Under the pieces are notes generated by a model. The model worked only from the letters and a program-made list of their open reading frames with translations. It was not told where the DNA came from and did not search any database. The position numbers and the translations under genes are program-made. This document shows positions 1-64,000 of a stretch of DNA of 64,000 bases, one piece after another (position 1 is the first letter of the stretch; each line of letters opens with the position of its first letter). This DNA comes from Lepisosteus oculatus (taxonomy: Eukaryota; Chordata; Actinopteri; Semionotiformes; Lepisosteidae), in the NCBI RefSeq assembly GCF_040954835.1, contig NC_090698.1, positions 5,764,501 to 5,828,500 of the forward strand, read 5' to 3'.

Positions 1-1766
1 CGGTCTTCTGGAAGGTGCTGTTCGCCTGCGTGCCGCCCACCGAGTACTGGAACGGCTGGGCCTGCTTCCTGGTGTCCATCACGGTCATCGGCCTCCTGAC
101 CGCCGTCATCGGGGACCTGGCCTCGCACTTCGGCTGCACCGTGGGGCTGCGGGACACCGTCACTGCCGTGGTCTTCGTGGCGCTGGGCACCTCCATCCCT
201 GGTGAGCGCGGTTCACCACCCCTGGTGCACCCCTGTTCCCCTGACACGCACGCACACCCACTCTCATCACACATACACGCACTTCCACTGCGTGTGAGCG
301 GAGCGGAGGACTTCTCAAACCATGGCTTTGAGGCCTCAGAACACATCTTCTTACCCTCTGAAAAGCGGAGGGTGTATTCCTGCACATTTGGGATATTTGC
401 TGCTACGAACGTGTTCCAGTAGTAGCAGAGGAAATTCGGCAAGGCGGCAAGGCATTGCTCCTTCCCAGAATTCATTCGGGACGAGAGCGCTTTCATCTTG
501 GAGTCACAGTGGAGAACAGCACTCTTACCTTTAGTTTAGATTCAGTTGTCTTTGTCGCTGTGCGATGATGTTCAATGTGCCTGTTGGCCTGTGCCTATTG
601 ATGAATACACCACGGCGCTGGCAGGAATCTCCCCTGATTCCCACCGGTGTCACCTTGCAGTTCTCCGGCGGGAACAGTGTCAACACGCTTGGATACAGGA
701 TGTAGTGGAATCCTGGCGGGCCAGTCAGACAGTGTGAACATGCTCTCAGACACAAGGCAGTGTTAGACACGATGCCTCTGTGACAGTGCACAGCCCAGAA
801 CACAGCTGGCACAAATGCACCCTGTGTCTTTAGCGTGTAGCTGTGTCTTGTAGTTGAGCAACATGCAGGGACTGATGGAAACGACCCCGCAGAAAGCTGG
901 GATTTATAACCTGATCACAGAACACTATAAACACGGTCTATAGGGCTGTGGGGGGCCATGTTTTAATATGACTGGCTGTGTACAACCACTGGCCAAAATA
1001 TTAGGACCCCCTGCACCCCACTCCCATCCCACTCTTCCTTCTGGATCACCTTCAGCTCCGGCCAAGATGATCAGGGCTTGTAAAGGTGTACGGGAGCCTC
1101 TGGTATTCAGAAAAGATGGGGATCGGGTGGCTGTTCTTGCTGGGGTAGATGAAGGAAGTGAGTTCCTTATGCCAGTTCTGCACAGTCCACGCCAGGGAAT
1201 GACTGTTCATCTCGCTGGGGTTCCTCATAGTTTGCGGACTTACTGTATTCCCAATGAAGTATTCCTCAGGGATCATGTTTACCCAGAGTCTTGTATCCTG
1301 CATGTCCGCTAAAGTGTCTTTTCCGCTCCGTGTCTCTCCCTGGGCATTAACCTGTGACCCTCTGCTCTCTCGGCCCCTCCCCGTCTCAGACACCTTTGCC
1401 AGCAAGGTGGCCGCCACTCAGGACCAGTACGCAGACGCCTCGGTGGGCAACGTGACGGGCAGCAACGCGGTCAACGTCTTTCTGGGCATCGGCGTGGCGT
1501 GGTCGGTGGCCGCCATCTACTGGAACGTGCAGGGCAAGACCTTCCGGGTGGATCCGGGCTCGCTGGCCTTCTCCGTCACGCTCTTCACCATCTTCGCCTT
1601 CGTCAACATCGGCGTGCTGATGTTCCGCCGCCGGCCGTCCATCGGCGGGGAGCTGGGGGGCCCGCGGGTCGCCAAGCTGCTCACCACCCTGCTGTTCTTC
1701 GGCCTCTGGTTCCTCTACATCCTCTTCTCCAGCCTGGTGGCCTACTGCCACATAGAGGGCTTTTAG
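1..1766 (+). CDS. slc8a2: Sodium/calcium exchanger, 3' part (slc8a2-like), two last coding exons
   Basis: Plasma-membrane 3Na+/1Ca2+ antiporter of the SLC8 (NCX) family; only the C-terminal part is present because the gene starts outside the window. Exons are 1-201 (frame begins at base 3; donor GTGAGC at 202) and 1390-1766 (acceptor CTCAG, stop TAG 1764-1766), joined in phase 1. The translation has the second alpha repeat, with ALGTSIPD and GNVTGSNAVNVFLG, which line the ion pathway. It then has the final membrane segments and the SLC8-typical C-terminus ending YCHIEGF. The GELGGPR linker and the FGLWFLYILFSSL segment resemble SLC8A2. Fish also have SLC8A4, and SLC8A1 is similar here, so the paralogue call leans on linkage to hnrnpl. 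No frameshift is visible. Family confidence is very high; paralogue confidence is moderate. Confidence 0.93.
202..1389 (+). other. Last intron of the slc8a2-like gene
   Basis: A phase-1 GT-AG intron of 1188 nt. The first third has CA-rich sequence near 240-290. I see no exon, RNA gene or clear repeat in it. Confidence 0.8.
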
Positions 1767-2804
1767 AGACCCTGAGTCCCGCTCCGCTTTACACTTCGCA
1801 CACACCCGCACACACGTTCAGTAAACACAGACGGACAGCGCCGCCCTGCTGGCTGGAACTTGAACTGCGCTCTGGGCTCGCTTCTCACCTTCTCCTCTTT
1901 CCCAGTCCCAGGTGTTCTGAATCGAGGGAGAGGGAGGGGGCTGGAGACCCCTGGGAAGGGAATGGGGAGAGACTGGAGGAAGAGACGGAAGAAGGAGAGA
2001 GGAGGAGAGAGCATGCTCTGTGCTATATTGGCCTTTTCTGCCCCTTTTTTTTAATCATGCCCAATCGTCTCGTAGAAAGAGTAGGCAGGTTTGCAGCTGT
2101 GACAGGTCTGGTTTTGCAAGCATGAGCCACAGTACAGCACGAGGATTTGCCAAGTAACTCGTCCACACAGGAACCTCCCCTCCTGCCCTCTGCTCACTCT
2201 CTGCCCCCAGTTCTCAAGAGCGCTGCCCGTCAGACCACCTTCCCACACTGCATCAGAAATGGCAGCCTGGACCGAGGCAACGCCCTGGAAACAACACCGA
2301 GCCTGGCGGGGAGCCGGCTCCAACACAGCAGGGCGTGACGCTGCGCGTCACCGCAGGGCCTGACAAACACGCTTCTGCAGATGACGTGAGAGAATCGCGA
2401 AGGGTTCGCGTGGATAGTGCAAGTCTTGGAGGTGGAGGGAGAGAGGCTGGGGACGCAACGGGGTTAAAGTTCTCGCACGGCTGCAGGTGGGAGCCGGGTC
2501 TGTCTGTGTGGATCGGCGCTGGAACAGTTTCTCACGGACACTGAAGGAGCAGCGGTTCGGTTCAGTTCAGTCAAGGCGATGTTCCTGTTATATTTTGGAA
2601 GGGAAAAGGCTTTTAGGGCCATTACAGTATTGATTTCTCTTCTCTGCCTTTTAAAGGATTTCTTCCTGTGCAGCTGTGTGTTAGCAGGTAGCAGACAAGG
2701 CCTGGAGAACGCCTGCAGCTGTTGGCTTGAACGCACGGAGCTCTGCACGGGCTCTCCTGTAAAAAAGCTGCAGCTCTGCTGATGTCTCCCAGCGCCGTTC
2801 CTCT

Positions 2805-3019
2805 AGGAATGTGTCTCCTCACAGACCCCAGCTTGCTCTCCATGAGACACACAGACAGGGAGAGAAGCTGGGGGTCAGAGCGCAGGGTCGGCCATTTATA
2901 CAGCGCCCCCGGAGCAGCTGGGGGTGAAAGGCCTCGCTCAGGGGCCCAACAGAGTAGGATTCCTCTGCCGGCCGCAGGATTTCGAACTGGCAACCTTCCA
3001 GCCACAGGCGCAGATCCTT
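2805..3019 (-). mobile_element. tRNA-derived SINE, truncated copy
   Basis: On the minus strand it reads: tRNA-like head with B-box-like bases, GCCGGCAGAGGAATCC, the ACTCTGTTGGGCCCCTGAGC block, a CTGTATAAATGGC-like segment and the block beginning AGCTTCTCTCCCTGTCTG. The same order is seen at 12003-12238, 43655-43942, 48218-48478 and 56881-57155. The 3' tail is poorly kept in this copy. Confidence 0.8.
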
Positions 3020-4027
3020 AGATGTGCTTTTAGTTTTACTTGCGTTGTAATATAGTGTAATTAAGACTTGACATCAGCAGAGCGGAATCGAGACAGAGTA
3101 TTTTAAGACAGAGTATTTAAGTATTTTAGTATTTATAAGGCAGAGATTTATTTATGTATTTATTTCATGGTTCGCTTTATTTTTGTAAGCCCGCTGCCTT
3201 GGTGGAGGGGGTTCTCTGGGGACCCCCGTGACCTTCGGAGGGCATCGCTGGCGGCTGGCAGGGCGGCGCCATTGTCTCACCGTGATCCGAAAGGCCTCGT
3301 GGGAGAGGGCCGGGATCAAGCAGGACCTGCCGGAGATCCTCTGGTCACTGAGCCTGAGGGCCTCCTGCAGTGTCCTTTCCCTGGCCCTGCGGAGGAGATT
3401 GGGGGGTCGGTCCGTTCTCATTTCGGCCTGGGGAAGGGGGGGGTGGAGGGGTGGGCTGATCGGAAAACAGACTGGGGGAGAAGACAGAGGGGATCGGTCG
3501 ATCCAGAATAAAACCTGGGGAGAGCGGATTGCTTCCTGAGGAGAAGGACGGGCTGCCGGGGGGGGGGGGGATCGGCTTATTTTAAACGAGATTGAGAGGA
3601 GGGAGCGGAATCGGCCCATTCAATATCTGGGAGAAATCTGGACGAGGTGAAAGGAGTTGACGTTACTTGGGAATCCTGTCAGCCTTTGTGATTACCTGTA
3701 GAAGATATTTATTAGATATTTGAATTCAGAATAGCCTAGAACTCTTACAGTAGATTGGTAGCGTGTAAACATGGTAGTGATGCATGACGGTGTGTAATAA
3801 AGCATGGAAACATAGCACGGTCAGAGCAGAAATATGCATGAGCGGTAAAACTCTGGTAATAACACACAGACGGAGCCAACAGTCGCCGTTGGCCCCTGTG
3901 GTCAGGGGAGTGAGGGACGTGGGCGGCGCCCCACCGCTGCTGTAGGGGAGGCGCTCTGTCCATGCCGGCGTACACGCCAGCCCCCCCCCGCGTCTGCCTG
4001 CACCAAGGGAGGTCTCTGCCCCTGAGC

Positions 4028-4120
4028 GGTTTTACACAAAGAGTGGCAGGTGCCTGGAACAAGCTGCCCTGGCATTGAAGCCGGTTCCCCGGGATCCCTG
4101 GAAAGGCGGCTGGATGAGGC
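4028..4120 (+). repeat. Dispersed repeat, TTTACACAAAG family fragment
   Basis: It begins with TTTTACACAAAGAGTGGCAG and continues with CCTGGAACAAGC and a GGGATCC-containing stretch. Related fragments occur at 19018-19150 (+), 33445-33560 (-), 52685-52745 (+) and 57450-57540 (-). The family resembles the 3' region of a LINE common in fish, but I cannot place it in a named family. Confidence 0.5.
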
Positions 4121-6639
4121 TTCCGATACCCTGGGATCCCCCGGAGCGGCGGCTGGACGACGCCCCCAATTCCCTGGGATCCCCCCGAGCAGCAGCTGGA
4201 CGAGGCCTTCGGGTCTGAGCGAGACGGCTATGGCGGCCCCTCGGTTGTAATTTTTCTCGTGATCTCGTGCTCCACCGCTTGGCAACAGCCCTTCGCCCTT
4301 CCCCCCTCTCCGAAGGGCCGTCTCCTGCACAGCGCTTCCGGCTGAATCCTGCTTCCCTGTGGCTCTTCAGGGCCTCAGGCTGGAGGGCGGCGCTGGTGAG
4401 TCGGGGGCGAGCCTGTGTTCTCTGCCTTTTGCACCAGTCTTTATGCACTCTCCACTGCCATCACACCTGACCCTTAGCTGCATAATCAGAAGCCTCCCAG
4501 CCTGATCCACTTTACCTTGACTCGTCAGACCCCCCTGTAATCCCGAATTGTGGATTGTGGTGAACGCAGGCAGCTCACAGTGCAGGTACAGACAGTCCAG
4601 TGTGTAAATATAGCAGAGCATGTTACTGTTGGGTGTGATCTGCTTCAGCCCTGGAGGGCTCCAGTCCTGCAGCGTTGATCGGCCTGTTGAAACGGGCAAA
4701 GCTGTGATGATCAGGCTCCCATTACAGAAGGACTTGGGAACGTCTTGCGAACGAGAAGCCGTTTTGCCCCATCTGGCCCCTTTCAGATTTGCACCAGTAT
4801 AATTATTTCAGCTGGGTTGTCAAGAGCTGAGCCAGTGTTTAGCACTGGGCACCCCTGTGTGGCTGCAGTAGAATGCACAGGGCTGCTGGAGGGCCCGTTT
4901 CAGTGGTGAAAGGCCCGAACTGTACCGGGAGAGCGAGCTGGGACTTCCTGTGGGCGTCTCCGGACTCCGGGTTGGCCAGGGCAGCACTCGCATTCCTGAC
5001 ACCGAGCCGGACCATGTGATATTCAGCTCAGGGCTGAGTAACGCTGGAGAACAAGTGTCCACAGTGGAGAGGCTGTAGTCCTCTGCCTGCAGCTGCTCCA
5101 TCTCCTCCGCCGTACGTGCCTGAGAGAAAATACAGCCCCCCCGTGCACAGGAAAGGAGGAGGCACAAACACAGCAGCGACTGGCAGCTCAGCCCGGTTCA
5201 GACACTCATGTGGAAGGTGGTTTTTATTTGACATCACGGGGGGCAGAAGCAGGACCTCTGTCTGTAGGGATGGGCTGATTTCAACACAGTAGGAGCTGCA
5301 GGGGGGGGGGGTACTGTCTGTGCACCATGCAGCTGACAGGACAGTGCAGCAAGCTCTTTCTCTCCCCATCACAAATCCCGAACTGAGCGCAGATGCGTCC
5401 TCCTCGTTTTTCCAACTTGAGTCTTCGTCGCAGCGACATTGAGAAGGGGGCCAGGAAGCCGGAATGGGGCCCATGAAAGCAGAGAGCCCCGCAATCTGGT
5501 CACCACGCTCCGCGGGGAGGTGTGGACGGACACGCAGGACACGGAGATGAGCAACCCTGAGCAGAGGCGCCAGCTGCTGCCGGTGTCCGCGCCAGCCAGC
5601 CGCAGTGGAAACATCACCAGCAGAAAAGCCCGGTGTGGAGCAGCTGCTGGCCTGGGGTGGCATCTTCTCTGCTCCCGCCTCCCACCCACCCTTCCCGACC
5701 AGGAGCCGAGCCTGCTGTCCCACCTGCACCGGGTCAGCAGGGAAGAGGAGGGGTACGAGAGCTCCCGGGAGCAGGGAGAGCAGGGGCGGTGCCCACCTTG
5801 GACAGGGGGCCTTGGGTCTGTGCAGAACAGCCATGGGAGACACGGACTCAACTCTTTTTATCCTTCAGATCCAGCTGTACAGCTCATGCCATGAATGCGG
5901 TTTATTCAGCTTGGACATTTTTAAGTAAGCACGAACAAGGACAAATCTTTAGATATAAAGTATGTGGTTGTCTTTCTGTGCACCCCCACTGATCCTATGT
6001 TTCATGTCTGTGAAGCTGGTGACTTTCTTCACCGAATGTTTCTGCTGTTAAATGTTACTTATTTTGTTACTGTTCTCCTTAAAGGTGATGAATTATGATG
6101 TTTTTGAAAAAGCAGCGGCTGTTTATCAGGCGGGGATTCAGATCATTGCATGGCGTGTGACCTGTCCTCTCTGGTTCCCCTGGATTGTTTCCTACACAGG
6201 GGAAAAGGACAGAACCTTTTCTAGAAACCAGATCAATTACACAGGTCCTGCGCTGGGCCCCCAGGAGCACAGTTTGATAGCTGTCATGCAGACGCTCGAT
6301 ACTGTTGTAGGTTTCTTACCAGTCTGTTCTGACCGGCCGCGCAACGATTCTCCAGTGCGTTTGGCCCCCCTGCTGCCTCATCCATCCGGGATCGGATTCC
6401 AAAGTGATCTGCACCCCTCCACGTCTCAGCTCGCCAGCCGGCAGGCCCGAGTCTCGCTTTTGTCCTTTCTTTCCGTTTCTGTGAGGTTTGAGAAACCTTT
6501 CCTGTACCCTGTTTTCCATGTCTTGCCAGCATCCTGCCCGTTTAGTAAGAGTGGAGGAGCTTCTTGCCATGTGGACACGTACACTGGAATTCTTCTGCGC
6601 GGTGATCTCTCGGGACACGCACAGAGCAACAGGCAGCAC

Positions 6640-6990
6640 CACACGATGTGGACAGTACAAACATAATAAATGATAACAACAGGAAAAAATCAATATGTTG
6701 TGGGACAATAAATATGCAGTTGTGAGAGAAAAAACAGGGCAGTCCATGCAACAGTGCAGAGTGCAGATGTGTGTTGAGTGTGAGGCCCTGCAGTTGCTGT
6801 AGCTGTTGAGGATGGGTCCTGCAGTGGGATAGAAGCTGTTCTACAGCCTAGAGGTCGGTGCTTTAACAGTGCCGTACCGCTTGCCGGAGCTCAGGGGGGA
6901 GAGCAGTTTGTGGCCGGGGTGGTGGGGATCCTGAACGACGGATGGGGCCTTCTTGCGACAGCGGATGGTCTGAACCTCGGCTGTTCCTAC
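6640..6990. repeat. Possible decayed LINE-derived sequence
   Basis: The stretch around 6810-6930 (TGGGATAGAAGCTGTTCT, then a GTACCGCTTGCCGGAGC block) resembles an internal piece of fish non-LTR retrotransposons as I remember them. No second copy in this window confirms it. Low confidence. Confidence 0.25.
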
Positions 6991-7796
6991 GGCTTCAAGG
7001 CCGCTGTCGTCTCTGCTCGGACCGGTGGTCGCTGACTGCCTGTTACGATCGGGAAGAAGGACCCCAAGCAGAATCCTCAGAACTCAAAAGTACCAGTAGG
7101 AGTTCATCCAAAAGCGGGGGTCAGGAGGTCAGGCCGGGGTCCAAAACCAGTAAATCCGCAATGACCCAGTCGAGATCCAGAAGACAAAGTCAGAAACAAA
7201 GCCAGGGGAACAGGAAACAATGCAGCACTCGCTACTGTAGGTAAAACCCGATACCGAGCGAGGAGTGGTGTGTCAGGCTGGTCAGGGAGGCAGGCCGAAG
7301 GAGGCGTGTCTGATCAGTTCAGTGGGAACTGCGCTGGAGTGTGAGGGAGTCGATTAAGGGCGGTGAGCTCACCGGGGCTGTGGAGTAGCATTGCCGTCCT
7401 CCTTCAGGGCAGGAGCTGAGCCGTTTCCCTCCGCGGCAGATACCCCCCTTCCGCCCCATTCCTCAGGCTGCTTCCGATTCCAGGAGAGTTTGGAATCCGG
7501 TCCCGCGGGGCCGGGGAGCCTAGGTCTCCGGGACCTGATGCCGAGAGCCCTGGGAACCTGGCTGGACTTCCTCCAGCCCGGTGCTCCTCTCCCTCAGACG
7601 CCGCTCGTGCAGAAGCTCCCCGCGGGCCGGGCTGGAGGCGGCGGGGGGGGGGGGCGTTGCGCAGGCTGCGGCGCACGCCTGTCCGTCGCTGTCCTGTGCT
7701 GTGTCTGCACCCGCGGGCTTTTCTTTCTAAAGGTGGAGGCTCTGCTTGCTGTTGCCTTTAGCCACCGAGTTAATGGGGAGGCATGAGGCTGTTTCA

Positions 7797-7992
7797 GTTT
7801 CTCCTCCACGCTGAGAGCTGGTGTGTGTGGAGAGAGGACTGGTGCGCAATGGCTGCTGTCACATCACCCAGGTGGGGGTACACACTGGTGGGGGTGGAGG
7901 GGATCCCCATTACTGTAAAGAGCTTTGAGTGGAGTGTCCAGAAAAGCGCTATATAAGTGTAAGCAATTATTAATTATTATTATTATTATTAT
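7797..7992 (+). mobile_element. SINE3-type SINE, 3' fragment
   Basis: It holds the conserved 3' half, with GAGAGCTGGTGTGTGTGGAG, GGTGGAGGGGATCCCCATTA, then TTTGAGTGGAGTGTCCAGAA and an (ATT)n tail at about 7966-7992. The same 3' half occurs at 39414-39985, 44745-45285, 52830-53365, 54893-55432 and 57545-57670. The 5S-like head and the body are missing, as expected from 5' truncation. Confidence 0.85.
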
Positions 7993-9120
7993 GAACACAA
8001 TGGGGACGCTGCACCAGGTACCATGTGGTCACTAAATCTAGGCCCTGTCTTGGAGATTTGGCTTGTGTTCCACGCAGGGCCTGATGCAGATGCTCGAGCT
8101 GCAGGCTGAATTCTGGAGCCCATATGTTTTGGACAGATGCGCTTGTCTGCAGTGGCCGAGTCTCAGGTGTGTCTTTTGACGGTAAAATACGATTTGTTAC
8201 CCAGCACTGACAAGAGGTTGGCACTGCCTCTGAGGCGCGTTTCTGAGAGTGGGCGGGGTGCTCATTTTAAAACGGCAGGACTCTGTGCAGACGGCAGGTA
8301 CCAGTATTATTTCTGTGGGAGCTACTTGTGTAGCAAGGTTAGCAACCTACAGCTGGCTGACATGAATCCTGCTACTTGTATCACATTTTAAATCGCTGCT
8401 GTCAAAGTGTGACATTTGTGTCTTGTTTATTAATTTATTGATATGTCTTCTTTGGAAATGGCCGTCATCGAAGGCTGTGATGTAATTTACTAATGCGGTT
8501 TAACTACGCTGTATTCTCACCGTTAATTCAATTTTCTTTCGTCCCTCTGTGTTTTCCTCTCGTTATAGGGGCGCTCTGCTCCGTGTCTTGCGAAACTGTG
8601 TTTGTGTGAACTCTGTGGCCTGTCCTCTTGACTGTATTTGTAGGAACAGCGAATTTAAGGGAAAATTAAAAACAAAAACAAAAAACGTGAAGAATAACTA
8701 AAAATGAGTAAATGTAAAAATCTCAAACTGGGGACAAAAAATATTAAAGGTGACGCCTTTTCGGAGAATATAGCATGATGTGTACTGTACCCTGGAGAAC
8801 TCCTGTGGACTTTATTAAATATAGTTTATTTTGAAGTCCTGTCTCCGCTTTCTTATTTAGAATCCTCGGGCTCAGTTCTTACTCGTTTCGAAGAACTAGA
8901 AAAATGGTATGCGAACTATTTTTTTACTACGTTTATGAATCGCATAGTCCGTGAGGGTGTTTTCACGGAGCGGGGAGGACACCAGCGTAAGACTGTTGCT
9001 GTCGTTCAGGCGGGAGGACTGACGGATGTTCGCCCGTTTTGCTTTCCGGCACATACTGTAACATTTGTTTTTTACAGGACAGGGCTGGCAGCCTTGTGCC
9101 CAACCTCCAACGTGGAGGAC

Positions 9121-9190
9121 TTGGCGCCCGACGTGGGACACGAACCCACGACCCTGAGATTATGAGGCTCATGCTCTACCACACAGCGAT
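9121..9190 (-). pseudogene. tRNA-Lys-like pseudogene or retroposed tRNA
   Basis: The minus strand reads TGGTAGAGCATGAGC, an anticodon loop with CAT, CTCAGGGTCGTGGGTTCG, then CCCACGTCGGGCGCCA. The D-arm, anticodon-arm, T-arm and 3' part match vertebrate tRNA-Lys closely. The 5' acceptor strand does not pair with the 3' strand, and CCA appears encoded, which argues for a reverse-transcribed copy or a SINE head. The anticodon triplet would be CAT rather than a lysine one. Confidence 0.6.
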
Positions 9191-9589
9191 CACCCGGAGC
9201 GCTCAAGTGGCATGAGAGCTGTATTTATTATGTGGTCTAAAATACTCATTCAAACTCGATGCCGCAGTATCATATTTACGTTCAGGTGAAAAAGGTTTCG
9301 ACATGAACCTGGAGCTAGGCTGTGCCCTGAGCAGTGCTGTTTATATTAGATTACACAGCTGTGATCTCCCTTTCAGAGATCGTGTAGGCATCAGGTCTGT
9401 TTTGATTCACAATACAACGCCTGATGTGAATTAAGATTCATTTCTGTGTCTTCTAACGTTGTTCCGCACGTTCAAACTGATGTTATTATCGCAATAACGC
9501 TACCTAGGGAGGGGAGGGTTTCCATTTTTAGCACTTTAGAAAGTTTCACATTCTAAACGGTGGGTACCAGAGGGTTTTTAGTCACAGGC

Positions 9590-10730
9590 GCACGGAGCTC
9601 ACCCCAGCGGTAGCCTCCGTCACCACGCCCCTGCCGGGAAACCCCTCCTCTCCCGAAGTGCGCAGGCGCACCGGTTGCTCGGCTACGGGGCCGGACGGAG
9701 AAGGGAGAGCGGAGCAGAGAGGAGGCCTGTGGGAACGGTACTACAGTTCGCTACCGAAGCGCCGAAGTATGTACACTTGTGGATACGCCTGATAGCCTAA
9801 CAGTCTTCTCTTTATCCCCCCCCGATTTTGGAAAGGTGTCGTGTATTCTCGTGTGGGCTGGAAAGTAAAGCGGTTAGAAGTCCTCTCAGGGAAGCCGAGC
9901 GCAGGACTGTACGGTGAGTGGTTTGCGGCCGCCATTGTTTACCTCACGCGGGAGGGCCTCACGCCTGGGCCTGCTCGGGGCGCCAGCCGGCTGTTTCAAA
10001 CTTGGGGTACACGGCCGAAGCGCGCTTGTTCCTTTCTGGCAACGGTAAACGGCCTTTTCGGTAAAGAAGGTGGGTTTAAAATAATGTGAATTTCGTTGGT
10101 GTAGGGGGGTGGTGGTGGTGGGCCTGGCCTGGCGGTATCTTTACGCGCCGTTTCCGTCTTCACTGACGCGTTATTTCTGCAGTTTCTCTGCGTCTGGTGT
10201 TTGTCTCGGGTGTTTTCGAGGTCTTTATTTTAGCGTGAGCAGGGGGGTGAAAGTTGCCCAGCGGACCAGTGTAAAGTTGTTTCATGTTTCTAAAAACACG
10301 CTTTGAAGCTTTACGAGGTTTGGCGCAGTCTTTCCCTTCTAGTGTTGATTTCCCGTCCAGAACAGCTTTAACCTTGAGCTTCACGGTTACCGTCAGTAAC
10401 ACAGCGCTGATAAAGGGAAGTGTTGGCTGTGCCAATCGGGTTGTTTTGCCCTGCTCCTCCGGGGCTCCTCGGCCTGTCCGGATGTCGCCGCTGTAAGGCG
10501 ACACACTGCGCGAGCGCATCCCCGCGTGAAGCCGTGTGTGGGGCGGCGTGTGCGCCGCGCGCTCGCCCGCGGACCGGCGGCACTGCGGGCGCTGTCCGCA
10601 CATCCTCTCCCAGGGCTGCGCCGCTGGCCAACGAAAATAGAGCCTCAGTGAGCCGAACTCTTCGTCACGCTTCAGGCCAAGACAACGCCGTTTCCGACTT
10701 CCTGTGCTGTATGAAACTAACCTGAGCTCC
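9590..10730 (+). promoter_or_regulatory. CpG-rich promoter and 5' UTR exon of the srsf7-like gene
   Basis: A CpG-dense stretch with no supported coding exon. A plausible non-coding first exon ends at 9913 (TACG|GTGAGT). This fits because the start-codon exon has a clean acceptor (CGGCACAG) at 11230-11231, only 7 nt before the ATG, so an upstream exon is needed. The transcription start is not determinable by eye; it probably lies around 9700-9760. Confidence 0.55.
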
Positions 10731-11238
10731 ACTGCGATGCGGTTAGCTGTGGGGGCTACATGCCTTTAGGCTAATGGGGATAAGGTCGAGTAAAATGTAG
10801 GATCCTCTATCTGGGTGCACGTTTGAGTTAGGGGCTGAAGTAAGCGAAGTCCCTCTTTATCCCAGCGTTTCTATCCTGAATAAGTCTCCTCTGTAGCATT
10901 TAGATGTTGCACATTTATGCCAGCTCCCTAGCAACCACTGCCCCCCAGTTGCAGGTGTTAAAGTGCAGGTCAGGTAAAGTAATGTATTCCCCCCGAGCTA
11001 GAGGAGCATGGAAGGCACCAGTAGTCGGACTGGTACAGCAGCCTGCGCAGTGATCCCTTGCTAGCCCTAGCTCCCGGTGCCTCTGCTGCATTTAGAGGGG
11101 TGAGTGGGTTTCAGCCGTTCCTGTGGTGGGTGTGCGAGACGGGGGCGCTTGCAGGGGATCTGCTTTGCTGTGGAAGATGCTTGTGGCGGGCTCACGGGGC
11201 TGACTCTCTCTGTCTCCGCTCCCCGGCACAGCGGAGGG

Positions 11239-14200
11239 ATGTCGTATTACTCGTCCTCCCGCAGCTCGTCCCACTCCACCGACTGCAAGGTGTACGTGGG
11301 GGACCTGGGCAGCGGGGCGGCGAAGGGCGAGCTGGAGCGGGCGTTCGGCTACTACGGGCCGCTGCGCAGCGTGTGGGTCGCCCGCAACCCCCCCGGCTTC
11401 GCCTTCGTGGAGTACGAGGACTCCCGGGATGCCGAGGACGCGGTGAAGGGCATGGATGGCAAGTGAGTGAGCCCCCGGTCTGCGGCGTTGAACCCGCACT
11501 CGTTTCGGACAGCGTGTAGACCGCTGGAAGTTGTTTTTGTCATAAGGTCAAAGTCAAAGTTCCAGAAAAAAACGGATCTGGAAAATTCACCTTTTCTGAA
11601 CTGGGAAGAAATAACTCTGTACAAAAAGCAACTTCCGGACGTGAGGTGTGAAGTTTCCCTGTGTCTTTGGTCTAGTGTGGAGGCTATTGGAGTTGTGCTT
11701 GGGCTCGTGAACCGCGTGTTCGCATGGGCCCTGACCAGCCCTCTTGTTTCCCAGGGTGCTGTGCGGCTCCCGGATCCGCGTGGAGCTGTCGACGGGCGTC
11801 TCTCGGAAGACACGCTACGGGCGCCCCAGCCGGCGGCACTTTGACCCCAACGACCGTTGCTACCAGTGTGGGGAGAGAGGCCACTACGCCTACGACTGCT
11901 ACCGCTTCAGCAAGAGGGGCGGCAGCCGGCGCAGCAGGTACGCTGACTGTTCCCCCACCCCCTGCCTGCCAGGAGCAAGGCCTGCTGCTGGGTGTGGGGA
12001 AGGGGGGGTGGCTGAGGATCTGCGCCTGTGGCTGGAAGGTTGCTGTTTCGTATCCTGCAGCCGGCAGAGGAGTCCTACTCCGTTGGGCCCCTGAGCGAGG
12101 CCCTTAACCCCAGCTGCACCAGGGGCACCGTATAAATGGCTGACCCTTTGCTCTGGCCCCCAGCTTCTCTCCCTGTCTGTGTCTCTCATGGAGAGCAAGC
12201 TGGGGTCTGCGAAAAGACGTTCTGTAAGGACATTACACGCTTTAAAGATTTAGCTCATCCGCTTCTCGCTGCCAAGTGCAGAGTTGGTGCGTGGGGGCAG
12301 TTTTCTAGAGGATGACCCGATCTCCTCTCCCTGCGCAGGTCTCGCTCCAGGTCCCGGTCCCGCTCCAGGTCCCGGTCCAGGTCCCGAGGACGTCGCTATC
12401 GCTCTCGCAGCAGGAGCCGCAACCGGTGAGCCCCGCCCGCGGCCGTGCCCCTTTGCCCCTCGCGGGTGTGACCTGCGCCAAGCCTGTTTTAGGTGCCACT
12501 GGCTGTGAAAACTGGCCTTGCAGGGACTCAAAGCACTCTGCCTGTCGGGCGTGCCTTGTGGAGAGCTCCTTTAAAGCCTTTCTGCATTTAAATGAATTGA
12601 GCTGTTGAACTGTTGTCAATATAGAGTATCTGGCAGCTTTGTGTGTGTCTGTGCTCCCTACCCAGCAGGTACCACTTTCCATCAGATTCCTGCTTCCTTT
12701 AGTGCTTACTTTTCTCTCTTCTGTCCCCCCAGGTCCGCTTCCCCGGCTCGCTCTAGGTCCAGAACTCCGGTGCGCAGGTAAGGTCTGGTGGCCTCTGCGG
12801 TTCTGATACTCGGCAGGGGGTAATATAGGAGCCGAGGCGTGAGAGGAGGACGGCCTCCTGTGTACCTTTGTTTCCCTGCTCAGCCTTGGTCTCTTTGTGG
12901 GCTGTTTGATACCAGTCTTGGCAGGCTGGTGTGTGCAGATTTTCTGGGTCCTTTTTAAGCAGCAGCACTTACAGAGCCAGGGGAAGCATTTAAACTGGCC
13001 ATAGTGAGTTGATTTCCATTTTTTGTAAATAGAAACAGGACTGTTGGGGAATTCAGTCTTGGCTGTGATTAAAATGCATTAAAAGGTGCCCATTATCTGT
13101 GTAAAGTAGCTGAAAATTGGCTTTTGTTTGTACCTTATTCCCTGGAGTGCACTCATCTTCAGACTAAAAGAACCTGCGTGTTTTTTTATCACCTTATTTG
13201 CACGTGAATGCACAGCTCTTCACACGTGTGTAGTTTGTAAAGGTGAGTTCCTGGTGTCCTCAGGGAGAGTGAGTGTGGCTGTGAACCCCATGCTGTGTTT
13301 TAGTCTCCAGTGGGTGTATCTGCCACACAGCAGGGCTCAGGCGTGTGAATGACCGAAGTGCAGTATGGGAGCACAGAGACAACGACGGTCTCTGAGCCTC
13401 GATTCCCTGTGGCCTGTTTTATTATCCACTCAAACCAAAAGAGAGTGAGTGCTTGACTGGGTGGTCCCCACTGACTTCTCCCTGCAGTGCCCTGTGTGAG
13501 TGACCCAGTGACCTTTTTTCCCCCCTCTGTTTGCAGTCGCTCCCGATCTCGCTCCAGGTCACGCTCCTTGTCTCGCTCCAAGGGGCGCTCTGCCTCCCGG
13601 TCCCGGTCTCGCTCCCGGTCCCGCTCGCGCTCCCGGTCCCACTCAGCCAGCGCCAAACGAGAAAGGTAAGCAAGGAACCGGACCAGGAGGACAGGGCACA
13701 GGATGTTTGCAGTGTTTATCCAGGGTGACTCTCAGCAGTTAGTGTTATTGCTCTGCAGAGACGTCCTGATACCAAGGACAGTTAACTGTATAAATTTAGT
13801 ATAGGTGCACTGCAGTCAGTCGTTTTGAATGATTTCAGCAGGATGCAGAAGTACATTGATGATGCAGTGCAGGAGTTAGGTGTTAAACAGGCAATAGAAA
13901 ATGTGTACATTGTAACTGTACATTTGAGCTAAATACATCTGTTCATGATTAATACATCTGATGTCTTTCTCTCTTTGCAATGTTTTGTTTTATAGGTCTA
14001 TGGGTTATAAAATGATCATGCTAGTGACTGGTTCATGTTGTTAGGCAGAAAGGAGATCTGATGTGATGTTTTGTGTGTTCTAACTCCTGACACTTATTTA
14101 CTTATTGTGTGACTTTTATTCAGATTGTCAAGGTTTTTTTTTTTGGTTTAGTTTGAGTATGCACAGATTAAAGACATGATCTCAGATTAACATGACACCA

Positions 14201-17200
14201 GAATGATGTCGGCTCCTACGGTACCAGAGAACTCTGTCCAGTCTGGCACGCCAGCTGTGGGCTGTGTATCGTCCAGCGACTGAGGGAGAAAGCCCCCTTC
14301 TTGTTAACCCAGGGACACCAGCTGACCGCGCTGCAAAATCTGATTTATTTTCTTTTCTCTTGGAGGTCATCCATCCAAGAATGACCTGGCCAGACCTTGC
14401 TTAGCTTCACAGGGGGAGCGAGAGCTGACGAGCGATCAGACTCCGAGATGGTGTTGAAGGCTGGAGGTTGTCTTGTTTCACGCCCACTCCCCCCTCCCTG
14501 CCTCAGATCCAGCCCCAAACTCGATTTAGCTTCCGAGAGGGGGGAAAAGAGAAATCTTGACGTGATCAGACTCCAGCGCTGTTTGGCTGCGGGCTTTAGA
14601 GGGGGTTTCGTCCGGCGCAAGTACTGACCAGGTTCATCCTTGCTTTGTCATTTCTGTGAGAGCTGACCCGAGAGATCAGACTCCAAGAGGGCTACGGCCG
14701 TCCACGTGCTAGAAGGGGGTCATCCGTCGCACGTTCTGAGCACAGCGCCCCCTCTTCTTCCCCCCACTCTCCCCCTCCTGTCTTCTCCTGCCGTGAGAGC
14801 TCAGATCCCCAGATCGCAATGGCCAGCTCCAGCCACTCGGCACAGCCCAGCCTTGCTTAGCTTCTGAGAGAGACAGAGAGGGAGAGAGGCAGAAAGAGAG
14901 AACGTGCTGACCAGAGATCAGCCTTCAAGACCTCCAGTGTTTGTCTTCAAGTACTTGCGTCGCGTCTCTGTTCATGTTGCTCTGAGTATCCACCACTTTG
15001 CAAAGGTAAAAAAAGTAAATGTATTTAGTTATACTCAGAACTCGGCTTTGATGTACTCAAAAGTCACTACTTGTTTTTGCTGATATCATGAAAAAAAACT
15101 TTTTTTTTATTCCAAGCTGCTTTTAAAGTATGCTGTATTGTTGTTTTGGTGGTGGCTGGGTAAAGACCGTTAGAACAGCCCCAGTCTGCTTGGGAGGTCT
15201 TGGGGTGGGGGGGTGGTTAATATATCAGTGTTCTAGTTTCCCAGTTCCAGTTCTGAGTGGCCCAGTTGGTCAAAGCAGACCAGCACATCATCCTTCTTTG
15301 ACTTTAAAAACTGAACTGTGATGAAAATACTGTAAGGTATTTTGACTTGGGCATTGGTGGAGGTGTCCAGGATGGGCATTGGGAAACTGGGCAGAATTGA
15401 GATCAAACCGCATTTCCATACTGGAGAGGCTGGTAATATTGGGTGAGGGGGATTAGAAGCAGGTTGCATGCTGGACAGGGATGACCAGTCCTAGAGAGCC
15501 ACAGTCCAACTGGTTTTTCATAGTGCATCCTTAAACCTCTGGTTTCTCAGGGTGTGGTGGAATTTCAGGTTTTAATTTGTTGAGCAATTGTTTTTTCGGG
15601 TTGAGGTGTGGAGTGGCCTGTGTTTCTGTGACACTACAGACAGCGATGGGGGTGTAGAGTGTTTGTGGACCTGCTTAAAACATACCTGCATCTGCAATCC
15701 TTTAGGAGAGTAGTCGGGGACGTTTAGAAAACATCCTGTTTAAGGGTGGCCTGTGACACCTGCTGGACAGTGGCTGTGCGAGGCTGGGACTTTTCAACCT
15801 GGCTGCAAGAAGGTGCTGTGGCCTCGTGACCTCGGGCACCACTGTTGTGACTGTCGGCAGCACTCGCCGGTCACACTTGGCTGGGCAGACAGGACCCCAC
15901 GGCACAGCAGCTCGGGCTGTTTGGGGCTCTAGTAGTCCTTGTACGAAAAGCCATGCTTTTGTATGAATTTGTAAGTAAAGGAGTTGAAAGAGGGTATTTG
16001 TGCCTATCATACAGACCTGAAATAGACCCATCTGCTGTGCGGTTGGGAATCTTCTTTCCGCCTGTGCTGTGAGCAAGCCTTCAAAAACAGCAGCAGCAGC
16101 AGTGGTGCTCTTTTGTTGAGGTGATGGCTTTTGTACCTGATTTTCAGTTGTGATAATTGGTCTGCAGTCACCTTCGTTTAAGTTGAATGCTTTCTAGGGA
16201 TTAAATGGCTGGTCACACCCTTCACTGTTCAGCACTGATCTTGGACTGCCCTGACCTCGGACCCTCAGAGGACTCATTTCAGGCCGCTGGTTCTCAGTCT
16301 TGGTTCTTGCAGTTTGACCCTTCTATAAGAGCTAAGGTTTTGCTCCCTACTCCAGTCCTTTAGCACTCAGTGTTCCTAGTCTCGTACTGCGATACTCTAA
16401 TCAGTTGGTCCCAGGTTTTCATGCTTAGCCCTGCTCACAATCCACAAGCTTTAAAAAGCCTCTTCTGTGTGACCAGTGTTGATTCTGGAGAGACCAGTGG
16501 GCTTAATCGTAGTGACTCATTTTAAAGTCCTGTGTCATGATGTTGCTCGTGAAACCAACGAATTGGGGCTGTCCTGGGACTTTTATGATTTAAAAGTATC
16601 TGTCTGTTGCCCCTGTTCTACCCACACTGCATTTTGCAGCACTGGGATAGCCTGTCAGTCTGACCGGGCAGTCCAACATCAGTGCAGCTTCAAGTACGCC
16701 ATGTAACAGTGGCACAGTGCCAACGTATCCCCTGGGCTCTGACACCAGTCTCTCTCTGGAGCACTTTCAGCTCGGGCCTCCTGTCTCTTGTTACAGGTCA
16801 GGTCCTCAGTGGGTTTCAGACAATAAAGGGTTTTTGAAAAGGGTCTTGCTTTTATGCTCGCGTTCCGTGGGTCCTGCTTCACGCTTGCTCCCAGTTTTCC
16901 TTTGATTATTCCCTCCTTCTTGAGATTCTGGAGTTGAGGGGGCTTGACACCTAAATAATGGCTGGGCTTTATTTTGAGAACTTGGAAAGATGTGGAGGTG
17001 GTCTTGCAGGGTTTCATGCTTCGTACTCGGTTTTAAGAGTGGCTGCAGCGAGTTGCGGTACAGCTGGCGCTTGAGAGCAGCCGCTGAGCGCCATTCTTCT
17101 GCAGACACAAGCCTATGCACCCTGCCTTCTGAGGGCGTTCAGTGGCTGCAGTATCGTTCCTCCCGTGTCCCGGGACAGAGGGATGCTCAGTTCACTGGGA

Positions 17201-17451
17201 TAGTCCGGATCATTTCGGACTTCCGACGTGAGGAAACTTGCATGGTGTTTTAAGTGGGGGGTGCCAATCTGCGTCCGGGGCCCCGTCCTGCCCAGCGCGA
17301 GGGGGGTGGGGTGGGAGTGAAGCAGGAGGCCCGGGGGCGCTGCCAGGGCCGCGGGTGCGAGCGCGCTAACGGCCGTGTGCCTTTTCTGTCTTGTTTCAGC
17401 CGCTCCCGGTCGCCCAGCCCCAGGAAGAGCCTGACACCCGACGCCAAGTGA
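11239..17451 (+). CDS. srsf7: SRSF7-type serine/arginine-rich splicing factor
   Basis: Nuclear SR protein that binds exonic enhancers and promotes splice-site choice. Coding exons are 11239-11462, 11755-11937, 12339-12425, 12733-12777, 13537-13665 and 17400-17451, all GT-AG; together 720 nt, 239 aa plus TGA, against 238 aa for human SRSF7. The RRM covers about residues 16-90 (RNP2 KVYVGD, RNP1 GFAFVEY, and the SRSF3/7 signature ARNPPGF). The CCHC zinc knuckle C-x2-C-x4-H-x4-C at 110-123 ([14 protein letters not shown]) separates SRSF7 from SRSF3. The RS domain runs from about 128 to the end and is coded by short CGN-TCC repeats. The N-terminus is Ser-rich (SSSRSSSHS), unlike mammalian SRSF7. 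From the neighbouring hnrnpl this is probably an ohnologue of the SRSF7 that lies near HNRNPLL in mammals, so the symbol names the family type only. Confidence 0.92.
12003..12238 (+). mobile_element. tRNA-derived SINE inside srsf7-like intron 3
   Basis: It starts with GGTGGCTGAGGATCTGCGCC and keeps the full internal order of the family through GGAGAGCAAGCTGGGGTCTG. It occupies more than half of the 401 nt intron 11938-12338, in sense orientation. Confidence 0.85.
13666..17399 (+). other. Long last intron of the srsf7-like gene
   Basis: A 3.7 kb phase-2 GT-AG intron, much longer than the other introns of the coding region. It holds 5S-rRNA-like fragments around 14360-14930. Otherwise I see T-rich runs and no supported exon. 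SR genes often carry an ultraconserved unproductive exon, but I could not pick one here with confidence. Confidence 0.6.
14360..14930 (-). repeat. Cluster of degenerate 5S rRNA-like fragments
   Basis: Pieces matching the reverse complement of 5S rRNA recur several times: ATCCATCCAAGAATGACCTG then CCTTGCTTAGCTTC at 14372-14410, GATTTAGCTTCCGAGAGG near 14523, AAGTACTGACCAGGTTCATC near 14620, and CCTTGCTTAGCTTCTGAGAG near 14852. ATCAGACTCC motifs recur between them. They look like remnants of 5S-derived SINEs or a decayed tandem group, not functional 5S genes. Confidence 0.5.
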
Positions 17452-17937
17452 GCGAGGACCTGTGCCACCGGCCCTGCCGTCGCGTCCGGCGGCCACCTGT
17501 CCTGTAATCATTTTAACCCCCCGAGCTCCCCCCTGTCCCAGCAGCCCTAGTGGTTTTGTTTCAATCCCGTCCTCTTGCGCCGCCTCTGCCGCAACACATT
17601 CCACATCCTTTATTTCCTCCTGGGGAAAAAATAACGAAGAACTGGACGGATGTCAACACCAAATACACGTTTGTCCGAAATCGGCTTGTTTTTGTTTCTT
17701 GTGATTTTTTTTTTTCCCCCCTGAATGTGTGCAGTTTTTACGCGGCATACTACCATGTGTTAGAAGCCTGTCTCCTACACGTGAGCCCCTTTGCTGACTG
17801 TAGGACGTTTTAACGTAGGGACTGAAGTTCCATTTGATGGTGTTAAGTGTTGTGATCAGAGCGTGCAGGTTTGTTAAACTTTTTTTTTTTACCTGTTAAT
17901 GGTCGTTATGGATCCAGTCTTTTTTTAAAACAGTAAA
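17452..17937 (+). other. Probable 3' UTR of the srsf7-like gene
   Basis: Non-coding sequence after the TGA, with T-rich runs near 17706 and 17880. An AGTAAA variant polyadenylation signal lies at 17932-17937. The true end is not certain. Confidence 0.4.
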
Positions 17938-19600
17938 GTAAACTTGTACACACCCAAAAGCTGTTTACTGTTGTGAATTATTTGAGAACACCTCTCTCCG
18001 ATAAGCCATCTTCGCAGTGGCTGAAAGTTGACCGACTTTTCCGTCCCGGTTAATGTCCTGCTCGCGTGGATTGAGCCCCCCAGCTCGGCTGGGTGCTGTT
18101 CGTGCTGCATGTTTGTGCTGAGCTCATAGTACCACAGCCGAGCACTTGCCTTCTAAAGAGCAGTGTGCTTTCCCAGTCCGATCAGGAGTGGACTGATGGC
18201 GGACTCATTCAGCTGCCCTGACTGATTTGCAAAGATGGAAGTCTTGCTCTTTGGGAAAGTGGGAGGGGCGTCTGTGTCGAATGCTCTGGTTTTGCGAGAA
18301 ATATTTCAAAGGTGAGTTTTTATCCCTCGTGGCTATGGTATTTGTTTTAGAAGGCTGAAAACGCTTCAGAGTGCCAGGTGCTTGCTTGTTTTTGGACAGT
18401 TGAGCTGTTCAGTATCATGGTAATTATACCTCTTTGTATTAAAAGGCTAGTGTCTTGCTCTAGTGTTTCGTGTGCGCCCCGCAGCCATGCTCCCTGTGGT
18501 CGGTTTAGGTCCATGTGCCACCAAAGGTCCTGTATCCTCCACTGGCCCCTGTGCAGGTGCAGCGAGAGCAGTGTTCTGGTTCGGGCTGTCCTGCCCCAAT
18601 ACCAGAGAGTCCACAGTCCTGCTGGCTGGACAGGTAAAGGAGAACCTGGGATGAAAAGTGTTGGTAAATGTCATTGTCATTTTCACTTCCTCTGAAGATT
18701 CTCGCTTGCTACCAAGCCTGATGTGTCTCAGGGTGAATTTGCATTTCCTGATTGGCATTCGGCTCAGCGTGTGTTTTTCTGTTTTTTCTTCTCCTGTAGA
18801 AGAAAGATTGGGCCTTGCTGTTCATTTCAAGAGAAGGGGAAGGAATATGCCTGACTATCTGTGGGTGGTCAAAGGGTGACTCAAGTCTTTATAATCGGCT
18901 TATGTCTGTAGAGGAGGCTGGAGTTGCATGGGTTATTCAGTCTGGCTGTGTGGGGTGACATTGGAAAGGTGCGCGCGGGTGGGAAAGGGCATTCAAGACT
19001 AAGAACAGCACAGCGCGGTCTTTACACAAAGGGTGGTGGGAGTCTGAAACAAGGGGGGATCAGTTGGCTTTTTTCAAGGAGGTACTCAGCTTGATCAGCT
19101 ACATGTGACCAAACGAAGTCGAAGGGCCAGATGCCCTCCTGTAGTTTTGTCCTTTCTCGTGTTGGGGCTGTGTCCATCTGTTTTGCTCCTGTCCCCTGCA
19201 TCCTGGAGGAAGGCCCTAAGAAAAGCGGGTAAAGCCGATAGGCGCTTGTCTCGATCTCGAACACACACTGGGTCGCTGCAAAAGGAAGCTGCTGATGCTC
19301 AGTTATCATGGGTTGCAGAATTTAGCTCATGTTCTGAAGGGGGAGCTTTATATTTTTTGGTCACTAAGTCGTTGTGTGTCTAGTATGAAACCGACTTCTT
19401 TGCTGACGCTTCGGTTAACAACACGAACTGGAAGGATGTCTAAGGGCGGGCATCAATGGGCAGGAAACTGACACGACACGCTGCGTGTGTGCAGCTCCTG
19501 AACTGAATAAAACGAAAGAAAAAAGGTCGTGCGCAGACGCGTGCGTCGTTGCGCGTCGTGGCCGGATTTAGGTGCTGACTCGGGCGGAGTGAAACCAGTT
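17938..19600. other. Intergenic stretch between srsf7-like gene and hnrnpl
   Basis: No exon can be supported. A copy of the TTTACACAAAG dispersed repeat lies at 19018-19150 (+), with GGGCCAGATGCCCTCCTGTA near its end. The rest is unassigned. Confidence 0.5.
19018..19150 (+). repeat. Dispersed repeat, TTTACACAAAG family
   Basis: It contains TTTACACAAAGGGTGGTGGG, GTCTGAAACAAG, a GATCAGTTGGC segment and GGGCCAGATGCCCTCCTGTA. It is the longest copy of this unclassified family in the window. Confidence 0.6.
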
Positions 19601-19759
19601 TTTAAGACCAATGGTAGGAACATTTTTAAAGTTTCTTGAAAGCTGGGTGAAGTCCTGTTTCCTTTCCCGTGCATGCCTACGACAAACCAATTCACGCAAG
19701 AAGCACAGAGAACGTCTGACTTATGCCGAGAGTTTGGAAGTAAACGGCGAAGACTGCAT

Positions 19760-20081
19760 CGGGAGATTGGTGTGGACAGCCGACCAATCGTTGTATCCCG
19801 ACTGGCGATATCGGCCAATAGAACGCTTTCGTGGGCGGTGCGTCTCGAGTATTTTAAGATTGACGCGCCGGCGCGGCCAATCACCGACGTCGTGGGGCGG
19901 TTTCTTGGCGTTTGAATGGTCGGCCGTCGCGCCGCTCTCGAATTGACAGCGCGATCGCTCCAATCCCAGGCCGAGTTGTGTCGCTGGTGGGCGGTCTCTT
20001 GCGGGTTTTCCTTTTCTTTCGCTTTTGCGTCCGTCTCATTTCGGCGTCTGCGTTGCCCAGGCTTTTTTTAACTGCTACAAA
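19760..20081 (+). promoter_or_regulatory. hnrnpl promoter with CCAAT-box array and 5' UTR
   Basis: A CpG-rich promoter immediately upstream of the hnrnpl start codon. CCAAT boxes (NF-Y sites) are at 19766-19770 (as ATTGG), 19784-19788, 19815-19819 and 19877-19881. A palindromic GACGTC, the core of CREB/ATF sites, is at 19886-19891. A further CCAAT lies near 19959. No good TATA box is placed relative to the array. This is a typical layout for a constitutive, dosage-sensitive RNA-binding-protein gene. Confidence 0.6.
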
Positions 20082-23000
20082 ATGGCTGCACAAGCGGGAA
20101 GGTACTACAACGAGGGCGGCAGAGCTACGAAGAGACAGAAGACCGAGAACAACGACGGCGGCATGGCAACGGTGGGGAAAAAACATTTTTCTAAACAGAT
20201 GAAAAGCGTCAGAACAGCCAAACTAATAGTGAAGAAATGCGAGCAGTTAAGGGGATAAAAAACACGATTTTTAAAATCCACCTTGGTGGTGGAGGTGGTT
20301 AAGGATACCGACCGGACGGTGCGGTGCGCTCGTGTCGAAACCTGAGCGGGCCGGGCTGGCGCCGTGGGTCGACTTTTCCATAAAATGTGGGCGATTTCGC
20401 GCCTCTTGAACCGCGAACGATTGAACCGGACCGTAACGGGCGGTTATAGACGGCGGTCGAACCCCGAATTTTCCGCGTTTGTGTCTCGCGGCGGGCGCGT
20501 GTGCCGGGAGGTAACGGCAGCCCGGGCGCGTGTGCGGCGGGGGGGGTAACGGCAGCCCGGGCGCGTGGGGGGTTCGGGGCCTCTCGCCTCGCCGGGTCGC
20601 TCCTGGTCCGGCGGGGCCGCAGTGACCGAGCGCCGGTCGGAGCGGTGGGGCCACGTTGGCCGCCCCGGCCTTTGTTACCTGAGAAAACTGCGCTCTGCCC
20701 TCCCCCCCCCTACACCGCCATGATCACCGCCGTCTTCTCAAACCGCCCGGCCGCCCACAGACCCCGCAGGAGCCGAGCGGCCCGTCCCGCCGCCGGCTCG
20801 GTGTTCCTGGGTCTGGGCTGCCGAGGGCCTCGCCGGTTACCGCCGTGTGCGTCTGGGCTCTCGGTACCGACAGAGACGTGCGGTCCAACCGCCCCGATAA
20901 TCCCGGGTTACAGGAGATAAGTCTTCCTGTTTGAAGTGGATTTTGAACTAAAGATGAATTGGAATGTTTTTTTCTGTTGTTTCCAGGACTTGTTGCGTGT
21001 TTGAATGTTATTGACGATAGCTCGGCCGGGCGGTATTTTTTAATATACCTTCCCCAAAGTTATTTTGTTTAATGTGCGATGTTACATCGGTAAGTTTAAG
21101 TAGTACGCACGGTGTGCCCCCGTCCGACATTTTTCCTTCTGGCCTTATCGACAGCGGGTAAGAGCCGGGAAGGGTGACTAGGGACGCGGTCTCCTTTGTC
21201 CGAGAAGCGGACAGCTGTGGCCTCGGGCGGCTGCAGGAACACGGACCAGGTGCCTGTAACCGGACTGCGTGTTGGATTCGGGTTTAAAGGGCTTGAAAAA
21301 AAGACTGAAAATAAGTTTAGCCGGAGACTGGCTTGCCCGGGAGTCGCTCACGCCGCGGACACGGTGCCCCCGTGAGCAGCAGCCTGCAGGCCCGGCGCCT
21401 CCGGGGGGGACCGGCATCTCCGCGCCGCCGGGCCCAGGAAGCGACTTCGGACAGGAGAGGCGAGTCCAGGGCGAGGGGCGCAGCTCTGCGACTCGGGAGG
21501 CGTACGAAATGGGTCATAAAGGCGCCTGTACCTCTTGAAAGTCGGTTGCGTGTCCGTCTGCGGAGTGGCGGCGAGGGCAGGACTGGTGGGGGGTCGGTTT
21601 TATTGAGGAGACGGGCTCTGTGCTGACCGGTGCCTGCCTGTCCTGTGTCTCCAGGAAGGGTACGAGGACCCCCACAAGACGCTGCCCTCTCCGGTGGTCC
21701 ACGTCCGGGGGCTGGTGGACGGGGTCATGGAGGCCGACCTGGTGGAGGCGCTGCAGGAGTTCGGGCCCATCAGGTGAGTCTGCCCCCCCCCCCCCCATCT
21801 TGACGTTGAGCAGAGCGCCCCCGTCGCCTCCAGGCTGTCTCACCACCCCTCTCCCCTCCGCCCCCCCTCTAGCTACGTGGTGGTGATGCCCAAGAAGCGC
21901 CAGGCGCTGGTGGAGTACGAGGACATCAACGGCTCCTGCAACGCCGTGAACTACGCCTCCGACAACCAGATCTACATCGCAGGGCACCCCGCCTTCGTCA
22001 ACTACTCCACCAGCCAGAAGATCTCGCGGCCCGGGGACCCCGACGACTCTCGCAGCGTCAACAACGTGCTGCTGCTCACCATCATGAACCCCATCTACCC
22101 CATCACCACGGTAACGCTCTTGTTCCGTTGCATCCGTCCGGTGGGCTTAGAGACGGGTCCGATAGGCCTGGGGGTTATCTCTGAGGGGGGCCTGTCTGAA
22201 CGGACCTGGTGGTCTGCGAGAGGCCCCCCTCAGCGTGCGCCGGGCCCTGTTGCTGGACGCTAAACCAGAGAGAGTAACGAGAGTGTCTGTCTGCAGGACG
22301 TGCTGTACACCATCTGCAACCCCTGCGGGCCGGTCCAGAGGATCGTCATCTTCAGGAAGAACGGGGTCCAGGCCATGGTGGAATATCCTTTATTGCTGTG
22401 GCGGTATCGCACACGCACACACACACACACACACGTATGTTGGGCTGCTGAGTGCGTGGGTATTCCCTCGTTGCACAGTGGTGCGGTTTCTGACCTGCGG
22501 TACATCGTTTGATGTGGTTACAGTTGCTGCATTGTGTCTTTCCAGTTCTTTCCAGAAAACATGTTTATAGTGAGGTATATGCTATAGTGAGGTATATATT
22601 GAGGTTTCTGCTTTTGCTTGACCTGTTTGGTGTGGTTTTAGGTTGTGAATGGGGAAGTAGTGGTTGATGCGTGCGCTTGCGCTGTACCCTTGCCAGTATG
22701 GGGGTGTACTGGTTAGTTAGTCAACTCGGCTAAGCTGGGGCTAGGATGTGCCGATGCCAGTGCTGTTCCAGAGTTTCCGTCGGTTTTTCCTTGATTCCCT
22801 GCACATTCGACTCGGTCCAGAGCGCCCAGAGGGCGAAGGCGTCCCTCAACGGCGCCGATATCTACTCTGGCTGCTGCACTCTCAAGATCGAGTATGCCAA
22901 GGTAAGCCCCCTCCTGACCTGCGCTTTATGGCTGGCTAGTTTTTTCATTTGGATGGGGGTTGGGTGGGTTCCTGGTTGTATTTGGACTTGAGAACCAGAT

Positions 23001-26000
23001 GTGTGAGATGCCTGCAGCGTCGGTGTCACATTCCCCCCTCTTCTCCTTTGCCAGCCGACGCGCCTCAATGTGTTCAAGAACGACCAGGACACCTGGGACT
23101 ACACCAACCCCAATCTCAGCGGCCAAGGTAAAGTCTCCAGCCTGCCTGCCTTGCTGATCTCCGTCTGACTCCACACGGCACCCTCAGGCACCACTGTGGA
23201 GGGTGGGGTGGGGGCGGGTCTGGGGTGAGGGCGAACCTCACGCTATAGCGCCACTGAACAGAGAAGGGGGCGGAGTCCCCCCAGCGTCCCCCAGAACAGG
23301 GACGCTCCAGCGCCCTGCGGTAGGGCAGGGTATTGTGGGTGGGACTTCTGGCTCAGTGGCATTATGGCTGTGGCTGGGCACATGGTGTTTGGTCCTGTCC
23401 TCTGTCCTAACGGCACACTACAGCTTTCTTTTGGAGCAGGGACACACAAGGGATGTGAAGAGCATCTCCCAGGGCAGCTGTCTCTTCCGGGCGTGCGCGC
23501 AAACACAGGCAGACACCTGCGGTCACCCTTGCCCACACAGACTTGCACACTTCACGTGCCTTTGTCTTTGACTGCCCGGCACCCTTCACCCAGCCTCACC
23601 TGGTTTATTCCGTAGAGTCGCACTCATGTTTCCACTCCTCCTCGTTAAGCACCCGCTCGGTTAGGAGGTGTCGGTCGTGTGTTTTCCCACCTGCGCTCGT
23701 GTAGCGATACGTACGCGGGAGGCGTAGGCCCAATCCCCTGACCCGGTCCCGTTCGGACCCCTTGCCGGGGCCGCAGTGACTCGGGGAGCCGAGGGCGCCC
23801 TGGCAGGTTGTTCCAGCCCTGTTGTCGGTGGTGTCTCGCTGCCTGAGGATCGAAGGGTCAGGGAGAGAGCTCATCTCCACATCTCTTAGCCTGTGAATTC
23901 TGGGAGTGAGCTCAGCCAGCCAGGTGAGATGCTGGGTTGGTGAAGTGTGGCCATTTTTCCTGTTTTTCTTTTGCTCAGGTATTAGTTCCCTGTCTGGTCT
24001 GATCTCTGTAGTCACAGAGAGAAGAACTTTTTCAAACGACAGTCCTTAGTAATGACCTGGTTCATTACTACTGGACAGACTGACTTGAGACAGGAACCTG
24101 AGCGCTGAACTGGACAAAGGACACGTGCATCCAGTGTCCCTTCAATGTTCAGCAAGACGCGTATCCTCTTGCTTCATGTTACTTTCTCACTTACGAGAGA
24201 AATCCAACATAAGTCACAAACCTCTCGGTTTCTGCTTTCGGCTGGTCTTCCCTTCAGTCTGACCGTGTTGCGAATTAAGCCGTTCATGCACATAAAGGTC
24301 TGACTTTGCCCCTTGAAAAGAAAGCTCTTTGAAGTTTATGATCTGATTGTTTTCACCTTCCTGCATAGCTGCGAAGGCTTTCTTTTCAAGCTCTAAAGGG
24401 GTCATAGCCAACTTCGGACTTAATTTTAGACGGCCACGTTACAAAACCTCCCTTTCGCAGAATGGGAAGATCTGATTCTGAGCCAGAGCCTTGCGTGGAG
24501 GCGTTCTGGGAGGTGCGGGCCCAGCTAGGAAAGATGGCCGTGAAGTTTCCACGTTGTAACGAGTTGTCGTGTGGCGATCCGTCGAGCGTGGCGACACGGG
24601 AGTGCTTTGCTAACTCGCCCGATGGCTGCCCCAGAGGCCTGTGTGCTCTTCACATCCCTTGCGCGCTTACACAACGCAGGGTCCTCACCAACGCACATCC
24701 CAACTCCAGAAACAACAGCCAACATCCTCTCCAACAGCTACAGCAACAAGCTACAGAAACCCCACCCTCACCCCCTCCCCCAAAAAAGTCCCACAGCGGC
24801 AGCATCGGAAAACATGGGGGACACTTCACAAGCTCGCACCAGCGACCACACTGCTGCCATGCCATCGCAACACCGTCACCACAGAGGACGACATTTCTCA
24901 CTTAACCACTCAGAGAGAAAGAGAGGGAGAATCCTGAGCTCACCGCCACAGACCGGGGCAGCACCAGAGAGAAAGAGAGACACTGCGAGACCCCCGAGAC
25001 CAGAACATCAACATCAACACTCCCACCACAGCTGCAGATACATTGTGTTCAGACTGACATTCTCACCTCCCACAAGGCGCAAGAAGACTTCTTTTAAAGT
25101 GGTGTCGATTTTTTTTGTACACAATACATCCTTACCTCCATGGAGAGGGAGAGAGAGACAGAGGGGAGAGGGAAGGGCTGGGGTGGGGCTATATTGGCAC
25201 CGTGGTCCAAGCCAGGATTGAGCCATCGCATGTGCTCTCTTCACATGCCTGAAAGTTTGCCCTGACCACACCTTACTGCTGACAGAGGAGCCCTGCACTG
25301 CGACACTCGACTCGTGTGGAGAAACACGACACCAGAGAGGGGCAGAAACTCCACAAAGCCACCCCACTCACAAAAGTGAAAGAAAATCTACTGACAAAAA
25401 GGCAAAAGACACAGGGGGAGAGAGCGGGAGTCCATTCAGGGACACATTCAGCGCCACTGGTGGGTGCGCGGGCTCTGTTTGCTTTCTGGCACAAACACAA
25501 ACATCCGACCCGAAAGCGATCCACGCTCGTAACCCAGGCCAAGGCTGAGCCAGGACGCGCTTGTAGCAAACTCTGGGGAGGGGCAGGGTGGGCAGCACAC
25601 AGCCCATTAAACACGGAAGGACGCCGACATTGACACGGAAGAGAGACGTCTGACAAAGGGGCACGGCCACTCAGAAACCTCAACACCCTATTACAGCACA
25701 TCCAGACAGACAGACAGCCACGCTGCTCTCAGGCTAGAACCTCTTCGTGGAATCAGGTTTTTTTCCTTCCCTTTACCCCCCTTGGTTTTAAATAAAAACA
25801 CCCTTCTACTCCTTGTGTTTTCTGCTCTTTTTACTTTAAAAAACAAATTTGAATACAAGCTTTTGTGCTGTAGAAAAGGTCTCTATTGACGACTCTGTAA
25901 CGACTCCCATGTGATGCAGGTTTGGGATTGTGTGTCTGTTGAGGACATCCGTCTTTCTGAACAGTGCAAAATGTCTGCTTGCTGTCGAACCACGGTAAGC

Positions 26001-29000
26001 AGTTTATTTTACAAAAAAAAAAGCAACGGCGGCCGTCACGACGAGGGCGCAGTAAAAAAGGCTTGTTCTGGTACGAGGACGGAGAGAATTGAGTTAATTT
26101 GAGCGGTTGGAGGTGCGGTGTGGTGTTAGGGAGCCGGCTGCCTCTGCCCCATGCTCCCCTTATCCTCTCATCGAGGCCAGTAAGTAAAGCTCAACTTTTT
26201 GTTTTCTATTCTTAAGACCTTTGTAAATCCGTAGACATGTCTTGTTACTTTCATTACTGTAAAAGCTGCAGGCTGCTCTGGGAGTCTTCCTCGGCCATGT
26301 GCACTTTCGGTCCCCAGTGTCGTGGATCACCTAAGAGTTTTCTGGGGAGGGGTGTGCTGTTGTGTTCTTCAGCAGGCTGCCCCCATCTCACTTCTGTTTC
26401 GGTGCGCCTCGGCGTGCAGTACTCCAGCTGTGAGATGCGATCAGAGAGGTGTTTTTGTGCTCTGTTGGTAGAGTTACAGTGGCTTCAGATCGCGCTCGCC
26501 GTATTGCGCTGGCTTTGTTTAGCGTCGTTTACGGGGGCTGTTCCCCCCCCCAGCAGTTTGAGCAAGAGCGCGGTGCTGTAGCGAAGACTCCCACAGCCAT
26601 GCTTGTTTCTGAACAGTGCTGACGTTCAATAAAGGCAGTGATGTTACCCTTTCCACTGGAGGGAGTCGCACTCATTTCTTCCGACTTGTACTTTTCTGCT
26701 GCGCGCCTGGCTTTGCAGACTGTGTGGGAGGGGGGCGGGGGTCTTGTTCCTTTTCTTCGCCACTGGGTAAAGCTGGTCTCTCAGTCTGCGAAGGCCAGGG
26801 TCGCGTCCTAGCAGAGGAATCCGTTCTCTGTATCAGTTGGGGATTTATTTTTTTAATCCACTGTGCGATTTTATTTCTGGCTCCTGATTTCATGTATCTT
26901 CTCTCATCCCAAATAAAATGTAATCTCTGTGTCTTTGTTCCCTTACAAGAAAGTATTGTTTTTTACATGGCCATAGTATTCATTTTAAGATGTTGTAAAA
27001 CCTGAATCTTTGTTTTTGTGCTATTTAGTAAGCTGTTGTTTTGTTTTGTTTTTCACGTGTGTGGGGGCTGTGACAACTTAATGGTGCTGTTGGTCTCAAT
27101 AGTTTGTGAAACGGGTCCTCCCGCAGGCCAATAGACTCTCCTGAGTGTCTGCTGGGACAAAGAAAGGGGGGAGTCCCTCCCTGCCTTGCCCCGTGGTTTT
27201 GGGGTTGGTGGAGTCAAACACCAGACCCTCTGGATGTGTAGCACTGCAGCTTTTGTGCATGAGCAGCTCCTACAATGTGCTCAATTCTCCTGTACTGTAT
27301 GGGAATGTCCTGGATTTGAATTTCCTGTAAATGTTAGTGGTGTTGGTTTATTGATTTCAGACCAACTGCCAGAAACAGACAGGCTTGAGCGGTCTCTGTA
27401 GCCCTGTAGCTCATCCAAATTTCCAGTCTGTTGGGTATTGCAAAATTCTTTAAGAGACAGTTTTAAATTGACCTTGGCGAGGAGTTTGCAAACATGGCCT
27501 GATCCACAGTTAATTCTAGCAGTGTTGCTGTCGTTCTCAGAGACACTGCTTGGTGCTGTTGGTTTTGCCAGTTTTCATGCTCATGTGTTGGTAGCGCAGG
27601 CTTATGATGTCTAGGGGGCACATTGACCGCGTCTTGATTGGTCATGGTTAAAGTTACACAGGGAATCGTGGATTTTAGCAGTTGCCGCTCTCTGCTCAAA
27701 AGCCAATGGTCTCTTCGCAGATACTGTTGCCATTTTGCTCTTTCTTGGTTACATCTGCGTGAAGTGGAGATGTTGGCTTTTGCGCAGGAGAACGGGATCA
27801 TCCGGACTGAGCAGGATGAACCTGCAGCTGGTGAAACCTGGAGTAGATGAGGCAGTGGGGGTTTGGATTGCTTGCCCTTGGGGACTTTCTCCACACACTG
27901 ACAGTCTTACCTTCTGCCTCTGTGTACTGCAGATATGAACTCGAACCCCAACAAGAGGCAGAGGCAGCCCGCGCTGCTAGGAGATCACCCTCCGGAGTAC
28001 GGTAGGCACTTCGATACCTGTGTCTCCGTGTCATGTGGTGCAGTTTGTCCTTGTGTGTGTGTGTGTGTATGCAGGTGTGCTGCAGTGTGACAAGACGGAT
28101 GGTGTGTGTGCTTGAGAGTAGCTTGGGCAGGGCTCACCTCTCGCTCTCTCTCGGCTGCAGGCGGCCCTCAGGGAGGCTATCATGGCCACTACCACGATGA
28201 CAGCTATGGGCCCCCGCCCCCTCCTCACTATGAGGGCCGGCGCATGGGGCCACCGATGGGCGGGCCACGGCGGGGGGGCCACAGCCAGCGGTACGGGGGG
28301 CCGCAGTACGGACACCCCCCTCCTCCTCCTCCCCCTCCCCCGGAGTACAGCCCGCACGCCGACTCTCCCGTCGTCATGGTGTACGGCCTGGAGCCTTCCA
28401 AGATGAACGCGGACCGGGTGTTCAACGTCTTCTGTCTCTATGGCAACGTCGAGAGGGTGAGCGACTCCGCCGATGACGTTTCTTAAAGAGCTCTAATCCC
28501 TGGAGTTTATCGGCTCAGCTGTGCTTCTGTAGCTAAAAACCGGTGGTTTGACAGCTGTGTGGTGGGATGAAGGAGGAAGGGACAGCAGTGACATTTCTCC
28601 CTCCCGCTGCCTTGCAGGTAAAGTTTATGAAGAGTAAGCCTGGAGCTGCCATGGTAGAGATGGGCGACTGCTACGCTGTGGACCGTGCCATAACTCACCT
28701 CAACAACAACTTCCTGTTCGGACAGAAGCTCAACGTGTGGTAAGTGAGCAGGCTTGTCCCTCTCCTTCCCCCTCTCTTCCTGCGGCAGGTTGAGATGATG
28801 GTCTCTCGTCTCATTTTCCCTCTTTCTGTTCCTCCCTCCCTCTCCAGCGTGTCCAAGCAGCAGGCCATCATGCCCGGCCAGTCCTACGAGTTGGAGGACG
28901 GCACCAGCAGCTTCAAGGACTTCCACGGCTCGCGGAACAACCGCTTTACTTCCCCGGAGCAGGCCGCCAAGAACCGCATCCAGCACCCCAGCAACGTCCT

Positions 29001-30547
29001 GCACTTCTTCAACGCCCAGCCTGACGTCACCGTGGAGATCTTCAACCAGGTGGGCAGGGAGTCTTCCTCGTGGGTGGGGACAGATATCGGGATGTTGCTT
29101 TGCTTGGAAAGCCACTGCTAGAGTGTGCGGCGTCTGGCTGTTCGCCCGCCGCTATCTCAGAGACGTGCCTCATGTCAACCGACAGCTGACCTCTGCTTTT
29201 ATCTGGGTGTTTCAGATCTGTGAGGAGTTGGGAGTCAAGAGCCCATCTAACGTGAAGCTCTTTTCGGGAAAGAGTAAGTACTCCCAGTAATCCCACTTAC
29301 TATACGCTGTCTGTCCTGATTTCTCTACGGGTTTCTGATATGAAGCCTCCTGTCTGCACCTGTGGCATGGAATGCTGTTCTGTGTCTGTCCTGTGCCGCT
29401 GTCTTCAACCTGCCTGTGGTAATTCCAGGGAGAGACTGTAGTCATCTGAGTTCTCCTGTGGGCCTTCTCGCCGCCAGCTCTGCAAAAGAGAGACACCTTG
29501 CTAAGAGTGTCTGAGTGTTTGATGGTAGCGGAGACTCGAGTAAAAATAAAAGGCCTTTGGCCCCCTAATAGACAGGCCGAGACAGCCTAACCTTACCGTG
29601 CAAACAGTAACAGTCAATACATAAATAGGACATAGTGCATAGAACTGGGGCTGTGCCGTGTGATGAAGGCACAGGGCCCGTCTTCATAGCCACATTGCAG
29701 TACACTTGCTTAGTTAAAACTGGTTTGCGCAGCAGGCGTCTTCTCGCAGACAGTGAGTGAAGTGTGCAGAGGCTTTTACCACTGGTGGATGCAGTGTGAA
29801 TAAATTGGACTCCGTATCCGTCTCTCTCCTCATGTGGGGGCGCAGGCGAGCGCAGTTCGTCCGGCCTGCTAGAGTGGGATTCCATCAACGACGCCATGGA
29901 GGCCCTGGCCATGATGAACCACTTCCAGATGAAGAACCCCAGTAAGTAGAGCGTTTGTGCCGGCTCGTGTGCCATCCCGTAGTCCTCTCGAGCCACTTGG
30001 GATCTGGATCGGCTCGCCCGGGGAGCTCGTGTGGGCTAGGCTGACGCGGGACTCTGAGCTCCCGCTGTTGAGTGGAGGAGACAGGGAGTTACGGGGACTG
30101 GCGGGGAGGTCTCCGCGAGACTCTGGTTATTTGTAAATCGCACCACGTCACTTGTGGAGATGATCCTGTGGCGAGACGGTCTAGCCGCCCGTGTTTGGCC
30201 TGCGTGGCTCTCGCTCCAGTCGGGTGAGAGTCTCTGCAGGTTTAGGACGGCAAGCGACAGTGGCGGAGGGGCGCTGGGGGCAAGTATCCTTGCACGCCCG
30301 GCTCAGCAGTGAGCGCTTCCCACGTGTTCAAGCTTGTGCCCCTCGCCGACCGCGGCCCCAGGGCTCCGTGCCTGATGATGGCTCCTGGAGGTGTTAGTCA
30401 TTTCAGGCCTCGTCTGTCTCGTTCTCCCTCTGGGGGCAGAGGATACTTTAGCACAAAAGCTTTCTAATGTTGTTTCTTTCTCCCCTAGATGGTCCCTACC
30501 CCTACACCCTCAAGCTGTGCTTCTCCACTGCGCAGCACGCCAACTAG
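20082..30547 (+). CDS. hnrnpl: Heterogeneous nuclear ribonucleoprotein L
   Basis: Nuclear RNA-binding protein that recognises CA-repeat and CA-rich RNA and regulates alternative splicing and mRNA stability. Coding exons: 20082-20171, 21655-21773, 21873-22110, 22297-22382, 22805-22901, 23055-23127, 27933-28001, 28161-28456, 28618-28739, 28848-29049, 29216-29273, 29846-29941 and 30489-30547; 1605 nt, 534 aa plus TAG. Four RRMs lie near residues 41-115, 132-210, 327-405 and 445-530. A Gly/Pro-rich linker at 235-325 has a nine-proline run. The N-terminus is shorter than in human (589 aa), lacking most of the glycine stretch. The exon 1 donor (ACG|GTGGGG) is the least certain junction; all others join conserved hnRNP L sequence. 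Intron 4 is AT-AC (minor class). Linkage to ech1 matches human 19q13.2, supporting HNRNPL rather than HNRNPLL. Confidence 0.97.
20172..21654 (+). other. hnrnpl intron 1, CpG island continuation
   Basis: A 1.5 kb CpG-rich first intron, probably part of the promoter CpG island that starts near 19500. GC-rich blocks with GTAACGGCAGCCCGGGCGCG repeat at about 20511 and 20547. No additional coding exon is supported. Confidence 0.6.
22383..22804 (+). other. hnrnpl intron 4: AT-AC U12-type (minor spliceosome) intron
   Basis: The 5' end is ATATCCTTT (22383-22391), an exact match to the AT-AC U12 consensus. The 3' end is GCAC, and TTCCTTGAT at 22787-22795 matches the U12 branch consensus TTCCTTRAY with the branch A 10 nt from the intron end. 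Splicing GTG GA to A TTC GAC restores the hnRNP L sequence VEFDSVQSAQ in frame. No GT-AG alternative does this. Confidence 0.96.
22411..22434 (+). repeat. CA-dinucleotide repeat in the U12-type intron
   Basis: A (CA)n tract with one CG interruption, in sense orientation, starting 28 nt inside hnrnpl intron 4. CA repeats are the best known hnRNP L binding motif. Confidence 0.9.
24461..24512 (+). other. Candidate poison exon in hnrnpl intron 6
   Basis: The acceptor is CCTCCCTTTCGCAG (ends 24460) and the donor is GGGAG|GTGCGG (GT at 24513). The 52 nt exon has no stop itself but shifts the frame. Reading on through exon 7 into exon 8 gives TGA near 28200, many junctions upstream of the normal stop, which would trigger nonsense-mediated decay. 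It lies about 130 nt before the CA-rich cluster. This is a by-eye prediction with a modest donor. Confidence 0.3.
24640..25740 (+). promoter_or_regulatory. CA-rich putative splicing-regulatory cluster of hnrnpl
   Basis: About 1.1 kb in which ACA, CAC and CCACA motifs are very dense on the sense strand, with few T runs (for example around 24660-24900, 24960-25030, 25320-25520 and 25660-25720). Composition differs sharply from the flanking T-rich intron. An open frame of 216 codons (24571-25221) is a by-product of the biased composition. Location and content match an hnRNP L-responsive element. Confidence 0.6.
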
Positions 30548-30898
30548 CTGCCCCTCACCGTCGCCGTGGAGACCACCTCCTCGCCCGCACCCTCACCTTC
30601 TCCTGTTCGCCTTGTCCCGGGAGCCACCCGGCTGCTCGTGTCCGTCTGTCGCGTTTGTCTTTGAGTTTTAACCGTGGAGCTCCGCTGTCGCAGAGGAAAG
30701 TATTACAATCGCACTAGGGAGTAACGCTGTTTTAGCGGTGACAGAGATGTGCTTATTTTGTACCAGTATTTTTTTTAGTTTTTTCGCACATGCTACGCTG
30801 TCTGTCCGATCAGCACCACAGCTCCATGAGATGGAAATTACCAAGTGTAAAAAGAGTGGATTTCTTTTTTTTATTTTGTGTTTTTTGTTTCCAATCTC

Positions 30899-30904
30899 AA
30901 TAAA
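30899..30904 (+). terminator. hnrnpl polyadenylation signal AATAAA
   Basis: A canonical AATAAA about 350 nt after the stop, followed by a GT/T-rich element (CTTGTTTTTTTTTG near 30930). It defines a 3' UTR of about 0.37 kb. Confidence 0.85.
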
Positions 30905-31150
30905 AATTTAAACAGAACTGTGGGGGCTCTCTTGTTTTTTTTTGTTCTTGGTGAAGCTGCCCTTGGTGGTCAGTACCTGTGTCAGTTTTTGAAAATGAAG
31001 CTGCAGAGGTGGTTCGGGTGTGTTTGAACCCTGGTTCCTGGAGGCCCAGATCAAGGCTTTACGGTGATCAGGTGTAGCCCTTCCTACTACAGCTGATTTC
31101 TCAACAAGCAATTGAAATGGAGCAAGTCGTGACAAAGGTGTTTCACAGGT

Positions 31151-31300
31151 AATAATTGCTTACACTTATATAGCGCTTTTCTGGACACTCCACTCAAAGC
31201 GCTTTACAGGTAATGGGGTCTCCCCTCCACCACCACCAGTGTGCGGCATCCACCTGATGCTGGAGGCAGGAGGCACTCTGCTTCTATCTGAGTGACAGGT
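31151..31300 (-). mobile_element. SINE3-type SINE, 3' fragment
   Basis: It reads TTGCTTACACTTATATAGCG, then CTGGACACTCCACTCAAAGC and CCCCTCCACCACCACCAGTG, i.e. the reversed 3' tail of the SINE3 family. It lies between the hnrnpl polyA site and the ech1 start. The 5' part is missing. Confidence 0.8.
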
Positions 31301-31399
31301 GCCCTTTTAGTGCAGGTGGAGCTACCTGTGAATGGATGCTGTTAGGCGATGGTTGAGGTGTAGGACTAGGAAGAACCACGTGTTGTACATAATTGCAAG

Positions 31400-31928
31400 C
31401 TGGCTGTTTTCAGCTTTCTGTGCAATATTTGGGGTGAGAGTTACTGTCACGTCATACTTTATATTTTAACCAATAAGTAGTCGAAACTTCAGTTCGACGT
31501 GAAAACTGCAAGGAACTTGCCGAGCCCAGAGACTTCTGAAAACTAAATCTTCAGCGACATTCGCTTGTTTCGAAAAGGAGCGAGTCGGGGCGTTTCGAAC
31601 CAGCTCGGCTTCCGTACTCTCTTAGAGCAATGGCTGTGTCGCAACATAAAGGGGTAGTCAATAAAAACGGTAAGCGGAACCGACAAGGTCATTCATGACG
31701 ACGCTGGAAAATTTACGTCGCAATTAGATATGAGTGGTAGCATCATTCTCGTGTTCGGGCGTATGATGAGAGGTAGTCCTGGGCACCATTTAGATTTTAC
31801 ATCGTAAATGTTCTCTCTTCCCCGGTCGTACGTACGCTTCCTTGAATGTTAAGCACTTTGGAGATGGTCCCTTCGTCCGCGGTAAATGGGTCAAAGGTCG
31901 GCCAGGTCTCTACACTGTCAGGACTGCT
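31400..31928 (+). promoter_or_regulatory. Probable ech1 promoter and 5' UTR region
   Basis: The interval between the SINE fragment and the ech1 start codon has moderately CpG-containing sequence (31490-31930). hnrnpl and ech1 are in head-to-tail order with only about 1.0 kb from polyA signal to start codon. The transcription start cannot be fixed by eye, and I see no convincing TATA box. Confidence 0.4.
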
Positions 31929-34900
31929 ATGGCTGGTATCGCTCTTCGCTGTGCGCTGGGAAAACGTGAGTTTCTTGTTAACAGGTTGGAAGGTTGCGTT
32001 GACAGACTTATCGAAACAAAGCGTTAATCACCAGTGGCAATGTTCTCCCTTCCGCTAGCCGATTTAGTCGCGTCTGCTAGCAACCCATCAAACTGGTTTT
32101 AAATTCTTGTCCCGTGGCTTCAACAAGCAACCAAACTTTGCGCCAGCGGTAACAGTGTTTAACAATTAAACTGCACTCCCGAACAGCAGTGTCAGCATCT
32201 ATCACCCCCGTCCGCGCTTCACTGAGCTCATTTTGGAAGCCGTGTTAAAATCCTTATGGAAAAAAAGTTTCTTAAGCCAGTGGCGCGGATCTGGTGGGCT
32301 GTGTATGAAGTGGGTGAGAGGTCACGCGTTGCTTTTCCAGTGAGTGACCCCACTGAAATTCTGCAACATAACGAGGGTTTTAGAACGATCGATGAACCAC
32401 AATGTTGTCTCAGCAATAACAATTAACAATACGTTTACAACAAACACAATATTTAGGAGGCTCGCTACGCTGTGACAGGAAATCACACTCTGGGCTGCAG
32501 CTCTGTTGAGGTTTCTCCCCAGTAGGATTGAAGCTGTTCTGATTCTGGCAGCTGTGGGACTTCTGGGATTAGAATTGTTATTTTGGGGGAAGAATGTTTG
32601 TCTAATCCCAGAGTATTTCTACCAGTGCAGCAGAAAGTGTCTCTTCTGTGTCTGCTTCTCCCTGCTGGCAGTGGAGCACAACCTGTCCTCTCTGGTCAGT
32701 CAGGTCTGTCTGTGTCCAGTTTCTATGGCCAGGCTGTGGTCACTGAGCCTGTCCTCTCTGGACAGCCAGGTCTGTCTGTGTCCAGTGTCTATGGTCAATG
32801 AGACCATACTTGGTCAAGGTCTGATTCTCCTTTTTGTCTCCCACCCTGGTCCAGTACTGGTCAGTGTGTTGTCTGCTTTCGTTCAGAAGCCTCTGTTTCT
32901 TGGATTCTAGAATGTCTCTGTTTACCAGTGTCCATTCCCTCACCCCAGTCTGCCCCCTCTCTCCTGTCCCAGTCTGCCCCCTCTCTCCTGTCCCAGTCTG
33001 CTCCTCTCTCCTGTCCCTCTCTGCTCCTCTCTCCAGCCTGCTGTAATCCTGTCTCTCCTGTCCCTCTCTGCTCCTCTCTCCTGCCCTGCTGTAATCCTGT
33101 CTCTCCCTCTCTCCTACAGGCCCGGCCTCGTGGCTCCCCAGACTGGGCGTGGTCAGGGCCATGTCGTCGGGGGCGGGGGCTGAGCCCGAGCCCCCCGCGG
33201 CGTTCGAGACGCTGCGTGTTACCAGGGTAACGGACACGGTGACCCACGTGGAGCTGCACCGCCCGGAGAAGCGCAACGCCATGAACAGAGCTTTCTGGAG
33301 GTGGGTGGGCGGGGCGCACGCAGGGGGCGCGCTAACGGGGAAGAGTGACAGTGGAGAGGAGGCTGATGGGAGGAAGTGAACTGATCTGAGGATCTTAGCC
33401 AGCTGTTTGTTTTAAAGAAGTCAGGGTATCTACAAGAGCATGGAGCCATAGTGTTCCATACTCCCACAACCCTTTGTGTAAAGACTTGCCTCCTGTTCAC
33501 GTTTCACTGTTCAGTCTGAACACGTCCAACTCTGTCGATGGCTTTGAGGGTTGTGGACGCTTCGATCAGGCTCCCTGTAGTTTGTCTGCGTAGTCAGAGC
33601 GCAGGGTCAGCCATTTATACGGCGCCCCTGGAGCAGTTTGTGGTAATCTGGATAGCTGCACCTGGATAATGCCACGCCACCTGTCTCTCTCTCTCTCCTC
33701 CTTTCTCTTTCCTCCTGTCTCTCTCTCTCTCTCTCTCCTCCTCTCTCCCTCTCTCCCGCTGTCTGTGTCTCAGGGAGATGGTGCAGTGTTTCTCTCAGAT
33801 CTCTGCGGACCCGGAGTGCCGTGCCGTTGTGGTTTCAGGAGCTGGTAAAATATTCACTGCCGGTAAGACGGAGATGGAGCCCGGCTGTGCTGTCGTCTGT
33901 GTGGACAAGAGCAGGCCGTAGCTCCTGACCAGCAGTACTGTAGAGCCAGTCTGGGGTCTGGGTTCAAGCTCCGTGAAGTTGGCCCCCCTACAGACGGCAG
34001 AAACGATGAAACCCACCTCATTCGTTAGCGCTACGTTTGTGCCTGTTTGTGCCGTTGAAAGTAGCGTTTGTGTCCCAAGATATAGCGCCTTGACGTTCCA
34101 GTGATCACGTGACCATACACGGCGCGTTTGACCTCCAGTGACCCCGTCTGCCGAGTTCAAGCGCTCTGTTACCGGCGCGAGAGTAACAGTTCTGCAAGTC
34201 TGTTCCTCTGTTTGCCCTGGTGAAGGTGCAGCGGTGGAGTTTGCGTTTAATATCATTATCTCCTACGCGTTTGTGTGAACAGGAAAATTAATTAATTAAT
34301 TTCGGTTCCAATATCGTACCCGAATCAGAAGAGCTGCGGGTGAAGCCTTAAATAGCGAAGAGGCTTTAATGAACTCATCTTAATACCTCATAGCGGTGTC
34401 CTTTTTTAGAAATCTGAAGAAGTAAAAGGCTTCGCATTGTCTCTTTCTCACATAAACACAGGCATCAAGGGACGTGTGAAAATTCACCCTGTCTGTCGAG
34501 CCACGTATTTTAAAAGACCTGAATTTGCAACTTTCTGAACCATTGATGCTCTTCGTTATCCAAAGCACATTCGCCAACGTGAAAAGGAACCAGTATTTCA
34601 GGACTTTTTTTTTTTTAAAGGGGCACTATGTATAAAGTTTAGACAGTTCATAACACATGCGAGTCTTCCATCTCACACATGCAGACCGCAGCAATATTGG
34701 AAAATATTCTTCTTTTCACAGAACAGAAGTGAACATATGTCTAGGTTCTCTGAAAAACTGGCGTTATCCACGTGTTTGTATTTACAGGGGTCTTATGCGC
34801 AAACATGAAACGATGAGCTCACAGTCCTTTTATCTGTGTGTTCCTGGTCAGCCCTTGGTGTAGAATACAGCGTGAGGGCACGCCTTGACCTCTGAAGACA

Positions 34901-37900
34901 CAGGTATGACTGCCTTTGTTAGATCGTCGGATTTCTCCCAGGTGAAGTCGTGTCTTCTGCAGTCTGCAATGTAATGACCCAGGACATGCTTGCTTGTCCA
35001 GCTCCATGAAGTCCCCCTCTACCTCTGAAACAGCACAAACGATGAAACCCACCGCAATTGTTAGTGCTGCGTTTGTGCCGTTGAAAGTAGCAGTTGTGCT
35101 GCTTTTGTTTCCGAGATATAGCGCCCTGTTTAATCGGGTAATCGCGTGGCTGTCTTGAAAAAACAGCACAAATGCTACTTTCAAGGGGGGGGACTTCATG
35201 GACATGCATGGTCACGTGATCACCAGAAAAACAAGACGCTATATCTCGGGAACGCAAGCAGCACAAATGCTATATTCAACGACACCAAATGGCACAAATG
35301 CAGCACTAACGAATGAGGTGGGTTTCATCGTTTGTGCTGTCTGTAGGGGGGCCGGCTTCACGGAGCTCTGTATTCACCCTGTGCAGAGTTTGCCCTGGCT
35401 GACAGTAGACTGAAAGTCCGTGACGAGCCCCCACAGTCACAGGAGCTCAAACGCCCCTGCTCTCAGGCTCCCAGTGCACAGCGGTGTGGTCCAGTCCAGG
35501 TCTCATTACCTGCAGGTTCTCACTGCGGACTGCACTGGTGGAGCTTGTTTGAGCTCGCGCTGGGCACTGCGGTATCGAGCGCCGCCGGTGAGAGCCGGAC
35601 GGGCCCGGACCGCCGCGCGGGCAGACGCTGACGGCGCTGTGCTCTGTGCCAGGTATCGACCTCATGGACATAGCCGGCCACGTCCTGCAGCCCGAGGGGG
35701 ACGACACTGCCCGCAAGGCCTGGAACATCCGCAAGACCGTCTGCCAGTACCAGGAGACCTTCACCGTCATCGAGAGGGTGAGCGGGGCGGGGCGGGGCCA
35801 GTCCTGTCCTGGCAGGTGCATCACGGGGCAACAGGCAAAGCTCCGTGCGGCAGGCTTGTGGCGCCCCCTGGTGGCGCGGCCCAGGGCCACAGCTGTGAGC
35901 AGATTAATCAGGGCTGATCTCACACGAGAGGGGGCAAGCGGTTCGGGACACGTTTACGCACGGGGAGGGGCAGACTGGGGACGGCTGGAGGTCTTGTCCT
36001 TCATGGTGTCGTCCCCCATCCACCCTGCTCTCCAGGGCACGTGTCCATCCAGCTGTCCTGTCGCTGGGGGGCAGGAGTGGACAGCGCCCCTGTAGGAGTG
36101 ACCAGCTGTCCTGTCGCTGGGGGGACAGGAGTGGACAGGGCCCCTGTAGGAGTGACCGGCTGTCCTGTCGCTGGGGGGCAGGAGTGGACAGCGCCCCTGT
36201 AGGAGTGACCGGCTGTCCTGTCGCTGGGGGGCAGGAGTGGACAGCGCCCCTGTAGGAGTGACCGGCTGTCCTGTCGCTGGGGGGACAGGAGTGGACAGGG
36301 CCCTTGAGAGGGGCAGGGGACTCGCTGTAGGAGTGACGGGCTGTCTTCTGTCCTCTGTCCGCAGTGCCCGAAGCCCGTGGTGGTGGCTGTCCATGGAGCC
36401 TGCGTGGGAGGAGGTCAGTGTGGGCTGGTTTTGCGTAGCGCCCGGTGACCTGATAGCAGGGGTGGGTCCGAGCAGCAGCGCGCTGAGCTCTGCGCTCCTG
36501 GGAGCTGCAGCTGTCCGCTCAGCGGGTGTCTGGGAACAGAGACAGTGTGTGCGCAGTCGGAGTGAGGCGGGCGAGCCTCCCGCGGGGATCAGTGAGAATA
36601 CCGCCGGGCGGTGGAGCGCGTGTGGTCGTTGTGCAGTGCGCGTGTTGAGCTGTGTGTCTCTGTCGCCAGGGGTGGACCTGATCTCAGCCTGCGACATCAG
36701 ACTCTGCACTCAGGACGCCTGGTTCCAGGTCAAGGTAGGAGACCTCTCCCCCTCTGTGAACTCTGACCCCTGACCCTTAGAGAGGTGCCCGGTGCCCTGG
36801 GAGTACTGGGCAGTTGAAAGTAGAAGAATACAGATGACAAATCCACTTACTCATGACTGTTAGCCCTCTTAGTAAACACACTGAAGTATACTTCGCTGAT
36901 ACCACTTCACAATAACAGAGGAAGAAAAATATTTCAAGTTTTGAACTTTTTAACTTTGGATTAACGAGGACCGAAGAACTTTATTGCAGGAGACGCAACC
37001 TCTCCACTTGGATTTTGTTCAGATGAATCAGACCTGAGATCACCGATTAGACATTGCAAATTCAAAAACCAACAATAACACAGTGGATCTATTAAAAAGG
37101 ATAGGATCTATGTGACCTCAGAACGCAGGTTTAGCTTTATGATGCAGACTTTGCCAGCTGTGACTGGGATTTCCCAAGCAGGAGAGCACAGCTGGTGTTT
37201 CCCAGTTTTTGTTTTGGGTTTGATCCTGTACGTTGGGTAGCCCTGTGTGGGGAGTTTGCATGTTCTCCCCAGTCCACATGGCAGTCTTCTTCTGTGGGAC
37301 TGTCTGACTTCCTCTCCCAGTCCAGAAACTTCCCGTTAGCATTGCTGTCCAGCCACCCTGCTGTTAGGCCAGAGGAAGAATCCTTTCTTCCCAAGGAGCT
37401 GCAGGCCGCTGTCCCAGTAGCTGTGAAACTGGTTATTTCAGCACAGCGAGCAGGCAGAGAAACAGCCCCCCTCTCTGGTCTGGCCAGCCGCAGTCTCCAG
37501 GCCTACAGCTGCCGCAGGAGCCCAGCAGGGAACAACTGATTAAAGGGGACCAGACCCGCCTTTAACCAGATCGTCACCGACTCCCCGAGTGGAAGACGGC
37601 ACCTTCCGTTCTGACAAGACTAAAGAGATTCAGTTCCTTACCTCAGGCACGTGTGGGGTCACTCTTCTTTGAAGGCTGCAACCCCACGAAACGGGCCTCA
37701 GAATAGAGGTCCCAGTCCCCCTGTTCACAGCCGGGCGCTTTCAGAACGGGTTGAGCTCGTCTCGTTTTGCAGTTGGTGACCAACTAAACGCCTGAAGCGC
37801 CAGCAGTCAGCCCTCTGATTAGGACCCAGGCCCCCGAGTAAACACGCAGGCCAGCGGGGTAGACGCCCCGGATCTGCCAGAGTAAACACGCAGGCCAGCG

Positions 37901-40900
37901 GGGTAGACGCCCCGGATCTGCCAGAGTAAACACGCAGGCCAGCGGGGTAGACGCCCCGGATCTGCCAGAGTAAACACGCAGGCCAGCGGGGTAGACGCCC
38001 CGGATCTGCCAGAATAAACACGCAGGCCAGCGGGGTAGACGCCCCAGATCTGCCAGAGTAAACGCGCAGGCCAGCGGGGTAGACGCCCTGGCTCTGCTGG
38101 GGTCTGGAGTCGGTCCGAGAGAACCGGTCGCTCCGCGAGCCCCGAGCAGGAGTCTCGCCCGTCACGGAAACTCTTCCCTCGCCTGCAGGAGGTGGACATC
38201 GGGCTGGCGGCGGACGTGGGCACTCTGCAGCGCCTCCCCAAGGTGATCGGAAGCCGCAGGTGAGCTCCGGTCAAGCTGCAGGGTGAATCAGGACCAGCAG
38301 CCTCCTGCCGTCCACTTCAGACTGCAGGGTGCACCTGTGGGCAGGGCCCGGCCCGCCTTCCGGCCTCCAGACACGCCAGGCAGCCGCGCCGGCGCCCACG
38401 GTGAGGTGCCCAGCACCTGCGACTCAAACACCGGTCCATCGACGACCTCGCCCCTGTCTGACACGTTGGAGATGACTTACTGCGGGTTGCTGTAACAGCA
38501 GTGTTGCCTGGTTAGGTAGAGAGCACATGTAATACAAGCCAAGTGCAATTAACCCAGTTCCACTCAAGCTTTTTTCAGATTTGTGCAAGGAATGGAAGTG
38601 CAATACAGAAAAATCCCGCCTTTAATTGGCGTCTCTAGAGTTAGTTTTAGATCGAAGTGTACTTTGTCCACAACAAACAACTAATAACACGTTGTGCTGT
38701 CATACTATGTTAGCCCTGAGCCCTACTGCCCTGTCCATTGTAGACAAATGGATTAGCTCTGCAGCGTGAGGATCAAAGTACAGAGAAAGAAGAGCTTCAC
38801 AGGTTTAGACGTTTTCACAGCTTGCTGTCAGCCCTTCGATCGGTGGTCAGCTGATAGTTGATGAACTAGCCATGTAAAGGCTTCAAAGAGACGTGCGGAA
38901 AGCTCAAGTCACATGTTGGGTGCCTCACTGTGCAGCCGCGGTGTGGCCTGGTTTGGTAGAGGTAGAAAAGGCACAGGGCACTCAACCTGTCAACAGGGGG
39001 CGCTGCTTTTACCCCTGTAGGCTGTGGCATTGCTTACACTACCCTTCGCCCACTCAGTTTGATCCAGGCTTTCCCACACCGGAGCAGGCGGCTGTCTCTG
39101 GATTGTGCCTACAGGTGCTCGCTGTCTTGCCGTGTTGCTGTGTTGTCGACTTGGCCTCTCCGCTTGTCTGCCTTTCAGTCTGGTGAATGAGCTCGCCCTC
39201 ACTGCCAGGAAGATGTGGTCTGAAGAAGCCAAGAGCTGTGGGCTGGTCAGGTCTGTCTCCCGTCTCTCCATAGGGGGTCCGTCTTTGGCCCTGTGTTCTG
39301 TCATTGTGGATCAGTCTCCTGTTTGCGTAACGGGCTGTATTCTCTCTCGCTGCGAGACCGTCTCCTTTCTTTCTGCCAGACTGCTTGTCTCTCCTCTGTC
39401 TGCAAGATCTCTTATAATAATAATTCCTTACACTTATATAGCACTTTTCTGGACACTCCACTCAGAGCGCTTTACAGGTAATGGGGATCCCCTCCACCAC
39501 CACCAGTGTGCAGCCCCACCTGGATGATACATAGGCAGCCATAGTGCACCAGTACTCTCCCCACACACCAGCTCTCAGTGGGAGGAGAGCAGAGTGATGA
39601 AGCCAGTTCAGAGAGGGGGATTATTAGGAGGCCATGATTGGTAAAGTAAAGGGGGAAATTTGACCAGGACACCGGGGTAACACCCCTACTCTTTTTGAGA
39701 AACGCCCTGGGATTGTTAATGACCACAGAGAGTCAGGATCTCAGTTTTACATCTCATCCGAAGGATGGCGCCTTTTTACAGTATAGTGTCCCCGTCACTA
39801 TACTGGGGCATTAGGACCCCCACAGACCACAGGGTGAGCGCCCCCTACTGGCCCCACTAACAGCTCTTCCAGCCTCTGCTTTCCCAGGAGTCTCCCATCC
39901 AGGTACTGACCAGGCTCACACTGCGGAGCTCCAGTAGGCAGCCAGCTGTGAGCTGCAAGGTGACGGAGCTGCTGGCTGTAACTTCTAGCTGGGGGGTTCT
40001 CTCTCTCTTTCTGCCAGTTTTTGTGTCTGTGAGAGTGCTGATCTGAAGGGCCCTGTCTGTTGTGCTGTGTCATGGACAGAGAGAGATGCTGCCTGTACTT
40101 TCCTTCAGCCGCGTGTTTCCAGACAAGGAGACGATGATGAGCGCGGCTCTGGAGCTGGCAGCAGAGATCGCAGCGAGGAGCCCAGTCGCAGTACAGGGCA
40201 CCAAGATCAACCTGCTGTACTCCCGCGACCACAGTGTGCAGGAAAGCCTGGACTACATAGTGAGTGAGGCCAATATACTGTACACACACACACTGATCAA
40301 CCCCACACACACTGGACTACATAGTGAGTGAGGCCAATATACCGTACACACACACACTGATCAACCCCACACACACTGGACTACATAGTGAGTGAGGCCA
40401 ATATACCATACACACACACACTGATCAACCCCACACACACTGGACTACATAGTGAGTGAGGCCAATATACCATACACACACACTGATCAACCCCACACAC
40501 ACTGGACTACATAGTGAGTGAGGCCAATATACTGTACACACACACACACACTGATCAACCCCACACACACTGGACTACATAGTGAGTGAGGCCAATATAC
40601 CACACACACACACTGATCAACCCCACACACACTGGACTACATAGTGAGTGAGGCCAATATACCATACACACACTGATCAACCCCACACACACTGGACTAC
40701 ATAGTGAGTGAGGCCAATATACCATACACACACACACTGATCAACCCCACACACACTGGACTACATAGTGAGTGAGGCCAATATACCATACACACACACT
40801 GATCAACCCCACACACACTGGACTACATAGTGAGTGAGGCCAATATACTGTACACACACACACTGATCAACCCCACACACACTGGACTACATAGTGAGTG

Positions 40901-43293
40901 AGGCCAATATACCATACACACACACTGATCAACCCCACACACACTGGACTACATAGTGAGTGAGGCCAATATACTGTACACACACACACTGATCAACCCC
41001 ACACACACTGGACTACATAGTGAGTGAGGCCAATATACCACACACACTGATCAACCCCACACACACTGGACTACATAGTGAGTGAGGCCAATATACCATA
41101 CACACACTGATCAACCCCACACACACTGGACTACATAGTGAGTGAGGCCAATATACCATACACACACACACTGATCAACCCCACACACACTGGACTACAT
41201 AGTGAGTGAGGCCAATATACCATACACACACACTGATCAACCCCACACACACTGGACTACATAGTGAGTGAGGCCAATATACTGTACACACACACACTGA
41301 TCAACCCCACACACACTGGACTACATAGTGAGTGAGGCCAATATACCATACACACACACTGATCAACCCCACACACACTGGACTACATAGTGAGTGAGGC
41401 CAATATACTGTACACACACACACTGATCAACCCCACACACACTGGACTACATAGTGAGTGAGGCCAATATACCACACACACACACTGATCAACCCCACAC
41501 ACACTGGACTACATAGTGAGTGAGGCCAATATACTGTACACACACACACTGATCAACCCCACACACACTGGACTACATAGTGAGTGAGGCCAATATACCA
41601 CACACACACACTGATCAACCCCACACACACTGGACTACATAGTGAGTGAGGCCAATATACCATACACACACTGATCAACCCCACACACACTGGACTACAT
41701 AGTGAGTGAGGCCAATATACTGTTCACACACACACAGACTGGACTACATAGTGAGTGAGGCCAATATACCACACACACACACTGATCAACCCCACACACA
41801 CTGGACTACATAGTGAGTGAGGCCAATATACTGTACACACACACACTGATCAACCCCACACACACTGGACTACATAGCGAGTGAGGCCAATATACCGTAC
41901 ACACACATCAACCCCACACACACTGGACTACATAGTGAGTGAGGCCAATATACTGTACACACACACACTGATCAACCCCACACACACTGGACTACATAGT
42001 GAGTGAGGCCAATATACCACACACACACACTGATCAACCCCACACACACTGGACTACATAGTGAGTGAGGCCAATATACCATACACACACTGATCAACCC
42101 CACACACACTGGACTACATAGTGAGTGAGGCCAATATACCATACACACACACACTGATCAACCCCACACACACTGGACTACATAGTGAGTGAGGCCAATA
42201 TACCATACACACACACTGATCAACCCCACGCACACTGGACTACATAGTGAGTGAGGCCAATATACCATACACACACACACTGATCAACCCCACACACACT
42301 GGACTACATAGTGAGTGAGGCCAATATACCATACACACACACACTGATCAACCCCACACACACTGGACTACATAGTGAGTGAGGCCAATATACCATACAC
42401 ACACACACTGATCAACCCCACACACACTGGACTACATAGTGAGTGAGGCCAATATACCATACACACACACTGATCAACCCCACACACACTGGACTACATA
42501 GTGAGTGAGGCCAATATACTGTACACACACACACTGATCAACCCCACACACACTGGACTACATAGTGAGTGAGGCCAATATACCATACACACACACTGAT
42601 CAACCCCACACACACTGGACTACATAGTGAGTGAGGCCAATATACTGTACACACACACACTGATCAATCCCACACACACTGGACTACATAGTGAGTGAGG
42701 CCAATATACCACACACACACACTGATCAACCCCACACACACTGGACTACATAGTGAGTGAGGCCAATATACCATACACACACTGATCAACCCCACACACA
42801 CTGGACTACATAGTGAGTGAGGCCAATATACCATACACACACACTGATCAACCCCACACACACTAGACTACATAGTGAGTGAGGCCAATATACCATACAC
42901 ACACACTGATCAACCCCACACACACTGGACTACATAGTGAGTGAGGCCAATATACTGTTCACACACACACAGACTGGACTACATAGTGAGTGAGGCCAAT
43001 ATACCGTACACACACATCAACCCCACCCACACCCAGGAGACACACACACACTGATCAACCCCACCCACAGTTTTTTCTTTGGAAATGTGTCATAATGCAG
43101 AGGGTGAGGTTCTTGAAGCGGGGCTCTTGGGGGACAGGAGGACAGGCTGGCTGGGAGCTCCTGACCTCAGCGTTGCCTGTGCTTTCAGGCCACGTGGAAC
43201 ATGAGCATGCTGCAGACCGAGGACATCGTCAAGGCGGCTCAGGCAGTGCTGGAGAAGAGGAGCCCGAAGGACGTGCCTTTCTCCAAACTGTGA
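31929..43293 (+). CDS. ech1: Delta(3,5)-Delta(2,4)-dienoyl-CoA isomerase
   Basis: Crotonase-fold isomerase converting 3,5-dienoyl-CoA to 2,4-dienoyl-CoA in beta-oxidation of odd-position unsaturated fatty acids. Coding exons: 31929-31965, 33120-33300, 33774-33862, 35653-35777, 36365-36413, 36670-36734, 38189-38259, 39179-39250, 40109-40259 and 43189-43293; 945 nt, 314 aa plus TGA (human 328). The start was chosen because MAGIALRCALGK joins in frame to RPASWLPRLGVVRA, giving an Arg-rich, acid-free mitochondrial leader. The C-terminus FSKL is a peroxisomal PTS1, so dual targeting is expected as in mammals. The residues equivalent to catalytic Asp/Glu/Asp are D163 (GGGVDL), E183 (VKEVD) and D191 (LAADVG). 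SGAGKIFTAG and HGACVGGG form the CoA/oxyanion regions. The first exon is the least certain part. Confidence 0.95.
32460..32900 (-). mobile_element. 3' fragment of a non-LTR retrotransposon in ech1 intron 1
   Basis: It shares GGCTGCAGCTCTGTTGAGGT, GATTCTGGCAGCTGTGGGA, TAATCCCAGAGTATTTCTAC and AGGCTGTGGTCACTGAGCCT with 49715-50640 and 58735-59990. Read on the minus strand, the better copy at 58735-59990 encodes the end of a reverse transcriptase ORF. Confidence 0.75.
32936..33118 (+). repeat. CT-rich tandem repeat before ech1 exon 2
   Basis: Repeated blocks of CTCTCTCCTGTCCCAGTCTG and CCCTCTCTGCTCCTCTCTCC run up to the exon 2 acceptor, forming a very long polypyrimidine tract. Confidence 0.8.
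33445..33560 (-). repeat. Dispersed repeat, TTTACACAAAG family fragment
   Basis: It reads in reverse: GTGTTCCATACTCCCACAAC, then CCTTTGTGTAAAG. Located in ech1 intron 2. Confidence 0.5.
33596..33645 (-). mobile_element. tRNA-derived SINE, short fragment
   Basis: A 50 bp match to the middle of the tRNA-SINE: CAGAGCGCAGGGTCAGCCAT, TTATACGGCGCCCCTGGAGC. Located in ech1 intron 2. Confidence 0.65.
33968..34116 (+). mobile_element. Foldback element, single arm, ech1 intron 3
   Basis: It shares GCCCCCCTACAGACGGCAGA, AACGATGAAACCCACCTCAT and AGATATAGCGCCTTGA with both arms of the inverted-repeat element at 35010-35360. One arm only is present. Confidence 0.6.
35010..35360. mobile_element. Inverted-repeat (foldback/MITE-like) element in ech1 intron 3
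   Basis: The left arm at about 35015-35125 (ACAGCACAAACGATGAAACC ... CGAGATATAGCGCC) is the imperfect reverse complement of the right arm at 35241-35352 (GCTATATCTCGGGAACGC ... GGTTTCATCGTTTGTGCTG). About 115 bp of spacer separates them. There is no transposase ORF, so it is non-autonomous. I do not assign a superfamily. Confidence 0.7.
36050..36305 (+). repeat. Minisatellite in ech1 intron 4, about 52 bp x 5
   Basis: Units contain GCTGTCCTGTCGCTGGGGGG, AGGAGTGGACAG, CGCCCCTGTAGGAGTGACC. It ends about 60 nt before exon 5. Confidence 0.9.
37838..38100 (+). repeat. Minisatellite in ech1 intron 6, about 44 bp x 6
   Basis: Units contain GAGTAAACACGCAGGCCAGC and GGGGTAGACGCCCCGGATCT. Several units are identical, and the later ones diverge (CAGATC, TGGCTC). 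It ends about 90 nt before exon 7. Confidence 0.95.
39414..39985 (-). mobile_element. SINE3-type (5S rRNA-derived) SINE, near full length, ech1 intron 8
   Basis: On the minus strand, a 5S-like head at about 39885-39985 contains CAGTACCTGGATGGGAGACT, which is the 5S rRNA box region. The body runs through CCCCAGTATAGTGACGGGGA and the TGTTACCCCGGTGTCCTGG block to an L2-like tail near 39414-39480 ending in (TTA)n. The order matches zebrafish SINE3 as I remember it. Confidence 0.9.
40248..43010 (+). repeat. 2.7 kb minisatellite copying the ech1 exon 9 5' splice site, about 45 units
   Basis: Units of about 55-68 bp read CTGGACTACATA|GTGAGTGAGG, CCAATATAC, a variable CA run, CTGATCAACCCCACACACA. 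The first 12 nt are the last 12 coding nt of exon 9, followed by its donor. The first unit is the real exon end (donor at 40260), and copies fill intron 9 to about 43010. Length variation lies mainly in the CA run and the CCATAC/CTGTAC/CCACAC alternatives. Confidence 0.97.
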
Positions 43294-43465
43294 GGGGATG
43301 GGGGACGGGCCCGGAGCGATGGGAGAGGAGACTTGGCAGAATAGCTTCCTTTCATTTTGTCCTCCTCTTCCTCAGTCTTTATTTGCCTCAGGCTTCCATA
43401 GCTGAGAGGAGTTGCGTTTTCCCGACTCATGTCGAGTCGCTTTGTCGTTTGCGGTCTTCTGTTTC

Positions 43466-43471
43466 AATAAA
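43466..43471 (+). terminator. ech1 polyadenylation signal AATAAA
   Basis: AATAAA 173 nt after the stop codon, followed by a GT-rich stretch (GTGGTTCTGGTGCTCTGG). It gives a short 3' UTR. Confidence 0.8.
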
Positions 43472-43654
43472 AGAGTTTTTGACGAGGGGACCTGTGGTTC
43501 TGGTGCTCTGGATGTCCTTGTGGCAGTATACTGTACAGCGGGGCCCTTCACTGGAATCCTGCCATTAGTACGAGTTTCCTGCGTGAATCTCAGTTGTAAT
43601 ATCCTGGAGATCGGTAAGTGGAGCAGAGCCCAGGGCAGAGCAGAGCCTGCTGAC

Positions 43655-43942
43655 ATAAGATCAGATCACTTTATTGGCCATATACAGTTTCTTGCATTAG
43701 AAATTTGTCTTTTCGCAGACCCCAGCTTGCTCCCCATGAGACACACAGACAGGGAGAGCAGCTTGGGGTCAGAGCACAGGGTCAGCCATTTATACAGCGC
43801 CCCTGGAGCAGCTGGGGGTGAAGGGCCTCGCTCAGGGGCCCAACAGAGTAGGATTCCTCTGCCGGCCGCGGGATACGAACCGGTAGCCTTCCAGCCACGG
43901 ACGCAGATCCTCAGCCACAGAGCCACCACTCCGCCCCGCCAC
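43655..43942 (-). mobile_element. tRNA-derived SINE, full-length copy
   Basis: The minus strand starts with a tRNA-like head: an A-box-like GGTGGCTCTGTGGCTGAGG and a B-box region GGTTCGTATCCC. It ends with the AT-containing tail TGATCTGATCTTAT. This is the best copy in the window for defining family ends. Confidence 0.9.
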
Positions 43943-44429
43943 CCGTGTATCTGGTGCACAATGAATTCTCACGTTTGCACCCATGAAATCAATCGCTGGA
44001 GCCAAGCAACAGAAGTGAATAAAGTTCAAAGGGCAGAAGGACACAAGCCAGTCTGCATGCACAGCTCAGCAGAGGAAATCCAGAGCTCAGCAGAGTCCAG
44101 CCACTCGCAGGCCAGAGAAGAGACAAAGAGACATCAACAGCATCACACCCAGAACAGACTGAACTTCAGCTGCGTTATTACCAAACTTCTTTGACAATAT
44201 TAAGAAATGACAATTCCACACATGACAACACGATTGTCTCCACAGCTCCGCAGTGTCTTTGGGGTTACACACACTATGTGGAAACAGATGGACCGAAGCC
44301 CACAATTATACTATAGAGGTAGTGAAGAAGTCCTCCAAGCACAGCAAGGCCTTTTTTTTAAGTCTTTAAGTGTTTCTTTAAAATAAAGCAGAGGACAAAA
44401 TTGCTAGGAAAAACACTTTCCCCGATCAA
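43943..44429. other. Intergenic, nothing recognised
   Basis: Sequence between the SINE and the foldback element; no exon or repeat could be supported. Confidence 0.5.
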
Positions 44430-44615
44430 ACAAATGTTGTCCCAAACCTTTAAAACGCGAATAATTCTGTAATAATATGAACGTATCATATCTTGCAATG
44501 TTTAAAAGAGATTATTTTTAAGTTTACAAATAATCCCTTTTAAACATTGCAAGATATGATACGTTCATATTATTACAGAATTATTCGCGTTTTAAAGGTT
44601 TGGGACAACATTTGT
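44430..44615. mobile_element. Near-perfect 88 bp inverted repeat (hairpin/foldback)
   Basis: Arm 44430-44517 is the reverse complement of arm 44528-44615 with a single mismatch (AAAAGAG against AAAAGGG), separated by a 10 nt loop. The arms begin ACAAATGTTGTCCCAAACC. No ORF is inside. It could be a young foldback MITE or a palindromic duplication; a transcript would fold into one long hairpin. Confidence 0.97.
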
Positions 44616-44744
44616 CAAGAAACACTTGAAAGGACAACACTTTACAGAAACAAAAAATACTGTACTCTTTACGGTAGTCATGTCTCTGTGTACTCTTGAA
44701 TCTAGAAATATTAAAGTGTGCGAGTCTACAGATAAGTATAATAT

Positions 44745-45285
44745 TTATAATAATGCCTTACACTTATAAAGCACTTTTCTGGACACTCCACTCAAAGCAC
44801 TTCACAGGTAATGGAGATCCACTCCACCACAACCAGTGCGCAGCCCCCCCGGATGATGCGCCAGTACTCTCCCCACACACCAGCTCTCAGTGGGAGGAGA
44901 GCAGAGTGATGAAACCAGTTCAGAGGGGGATTATTAGGAGGCCATGACTGGTAAAGTCCAGGGGGAAATTTGGCCAGGACACCGGGGTAACACCCCTACT
45001 CTTTTTGAGAAACGCCCTGGGGTTTTTAATGACCACAGAGAGTCGGGGCCTCTGTCTCATCCAAAGGATGGCACCTTTTTACAGTACAGTGTCCCCGTCA
45101 CTATACTAGGACATCAGGACCCACACAGACCACAGTGTGAGCACCCCCTACTGGCCCCACTAACACCTCTGCCAGCAGCAACCTCAGCTTTCCCAGGAGT
45201 CTCCCATCCAGGTACTGGGCAGGCTCACACTGCTGAGCTCCAGTGGGCTGCCAGCTGTGAGCTGCAGGGTGATATAGTTGCTGGC
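44745..45285 (-). mobile_element. SINE3-type (5S-derived) SINE, near full length
   Basis: It has the same order as 39414-39985: an L2-like tail (TACACTTATAAAGCACTTTT) at the low end and a 5S-like head (TCCCATCCAGGTACTGGGCA, then TGTGAGCTGCAGGGTGATAT) at the high end. Confidence 0.9.
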
Positions 45286-45846
45286 CATGTAGATAGTAGA
45301 ATGAGGATAGTAAGATTACATAAAGTAGAACCTAAGACCGTATCAATGACTGTAACACTGCAGAATGAAAGATTCCAGTATTTTACAGAACAGTGTCTAT
45401 ATAAGTATGAAGGAATAGATTAAAGATTGGTAGTGTTGTGTCATTCAAATGACAAAGTTCAGGTGTTTGTGACGCAGAAGACTCTTTACTTCATATGGAA
45501 GTCTGTCTTGCAACCACCAGACTTAATAAGTAGCTAAAGATGGTCTTTTATACCTTAAAACAAACAAGTTACTACAACACATTCTGAACAAATGATAAGA
45601 CAACAACACATCCCAATTAATTAGATCTAAGTTGCAGACTAGACAACAGTTAGTTCTTTTCATGTTCTGGGCGTACAGCCAGCTTACCAAATACACGTCC
45701 TTTATCTTACTGACCAAGGACAGGCAGCATCTTTATATCTTTGGGCAGAAAGCTAACTTCAAGACACTGGACTGCATAGTTTGCAAAAATACAAAAACAA
45801 GAAATTAGATTATCTCACTTCCCAGGTGTCTCTCTTATCTCTTCAG
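45286..45846. other. Intergenic, AT-rich, nothing recognised
   Basis: AT-rich sequence between a SINE3 copy and the L2-like LINE. No gene or repeat could be supported. Confidence 0.4.
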
Positions 45847-48720
45847 TAGATATAATAATAAACTTTATAGAGCACCTTTCACACAAATAGGAGCTCAAAG
45901 TGCTTTACAAACCAAGTGTAAAAATAAAATCTTAAAATTAAGAGATATATTTTTAGTTGTAAAGGCAAACACAGTAATACAGTAAAGCAAAATAAATGTC
46001 AATTTTTTCTTGAAAAATAAATAAAAATTAGGAAATTCATAATAAAATAAGAACAATAAAAAAGATACAAAGAAAGAACAAATAACCATTTTAACTAAAG
46101 GCTAAATTCAAAAGATATGTTTTCAAATGTTTTTTAAAACAATGTACCGAGCTTGACTGCCTAATAAAAAGTGGTAGAGGGTTCCAGAAGGGCAGTAGTT
46201 GCAGGTCTCAGGTCACATATATGAACATATAAAGACAGACATTCAATAAGGTACACAGGTGCTAGACCATTTAGAGTTTTAAAAACAAGTAAAAGAACTT
46301 TAAAATCTATCCTAGATAATACAGGTAACCAGTGAAGTTCTTTCAGAACTGGAGTGATACAGTATGTGTTCCCTTTCTTGTTTTTGTTGCTGCTGCATTT
46401 TGAACAAGTTTTAAGGGATTTATCGTTTTCTTGGGAAGCCCACTAAACAGAGCATTACAATAATCGATTCTACTGGTAACAAATGCATGGACACATTTTT
46501 CTGCACCGCCCTGGGATAAAAAAGGCCTAATTTTCGCAATATTTCTTAAATGATAGAATGCAACTTTAGTAACCCTATTTATGTGAGGGACAAAACAAAG
46601 ATCAGAATCTAGTTTCATGCTTCAGATTTAACACATGAAGCAAAAGAGCCCAATTAATCCTCCAAGAGTTCTTTCTGAATTTTAGTGCCCAATATCTTAT
46701 CTTGATTGAACTGTAGAAAATTTTGGGACATCCACTGAGAAATATCCAACACACAGCCGGTTAGTCTGTTGACAGAGTTTTGATCTTCAGATGGAATAGA
46801 GATATACAGTTGTATATCATCGGCATAGCTTTATGAAAATTGATCCCATGGTTCCTAATTACATTACCTAAAGGTAACATATATCATGAAAAGAGCAGAG
46901 GTCCTAAAATGGAACCCTGCGGAACTCCACAAGAAATGTCAACATTTTTTGATGATGGATTTCCCAAAGCAACAAAAAACTGTCTGTTCATCAAATAAGA
47001 TTTAAGCCATTCTAAAACCGTCCCTGAAAGACCTACCCAGTTTTCAAGTCGGTGGATCAGAATCTTGTGATCAACTATATCGAAAGCTGCACTGAGATCA
47101 AGTAAAACCCAAACAGAGGCATAATGTTTATCGGTTTTCTGTACTATGGTGAGAACGTAAACCTGACTGAAATTTCTCAAACAAATTGTTAGAGATCAGA
47201 TATTCATTTCATTGAAACAAAACAACTTTCTCTAAAATTTTACTTAAAAAAGGAAAATTTGAAATAGGTCTAAAATTGCTGACAACAGCAGGATCCATAT
47301 TAGTCTTTTTTAGTAAAGGCTTCACCAAGGCAGTCTTGAAAGCATTTGGGAAAACTCCAGTTGACAGAGAGCAATTTACAATAGTTAAATCATTATCTTG
47401 CACGCAATCAAAAACCTTAAAAAGAGTTGTAGGAACAGGCTCAAGATCACATGTGGAAGACCTTAATTTGTCTGTAACAGTTTTAAGTGTCTGAATATTA
47501 TTAACAGAGAAAGATGTCATAACAGATGGAGGTGGCTGATCAGGACAATCGGGGAAACTCATCGTGGTTGTCTGAGCTATATTCTGTCTAATCAAAGTTA
47601 TTTTATCTTGGAAACGAATTTCAAACTCTTCACATTTTGTAGAAGATACATCTAAAGAAAAATTACAAGAAAAAGTAGGGTTTATTAAACGTTCTATAGT
47701 GGAAAACAGTACTTTGGTATGATCTTTGTGTTTGTTAATTACATTAGAGAAGTACAACTGTCTTGCCCTTTTTATGGGAGTATTGTAGGCAGAAATCTGC
47801 TCTCTCAGAATGTCATAACGAACCTGCAGCTTAGTTTTTCTCCATAAGCGCTCTGATTTGTGACAATTTCCCTTAAGTTGAAGTATTTCCTCATTCATCC
47901 AAGGAGTGTTATGAGTGAGATTTTCTTCCATTTGGCTGGTGCAACAGTGTCAAGAGTTTCCCTAAGTTTAATATTCAGAGCATGAACCAGATCATTGCAA
48001 GAGGGAGATGGCGCTGTGCATGAAACATTATTTAAAACGTTTTTAAACGTCTCAGCTGTTTTTTAATTTATGTAGCGTTTCTTAAAACATAACATTCAGA
48101 TTCTTCCTGACTTGTAAATTAACATGAAAGAATACACAGAGATGGTCCGATATCAGTACATCAGATATTAGTAACACATTTGTGTCTAGACTTTTACCGA
48201 CGAGCATGTCCAAAATAGCTCAGGATCTGTGCCTGTGGCTGGAAGGTTTCCAGTTCAAATCCCGTGGCCGGCAGAGGAATCCTACTCCTTTGGGCCCCTG
48301 AGCGAGGCCCTTAACCCCAACTGCTCCAGGGGCGCCGTATCAATGGCTGACACTGTGCTCTGACCCCCAGCTTCTCTCCCTGTCTGTGTGTCTCACGGAG
48401 AGCAAGCTGGGGTCTGTGAAAAGACACGTTCCTTATGCAAGAGAATGCATAGGGTGAATAAAGTGATCCAATCTTAAGAGGTGACCACGTCTGTGAATAG
48501 AACTATCCACATGCTGCTTATAGTCAAACGTCTCCAAGAGTCTAATATAGCATTAGTGTCCGAGGAGTCATCAATATGCAAGTTAAAATCACCAGTGAGA
48601 AGAGTTAGTCGTTCAGCAAATACTCCAAAGAAACTGAGTGGTAGATTGCCGTGGAAAGACAATCCAATTTCCATAGAGGAAAGTAAAAAGTGATATGAAT
48701 GAAAATATCCAGTCCTGCCT
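45847..48720 (-). mobile_element. L2/CR1-clade LINE, decayed, with nested SINE
   Basis: On the minus strand: an APE-type endonuclease piece with GDFNLHIDD at 48474-48674, a linker ORF (47209-47931), then reverse transcriptase with DLSAAFDIVDHKIL and GVPQGSILGPLLFS (46884-47180). The C-terminal part has RIDYCNALFSGLP (46343-46618). The 3' end has TGTAAAGCACTTTGAGCTCC and a TTTATTATTATATC tail. Frameshifts and stops separate the pieces, so it is inactive. A tRNA-SINE interrupts it at 48218-48478. It is AT-rich relative to its surroundings. The clade is inferred from the RT motifs and the tail. Confidence 0.9.
48218..48478 (+). mobile_element. tRNA-derived SINE nested in the LINE
   Basis: It begins near CTCAGGATCTGTGCCTGTGG and ends AATAAAGTGATCCAATCTTA. 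The endonuclease-like coding sequence of the LINE resumes directly after it, so the SINE inserted later, in the opposite orientation. Confidence 0.9.
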
Positions 48721-48968
48721 CGACGACATCCCTGATGTCGACTTTACCCCCAGACCCAACCCCCAACAAAGACGCGCTCCGGACCACAACGCGACTCCAC
48801 GCTGTAGCGACCCGTTTGCGGCGAAGATCGCCGTGACGTCATCGCGGCTCCCCGCTCTCCGCCAATCGACATGCAGAGGAGGCGTGTCTGACCGCTCACG
48901 AGACCCACGGGCAGATATACACGCCGCCGGGTCCGAGTTCACGGTACCTGCAGAACCAGCGCCTCGGG
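48721..48968 (+). promoter_or_regulatory. Probable promoter/5' UTR of the prss16-like gene
   Basis: CpG-containing sequence directly between the LINE and the start codon. It holds a CCAAT at about 48861 and a TGACGTCA (CRE consensus) at about 48834-48841. The LINE fragment therefore ends within roughly 250 bp of the start codon. Confidence 0.5.
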
Positions 48969-51900
48969 ATGGCACTGTCAGCCTGGCTGCTTTTACCACT
49001 CCTGCACCTGGCCGGCTCAGGTGAGTCCTGATCGAGCCGCGCTCTCTTCCCTGGCTGACTTACTCGTTAGCTTCTCAAACCTTTTGAGCAGTGAACTGAG
49101 AGCAGCAATTTCATCTTTTCACACTCTGCCCGAAAGCAGCACTACGTGCCCGAATCGATTCTAGCCAGCACGCCTCGCGAAACCTTCTACGACACGTAAA
49201 TAACCTTCTTTTTTGCGAAGAAAACTAAGTGAAACCACTGAAGAACAGCCCCGCGCGGCAGCTCGTCCCGTGACGAGACTCGGTTCCAGGAAGTGAAAGT
49301 AGCTGACCGGCGCGAGCGCTCGCACCCGCAGCCCTGCCGAGCGTCACTGACGCTCCGGGTTCCGGATGACGAACAGCGTCCAGCCTGGGACTGTGGACCG
49401 ACGCTGGAGAGATGAAATTACAGACACCCGCTCGGGAGAGACAGCCTGCAACACTACAAGACCCAACACTTCGAGATTGTACCCACCGTCACTCGAGACA
49501 AACTCCGCGTGGCTTCGCTCGCTCCGGTCACCAGCCCTGAGCAGCAGTCATCGCGAGCAGCTGTAAAAAAAACCCGCACTCCCACATTCAAGCAGCTTTC
49601 AGCTGCACTGCTGATACAATTAAAACCTCACCTGCAGGTGTTTGCAGAAAACGGTTCTGTTGGGACATTTACAAGCCTCACTTAAAACAGTCTTGGGAGA
49701 CAAGCTCACTGTCTGCTCCCCAGGCTGTGACAGGAGATGACACACTGGGCTGCAGCTCTGTTGAGGTTTCTCCCCAGTAGGATTGAAGCTGTTCTGATTC
49801 TGGCAGCTGTGGGAATTCTGGGATTAGATTTATTTTTGGGGAAGAATGTTTGTCTAATCCCAGAGTATTTCTACCAGTGAAATAGAAAATGTCCTCTCTG
49901 GACAGCCAGGTCTGTCCAGTTTTCTATGGCCAGGCTGTGGTCACTGAGCCTGTCCTCTCTGGTCAGCCAGGTCTGTCTGTGTCCAGTGTCTATGGTCAGG
50001 CTGTGGTCACTGAGCCTGTCCTCTCTGGACAGCCAGGTCTGTGTCCAGTTTCTTTGGCCAGGCTGTGGTCACTGAGCCTGTCCTCTCTGGACAGCCAGGT
50101 CTGTCTGTGTCCAGTGTCTATGGTAGGCTGTGGTCACTGAGCCTGTCCTCTCTGGACAGCCAGGTCTGTGTCCAGTTTCTGTGGCCAGGCTGTGGTCACT
50201 GAGCCTGTCCTCTCTGAACAGGCTGTGGTCACTGAGCCTGTCCTCTCTGGACAGGCTGTGGTCACTGAGCCTGTCCTCTCTGGACAGCCAGGTCTGTGTC
50301 CAGTTTCTTTGGCCAGGCTGTGGTCACTGAGCCTGTCCTCTCTGGACAGCCAGGTCTGTCTGTGTCCAGTGTCTATGGTAGGCTGTGGTCACTGAGCCTG
50401 TCCTCTCTGGACAGCCAGGTCTGTGTCCAGTTTCTTTGGCCAGGCTGTGGTCACTGAGCCTGTACTTCCTCAGGGTCTGTTTCTCTTTGCAGTCTCTTAC
50501 CTTTCTCAGATACAGTTCATTTCATTGCAGTTGGTGTATGTGTGTGTTTCCCAGCGGGTGAGGTCATGCTGTTTGGCTTGTGCTGTGATTGGCTTGACTT
50601 TGATTTGTGCTGCCCTGCGGCTGGCTGGTGTCAGTGAGCTTCTCCCTCTCTCCCTCTCAGGAAGAGTGTTCGATGAGATAAAACAGAGGGTGCTGGAGAG
50701 GCAGGAGCAGGCAATCAAAGAGCACCTCCTGCTACAGGCCGCCTCAGGGCGCCCCCTGGTGACAGAGGGGCGTCTAGAGCAACCACTGGACCACTTCGAC
50801 AGGCAGAACAACAGAACCTACTTGCAGGTACAGCAGTCCGCCCGGCGTAGCGCAGACAGGTCGGTGGGCAGTGCATGTCTGGGGGGGATGTCCCTCAGGG
50901 AGCCCCCACACTCCGGGTGCTGGGTACTGCAGTCCTGCAAGGACAAGATCAGCTCCCCAGTGGGCTACAGGAGCCCCCCCTAGCTTGTAACCTCCTCCAG
51001 CCCTGCTGATAATACCTGACTTCGGGGACCTTGTTCCACACACCTACTGCTCTCGGTGTTAAGCGGCAGCCCCGTGTCTGTGTGCGTGTCTGTCTGTCTC
51101 TCAGAGGTACTTCGTCAACGAGCAGTTCTGGAAGCGTCGCACCGGCCCCGTGTTCCTGTACATCGGAGGAGAGGCGGCCATCTCCGAGTTCAGCGTGCAG
51201 GGAGGTCTGTGTGTGTCTCCGTGACCCCCCTGCCCACACACACACTCACTCACACACACACAGCCCCCGGCCTCACTGTCCAGCTGCCTCTCTGCCCCAG
51301 GTCACCATGTGTCCATGGCGCAGGACCACGGAGCCCTCCTGGTGTCCCTGGAGCACCGCTTCTACGGACAGAGCATCCCCGCCGACGGCATGGAGACCCC
51401 CACACTGAGATACCTCAGCAGCCAGCAGGCGTGAGTCACGAGTCACACTCACACAGACACAGCCAGAACACGGTCGCGGTGCTGGCAGTGCACCTGGGAA
51501 TGAGCACACTGATGAGGCCATGTGACACCTACCCATAAATCTGTCCACACCCCGACACCACACCGAGAGAGACAGACACACTGGGGTCAGTCCACACCCC
51601 GACACCACACCGAGAGAGACAGACACACTGGGGTCAGTCCACACCCCGACACCACACCGAGAGAGACAGACACACTGGGGTCAAGGGTCAGTCCACACCC
51701 TGACACTGCACTGAGAGAGACAGACACACTGGGGTCAGTCCACACCCCGACACCACACCGAGAGAGACGGACACACTGGGGTCAGTCCACACCCCGACAC
51801 CACACCGAGAGAGACAGACACACTGGGGTCAGTCCACACCCCGACACCACACCGAGAGAGACAGACACACGGGTCAGTCCACACCCCGACACCACACCGA

Positions 51901-54900
51901 GAGAGACGGACACACTGGGGTGAGTCCACACCCTGACACCACACCGAGAGAGACAGACACACGGGTCAGTCCACACCCTGACACCACACCGAGAGAGACA
52001 GACACACGGGTCAGTCCACACCCCGACACCACACCGAGAGAGACGGACACACTGGGGTGAGTCCACACCCTGACACTGCACCGAGAGAGACAGACACACA
52101 GGGGTCAGGGGTCAGTCCACACACTGATAGTGAAAAGGGAGGCTGTAAGACACAGACACATTGGAAAAGGAACAGGAAGCAGAAAACATGACAGGAAAAG
52201 AAGTTCTGAACGTTGTGCACCCTCATTTCAGAGCCTCTTCTCTCTTCCTGCTCTCCTCTCTCTCTCCCCCTCAGGCTGGCTGATTTAGTGTCCTTCCAGC
52301 AGAACATCACCTCCCGCTACGAGCTGACACCCCGCAACACCTGGATCTGTTTTGGGGGCTCCTACCCCGGGTCCCTGTCAGCCTGGCTCCGTGGCAAGGT
52401 ACCCCGCAACGCCCGCTCTCCTGTGGCCAGGCGGGAGGCTGGAGTGATTGTCCTGCAGAGGCCCGAGCCCAGCTGTCTCCAGGCCAGCGCCAGGCCCATG
52501 TGAGCCGCCCGCGCTCGCCTGTGGTGTCACCTGCTTGCCGCTCACCGCTGGCCTGTTTGGGTTTCAGTTCCCACACCTGGTCTACGGCGCAGTGGCTTCG
52601 TCTGCCCCCGTCAGAGCTCAGCTGGACTTCACTGGCTACAACAAGGTACCAGCAGGGGGCAGCACACCCTGCACTGATGCCACCTCACGCCTTTACCCAA
52701 AGGGTTGTGGGACTTGGGGACACGTCACCCAGCCATGTCATTACAGTTACAGGGCAGTCAGACTCCTTTACTGCAGGTGCTTTTCTCATCTGGGGTCAGA
52801 ATCAGGCATGTCACACTTGATTGTTAGAATAATTGCTTACACTTATATAGGCTTTTCTGGACACTCCACTCAGAGCACTTTACAAGTAATGGGGATCCCC
52901 TCCAGCCCTACCACTGTGTACCCCCACCTGGATGATGTGACAGCAGCCATAGAGCACCAGTCCTCTCCCCACACACCAGCTCTCAGTGGGGAGAGGAAGA
53001 GAGTGATGGAGCCAGTTCAGAGATGGGGATTATTAGGAGGCCATGATTGGTAAGGTCCAGTGGGAAATTTGGCCAGGACACCAGGGTAACACCCCTACTC
53101 TTTTCGCGAGACGCCCTGGAATTTTTAATGACCACAGAGAGTCAGGACCTTGGTTTTACATGTCATATTAAAGACAGCGCCTTTTTACAGTACAGTTTCC
53201 CCATCACTATAGTGGGGCATTAGGACCCTCACAGACTACACCAACACCTCTTCCAGCAGCAAGCTTAGCTATTCCCATGAGCCTCCCCTCCAGGTACTGG
53301 CCGGGCTCACACTGTGGAGCTCCAGTGGGCTGCTAGTTGTGAGCTGCAGGGCGATATGGCGATATCAACCCCCCCCTCTCTCTTCCAGGTCGTGGCGAAG
53401 AGTCTTGCCAACCCCGCAGTGGGGGGCTCGGACAGGGTGAGTACAGCCCAGCCGCCCGCCGGCCCGGTTCTCCATCCCCGACCGCGCGCGCGGCGCCACC
53501 TGCTGGCGGCCGGCCTCACGCCCGCCCGCCCGCCTGCCTCCCTGCAGTGCCTGTCTGCGGTGAGGGAGGGCTTTTCGGCCGTGGAGTCTGCCCTGGCCAG
53601 CCGGAACGTCACGGCCGTGTCCCGGGACTTCAGCTGCTGCTCCGCCGTGTCCGAGCCGGAGGACCAGCGGGAGCTGCTGTACAGCCTGGCGGACATCGCC
53701 ATGGGCGCCGTGCAGTATGACCAGGAGGGGGCGCCGCTGGGCGTCGCCCAGCTCTGCCGGATCATGGCAGGGAACTCCAGCGGGGCGGACAGCTACACCC
53801 GCCTCGCCCAGCTGGCCAAGGTACGCCCGCGGCCGCCGCCCACTCCGCGCCCTCCCCGCGGCAGGCTCGTGGGCCGCTCACCCCTGTCCGTCCCTCAGGC
53901 CTACCTGGAGCGAACGGCCAAGCCCTGCCTGGAGACGTCCCACCAGCAGAGCGTGTCCGAGCTGCGGGACACCACCCTGAGGCCCAGCGGAGTCGGGGAG
54001 AGGCAGTGGTACTACCAGACCTGCACCGAGTTCGGATACTGTGAGGATCTCGCCGCACGGCAGCCGCCACAGAGGTCGCACTGCCCCCCAGTTAGTTTCC
54101 TTTCTCTTGGGCGACATTAGCTCGCGTCGCCAATGACAGAGATGTCCTCAAGCCAGCACCAAGGCTTCTGGGCACAGACGCAGGACAGCCCGACTGTCAC
54201 ACGGGGCTAGACTGACCCATTGACTGGCCACGCACATTTCCCCCTCCTCCTTCAGAAACACCCCCCCAGCGCCCCCTGCTGGACACAGTGGCACTGAGTA
54301 GCCTCTCGGCCCGTGAGAGAACTGCTTCAGGGACTCGCATTGCCACAGCTGCCTGCACTGCCGCACCACGGCACAGGGCGTTGGCGACTTTCCGAGGAGC
54401 GTCCCGTCGCTCTGCAGGACGCTGGTCTGCTCGGCCCTGAGAGGAAACCCCCCAGGGCAGGGCATGCCCACCACCGCCGACACACCCCACTGGCCCGTAC
54501 CTGACGGCCCACAGTCACACACCAGCCACTGGGGAGGTGTGTCCACTGGACTGCACACACCTCTGGCTCAGGAGTGGATAGAGCGGCCATCTGTCGCCCC
54601 AGGGGAGTCTAACGCCCGCGGTGTGTGTGTGTGTGTGCAGATCAGACCTGTGAGGATGACGGGTGCCCCTTCTCCCGGCTCCTGACCCTGAAGTCCCAGA
54701 CGGAGCTCTGCCCCCTGGTGTTCGGCCTGAAGGAGAGCAGCCTGCCGCTGGCGGTGGGCTTCACCAACGATTACTACGGCTCCGACCACCCTGGCACTCA
54801 CAGGGTGCTGTACGTCAACGGTGAGAGCGAGGACATTTTATGTGGAAATCTCGGCCTTTCTCTCATACAGCCGTTCCAGCTTTTCAGTCGGTGGCGGTAT

Positions 54901-55956
54901 TGTCGCTTGAAGAAGCGGGAAGCCCTGGATGGGAGACTGCTCGGAAAGCTGAGGTTGCTGCTGGAAGAGGTGTTAGTGGGGCCAGCAGGGGGCGCTCACC
55001 CTGCGGTCTGCGTGGGTCCTAATGCCCCAGTATAGTGACGAGGACACTTTACTGTAAAAAGGCGCTATCTTTAATATGAGACGTAAAACCGAGGTCTTGA
55101 CTCTCACTCTCTCTGACTGTGGTCATTAAAAATCCCAGGGTGTTTCTCAAAAAGAGTAGGAGTGTTACCCCGGTGTCCTGGCCAAATTTCCCCCAGGCCT
55201 TTACCAATCATTGCCTCCTAATAATCCCCATCTCTGAACTGGCTCCATCACTCTGCTCTCCTCCCACTGAGAGCTGGTGTGGGGGGAGAGTACTGGTGCT
55301 CTATGGCTGCTGTCTCATCATCCAGGTGGGGCTGCACACTGGTGGTGGTGGAGGGGATCCCCATTAGCTATAAAGCGCTTTGAGTGGAGTGTCCAGAAAA
55401 CTGGCATATAAGTGTAAGGCACTATTATTGTCATTCTGAAATGTTAGGTTCCTTCCTTCCTTCTGCCCAAAGCCAGTGCCAGGCACAATACAGATGCCAG
55501 TCTCCTCAGTTAGCGTCAGACAGTACCGCATGTCTGGGGTCTTACCTAAGGCACAGCTCAGGGGTCCTTTTCCAGGCGCACAACTACTCTGCCGTTTGCT
55601 CTTTCCCCTCTCAGGTGACATCGACCCCTGGCACGTGCTCAGCGTCCTCTCCAACGCCACCAGCGGGGAGAGAGCCATCCTGATCCACGGGACCGCGCAC
55701 TGCGCCGACATGAACCCCCCCCGCCCCTCCGACCCCCCCGCGCTGATGCTCGCTCGCAAGGTGAGAGGTGCTGGGGGGGGGTCAGGGAAGAGTGGGGAGA
55801 ATCCAGCAGTAGCCTGGGCCGAACCCAGGCAGGTACTGGAAGTGCTGTGTGTAGACCAGCAGGGGGCGCTCTGCTCAATCCGTACCCCTGTTTCCGCAGG
55901 AGATCGAGGCCCATGTGGCCGCTTGGCTCCAGTCAGCCGCGCAGGAGGCCGCCTGA
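48969..55956 (+). CDS. prss16: Thymus-specific serine protease-like, peptidase family S28
   Basis: Secretory/lysosomal serine peptidase of the PRCP/DPP7/PRSS16 family; in mammals PRSS16 acts in thymic epithelium on the MHC class II peptide repertoire. Coding exons: 48969-49020, 50661-50827, 51105-51204, 51301-51430, 52275-52398, 52568-52645, 53389-53436, 53548-53820, 53899-54040, 54641-54820, 55615-55760 and 55900-55956; 1497 nt, 498 aa plus TGA (human 514). A signal peptide covers about residues 1-17 ([17 protein letters not shown]). The catalytic triad is Ser179 in GGSYPG, Asp435 in DIDPW and His460 in GTAHC. The EQPLDHFD and PVFLYIGGE motifs are present. Several NxT/NxS sites suggest N-glycosylation. 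The motifs favour PRSS16 over PRCP or DPP7. Human PRSS16 is on 6p, so linkage to ech1 is not the human arrangement. Confidence 0.92.
49715..50640 (-). mobile_element. Non-LTR retrotransposon fragment with internal tandem expansion, prss16 intron 1
   Basis: It is homologous to 32460-32900 and 58735-59990 (GGCTGTGACAGGAGATGACA at the start, CTGGTGTCAGTGAGCTTCTC at the end). The stretch 49895-50465 is a tandem expansion of one piece of it. It reaches to about 20 nt before exon 2. Confidence 0.8.
49895..50465 (+). repeat. Minisatellite derived from LINE sequence
   Basis: Units contain AGGCTGTGGTCACTGAGCCT, GTCCTCTCTGGACAGCCAGG, TCTGTGTCCAGTTTC. About nine or ten units of variable length (roughly 37-72 bp). 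Only two units are present in the sister copy at 32700-32800. Confidence 0.9.
51535..52125 (+). repeat. Minisatellite in prss16 intron 4, about 45 bp x 12
   Basis: Units contain GTCCACACCCCGACACCACA, CCGAGAGAGACAGACACACT, GGGGTCA, with several short variants lacking CTGGG. It fills most of the 844 nt intron 51431-52274. Confidence 0.95.
52685..52745 (+). repeat. Dispersed repeat, TTTACACAAAG family fragment
   Basis: CGCCTTTACCCAAAGGGTTG, then TGGGACTTGGGG. Located in prss16 intron 6. Confidence 0.4.
52830..53365 (-). mobile_element. SINE3-type (5S-derived) SINE abutting prss16 exon 7
   Basis: L2-like tail at the low end (TTGCTTACACTTATATAGGC) and 5S-like head at the high end (CTCCAGGTACTGGCCGGGCT, TGTGAGCTGCAGGGCGATAT). 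It ends about 24 nt before the exon 7 acceptor at 53388. Confidence 0.9.
54041..54640 (+). other. prss16 intron 9
   Basis: A 600 nt GT-AG intron with a (GT)n tract just before the acceptor (54619-54638). No repeat element is recognised. Confidence 0.6.
54893..55432 (+). mobile_element. SINE3-type SINE filling prss16 intron 10
   Basis: Plus orientation: 5S-like GAAGCCCTGGATGGGAGACT, body with CCAGCAGGGGGCGCT at 54982-54996, and tail TTTGAGTGGAGTGTCCAGAA ending near 55432. It occupies about two thirds of the 794 nt intron 54821-55614. The 5' end of the 5S head is missing. Confidence 0.9.
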
Positions 55957-56405
55957 CGTCAGGGGACCTGTGGCGCCGGAGAGGGAGGGGCACTTTCACG
56001 CTAGAAGCTTGCAATCAAGAGCACCCTGCCGCCCTGCGATGTGATTTCTTTCTCACAAAACCTTCTGGCCTCTCGGCCCACAACGACACGAGGGCCCGCT
56101 CCGAGCCACGCCGTCTACAAGCGGACCGGGCGGGAGTCGGCGCCGGCAAGACAGCCGCGCTGTGCAAGGCCTGGGCATGAGGCTAGACGACCACATACTG
56201 TATTTACTCAATCGTCACCCGCTTCCTGTGCGATAACACTCTTCTGTCAGCGCCTCGCATTCTCTCGACGCTCTGGGGAGGTCAGGGGTCACGGGGAGCC
56301 CCCCGCAGAAGTACCCCAGTGTGAAACAGCACAGGGGAGGGCGCTCCCCCTGCCCTGGGTGGGACAGGAACTCCCCATGCTTCTTTTATACTCCAGATCA
56401 AGCCC

Positions 56406-56411
56406 AATAAA
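56406..56411 (+). terminator. prss16 polyadenylation signal AATAAA
   Basis: AATAAA 450 nt after the stop, followed by a GTGTCTGG element. This is the first canonical signal in the 3' region. Confidence 0.8.
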
Positions 56412-56880
56412 GATTTTTATGCTACGCGCCTGTGTCTGGTACTGTCCAGGGGGGGCTGATGTCCATCGTCCCCCAGCCGTGTCCCGAGGGCAGACTGTCC
56501 AGTTCGGACCGACCCGTCAGCCTCCCCAGTCTTGTCCTGACCTCCACACACACTCCTACACCTCTGCCCAGCCCTGCTCTCACAGCCAGAAGGACCTGGG
56601 TGTTCCTCATGGGCACATTCCTGGCTTTACTGATCTGTTACTCTGTCAGGAACAGGGGATTTGAGAGACCTACTGTATAAGAAGTAAGTGGACTGGGGTG
56701 CTCCTGGACCAGGAATGGTGACCCCTGAGTTAGGATTTAGCTGTGGGTTTGTCAAGAAATCTTGGGGTACACCATAACCCTCCCTAGTACCTCTCCAAAG
56801 GTGCACTTAGCAGTTTCTGTCTCCCACTTTTTAATCACACGAGCCACAGACATGTCTGCTGTCTTCATCCCACAGCAACT

Positions 56881-57155
56881 GAGCGGTGGCTCTGTGGCTG
56901 AGGATCTGTGCCTGTGGCTGGAAGGTTGCCAGTTCAAATCCCGTAGCCGGCAGAGGAATCCTATTCCGTTGGACCCCCGAGCAAGGCCCTTAACCCCAAC
57001 TTCTCCAGGGGTGCTGTACAATGGCAGACCCTGCACTCTGATCCCCAGCTTCTCTCCCTGTCTGTGTGTCTCCTGGAGAGCAAGCTGGGGTCCGTGAAAA
57101 GACAAATCCCTAATGCAAGAAATTGTATATGGCTAATTAAGTGATCTTATCTTAC
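56881..57155 (+). mobile_element. tRNA-derived SINE, full-length copy
   Basis: Head GGTGGCTCTGTGGCTGAGGA, B box GTTCAAATCCC, tail TAAGTGATCTTATCTTA. Collinear with 43655-43942. Confidence 0.9.
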
Positions 57156-58734
57156 AACCTTTTCAGCACAATAAACATCGTGCTGGGCTTCAGTCCCACT
57201 GCTGGCCACATGGGGGCAGCTGTGGTCCATTAACAACCAGCCAGGGACAACAGGAGCCTTGGGCAGAGAGCAGAGACGGAAACTTCATTACCTTCCTGGC
57301 TAATCCCATCTGCCAATGCCCCTGACAGCATGTCAAATCCAGGCACACAGGAGGAATACACATAAGCAGAGGGAGAACTTCCAGGCTCTATCAGAATACT
57401 GCTCAGCCATCAGTGGCACGGATCCTGAAAAGAGCCACATTCTGAAAACATGTGGCTTGTTCCCCACCCCAGCACTCTTTGTGTAAAGAAGTGTGCCCTA
57501 TACTCACGCTGAAACGAGCTGCTTCTTTCCCCTCTGACCCCTTAAGGTGGGGCTGCACATTGTTGGTGGTGGAGAGGAGACCCCCATTACCTGTAAAGCG
57601 GTTTGAGTGGAGTGTCCAGAAAAGTGCTATATAAGTGTAAGCAATTATTATTATTATTATTATTATTATTAAAGAAGACTGGGATTCACAACAGGAGATT
57701 CACGCACAGTCCTGTGTGTGAGTAGGCACACAACATTAATAGCAGCTAGGCAGGATCAATCATCAATGTACTGTCCATATGCACAATTCCATGAAGACTT
57801 GACAGTCTGTCCCCACGTAAACTCTTCTTCCAAAACGTCAATCACTTCCCTATTATACTATTAAACTGCAAGTGCCAAAGGAATCCATTGTCACTCTGTT
57901 ATACTGGAGACTGAACTCGTTGGTTCAGCCCTGGAGTCAGTGGGCCTCACCCACAGTGTGCTGTCTCTCTCAGTCTTTCGGTGGGGGTGGGGGGGAGGGG
58001 TGATTGAGGATCGGGGGAGGGTTCAGAGCTGGGAGGTCGTGACCCCAGTGACTGGAGGGGGTGCCCCGCTCATCAATCACACAGTGGCATTGCTGGGCAG
58101 CAGAGGGCTCCTCCCCCTCGGGGAAACAGATGGTCCTGGGGCAGGACTGCATGCACACACACACACTCTCACATCTTCTCTTCCTGCCCTGATGACCCCC
58201 CCCATGCCTATTTGTCACCGACGGGGCCCGATACTTGACATTTACTGCTCTCTACTCCACTGCAATGAAGCTCCACAAAGGCTGAGTCAGACGCACAACC
58301 AGTAGAGCTGGCACTGTGACAGTCCACTGACAATGGCTTTGGAAGAACGTTAAAAAACTCCACCTGTCTGAGTTTCCTGGGTGAGCCTCAGGAACTCCTA
58401 TCCCAGTGAGGTCATCTGGCTTTCAGATACAGAAGGGTACTCACACTCCCATCTCCTCTCTGCGCTGCGTCCTGCTGTCTTAGTATTTGTTCTCTGCCCA
58501 TGTCTTTCCTTCCATCCCTCACCTGCCCTCCTTCTCTCCTCTCAAATTTGGCAGTGTATACCCTCTCTCCTCTCCCTCTATAGAGTTACCCTCTCCTCTC
58601 AAAGTCAAATTCAACCAGCCTTAGTTGCAAATTACATTGCTGCTAAAGCATATACAATCAGTATAACACCTACATACATGTATAATCCAAATACATCATA
58701 GAACATTTACATACAACACATAGAGCATTATTGA
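57156..58734. other. Intergenic with short repeat fragments
   Basis: It holds a reversed TTTACACAAAG-family fragment (57450-57540) and a SINE3 3' fragment with a TTA microsatellite (57545-57670). The rest (57700-58730) shows no supported gene; 58490-58610 is CT-rich. Confidence 0.5.
57545..57670 (+). mobile_element. SINE3-type SINE, 3' fragment with TTA microsatellite
   Basis: GGTGGGGCTGCACATTG, TTTGAGTGGAGTGTCCAGAA, AGTGCTATATAAGTGTAAGC followed by (ATT)n. Confidence 0.85.
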
Positions 58735-59990
58735 CAGACAGGCTCACTGTTCCTCAGGCTGTGACAGGAGATCACATACTGGGCTGCCAGTTCAACTGAG
58801 TTCCCTCCTCCCTCTCCCAGTAGGATTGGGACCCGTTATGATTCTGGCAGGTGTGGAAACGCTGGGATTAGATTTGTAAATTTAGGGTAGAATGTTTCTG
58901 TAATCCCAGAGTATCTGTCACAGTGCAGTAGGAAGTGCACCTCAGTCTCTATTTCTCCCCGCTGGCAGTGGGAGCACAGCCTGTCCTCTCTGGGCAGCCA
59001 GGTCTGCCTGTGTCACCCAGTTTCTATGACCAGGCTGTGGTCACTGAGCCTGTACTTCGTCAAAGTCTGTTTCACCTTGCTGTTTGATCAGATATTCAGA
59101 TAGCGTGTATTGTCTGTTAGGGATCTGTAGCATTCCAGTTGTGTTTGTGTGTGCGTCCCAGTGGTAGTGTATTTTGATTTGTGTTTTTGGTGCTGTGCTG
59201 TCCTGAAGCTGATTGGTGTCAGTGAGCCTCAGGACATTCTGGCTGAGGGGGCTCTTCTCAAGGCTCAATAGGGCTTTGTGGTGGTACAAATTCTATTCAC
59301 TGTTTCTCAGGTATACCCAGCATTTTATTACTCTCTTTTGTATGCTGATAAGTTCCTCTGTGCACGCATCGTTAGGTGTTTCTCTCTTCACATGGAGAAT
59401 GTTTTTACAGAACGCCGAGTGCAGAGTTTCTGTAGGGTGTTTGTTCCATTTAATGTAATCCTGTTCTGAGTGTGGACCCACACTTCACTGCCATATAGAG
59501 CAATGGGTTGGATTACACTTTCAAATATTTATAGCCAAATATTTAGATTTATGGGGGGATGATATTGTAGAGCCTCCTTCTAATGGCATAGAAAGCTCTG
59601 TGTGTCTTCTCCTCCAGTGACTTTACTGCCAGGTCAAAACTGATTGTCAGTCCAAGGTGTAGTTGGCTGTGTGTCCCAATGTGTTGTTTTTGAGTGTGAA
59701 TTTGTACCTGTTCCCCTGCGGTCTGGCTCTCTTCTGGAAAACCATGACTCTGGTCTTGTCCAGATTGACTGTCAGCACCCAGGACTGACAGGACTGCTCC
59801 AGCAGGGCCAGGTTCTGCTGCAGCCCCTGTTCTGGGTCCAGATGGGCTGGCAGTACCCCAGTCTAACAGTATGGCTCCAGTACTGTCCTGTGGGCAACAG
59901 CAGCATCAGGTCATCAGCGCAGAGCAGGAACTTTGTGGTGCGAGACCAGGCAGTGCAGAGTGTTCCAACATCTTTCCCCTCTCCCTCTCG
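58735..59990 (-). mobile_element. Decayed non-LTR retrotransposon with reverse transcriptase remnant
   Basis: The minus strand encodes, in broken frames, an RT catalytic box FLLCADDLMLLL (about 59897-59932), a region with SEVWVHTQN, then ISIQKRVIKCWVYLRNSE (59293-59481). A C-terminal Cys/His knuckle CSHCQRGEIETEVHFLLHC lies near 58910-58975. Stops and frameshifts show it is inactive. The clade was not determined; the domain order fits a LINE. Confidence 0.85.
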
Positions 59991-60279
59991 CTGAAGGATA
60001 AGTCGCCTGTCTCCCCGTCTGTTTGGCGTATTGCAGTGATCAACGAGCCACTGGCTGGGAGCTCAGCCATCAATCTTCCGCCCGCGCCATCGGAGATCCG
60101 TGTCCCGCAGTGCCACTGACGGCAGGCCCGAGACAAACGGGCCAAGGGCAGGGGGCAGCACAGGCGCACCTCAGCTCCACGATGGCCACCCGGCCAACGC
60201 TCCTTTCTCGGCCACGGTCAGAGAGGCGGCGGGTCCTGCTCTCGGGAGAGGCAGCTCACCTGGGCTGTGAGCTCAAAGC

Positions 60280-60790
60280 ACCTGTGATACTCCCACTGGC
60301 ACACCTAGACTGGATCACACCGCGAGTCTGGAAACACTGGCACACCTAGACTGGATCGCACTGCAAGTCTGGAAACACTGGCACACCTAGACTGGATCAC
60401 ACTGCTGTGCACTGGGAGTCTGACTGGGAACACTGGCACACCTAGACTGGATCACACTGCTGCACACTGGGAGTCTGATTGGGAACACTGGCACACCTAG
60501 ACTGGATCACACTGCGAGTCTGGAAACACTGGCACACCTAGACTGGATTGCACTGCTGTGCACTGGGAGTCTGGAAACACTGGCACACCTAGACTGGATC
60601 ACACTGCTGTGCACTGGGAGTTTGACTGGGAACACTGGCACACCAAGACTGGATCACACAGCTGTGCACTGGGAGTCTGGAAACACTGGCACACCTAGAC
60701 TGGATCTCAATGCTGTGCACTGGGAGTCTGGAAATACTGGTACACCAAGACTGGATCACACAGCTGTGCACTGGGAGTCTGACACTGTGA
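60280..60790 (+). repeat. Minisatellite, about 50 bp x 10
   Basis: Units contain CTGGAAACACTGGCACACCT, AGACTGGATCACACTGCTGT, GCACTGGGAGT, with a shorter variant lacking the GCACTGGGAGT block. Intergenic. Confidence 0.95.
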
Positions 60791-62160
60791 CTAAATCACA
60801 TTGAGAAACCAAGGTGACCAGTAAAACCTGGAGGAAACAGGTGCTGTGCAATGGCACTGCGATACAGCGTTTACAGTGCTTCCAGCCACTTGTGAATCCT
60901 GCCTGTGTCCCGAAGCCCCTCACAAAGGAGAGAACCATAGAAAAAACTAGCACCAGGATGAGAGGAGAGGGAAAATTCATTGGCATTAAATCACATTTAT
61001 TTACCTTATCCCTCCACCCTCCCCTCCCCTCTCTGGAAGGAAGACAAGCAGATTAAGGAGATGATGGATTCTCCTTCTCTCCCGCTCCCCCTCAATCCAT
61101 CACTTCGATGGCAGTAATCGTTCCGAGGTCCAAGGATAAACAGAGTGCCCATCCATCTCGCTAATAACAACAGTCAGAGGAAGTAATGGCAACCCCCCCG
61201 CCCAGTCTCATCTCAACTCTCAGGAGGATGGGAGAGAGAGGAGGAGTAAGAGTGTAAGAGTGAAAGAGGAGATGAAGAGGAAGAGAGAGAAGAGGGAGAG
61301 AGGGAGGGAGAAGAGGGATAGGAGTGGAGGGACTTGATCTGCATGATTTCAGGAATGCAAACTTAAATATTTAAGAAACTCGTAGAGGTGCAAACCAGCA
61401 CATTCATGTCAAAAACATACGAGGGACACATCTGACTGCTTCTGTCGTCTGTCTCAAATTTCAAACACGGGGATCAGCGTTCAGTGATCCCCCGGGTGAG
61501 CTCTCAGCCATATGCAGTGTCCAGGGTAGGACACACCGGTCAGACACAACCACTGGCACCCCCTGCTACTGGTTCTCTTCGGTAGACATTTCTTTGCACA
61601 ACTGGCCTTTCCTTCCACACTTGTATTTTTAGACATACACCCCTGGTAAACTTAAAGAGGAGATTTAAAGGCTGGGATAATAATGTGATGATATTTACGG
61701 TTCAGACCGGAGAACCTGGTGTCAAGTCCTGCCACAAGCACATCACAGGTACATCACAGACTGTCACTGAACAGACAACTACCACTATATCGACTGTCAC
61801 TGCACAATGTCACTGTACAGACACTGTCACTACAGACTGCCACTGTGTACTGTCACTGTACAGACACTGTCACAACTCAGACTGTCACTCCACAGCACAT
61901 AACATTGCTTCTTGGTTTAGTACCTTTTTGTTTAACTTTCGGGTCCAGTTACAGCGTCTTTTTCCAACAAAGGCAAGATCGTGGTCCAGTAAAATAAATA
62001 ATAATAATAAAATATTATTATTATTTTATTATTATTAATAATAACAGGACAATGCTAAGATTATGATAGTATTCAGATACTGGAGTAGGAAAGCGAGATT
62101 GATGTTAATAATTATTCTCTTTCAGTATGCAGGAGAAAGGGAGGGCAGGATATTAATCAT
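60791..62160. other. Intergenic, purine-rich and AT-repeat tracts
   Basis: A GA-rich tract lies at 61225-61330. A short tandem array of ACTGTCACTGTACAGAC-like units covers 61755-61890. An AAT/ATT microsatellite, partly palindromic, covers 61992-62045. No gene is supported. Confidence 0.6.
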
Positions 62161-62169
62161 CATCATTAT

Positions 62170-64000
62170 TATTTAGCCAGTCCGCGGCCGGACAGCTGTC
62201 CCGCGGAGGTGACGACAGAGGGACGATGTCGCCCCGGGCCGCGCCGCCGTGTGGCAGTGTCAGTGTCAGGGGAGAGAGCGGTCCGCACGCGCTGCGAGAG
62301 ACGGGGACGCCGTGTGTGTGTGTGTGTGCGCGCGCTGAAGAGACCCCCCCCCGCAGGTCTTCAAAGCTCATCGCTCATTTCGCAGTGACAGATTCCATCC
62401 CCGTCGCCTGCTCGTGTTGATGGACAGCGGGAGCGGCCAAAAGGCACGCCGACATCACTCCGCTCCAGCGAGGGGAGGAAGAGTCCCGGTCAGCCCCGGA
62501 CCAGCGCCCGGCCCCGCCCGACACCGAGCACCGCCCGAACCGGACCGAGCCGCAGCTCGGGCCGAGGGGGAGAAGGGGGCATTTCCCCGCCGATCATCCG
62601 ACTGTTCTTCCGCGCATACAGGATGAACACAGCCGGGCGACAACGGCGGCAATAAGCAGAATTCTTCTTCTTCTGGTTATTATTATTAATCTCGGATGGG
62701 AATGGTTCCGGCTATGGTCACCGCCGGACGCGCTGGTCAGGGGGAAACGCGGCTGCTCTGGAGGCGCTATTAGATTCCTCTCTTTGACAGGACTGTCTCG
62801 CCCGCCCGTGAGCGGACCGGACCCCGCTGTACCGAGCTGTGGGGGCCACCGTTTTCCACATTTCCGCCCAGGATCGCTGCGAGCGGCATCGGGACCGCCG
62901 TCTCGGCTCGCCTGTCTGGACACAGGCACCCGGAGCCCGGAGCCCGGAGCGCTGGACTGCGGCTCCGCCGTGCCGTCCGTCCGCCGGGCAGCCGGCTGCA
63001 CTCGCGTTGATGGAGAGCAGGGTAGGTCCCCCGTCTCTCGGCGCCGCGGCCACGGTGAATCCGTCTTCTGTCCTTTCCTCTCAGCCTGCACGTTAACGCG
63101 CGATGCTAGTGGAGGTTCCCGGCTCAGCCTTGAATTTTTCTGTTTTTTTGGGGGGGGAGGTCTGGCCGGTTCTGACTCTTTCGCTTTCCCCTCGTCTCTC
63201 TGACCGACTCGGACCTCTCGCCGCGGCCGAGCCCAGCAGGAGAGCGCCGAGCGCCGGCGTGCGGGAGGACCAGTCCCCGAGTCCGGCCGCGGTACCGGTC
63301 TGGCAGAACCCGGGTCCCGACCCGGACACAGGGCTGGCCCGCTTAAAGCCGCCCGCTGACAAGTTAGCCAGCACGTACCTGTATATAGGTCACGGATTAA
63401 TTCTGATAAACATTATCAGAATAACAAGGAGACGCGAACTTGCAGTGCCGATAGCGGTAGAACACATTGTGAGCAATATCGCGCTGCTTCTTGAAATTAA
63501 AATGAATCACCGTCATTTATCTACGACTAATAAGATGGCTGGTACTGCCCTAGATGTCGAGGTCAAGTTCTGGGGGGGTGATTCTTGGCCACCCCAAGGG
63601 GACTTGGCCGAATTTAGGGTCCCCGTCACTGACACGCGCAGGGAAATTCCACGGAGAGCGTGGGGGAAACGCGGGGAGGGGAGGGAGCGAGAGACGGACT
63701 CGGTATGTAGGTCAACTTTTTTGCTACAGTGAATCCGAGGCGCTCGGCTTGTCGCCCGTCTGCGGGCTGGCGCTGTAAACAGATACTCTAATTAACGCTC
63801 TAATTGCGCTCCGCGCGGGCACAGCTGATCCAGACACCCAGGGCAGCCGCCGAGCTGGGAGCCTGCTGCCCCCGGTCGCGTCGCCGCTCCCCGCTCGGGC
63901 AGCCAGCTGGAGAGTTAGGGGGTCACCGTTCCTACCGGGGTTCGTCTACCGCCGTTGCTGGTACCGCTCAGACTAGGACAGAGAGGCAAACTGGGGGAAA
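62170..64000 (+). promoter_or_regulatory. CpG island, probable promoter and first exon of an unidentified gene
   Basis: Dense CpG sequence runs to the window end. A possible start-codon exon ends at 63021: ATG GAG AGC AGG followed by GTAGGT at 63022. A (GT)n run lies at about 62314-62328. No conserved protein sequence is long enough to name a gene, and the strand is a guess based on that candidate. None of the ORFs here resembles a known protein to me. Confidence 0.45.

Follow-up and report, generated by a model that had tools for sequence, protein, structure and literature searches.

A minisatellite in ech1 of Lepisosteus oculatus that begins within a coding exon and multiplies its 5' splice site

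How is one 5' splice site picked from a row of 45, nearly all of them identical? The question is raised by ech1 (dienoyl-CoA isomerase), on the + strand of the 64-kb stretch of Lepisosteus oculatus DNA analysed here (the window), where a minisatellite carries the end of a coding exon and its donor in unit after unit. Nine ech1 coding exons with consistent phases could be placed between an ATG at 33161 and a stop codon ending at 43293 (a transit-peptide exon upstream of these was not found). The frame is intact over 288 codons, its product matches Pfam ECH_1 (2.1e-50), and the raw translation of the region matches dienoyl-CoA isomerase structures in the PDB. The penultimate coding exon lies between introns of 858 nt (before) and 2929 nt (after), and its G+C is 0.60 versus 0.48 in its intron. 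The original prediction called it exon 9; it is the eighth of the exons placed and would be the ninth only if a further, unlocated upstream exon exists. The human ech1 gene has 10 exons. The features of the locus are as follows:

33161-33300, 33774-33862, 35653-35777, 36365-36413, 36670-36734, 38189-38259 and 39179-39250, + strand: seven upstream ech1 coding exons (frame and phase)
40109..40259, + strand: ech1 penultimate coding exon, 151 nt, ending ...GACTACATA, phase 0 (frame and phase; PDB alignments cover the exon)
40248..43016, + strand: minisatellite, 45 copies of exon end plus donor core, units 49-68 nt, first 12 nt coding (TRF, parsing, unit types)
40248..40259, + strand: coding 12-mer CTGGACTACATA carried by the units
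40260..40269, + strand: authentic donor GTGAGTGAGG, first of 45 (frame, phase)
40324..42995, + strand: 44 downstream donor copies, 43 GT and one GC, first to last
41877..41886, + strand: the single GC donor copy GCGAGTGAGG, unit 27, GC at 41877-41878
43017..43075, + strand: right edge of the array, degenerate half units without exon part (sequence)
43189..43293, + strand: ech1 last coding exon, acceptor ...gtgctttcag, TGA at its end (frame and phase)
43466..43471, + strand: AATAAA poly(A) signal
36052-36303, 37836-38097, 49890-50463, 51543-52108 and 60294-60781: other minisatellites, unit length ~40-130 nt; the first two lie in introns of ech1, shortly before exons

The array and its register with the exon can be read directly from the DNA. 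The 2.77-kb minisatellite opens 12 nt inside the penultimate coding exon (true donor at 40259/40260), and the core GGACTACATA/GTGAGTGAGGCCAATATAC occurs in 45 copies from 40250 to 43004 when 3 mismatches are allowed. The array is not wholly intronic, its first 12 nt being coding; its units start in the exon, run into the intron and carry a donor like the true one, and minisatellite makes up ~94% of the last intron. The donor GTGAGTGAGG is found 44 times in the window, always inside the array, where base composition predicts 0.07 occurrences per strand; on the other strand of the window there is none. GT is present at 44 of the 45 array donors and the 20-nt core is identical in 43 of 45 (true donor included), while the number of exon nt common to the downstream copies is exactly 12 in 43 of the 44 and 9 in the remaining one. 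The proposal that the array starts within the exon and multiplies its 5' splice site is thereby borne out, including the 12 coding nt of the register, and so are its coordinates and its estimate of about 45 units. GGACTACATAGTGAGTGAGG occurs 43 times, which is the true site and 42 perfect decoys, and the exceptions are the GC donor of unit 27 and the altered exon end of unit 43 (CTAGAC in place of CTGGAC).

The units are mostly 60-64 nt long, and their length differences come chiefly from the CA tract. The array contains 86 CA runs and 204 CACACA, as against 57 CACACA in the other 61.2 kb of the window. Variation is confined mainly to the CA tract and one dinucleotide, with two substitutions in 45 copies of a 29-nt core, and the array is thus young or homogenised. 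Twelve types of tail make up 13 distinct full units among the 44 complete ones, in irregular order, and one six-unit block, the longest repeated, occurs again (matched by 1 of 1000 shuffles), which suggests block duplication. The half units at 43017-43075 are likely a remnant of the pre-array intron. Could the array, or its copy number, be an assembly artefact? The original prediction had named this as its possible undoing, and an exact internal repeat of 443 nt, the longest in the array, is beyond sizing by short reads. However, the array is placed in one 75.4-Mb contig, its units are diverse and irregularly ordered as just described, its 3' flank is single copy in the genome, and like architecture is found in other genes (below). 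The unit itself was not found elsewhere in the 1.2-Gb genome, in which at least 46 matches all fall at this locus. On the strength of the single contig and the unit diversity, an artefact looks very improbable.

The surroundings of the array hold several further minisatellites elsewhere in the window (listed above), and a pyrimidine-rich one (CTCTCTCCTGTCC...) at 32944-33113, which contains several CAGs, stops a few nt short of the apparent acceptor (33119/33120) of the first located ech1 exon. Upstream of the array lie hnrnpl (19950-29300; PDB hnRNP L match 1.9e-16 and Pfam RRM_5) and, by eye, an SRSF7-like gene at 11100-12000, making two splicing-factor genes; a PDB search of 27000-30500 in one frame gave no match, and the correct frame led to hnRNP L. 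Peptidase S28 exons (Pfam) are present downstream of ech1 at 50400-54800, and a broken LINE reading frame was seen by eye on the - strand at 46160-47950, without a Pfam match. An Rfam search of the window gave only one weak tRNA match, outside the array.

The outcome of using each donor follows from the reading frame. Donor 1 is the only one of the 45 that gives a normal end and hence the normal ech1 protein. Donor 2 adds 64 nt and shifts the frame, in which no stop is met up to 43480 and which stays open to 43568, beyond the AATAAA at 43466. Donor 3 leads to a stop that precedes the last junction by 56 nt, and donors 4-45 lead to the same stop, which then lies 120 to 2654 nt upstream of that junction. 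As judged from the sequence by the decay rule (a stop more than 50-55 nt upstream of the last junction), transcripts from donors 3-45 would be expected to be degraded. None of the 44 downstream copies could replace donor 1 in making the normal protein.

Is ech1 alone in its genome? We searched the 1.2 Gb for three donor-like 8- or 9-mers at gaps of 20-50 or 50-80 nt and inspected 18 arrays from the matches listed, which for AGGTGAGT and CAGGTGAGT were those of the first contigs only; the C29 AAGGTGAGT array and all AGGTAAGT arrays are outside these 18, and ech1, given beforehand, is not a find of the survey. Three of the 18 begin at a coding exon end, one, on the other strand, repeats an acceptor and one starts 45 nt after an exon end; by eye, no clear exon was found in the other 13. 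The five are as follows:

C1:15611500-15616500 of genome G000, - strand: letmd1 array (L031), ten in-frame donors
C4:2399152-2407647 of G000, - strand: pagr1 array (L040/L042) in an intron of 8.6 kb, starting at the exon end, 165 AGGTGAGT donors
C30:10189500-10195500 of G000, + strand: EGF exon of a megf8-like gene with a 1.2-kb intron (L046), 26 donors
C5:47392000-47396000 of G000, - strand: acceptor mirror case before a fibronectin-III exon (L044), ten copies
C3:10927000-10931500 of G000, - strand: array of 17 donors starting 45 nt past the end of a coding exon, with units similar to that end (L036)

In the gene that we take to be letmd1, from its resemblance to the human protein, three later exons match Pfam LETM1_RBD in the order of the profile, one at 1.1e-7 and two, at 4.5e-5 and 3.5e-5, short of the curated cut-off; PDB and Pfam searches with a single letmd1 exon gave no match of use. 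Its 10 donors are spaced 54 or 51 nt apart and share 33 exon nt (21 in the last). Every one of them keeps the frame; with each further unit the protein would thus gain 17 or 18 residues, and the units could be a splice-made protein repeat. What we presume to be pagr1 (Pfam PAXIP1_C, 4e-18) has its 165 donors spread over 8.5 kb, with main spacings of 38 and 62 nt and the next exon 122 nt past the last donor; all 164 decoys run into a stop directly behind the first donor. In the gene that we take to be megf8-like (Pfam EGF_LMN_ATRN, 3.9e-16) the 26 donors lie in 45-nt units that mostly have 7-10 exon nt in common (2 nt in two of them), and each of the 25 decoys meets a stop, which in 24 of them precedes the junction by over 50 nt. 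The mirror case has ten TCCACAG/GAC acceptors, among them the true one, at a spacing of 46 nt ahead of an exon that matches Pfam fn3 (7.7e-7).

Donors are not general seeds of minisatellites, an idea that we tried and rejected. Triple arrays of AGGTGAGT (2056 matches versus 307 in the reversed control) and of CAGGTGAGT (1351 versus 136 reversed), as well as arrays of AAGGTGAGT (35 versus 0 reversed) and TGGTGAGT (40 versus 1), are in excess; however, arrays of AGGTAAGT are depleted (7 versus 134 in the control). These matches overlap and are not counts of arrays, and the reversed control is only approximate. Common G-rich minisatellites, some of which happen to include splice sites, may account for the excess of GTGAGT arrays.

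We consider it probable that the ech1 array grew by slippage, that splicing uses the first donor by exon definition, and that copies 2-45 are silent passengers. The course of events would be as follows: a founding tandem duplication took in the 12 coding nt at the exon's end and ~50 nt of the intron, and slippage together with block duplication enlarged the resulting minisatellite to 45 units. With the 151-nt exon between long introns, the donor nearest the upstream acceptor would be paired with it across the exon, the later donors would then be intronic and be excised together with the intron, and copies 2-45, being unused, would be tolerated. Array growth itself would protect donor 1 by moving the exon into the exon-definition regime: without the extra units the last intron would be about 203 nt, less than the ~250 nt under which preference goes to the donor closest to the downstream acceptor, and one added unit already takes it past this line.

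The original prediction left open how the first donor is picked, and the extracts of PMC9225289 on which we draw answer this in general terms, by exon definition. In these, the upstream one of two identical donors with flanking introns of 365 nt was used exclusively in five minigenes, and 725 human events in which the flanks were long and the donors nearly equal in strength showed a preference for the upstream donor. According to the same extracts the preference switches near 200-250 nt, introns under ~250 nt favouring the downstream donor, and long exons are disfavoured (PMC9225289). They also report a downstream preference over all events before strength matching, and exon skipping when paired donors on larger minigene exons were weakened (PMC9225289). 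U1 pairing of the ech1 array donor is -6.5 kcal/mol, the weakest of eight in the gene (others -7.0 to -11.3), and a donor this weak, taken with the skipping in that part of PMC9225289, counts against a choice of donor 1 by exon definition. So do the lengths of the exons that decoys 2 and 3 would give, only 215 and 279 nt. By analogy with the use of downstream units in IFI6, as far as the source extract goes, some leakage to downstream ech1 donors is likely. The best decoy acceptor in the array has a pyrimidine content of 0.60 over 20 nt (5 T) versus 0.70 (8 T) at the true acceptor, a small margin which weakly indicates that the array is without good decoy acceptors.

Might the decoys be masked instead? 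In this alternative, which we regard as unlikely, the CA tail before a decoy would pair with UAGUGAGUG and bury the donor, or hnRNP L would occupy the CA tracts. This protein binds CA-rich RNA (extract of PMC7708053) and, in the part of PMC3165201 considered, silences near a donor or within exons and enhances from downstream; its action would therefore run in the same direction as the hairpin. We folded naked RNA and calculated opening costs, U1 pairing and unpaired probabilities. With 60 nt on each side, donor 1 costs 3.5 kcal/mol to open and the decoys 6.9 on average, all 44 being harder to open, and donor 1 was cheapest in all five window sizes tried; when U1 pairing is included the values are -3.0 for donor 1 and +0.45 on average for the decoys (range -1.16 to +3.07, 4 of 44 below zero). 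CACACA lies at most 30 nt upstream of 43 of the 44 decoys and is absent at donor 1, in keeping with its abundance in the array (above), and the burial could be traced to pairing of the CA tail with UAGUGAGUG, in which the exon upstream of donor 1 cannot take part. The hnrnpl gene itself is just upstream of ech1, an arrangement that we take to be a conserved neighbourhood and do not count as evidence. However, when local unpaired probability is the measure, donor 1 comes only 2nd, 2nd and 4th among the 45 and is mostly paired itself, two other ech1 donors are as costly to open, and 112 of 300 dinucleotide-shuffled upstream sequences bury the donor at least as much as observed. With random window sequence placed upstream the cost averaged 5.7, and 5.7% of the 281 constructs equalled donor 1 in openness, so the odd feature is the unusually open exon context of donor 1. 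When the CA tracts were held unpaired, as by a protein, only 12 of the 44 decoys were harder to open at 37 C and 7 at 20 C (43 of 44 at 20 C with the CA free); the difference thus vanishes, and the hairpin and protein versions oppose each other. Nor does masking generalise, since decoys are harder to open in 53 of 164 cases in pagr1, 6 of 25 in the megf8-like gene and 0 of 9 in letmd1. The same logic of donor choice as in ech1 fits pagr1 and the megf8-like gene, where decoy use ends in a stop, and donor proximity under exon definition could cover the donor cases, which masking cannot. A selected hairpin was accordingly rejected on the shuffles, the CA-unpaired control, the second measure and the three other genes, and is kept as a possible contributor; as modelled, the burial of the decoys is a matter of composition and not of selected structure. 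An effect of hnRNP L on the array is putative.

A different alternative gives the array a function: some transcripts would use downstream donors and yield non-stop or decayed mRNA, and copy number would tune ech1 output. The inability of all 44 downstream copies to give the normal protein suits such a switch, as does the use of downstream units that IFI6 is said, in the extract at hand, to make; in letmd1, where all ten donors are in frame, alternative products are even possible. Against this, the ech1 unit lengths vary irregularly, and the two substitutions found over 45 x 29 core sites give no sign of donor selection, although an array this uniform is without power to detect selection for or against decoys. 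We judge the switch improbable. U1 can protect transcripts, and the 44 further U1-type sites before the last ech1 exon could have a use of their own, for example in silencing poly(A) sites that would act prematurely within that intron, which we think very unlikely. Exon-definition choice of donor 1, with the other copies as passengers, is the reading that we retain.

How does the ech1 array compare with known systems? The minisatellite of human 6-16/IFI6, said to have been described by Turri, Cuin and Porter in 1995 (NAR 23:1854), reportedly has a unit of about 12 bp. The introns with CA repeats under hnRNP L regulation, reportedly those of Hui (2003, 2005; eNOS), resemble ech1 in having a CA-rich tract directly downstream of the donor, next to it; in ech1, as its sequence reads, the CA tracts differ in alternating with 44 further donors. 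Two of the IFI6 repeat units further downstream are said to act as donors, so that three mRNAs result (extract of PMC4526556). The likeness, within that extract, is that a minisatellite gives one transcript several donors; however, several IFI6 units are used and give protein variants, whereas the ech1 units are mostly 60-64 nt, CA-rich and in 45 copies, and their downstream use would break the frame. Letmd1, with its units in frame, is nearer to IFI6 than ech1 is. Downstream use would keep the protein in letmd1 (10 of 10) and lose it in ech1 (44 of 44), and we are unsure whether this property defines the kind. Minisatellite growth at exon-intron boundaries, the feature shared with ech1, is reported to change splicing in human genes of segmental duplications (PMC2812944, in part), but there half of the repeats are in coding exons, units average 30 bp in 4 copies and the boundary cases are interpreted as new introns; no long donor row appears in the portion of PMC2812944 considered. 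CeRep25B of C. elegans is likewise an intronic minisatellite tied to splicing decisions, but it carries regulatory motifs and not copies of an exon end and donor (extract of PMC4039745). In the open-licence literature, searched by titles and abstract openings among the matches listed, no further donor row besides 6-16/IFI6 is named. Calling this type of array unusual was too strong, given the IFI6 precedent (as extracted) and at least three other coding genes in this genome. As far as the literature search shows, the kind was known already, and what is new is how large the array is, that such arrays recur within a single genome, and the mirror case with acceptors.

The usual test of how identical donors compete has two sites in a minigene; here there are rows of 10, 26, 45 and 165 donor-type sites (counting the true one), those of ech1 and letmd1 nearly all identical, with units of 38-68 nt, U1 pairing of -6.5 to -12.7 kcal/mol and differing contexts across the four genes. 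The rule of donor choice and its leakage could be measured directly in these arrays by cDNA sequencing. The ech1 locus suggests that tandem growth may start in coding sequence and stretch an intron more than 10-fold (from 203 nt to 2929 nt, provided that the one-unit state is ancestral) with the frame intact. More tentatively, as something possible rather than probable, minisatellites that swallow splice sites may be a recurrent class here (four genes or more, with rows of 10 to 165 donor-type sites, and one with 10 acceptors), persisting by self-protection: in lengthening the intron the array would bring the exon under exon definition, with only the outermost original site seen. If this is true, the arrays would form a natural series for donor choice against number, spacing and strength, and would represent a route from a short intron to a long one.
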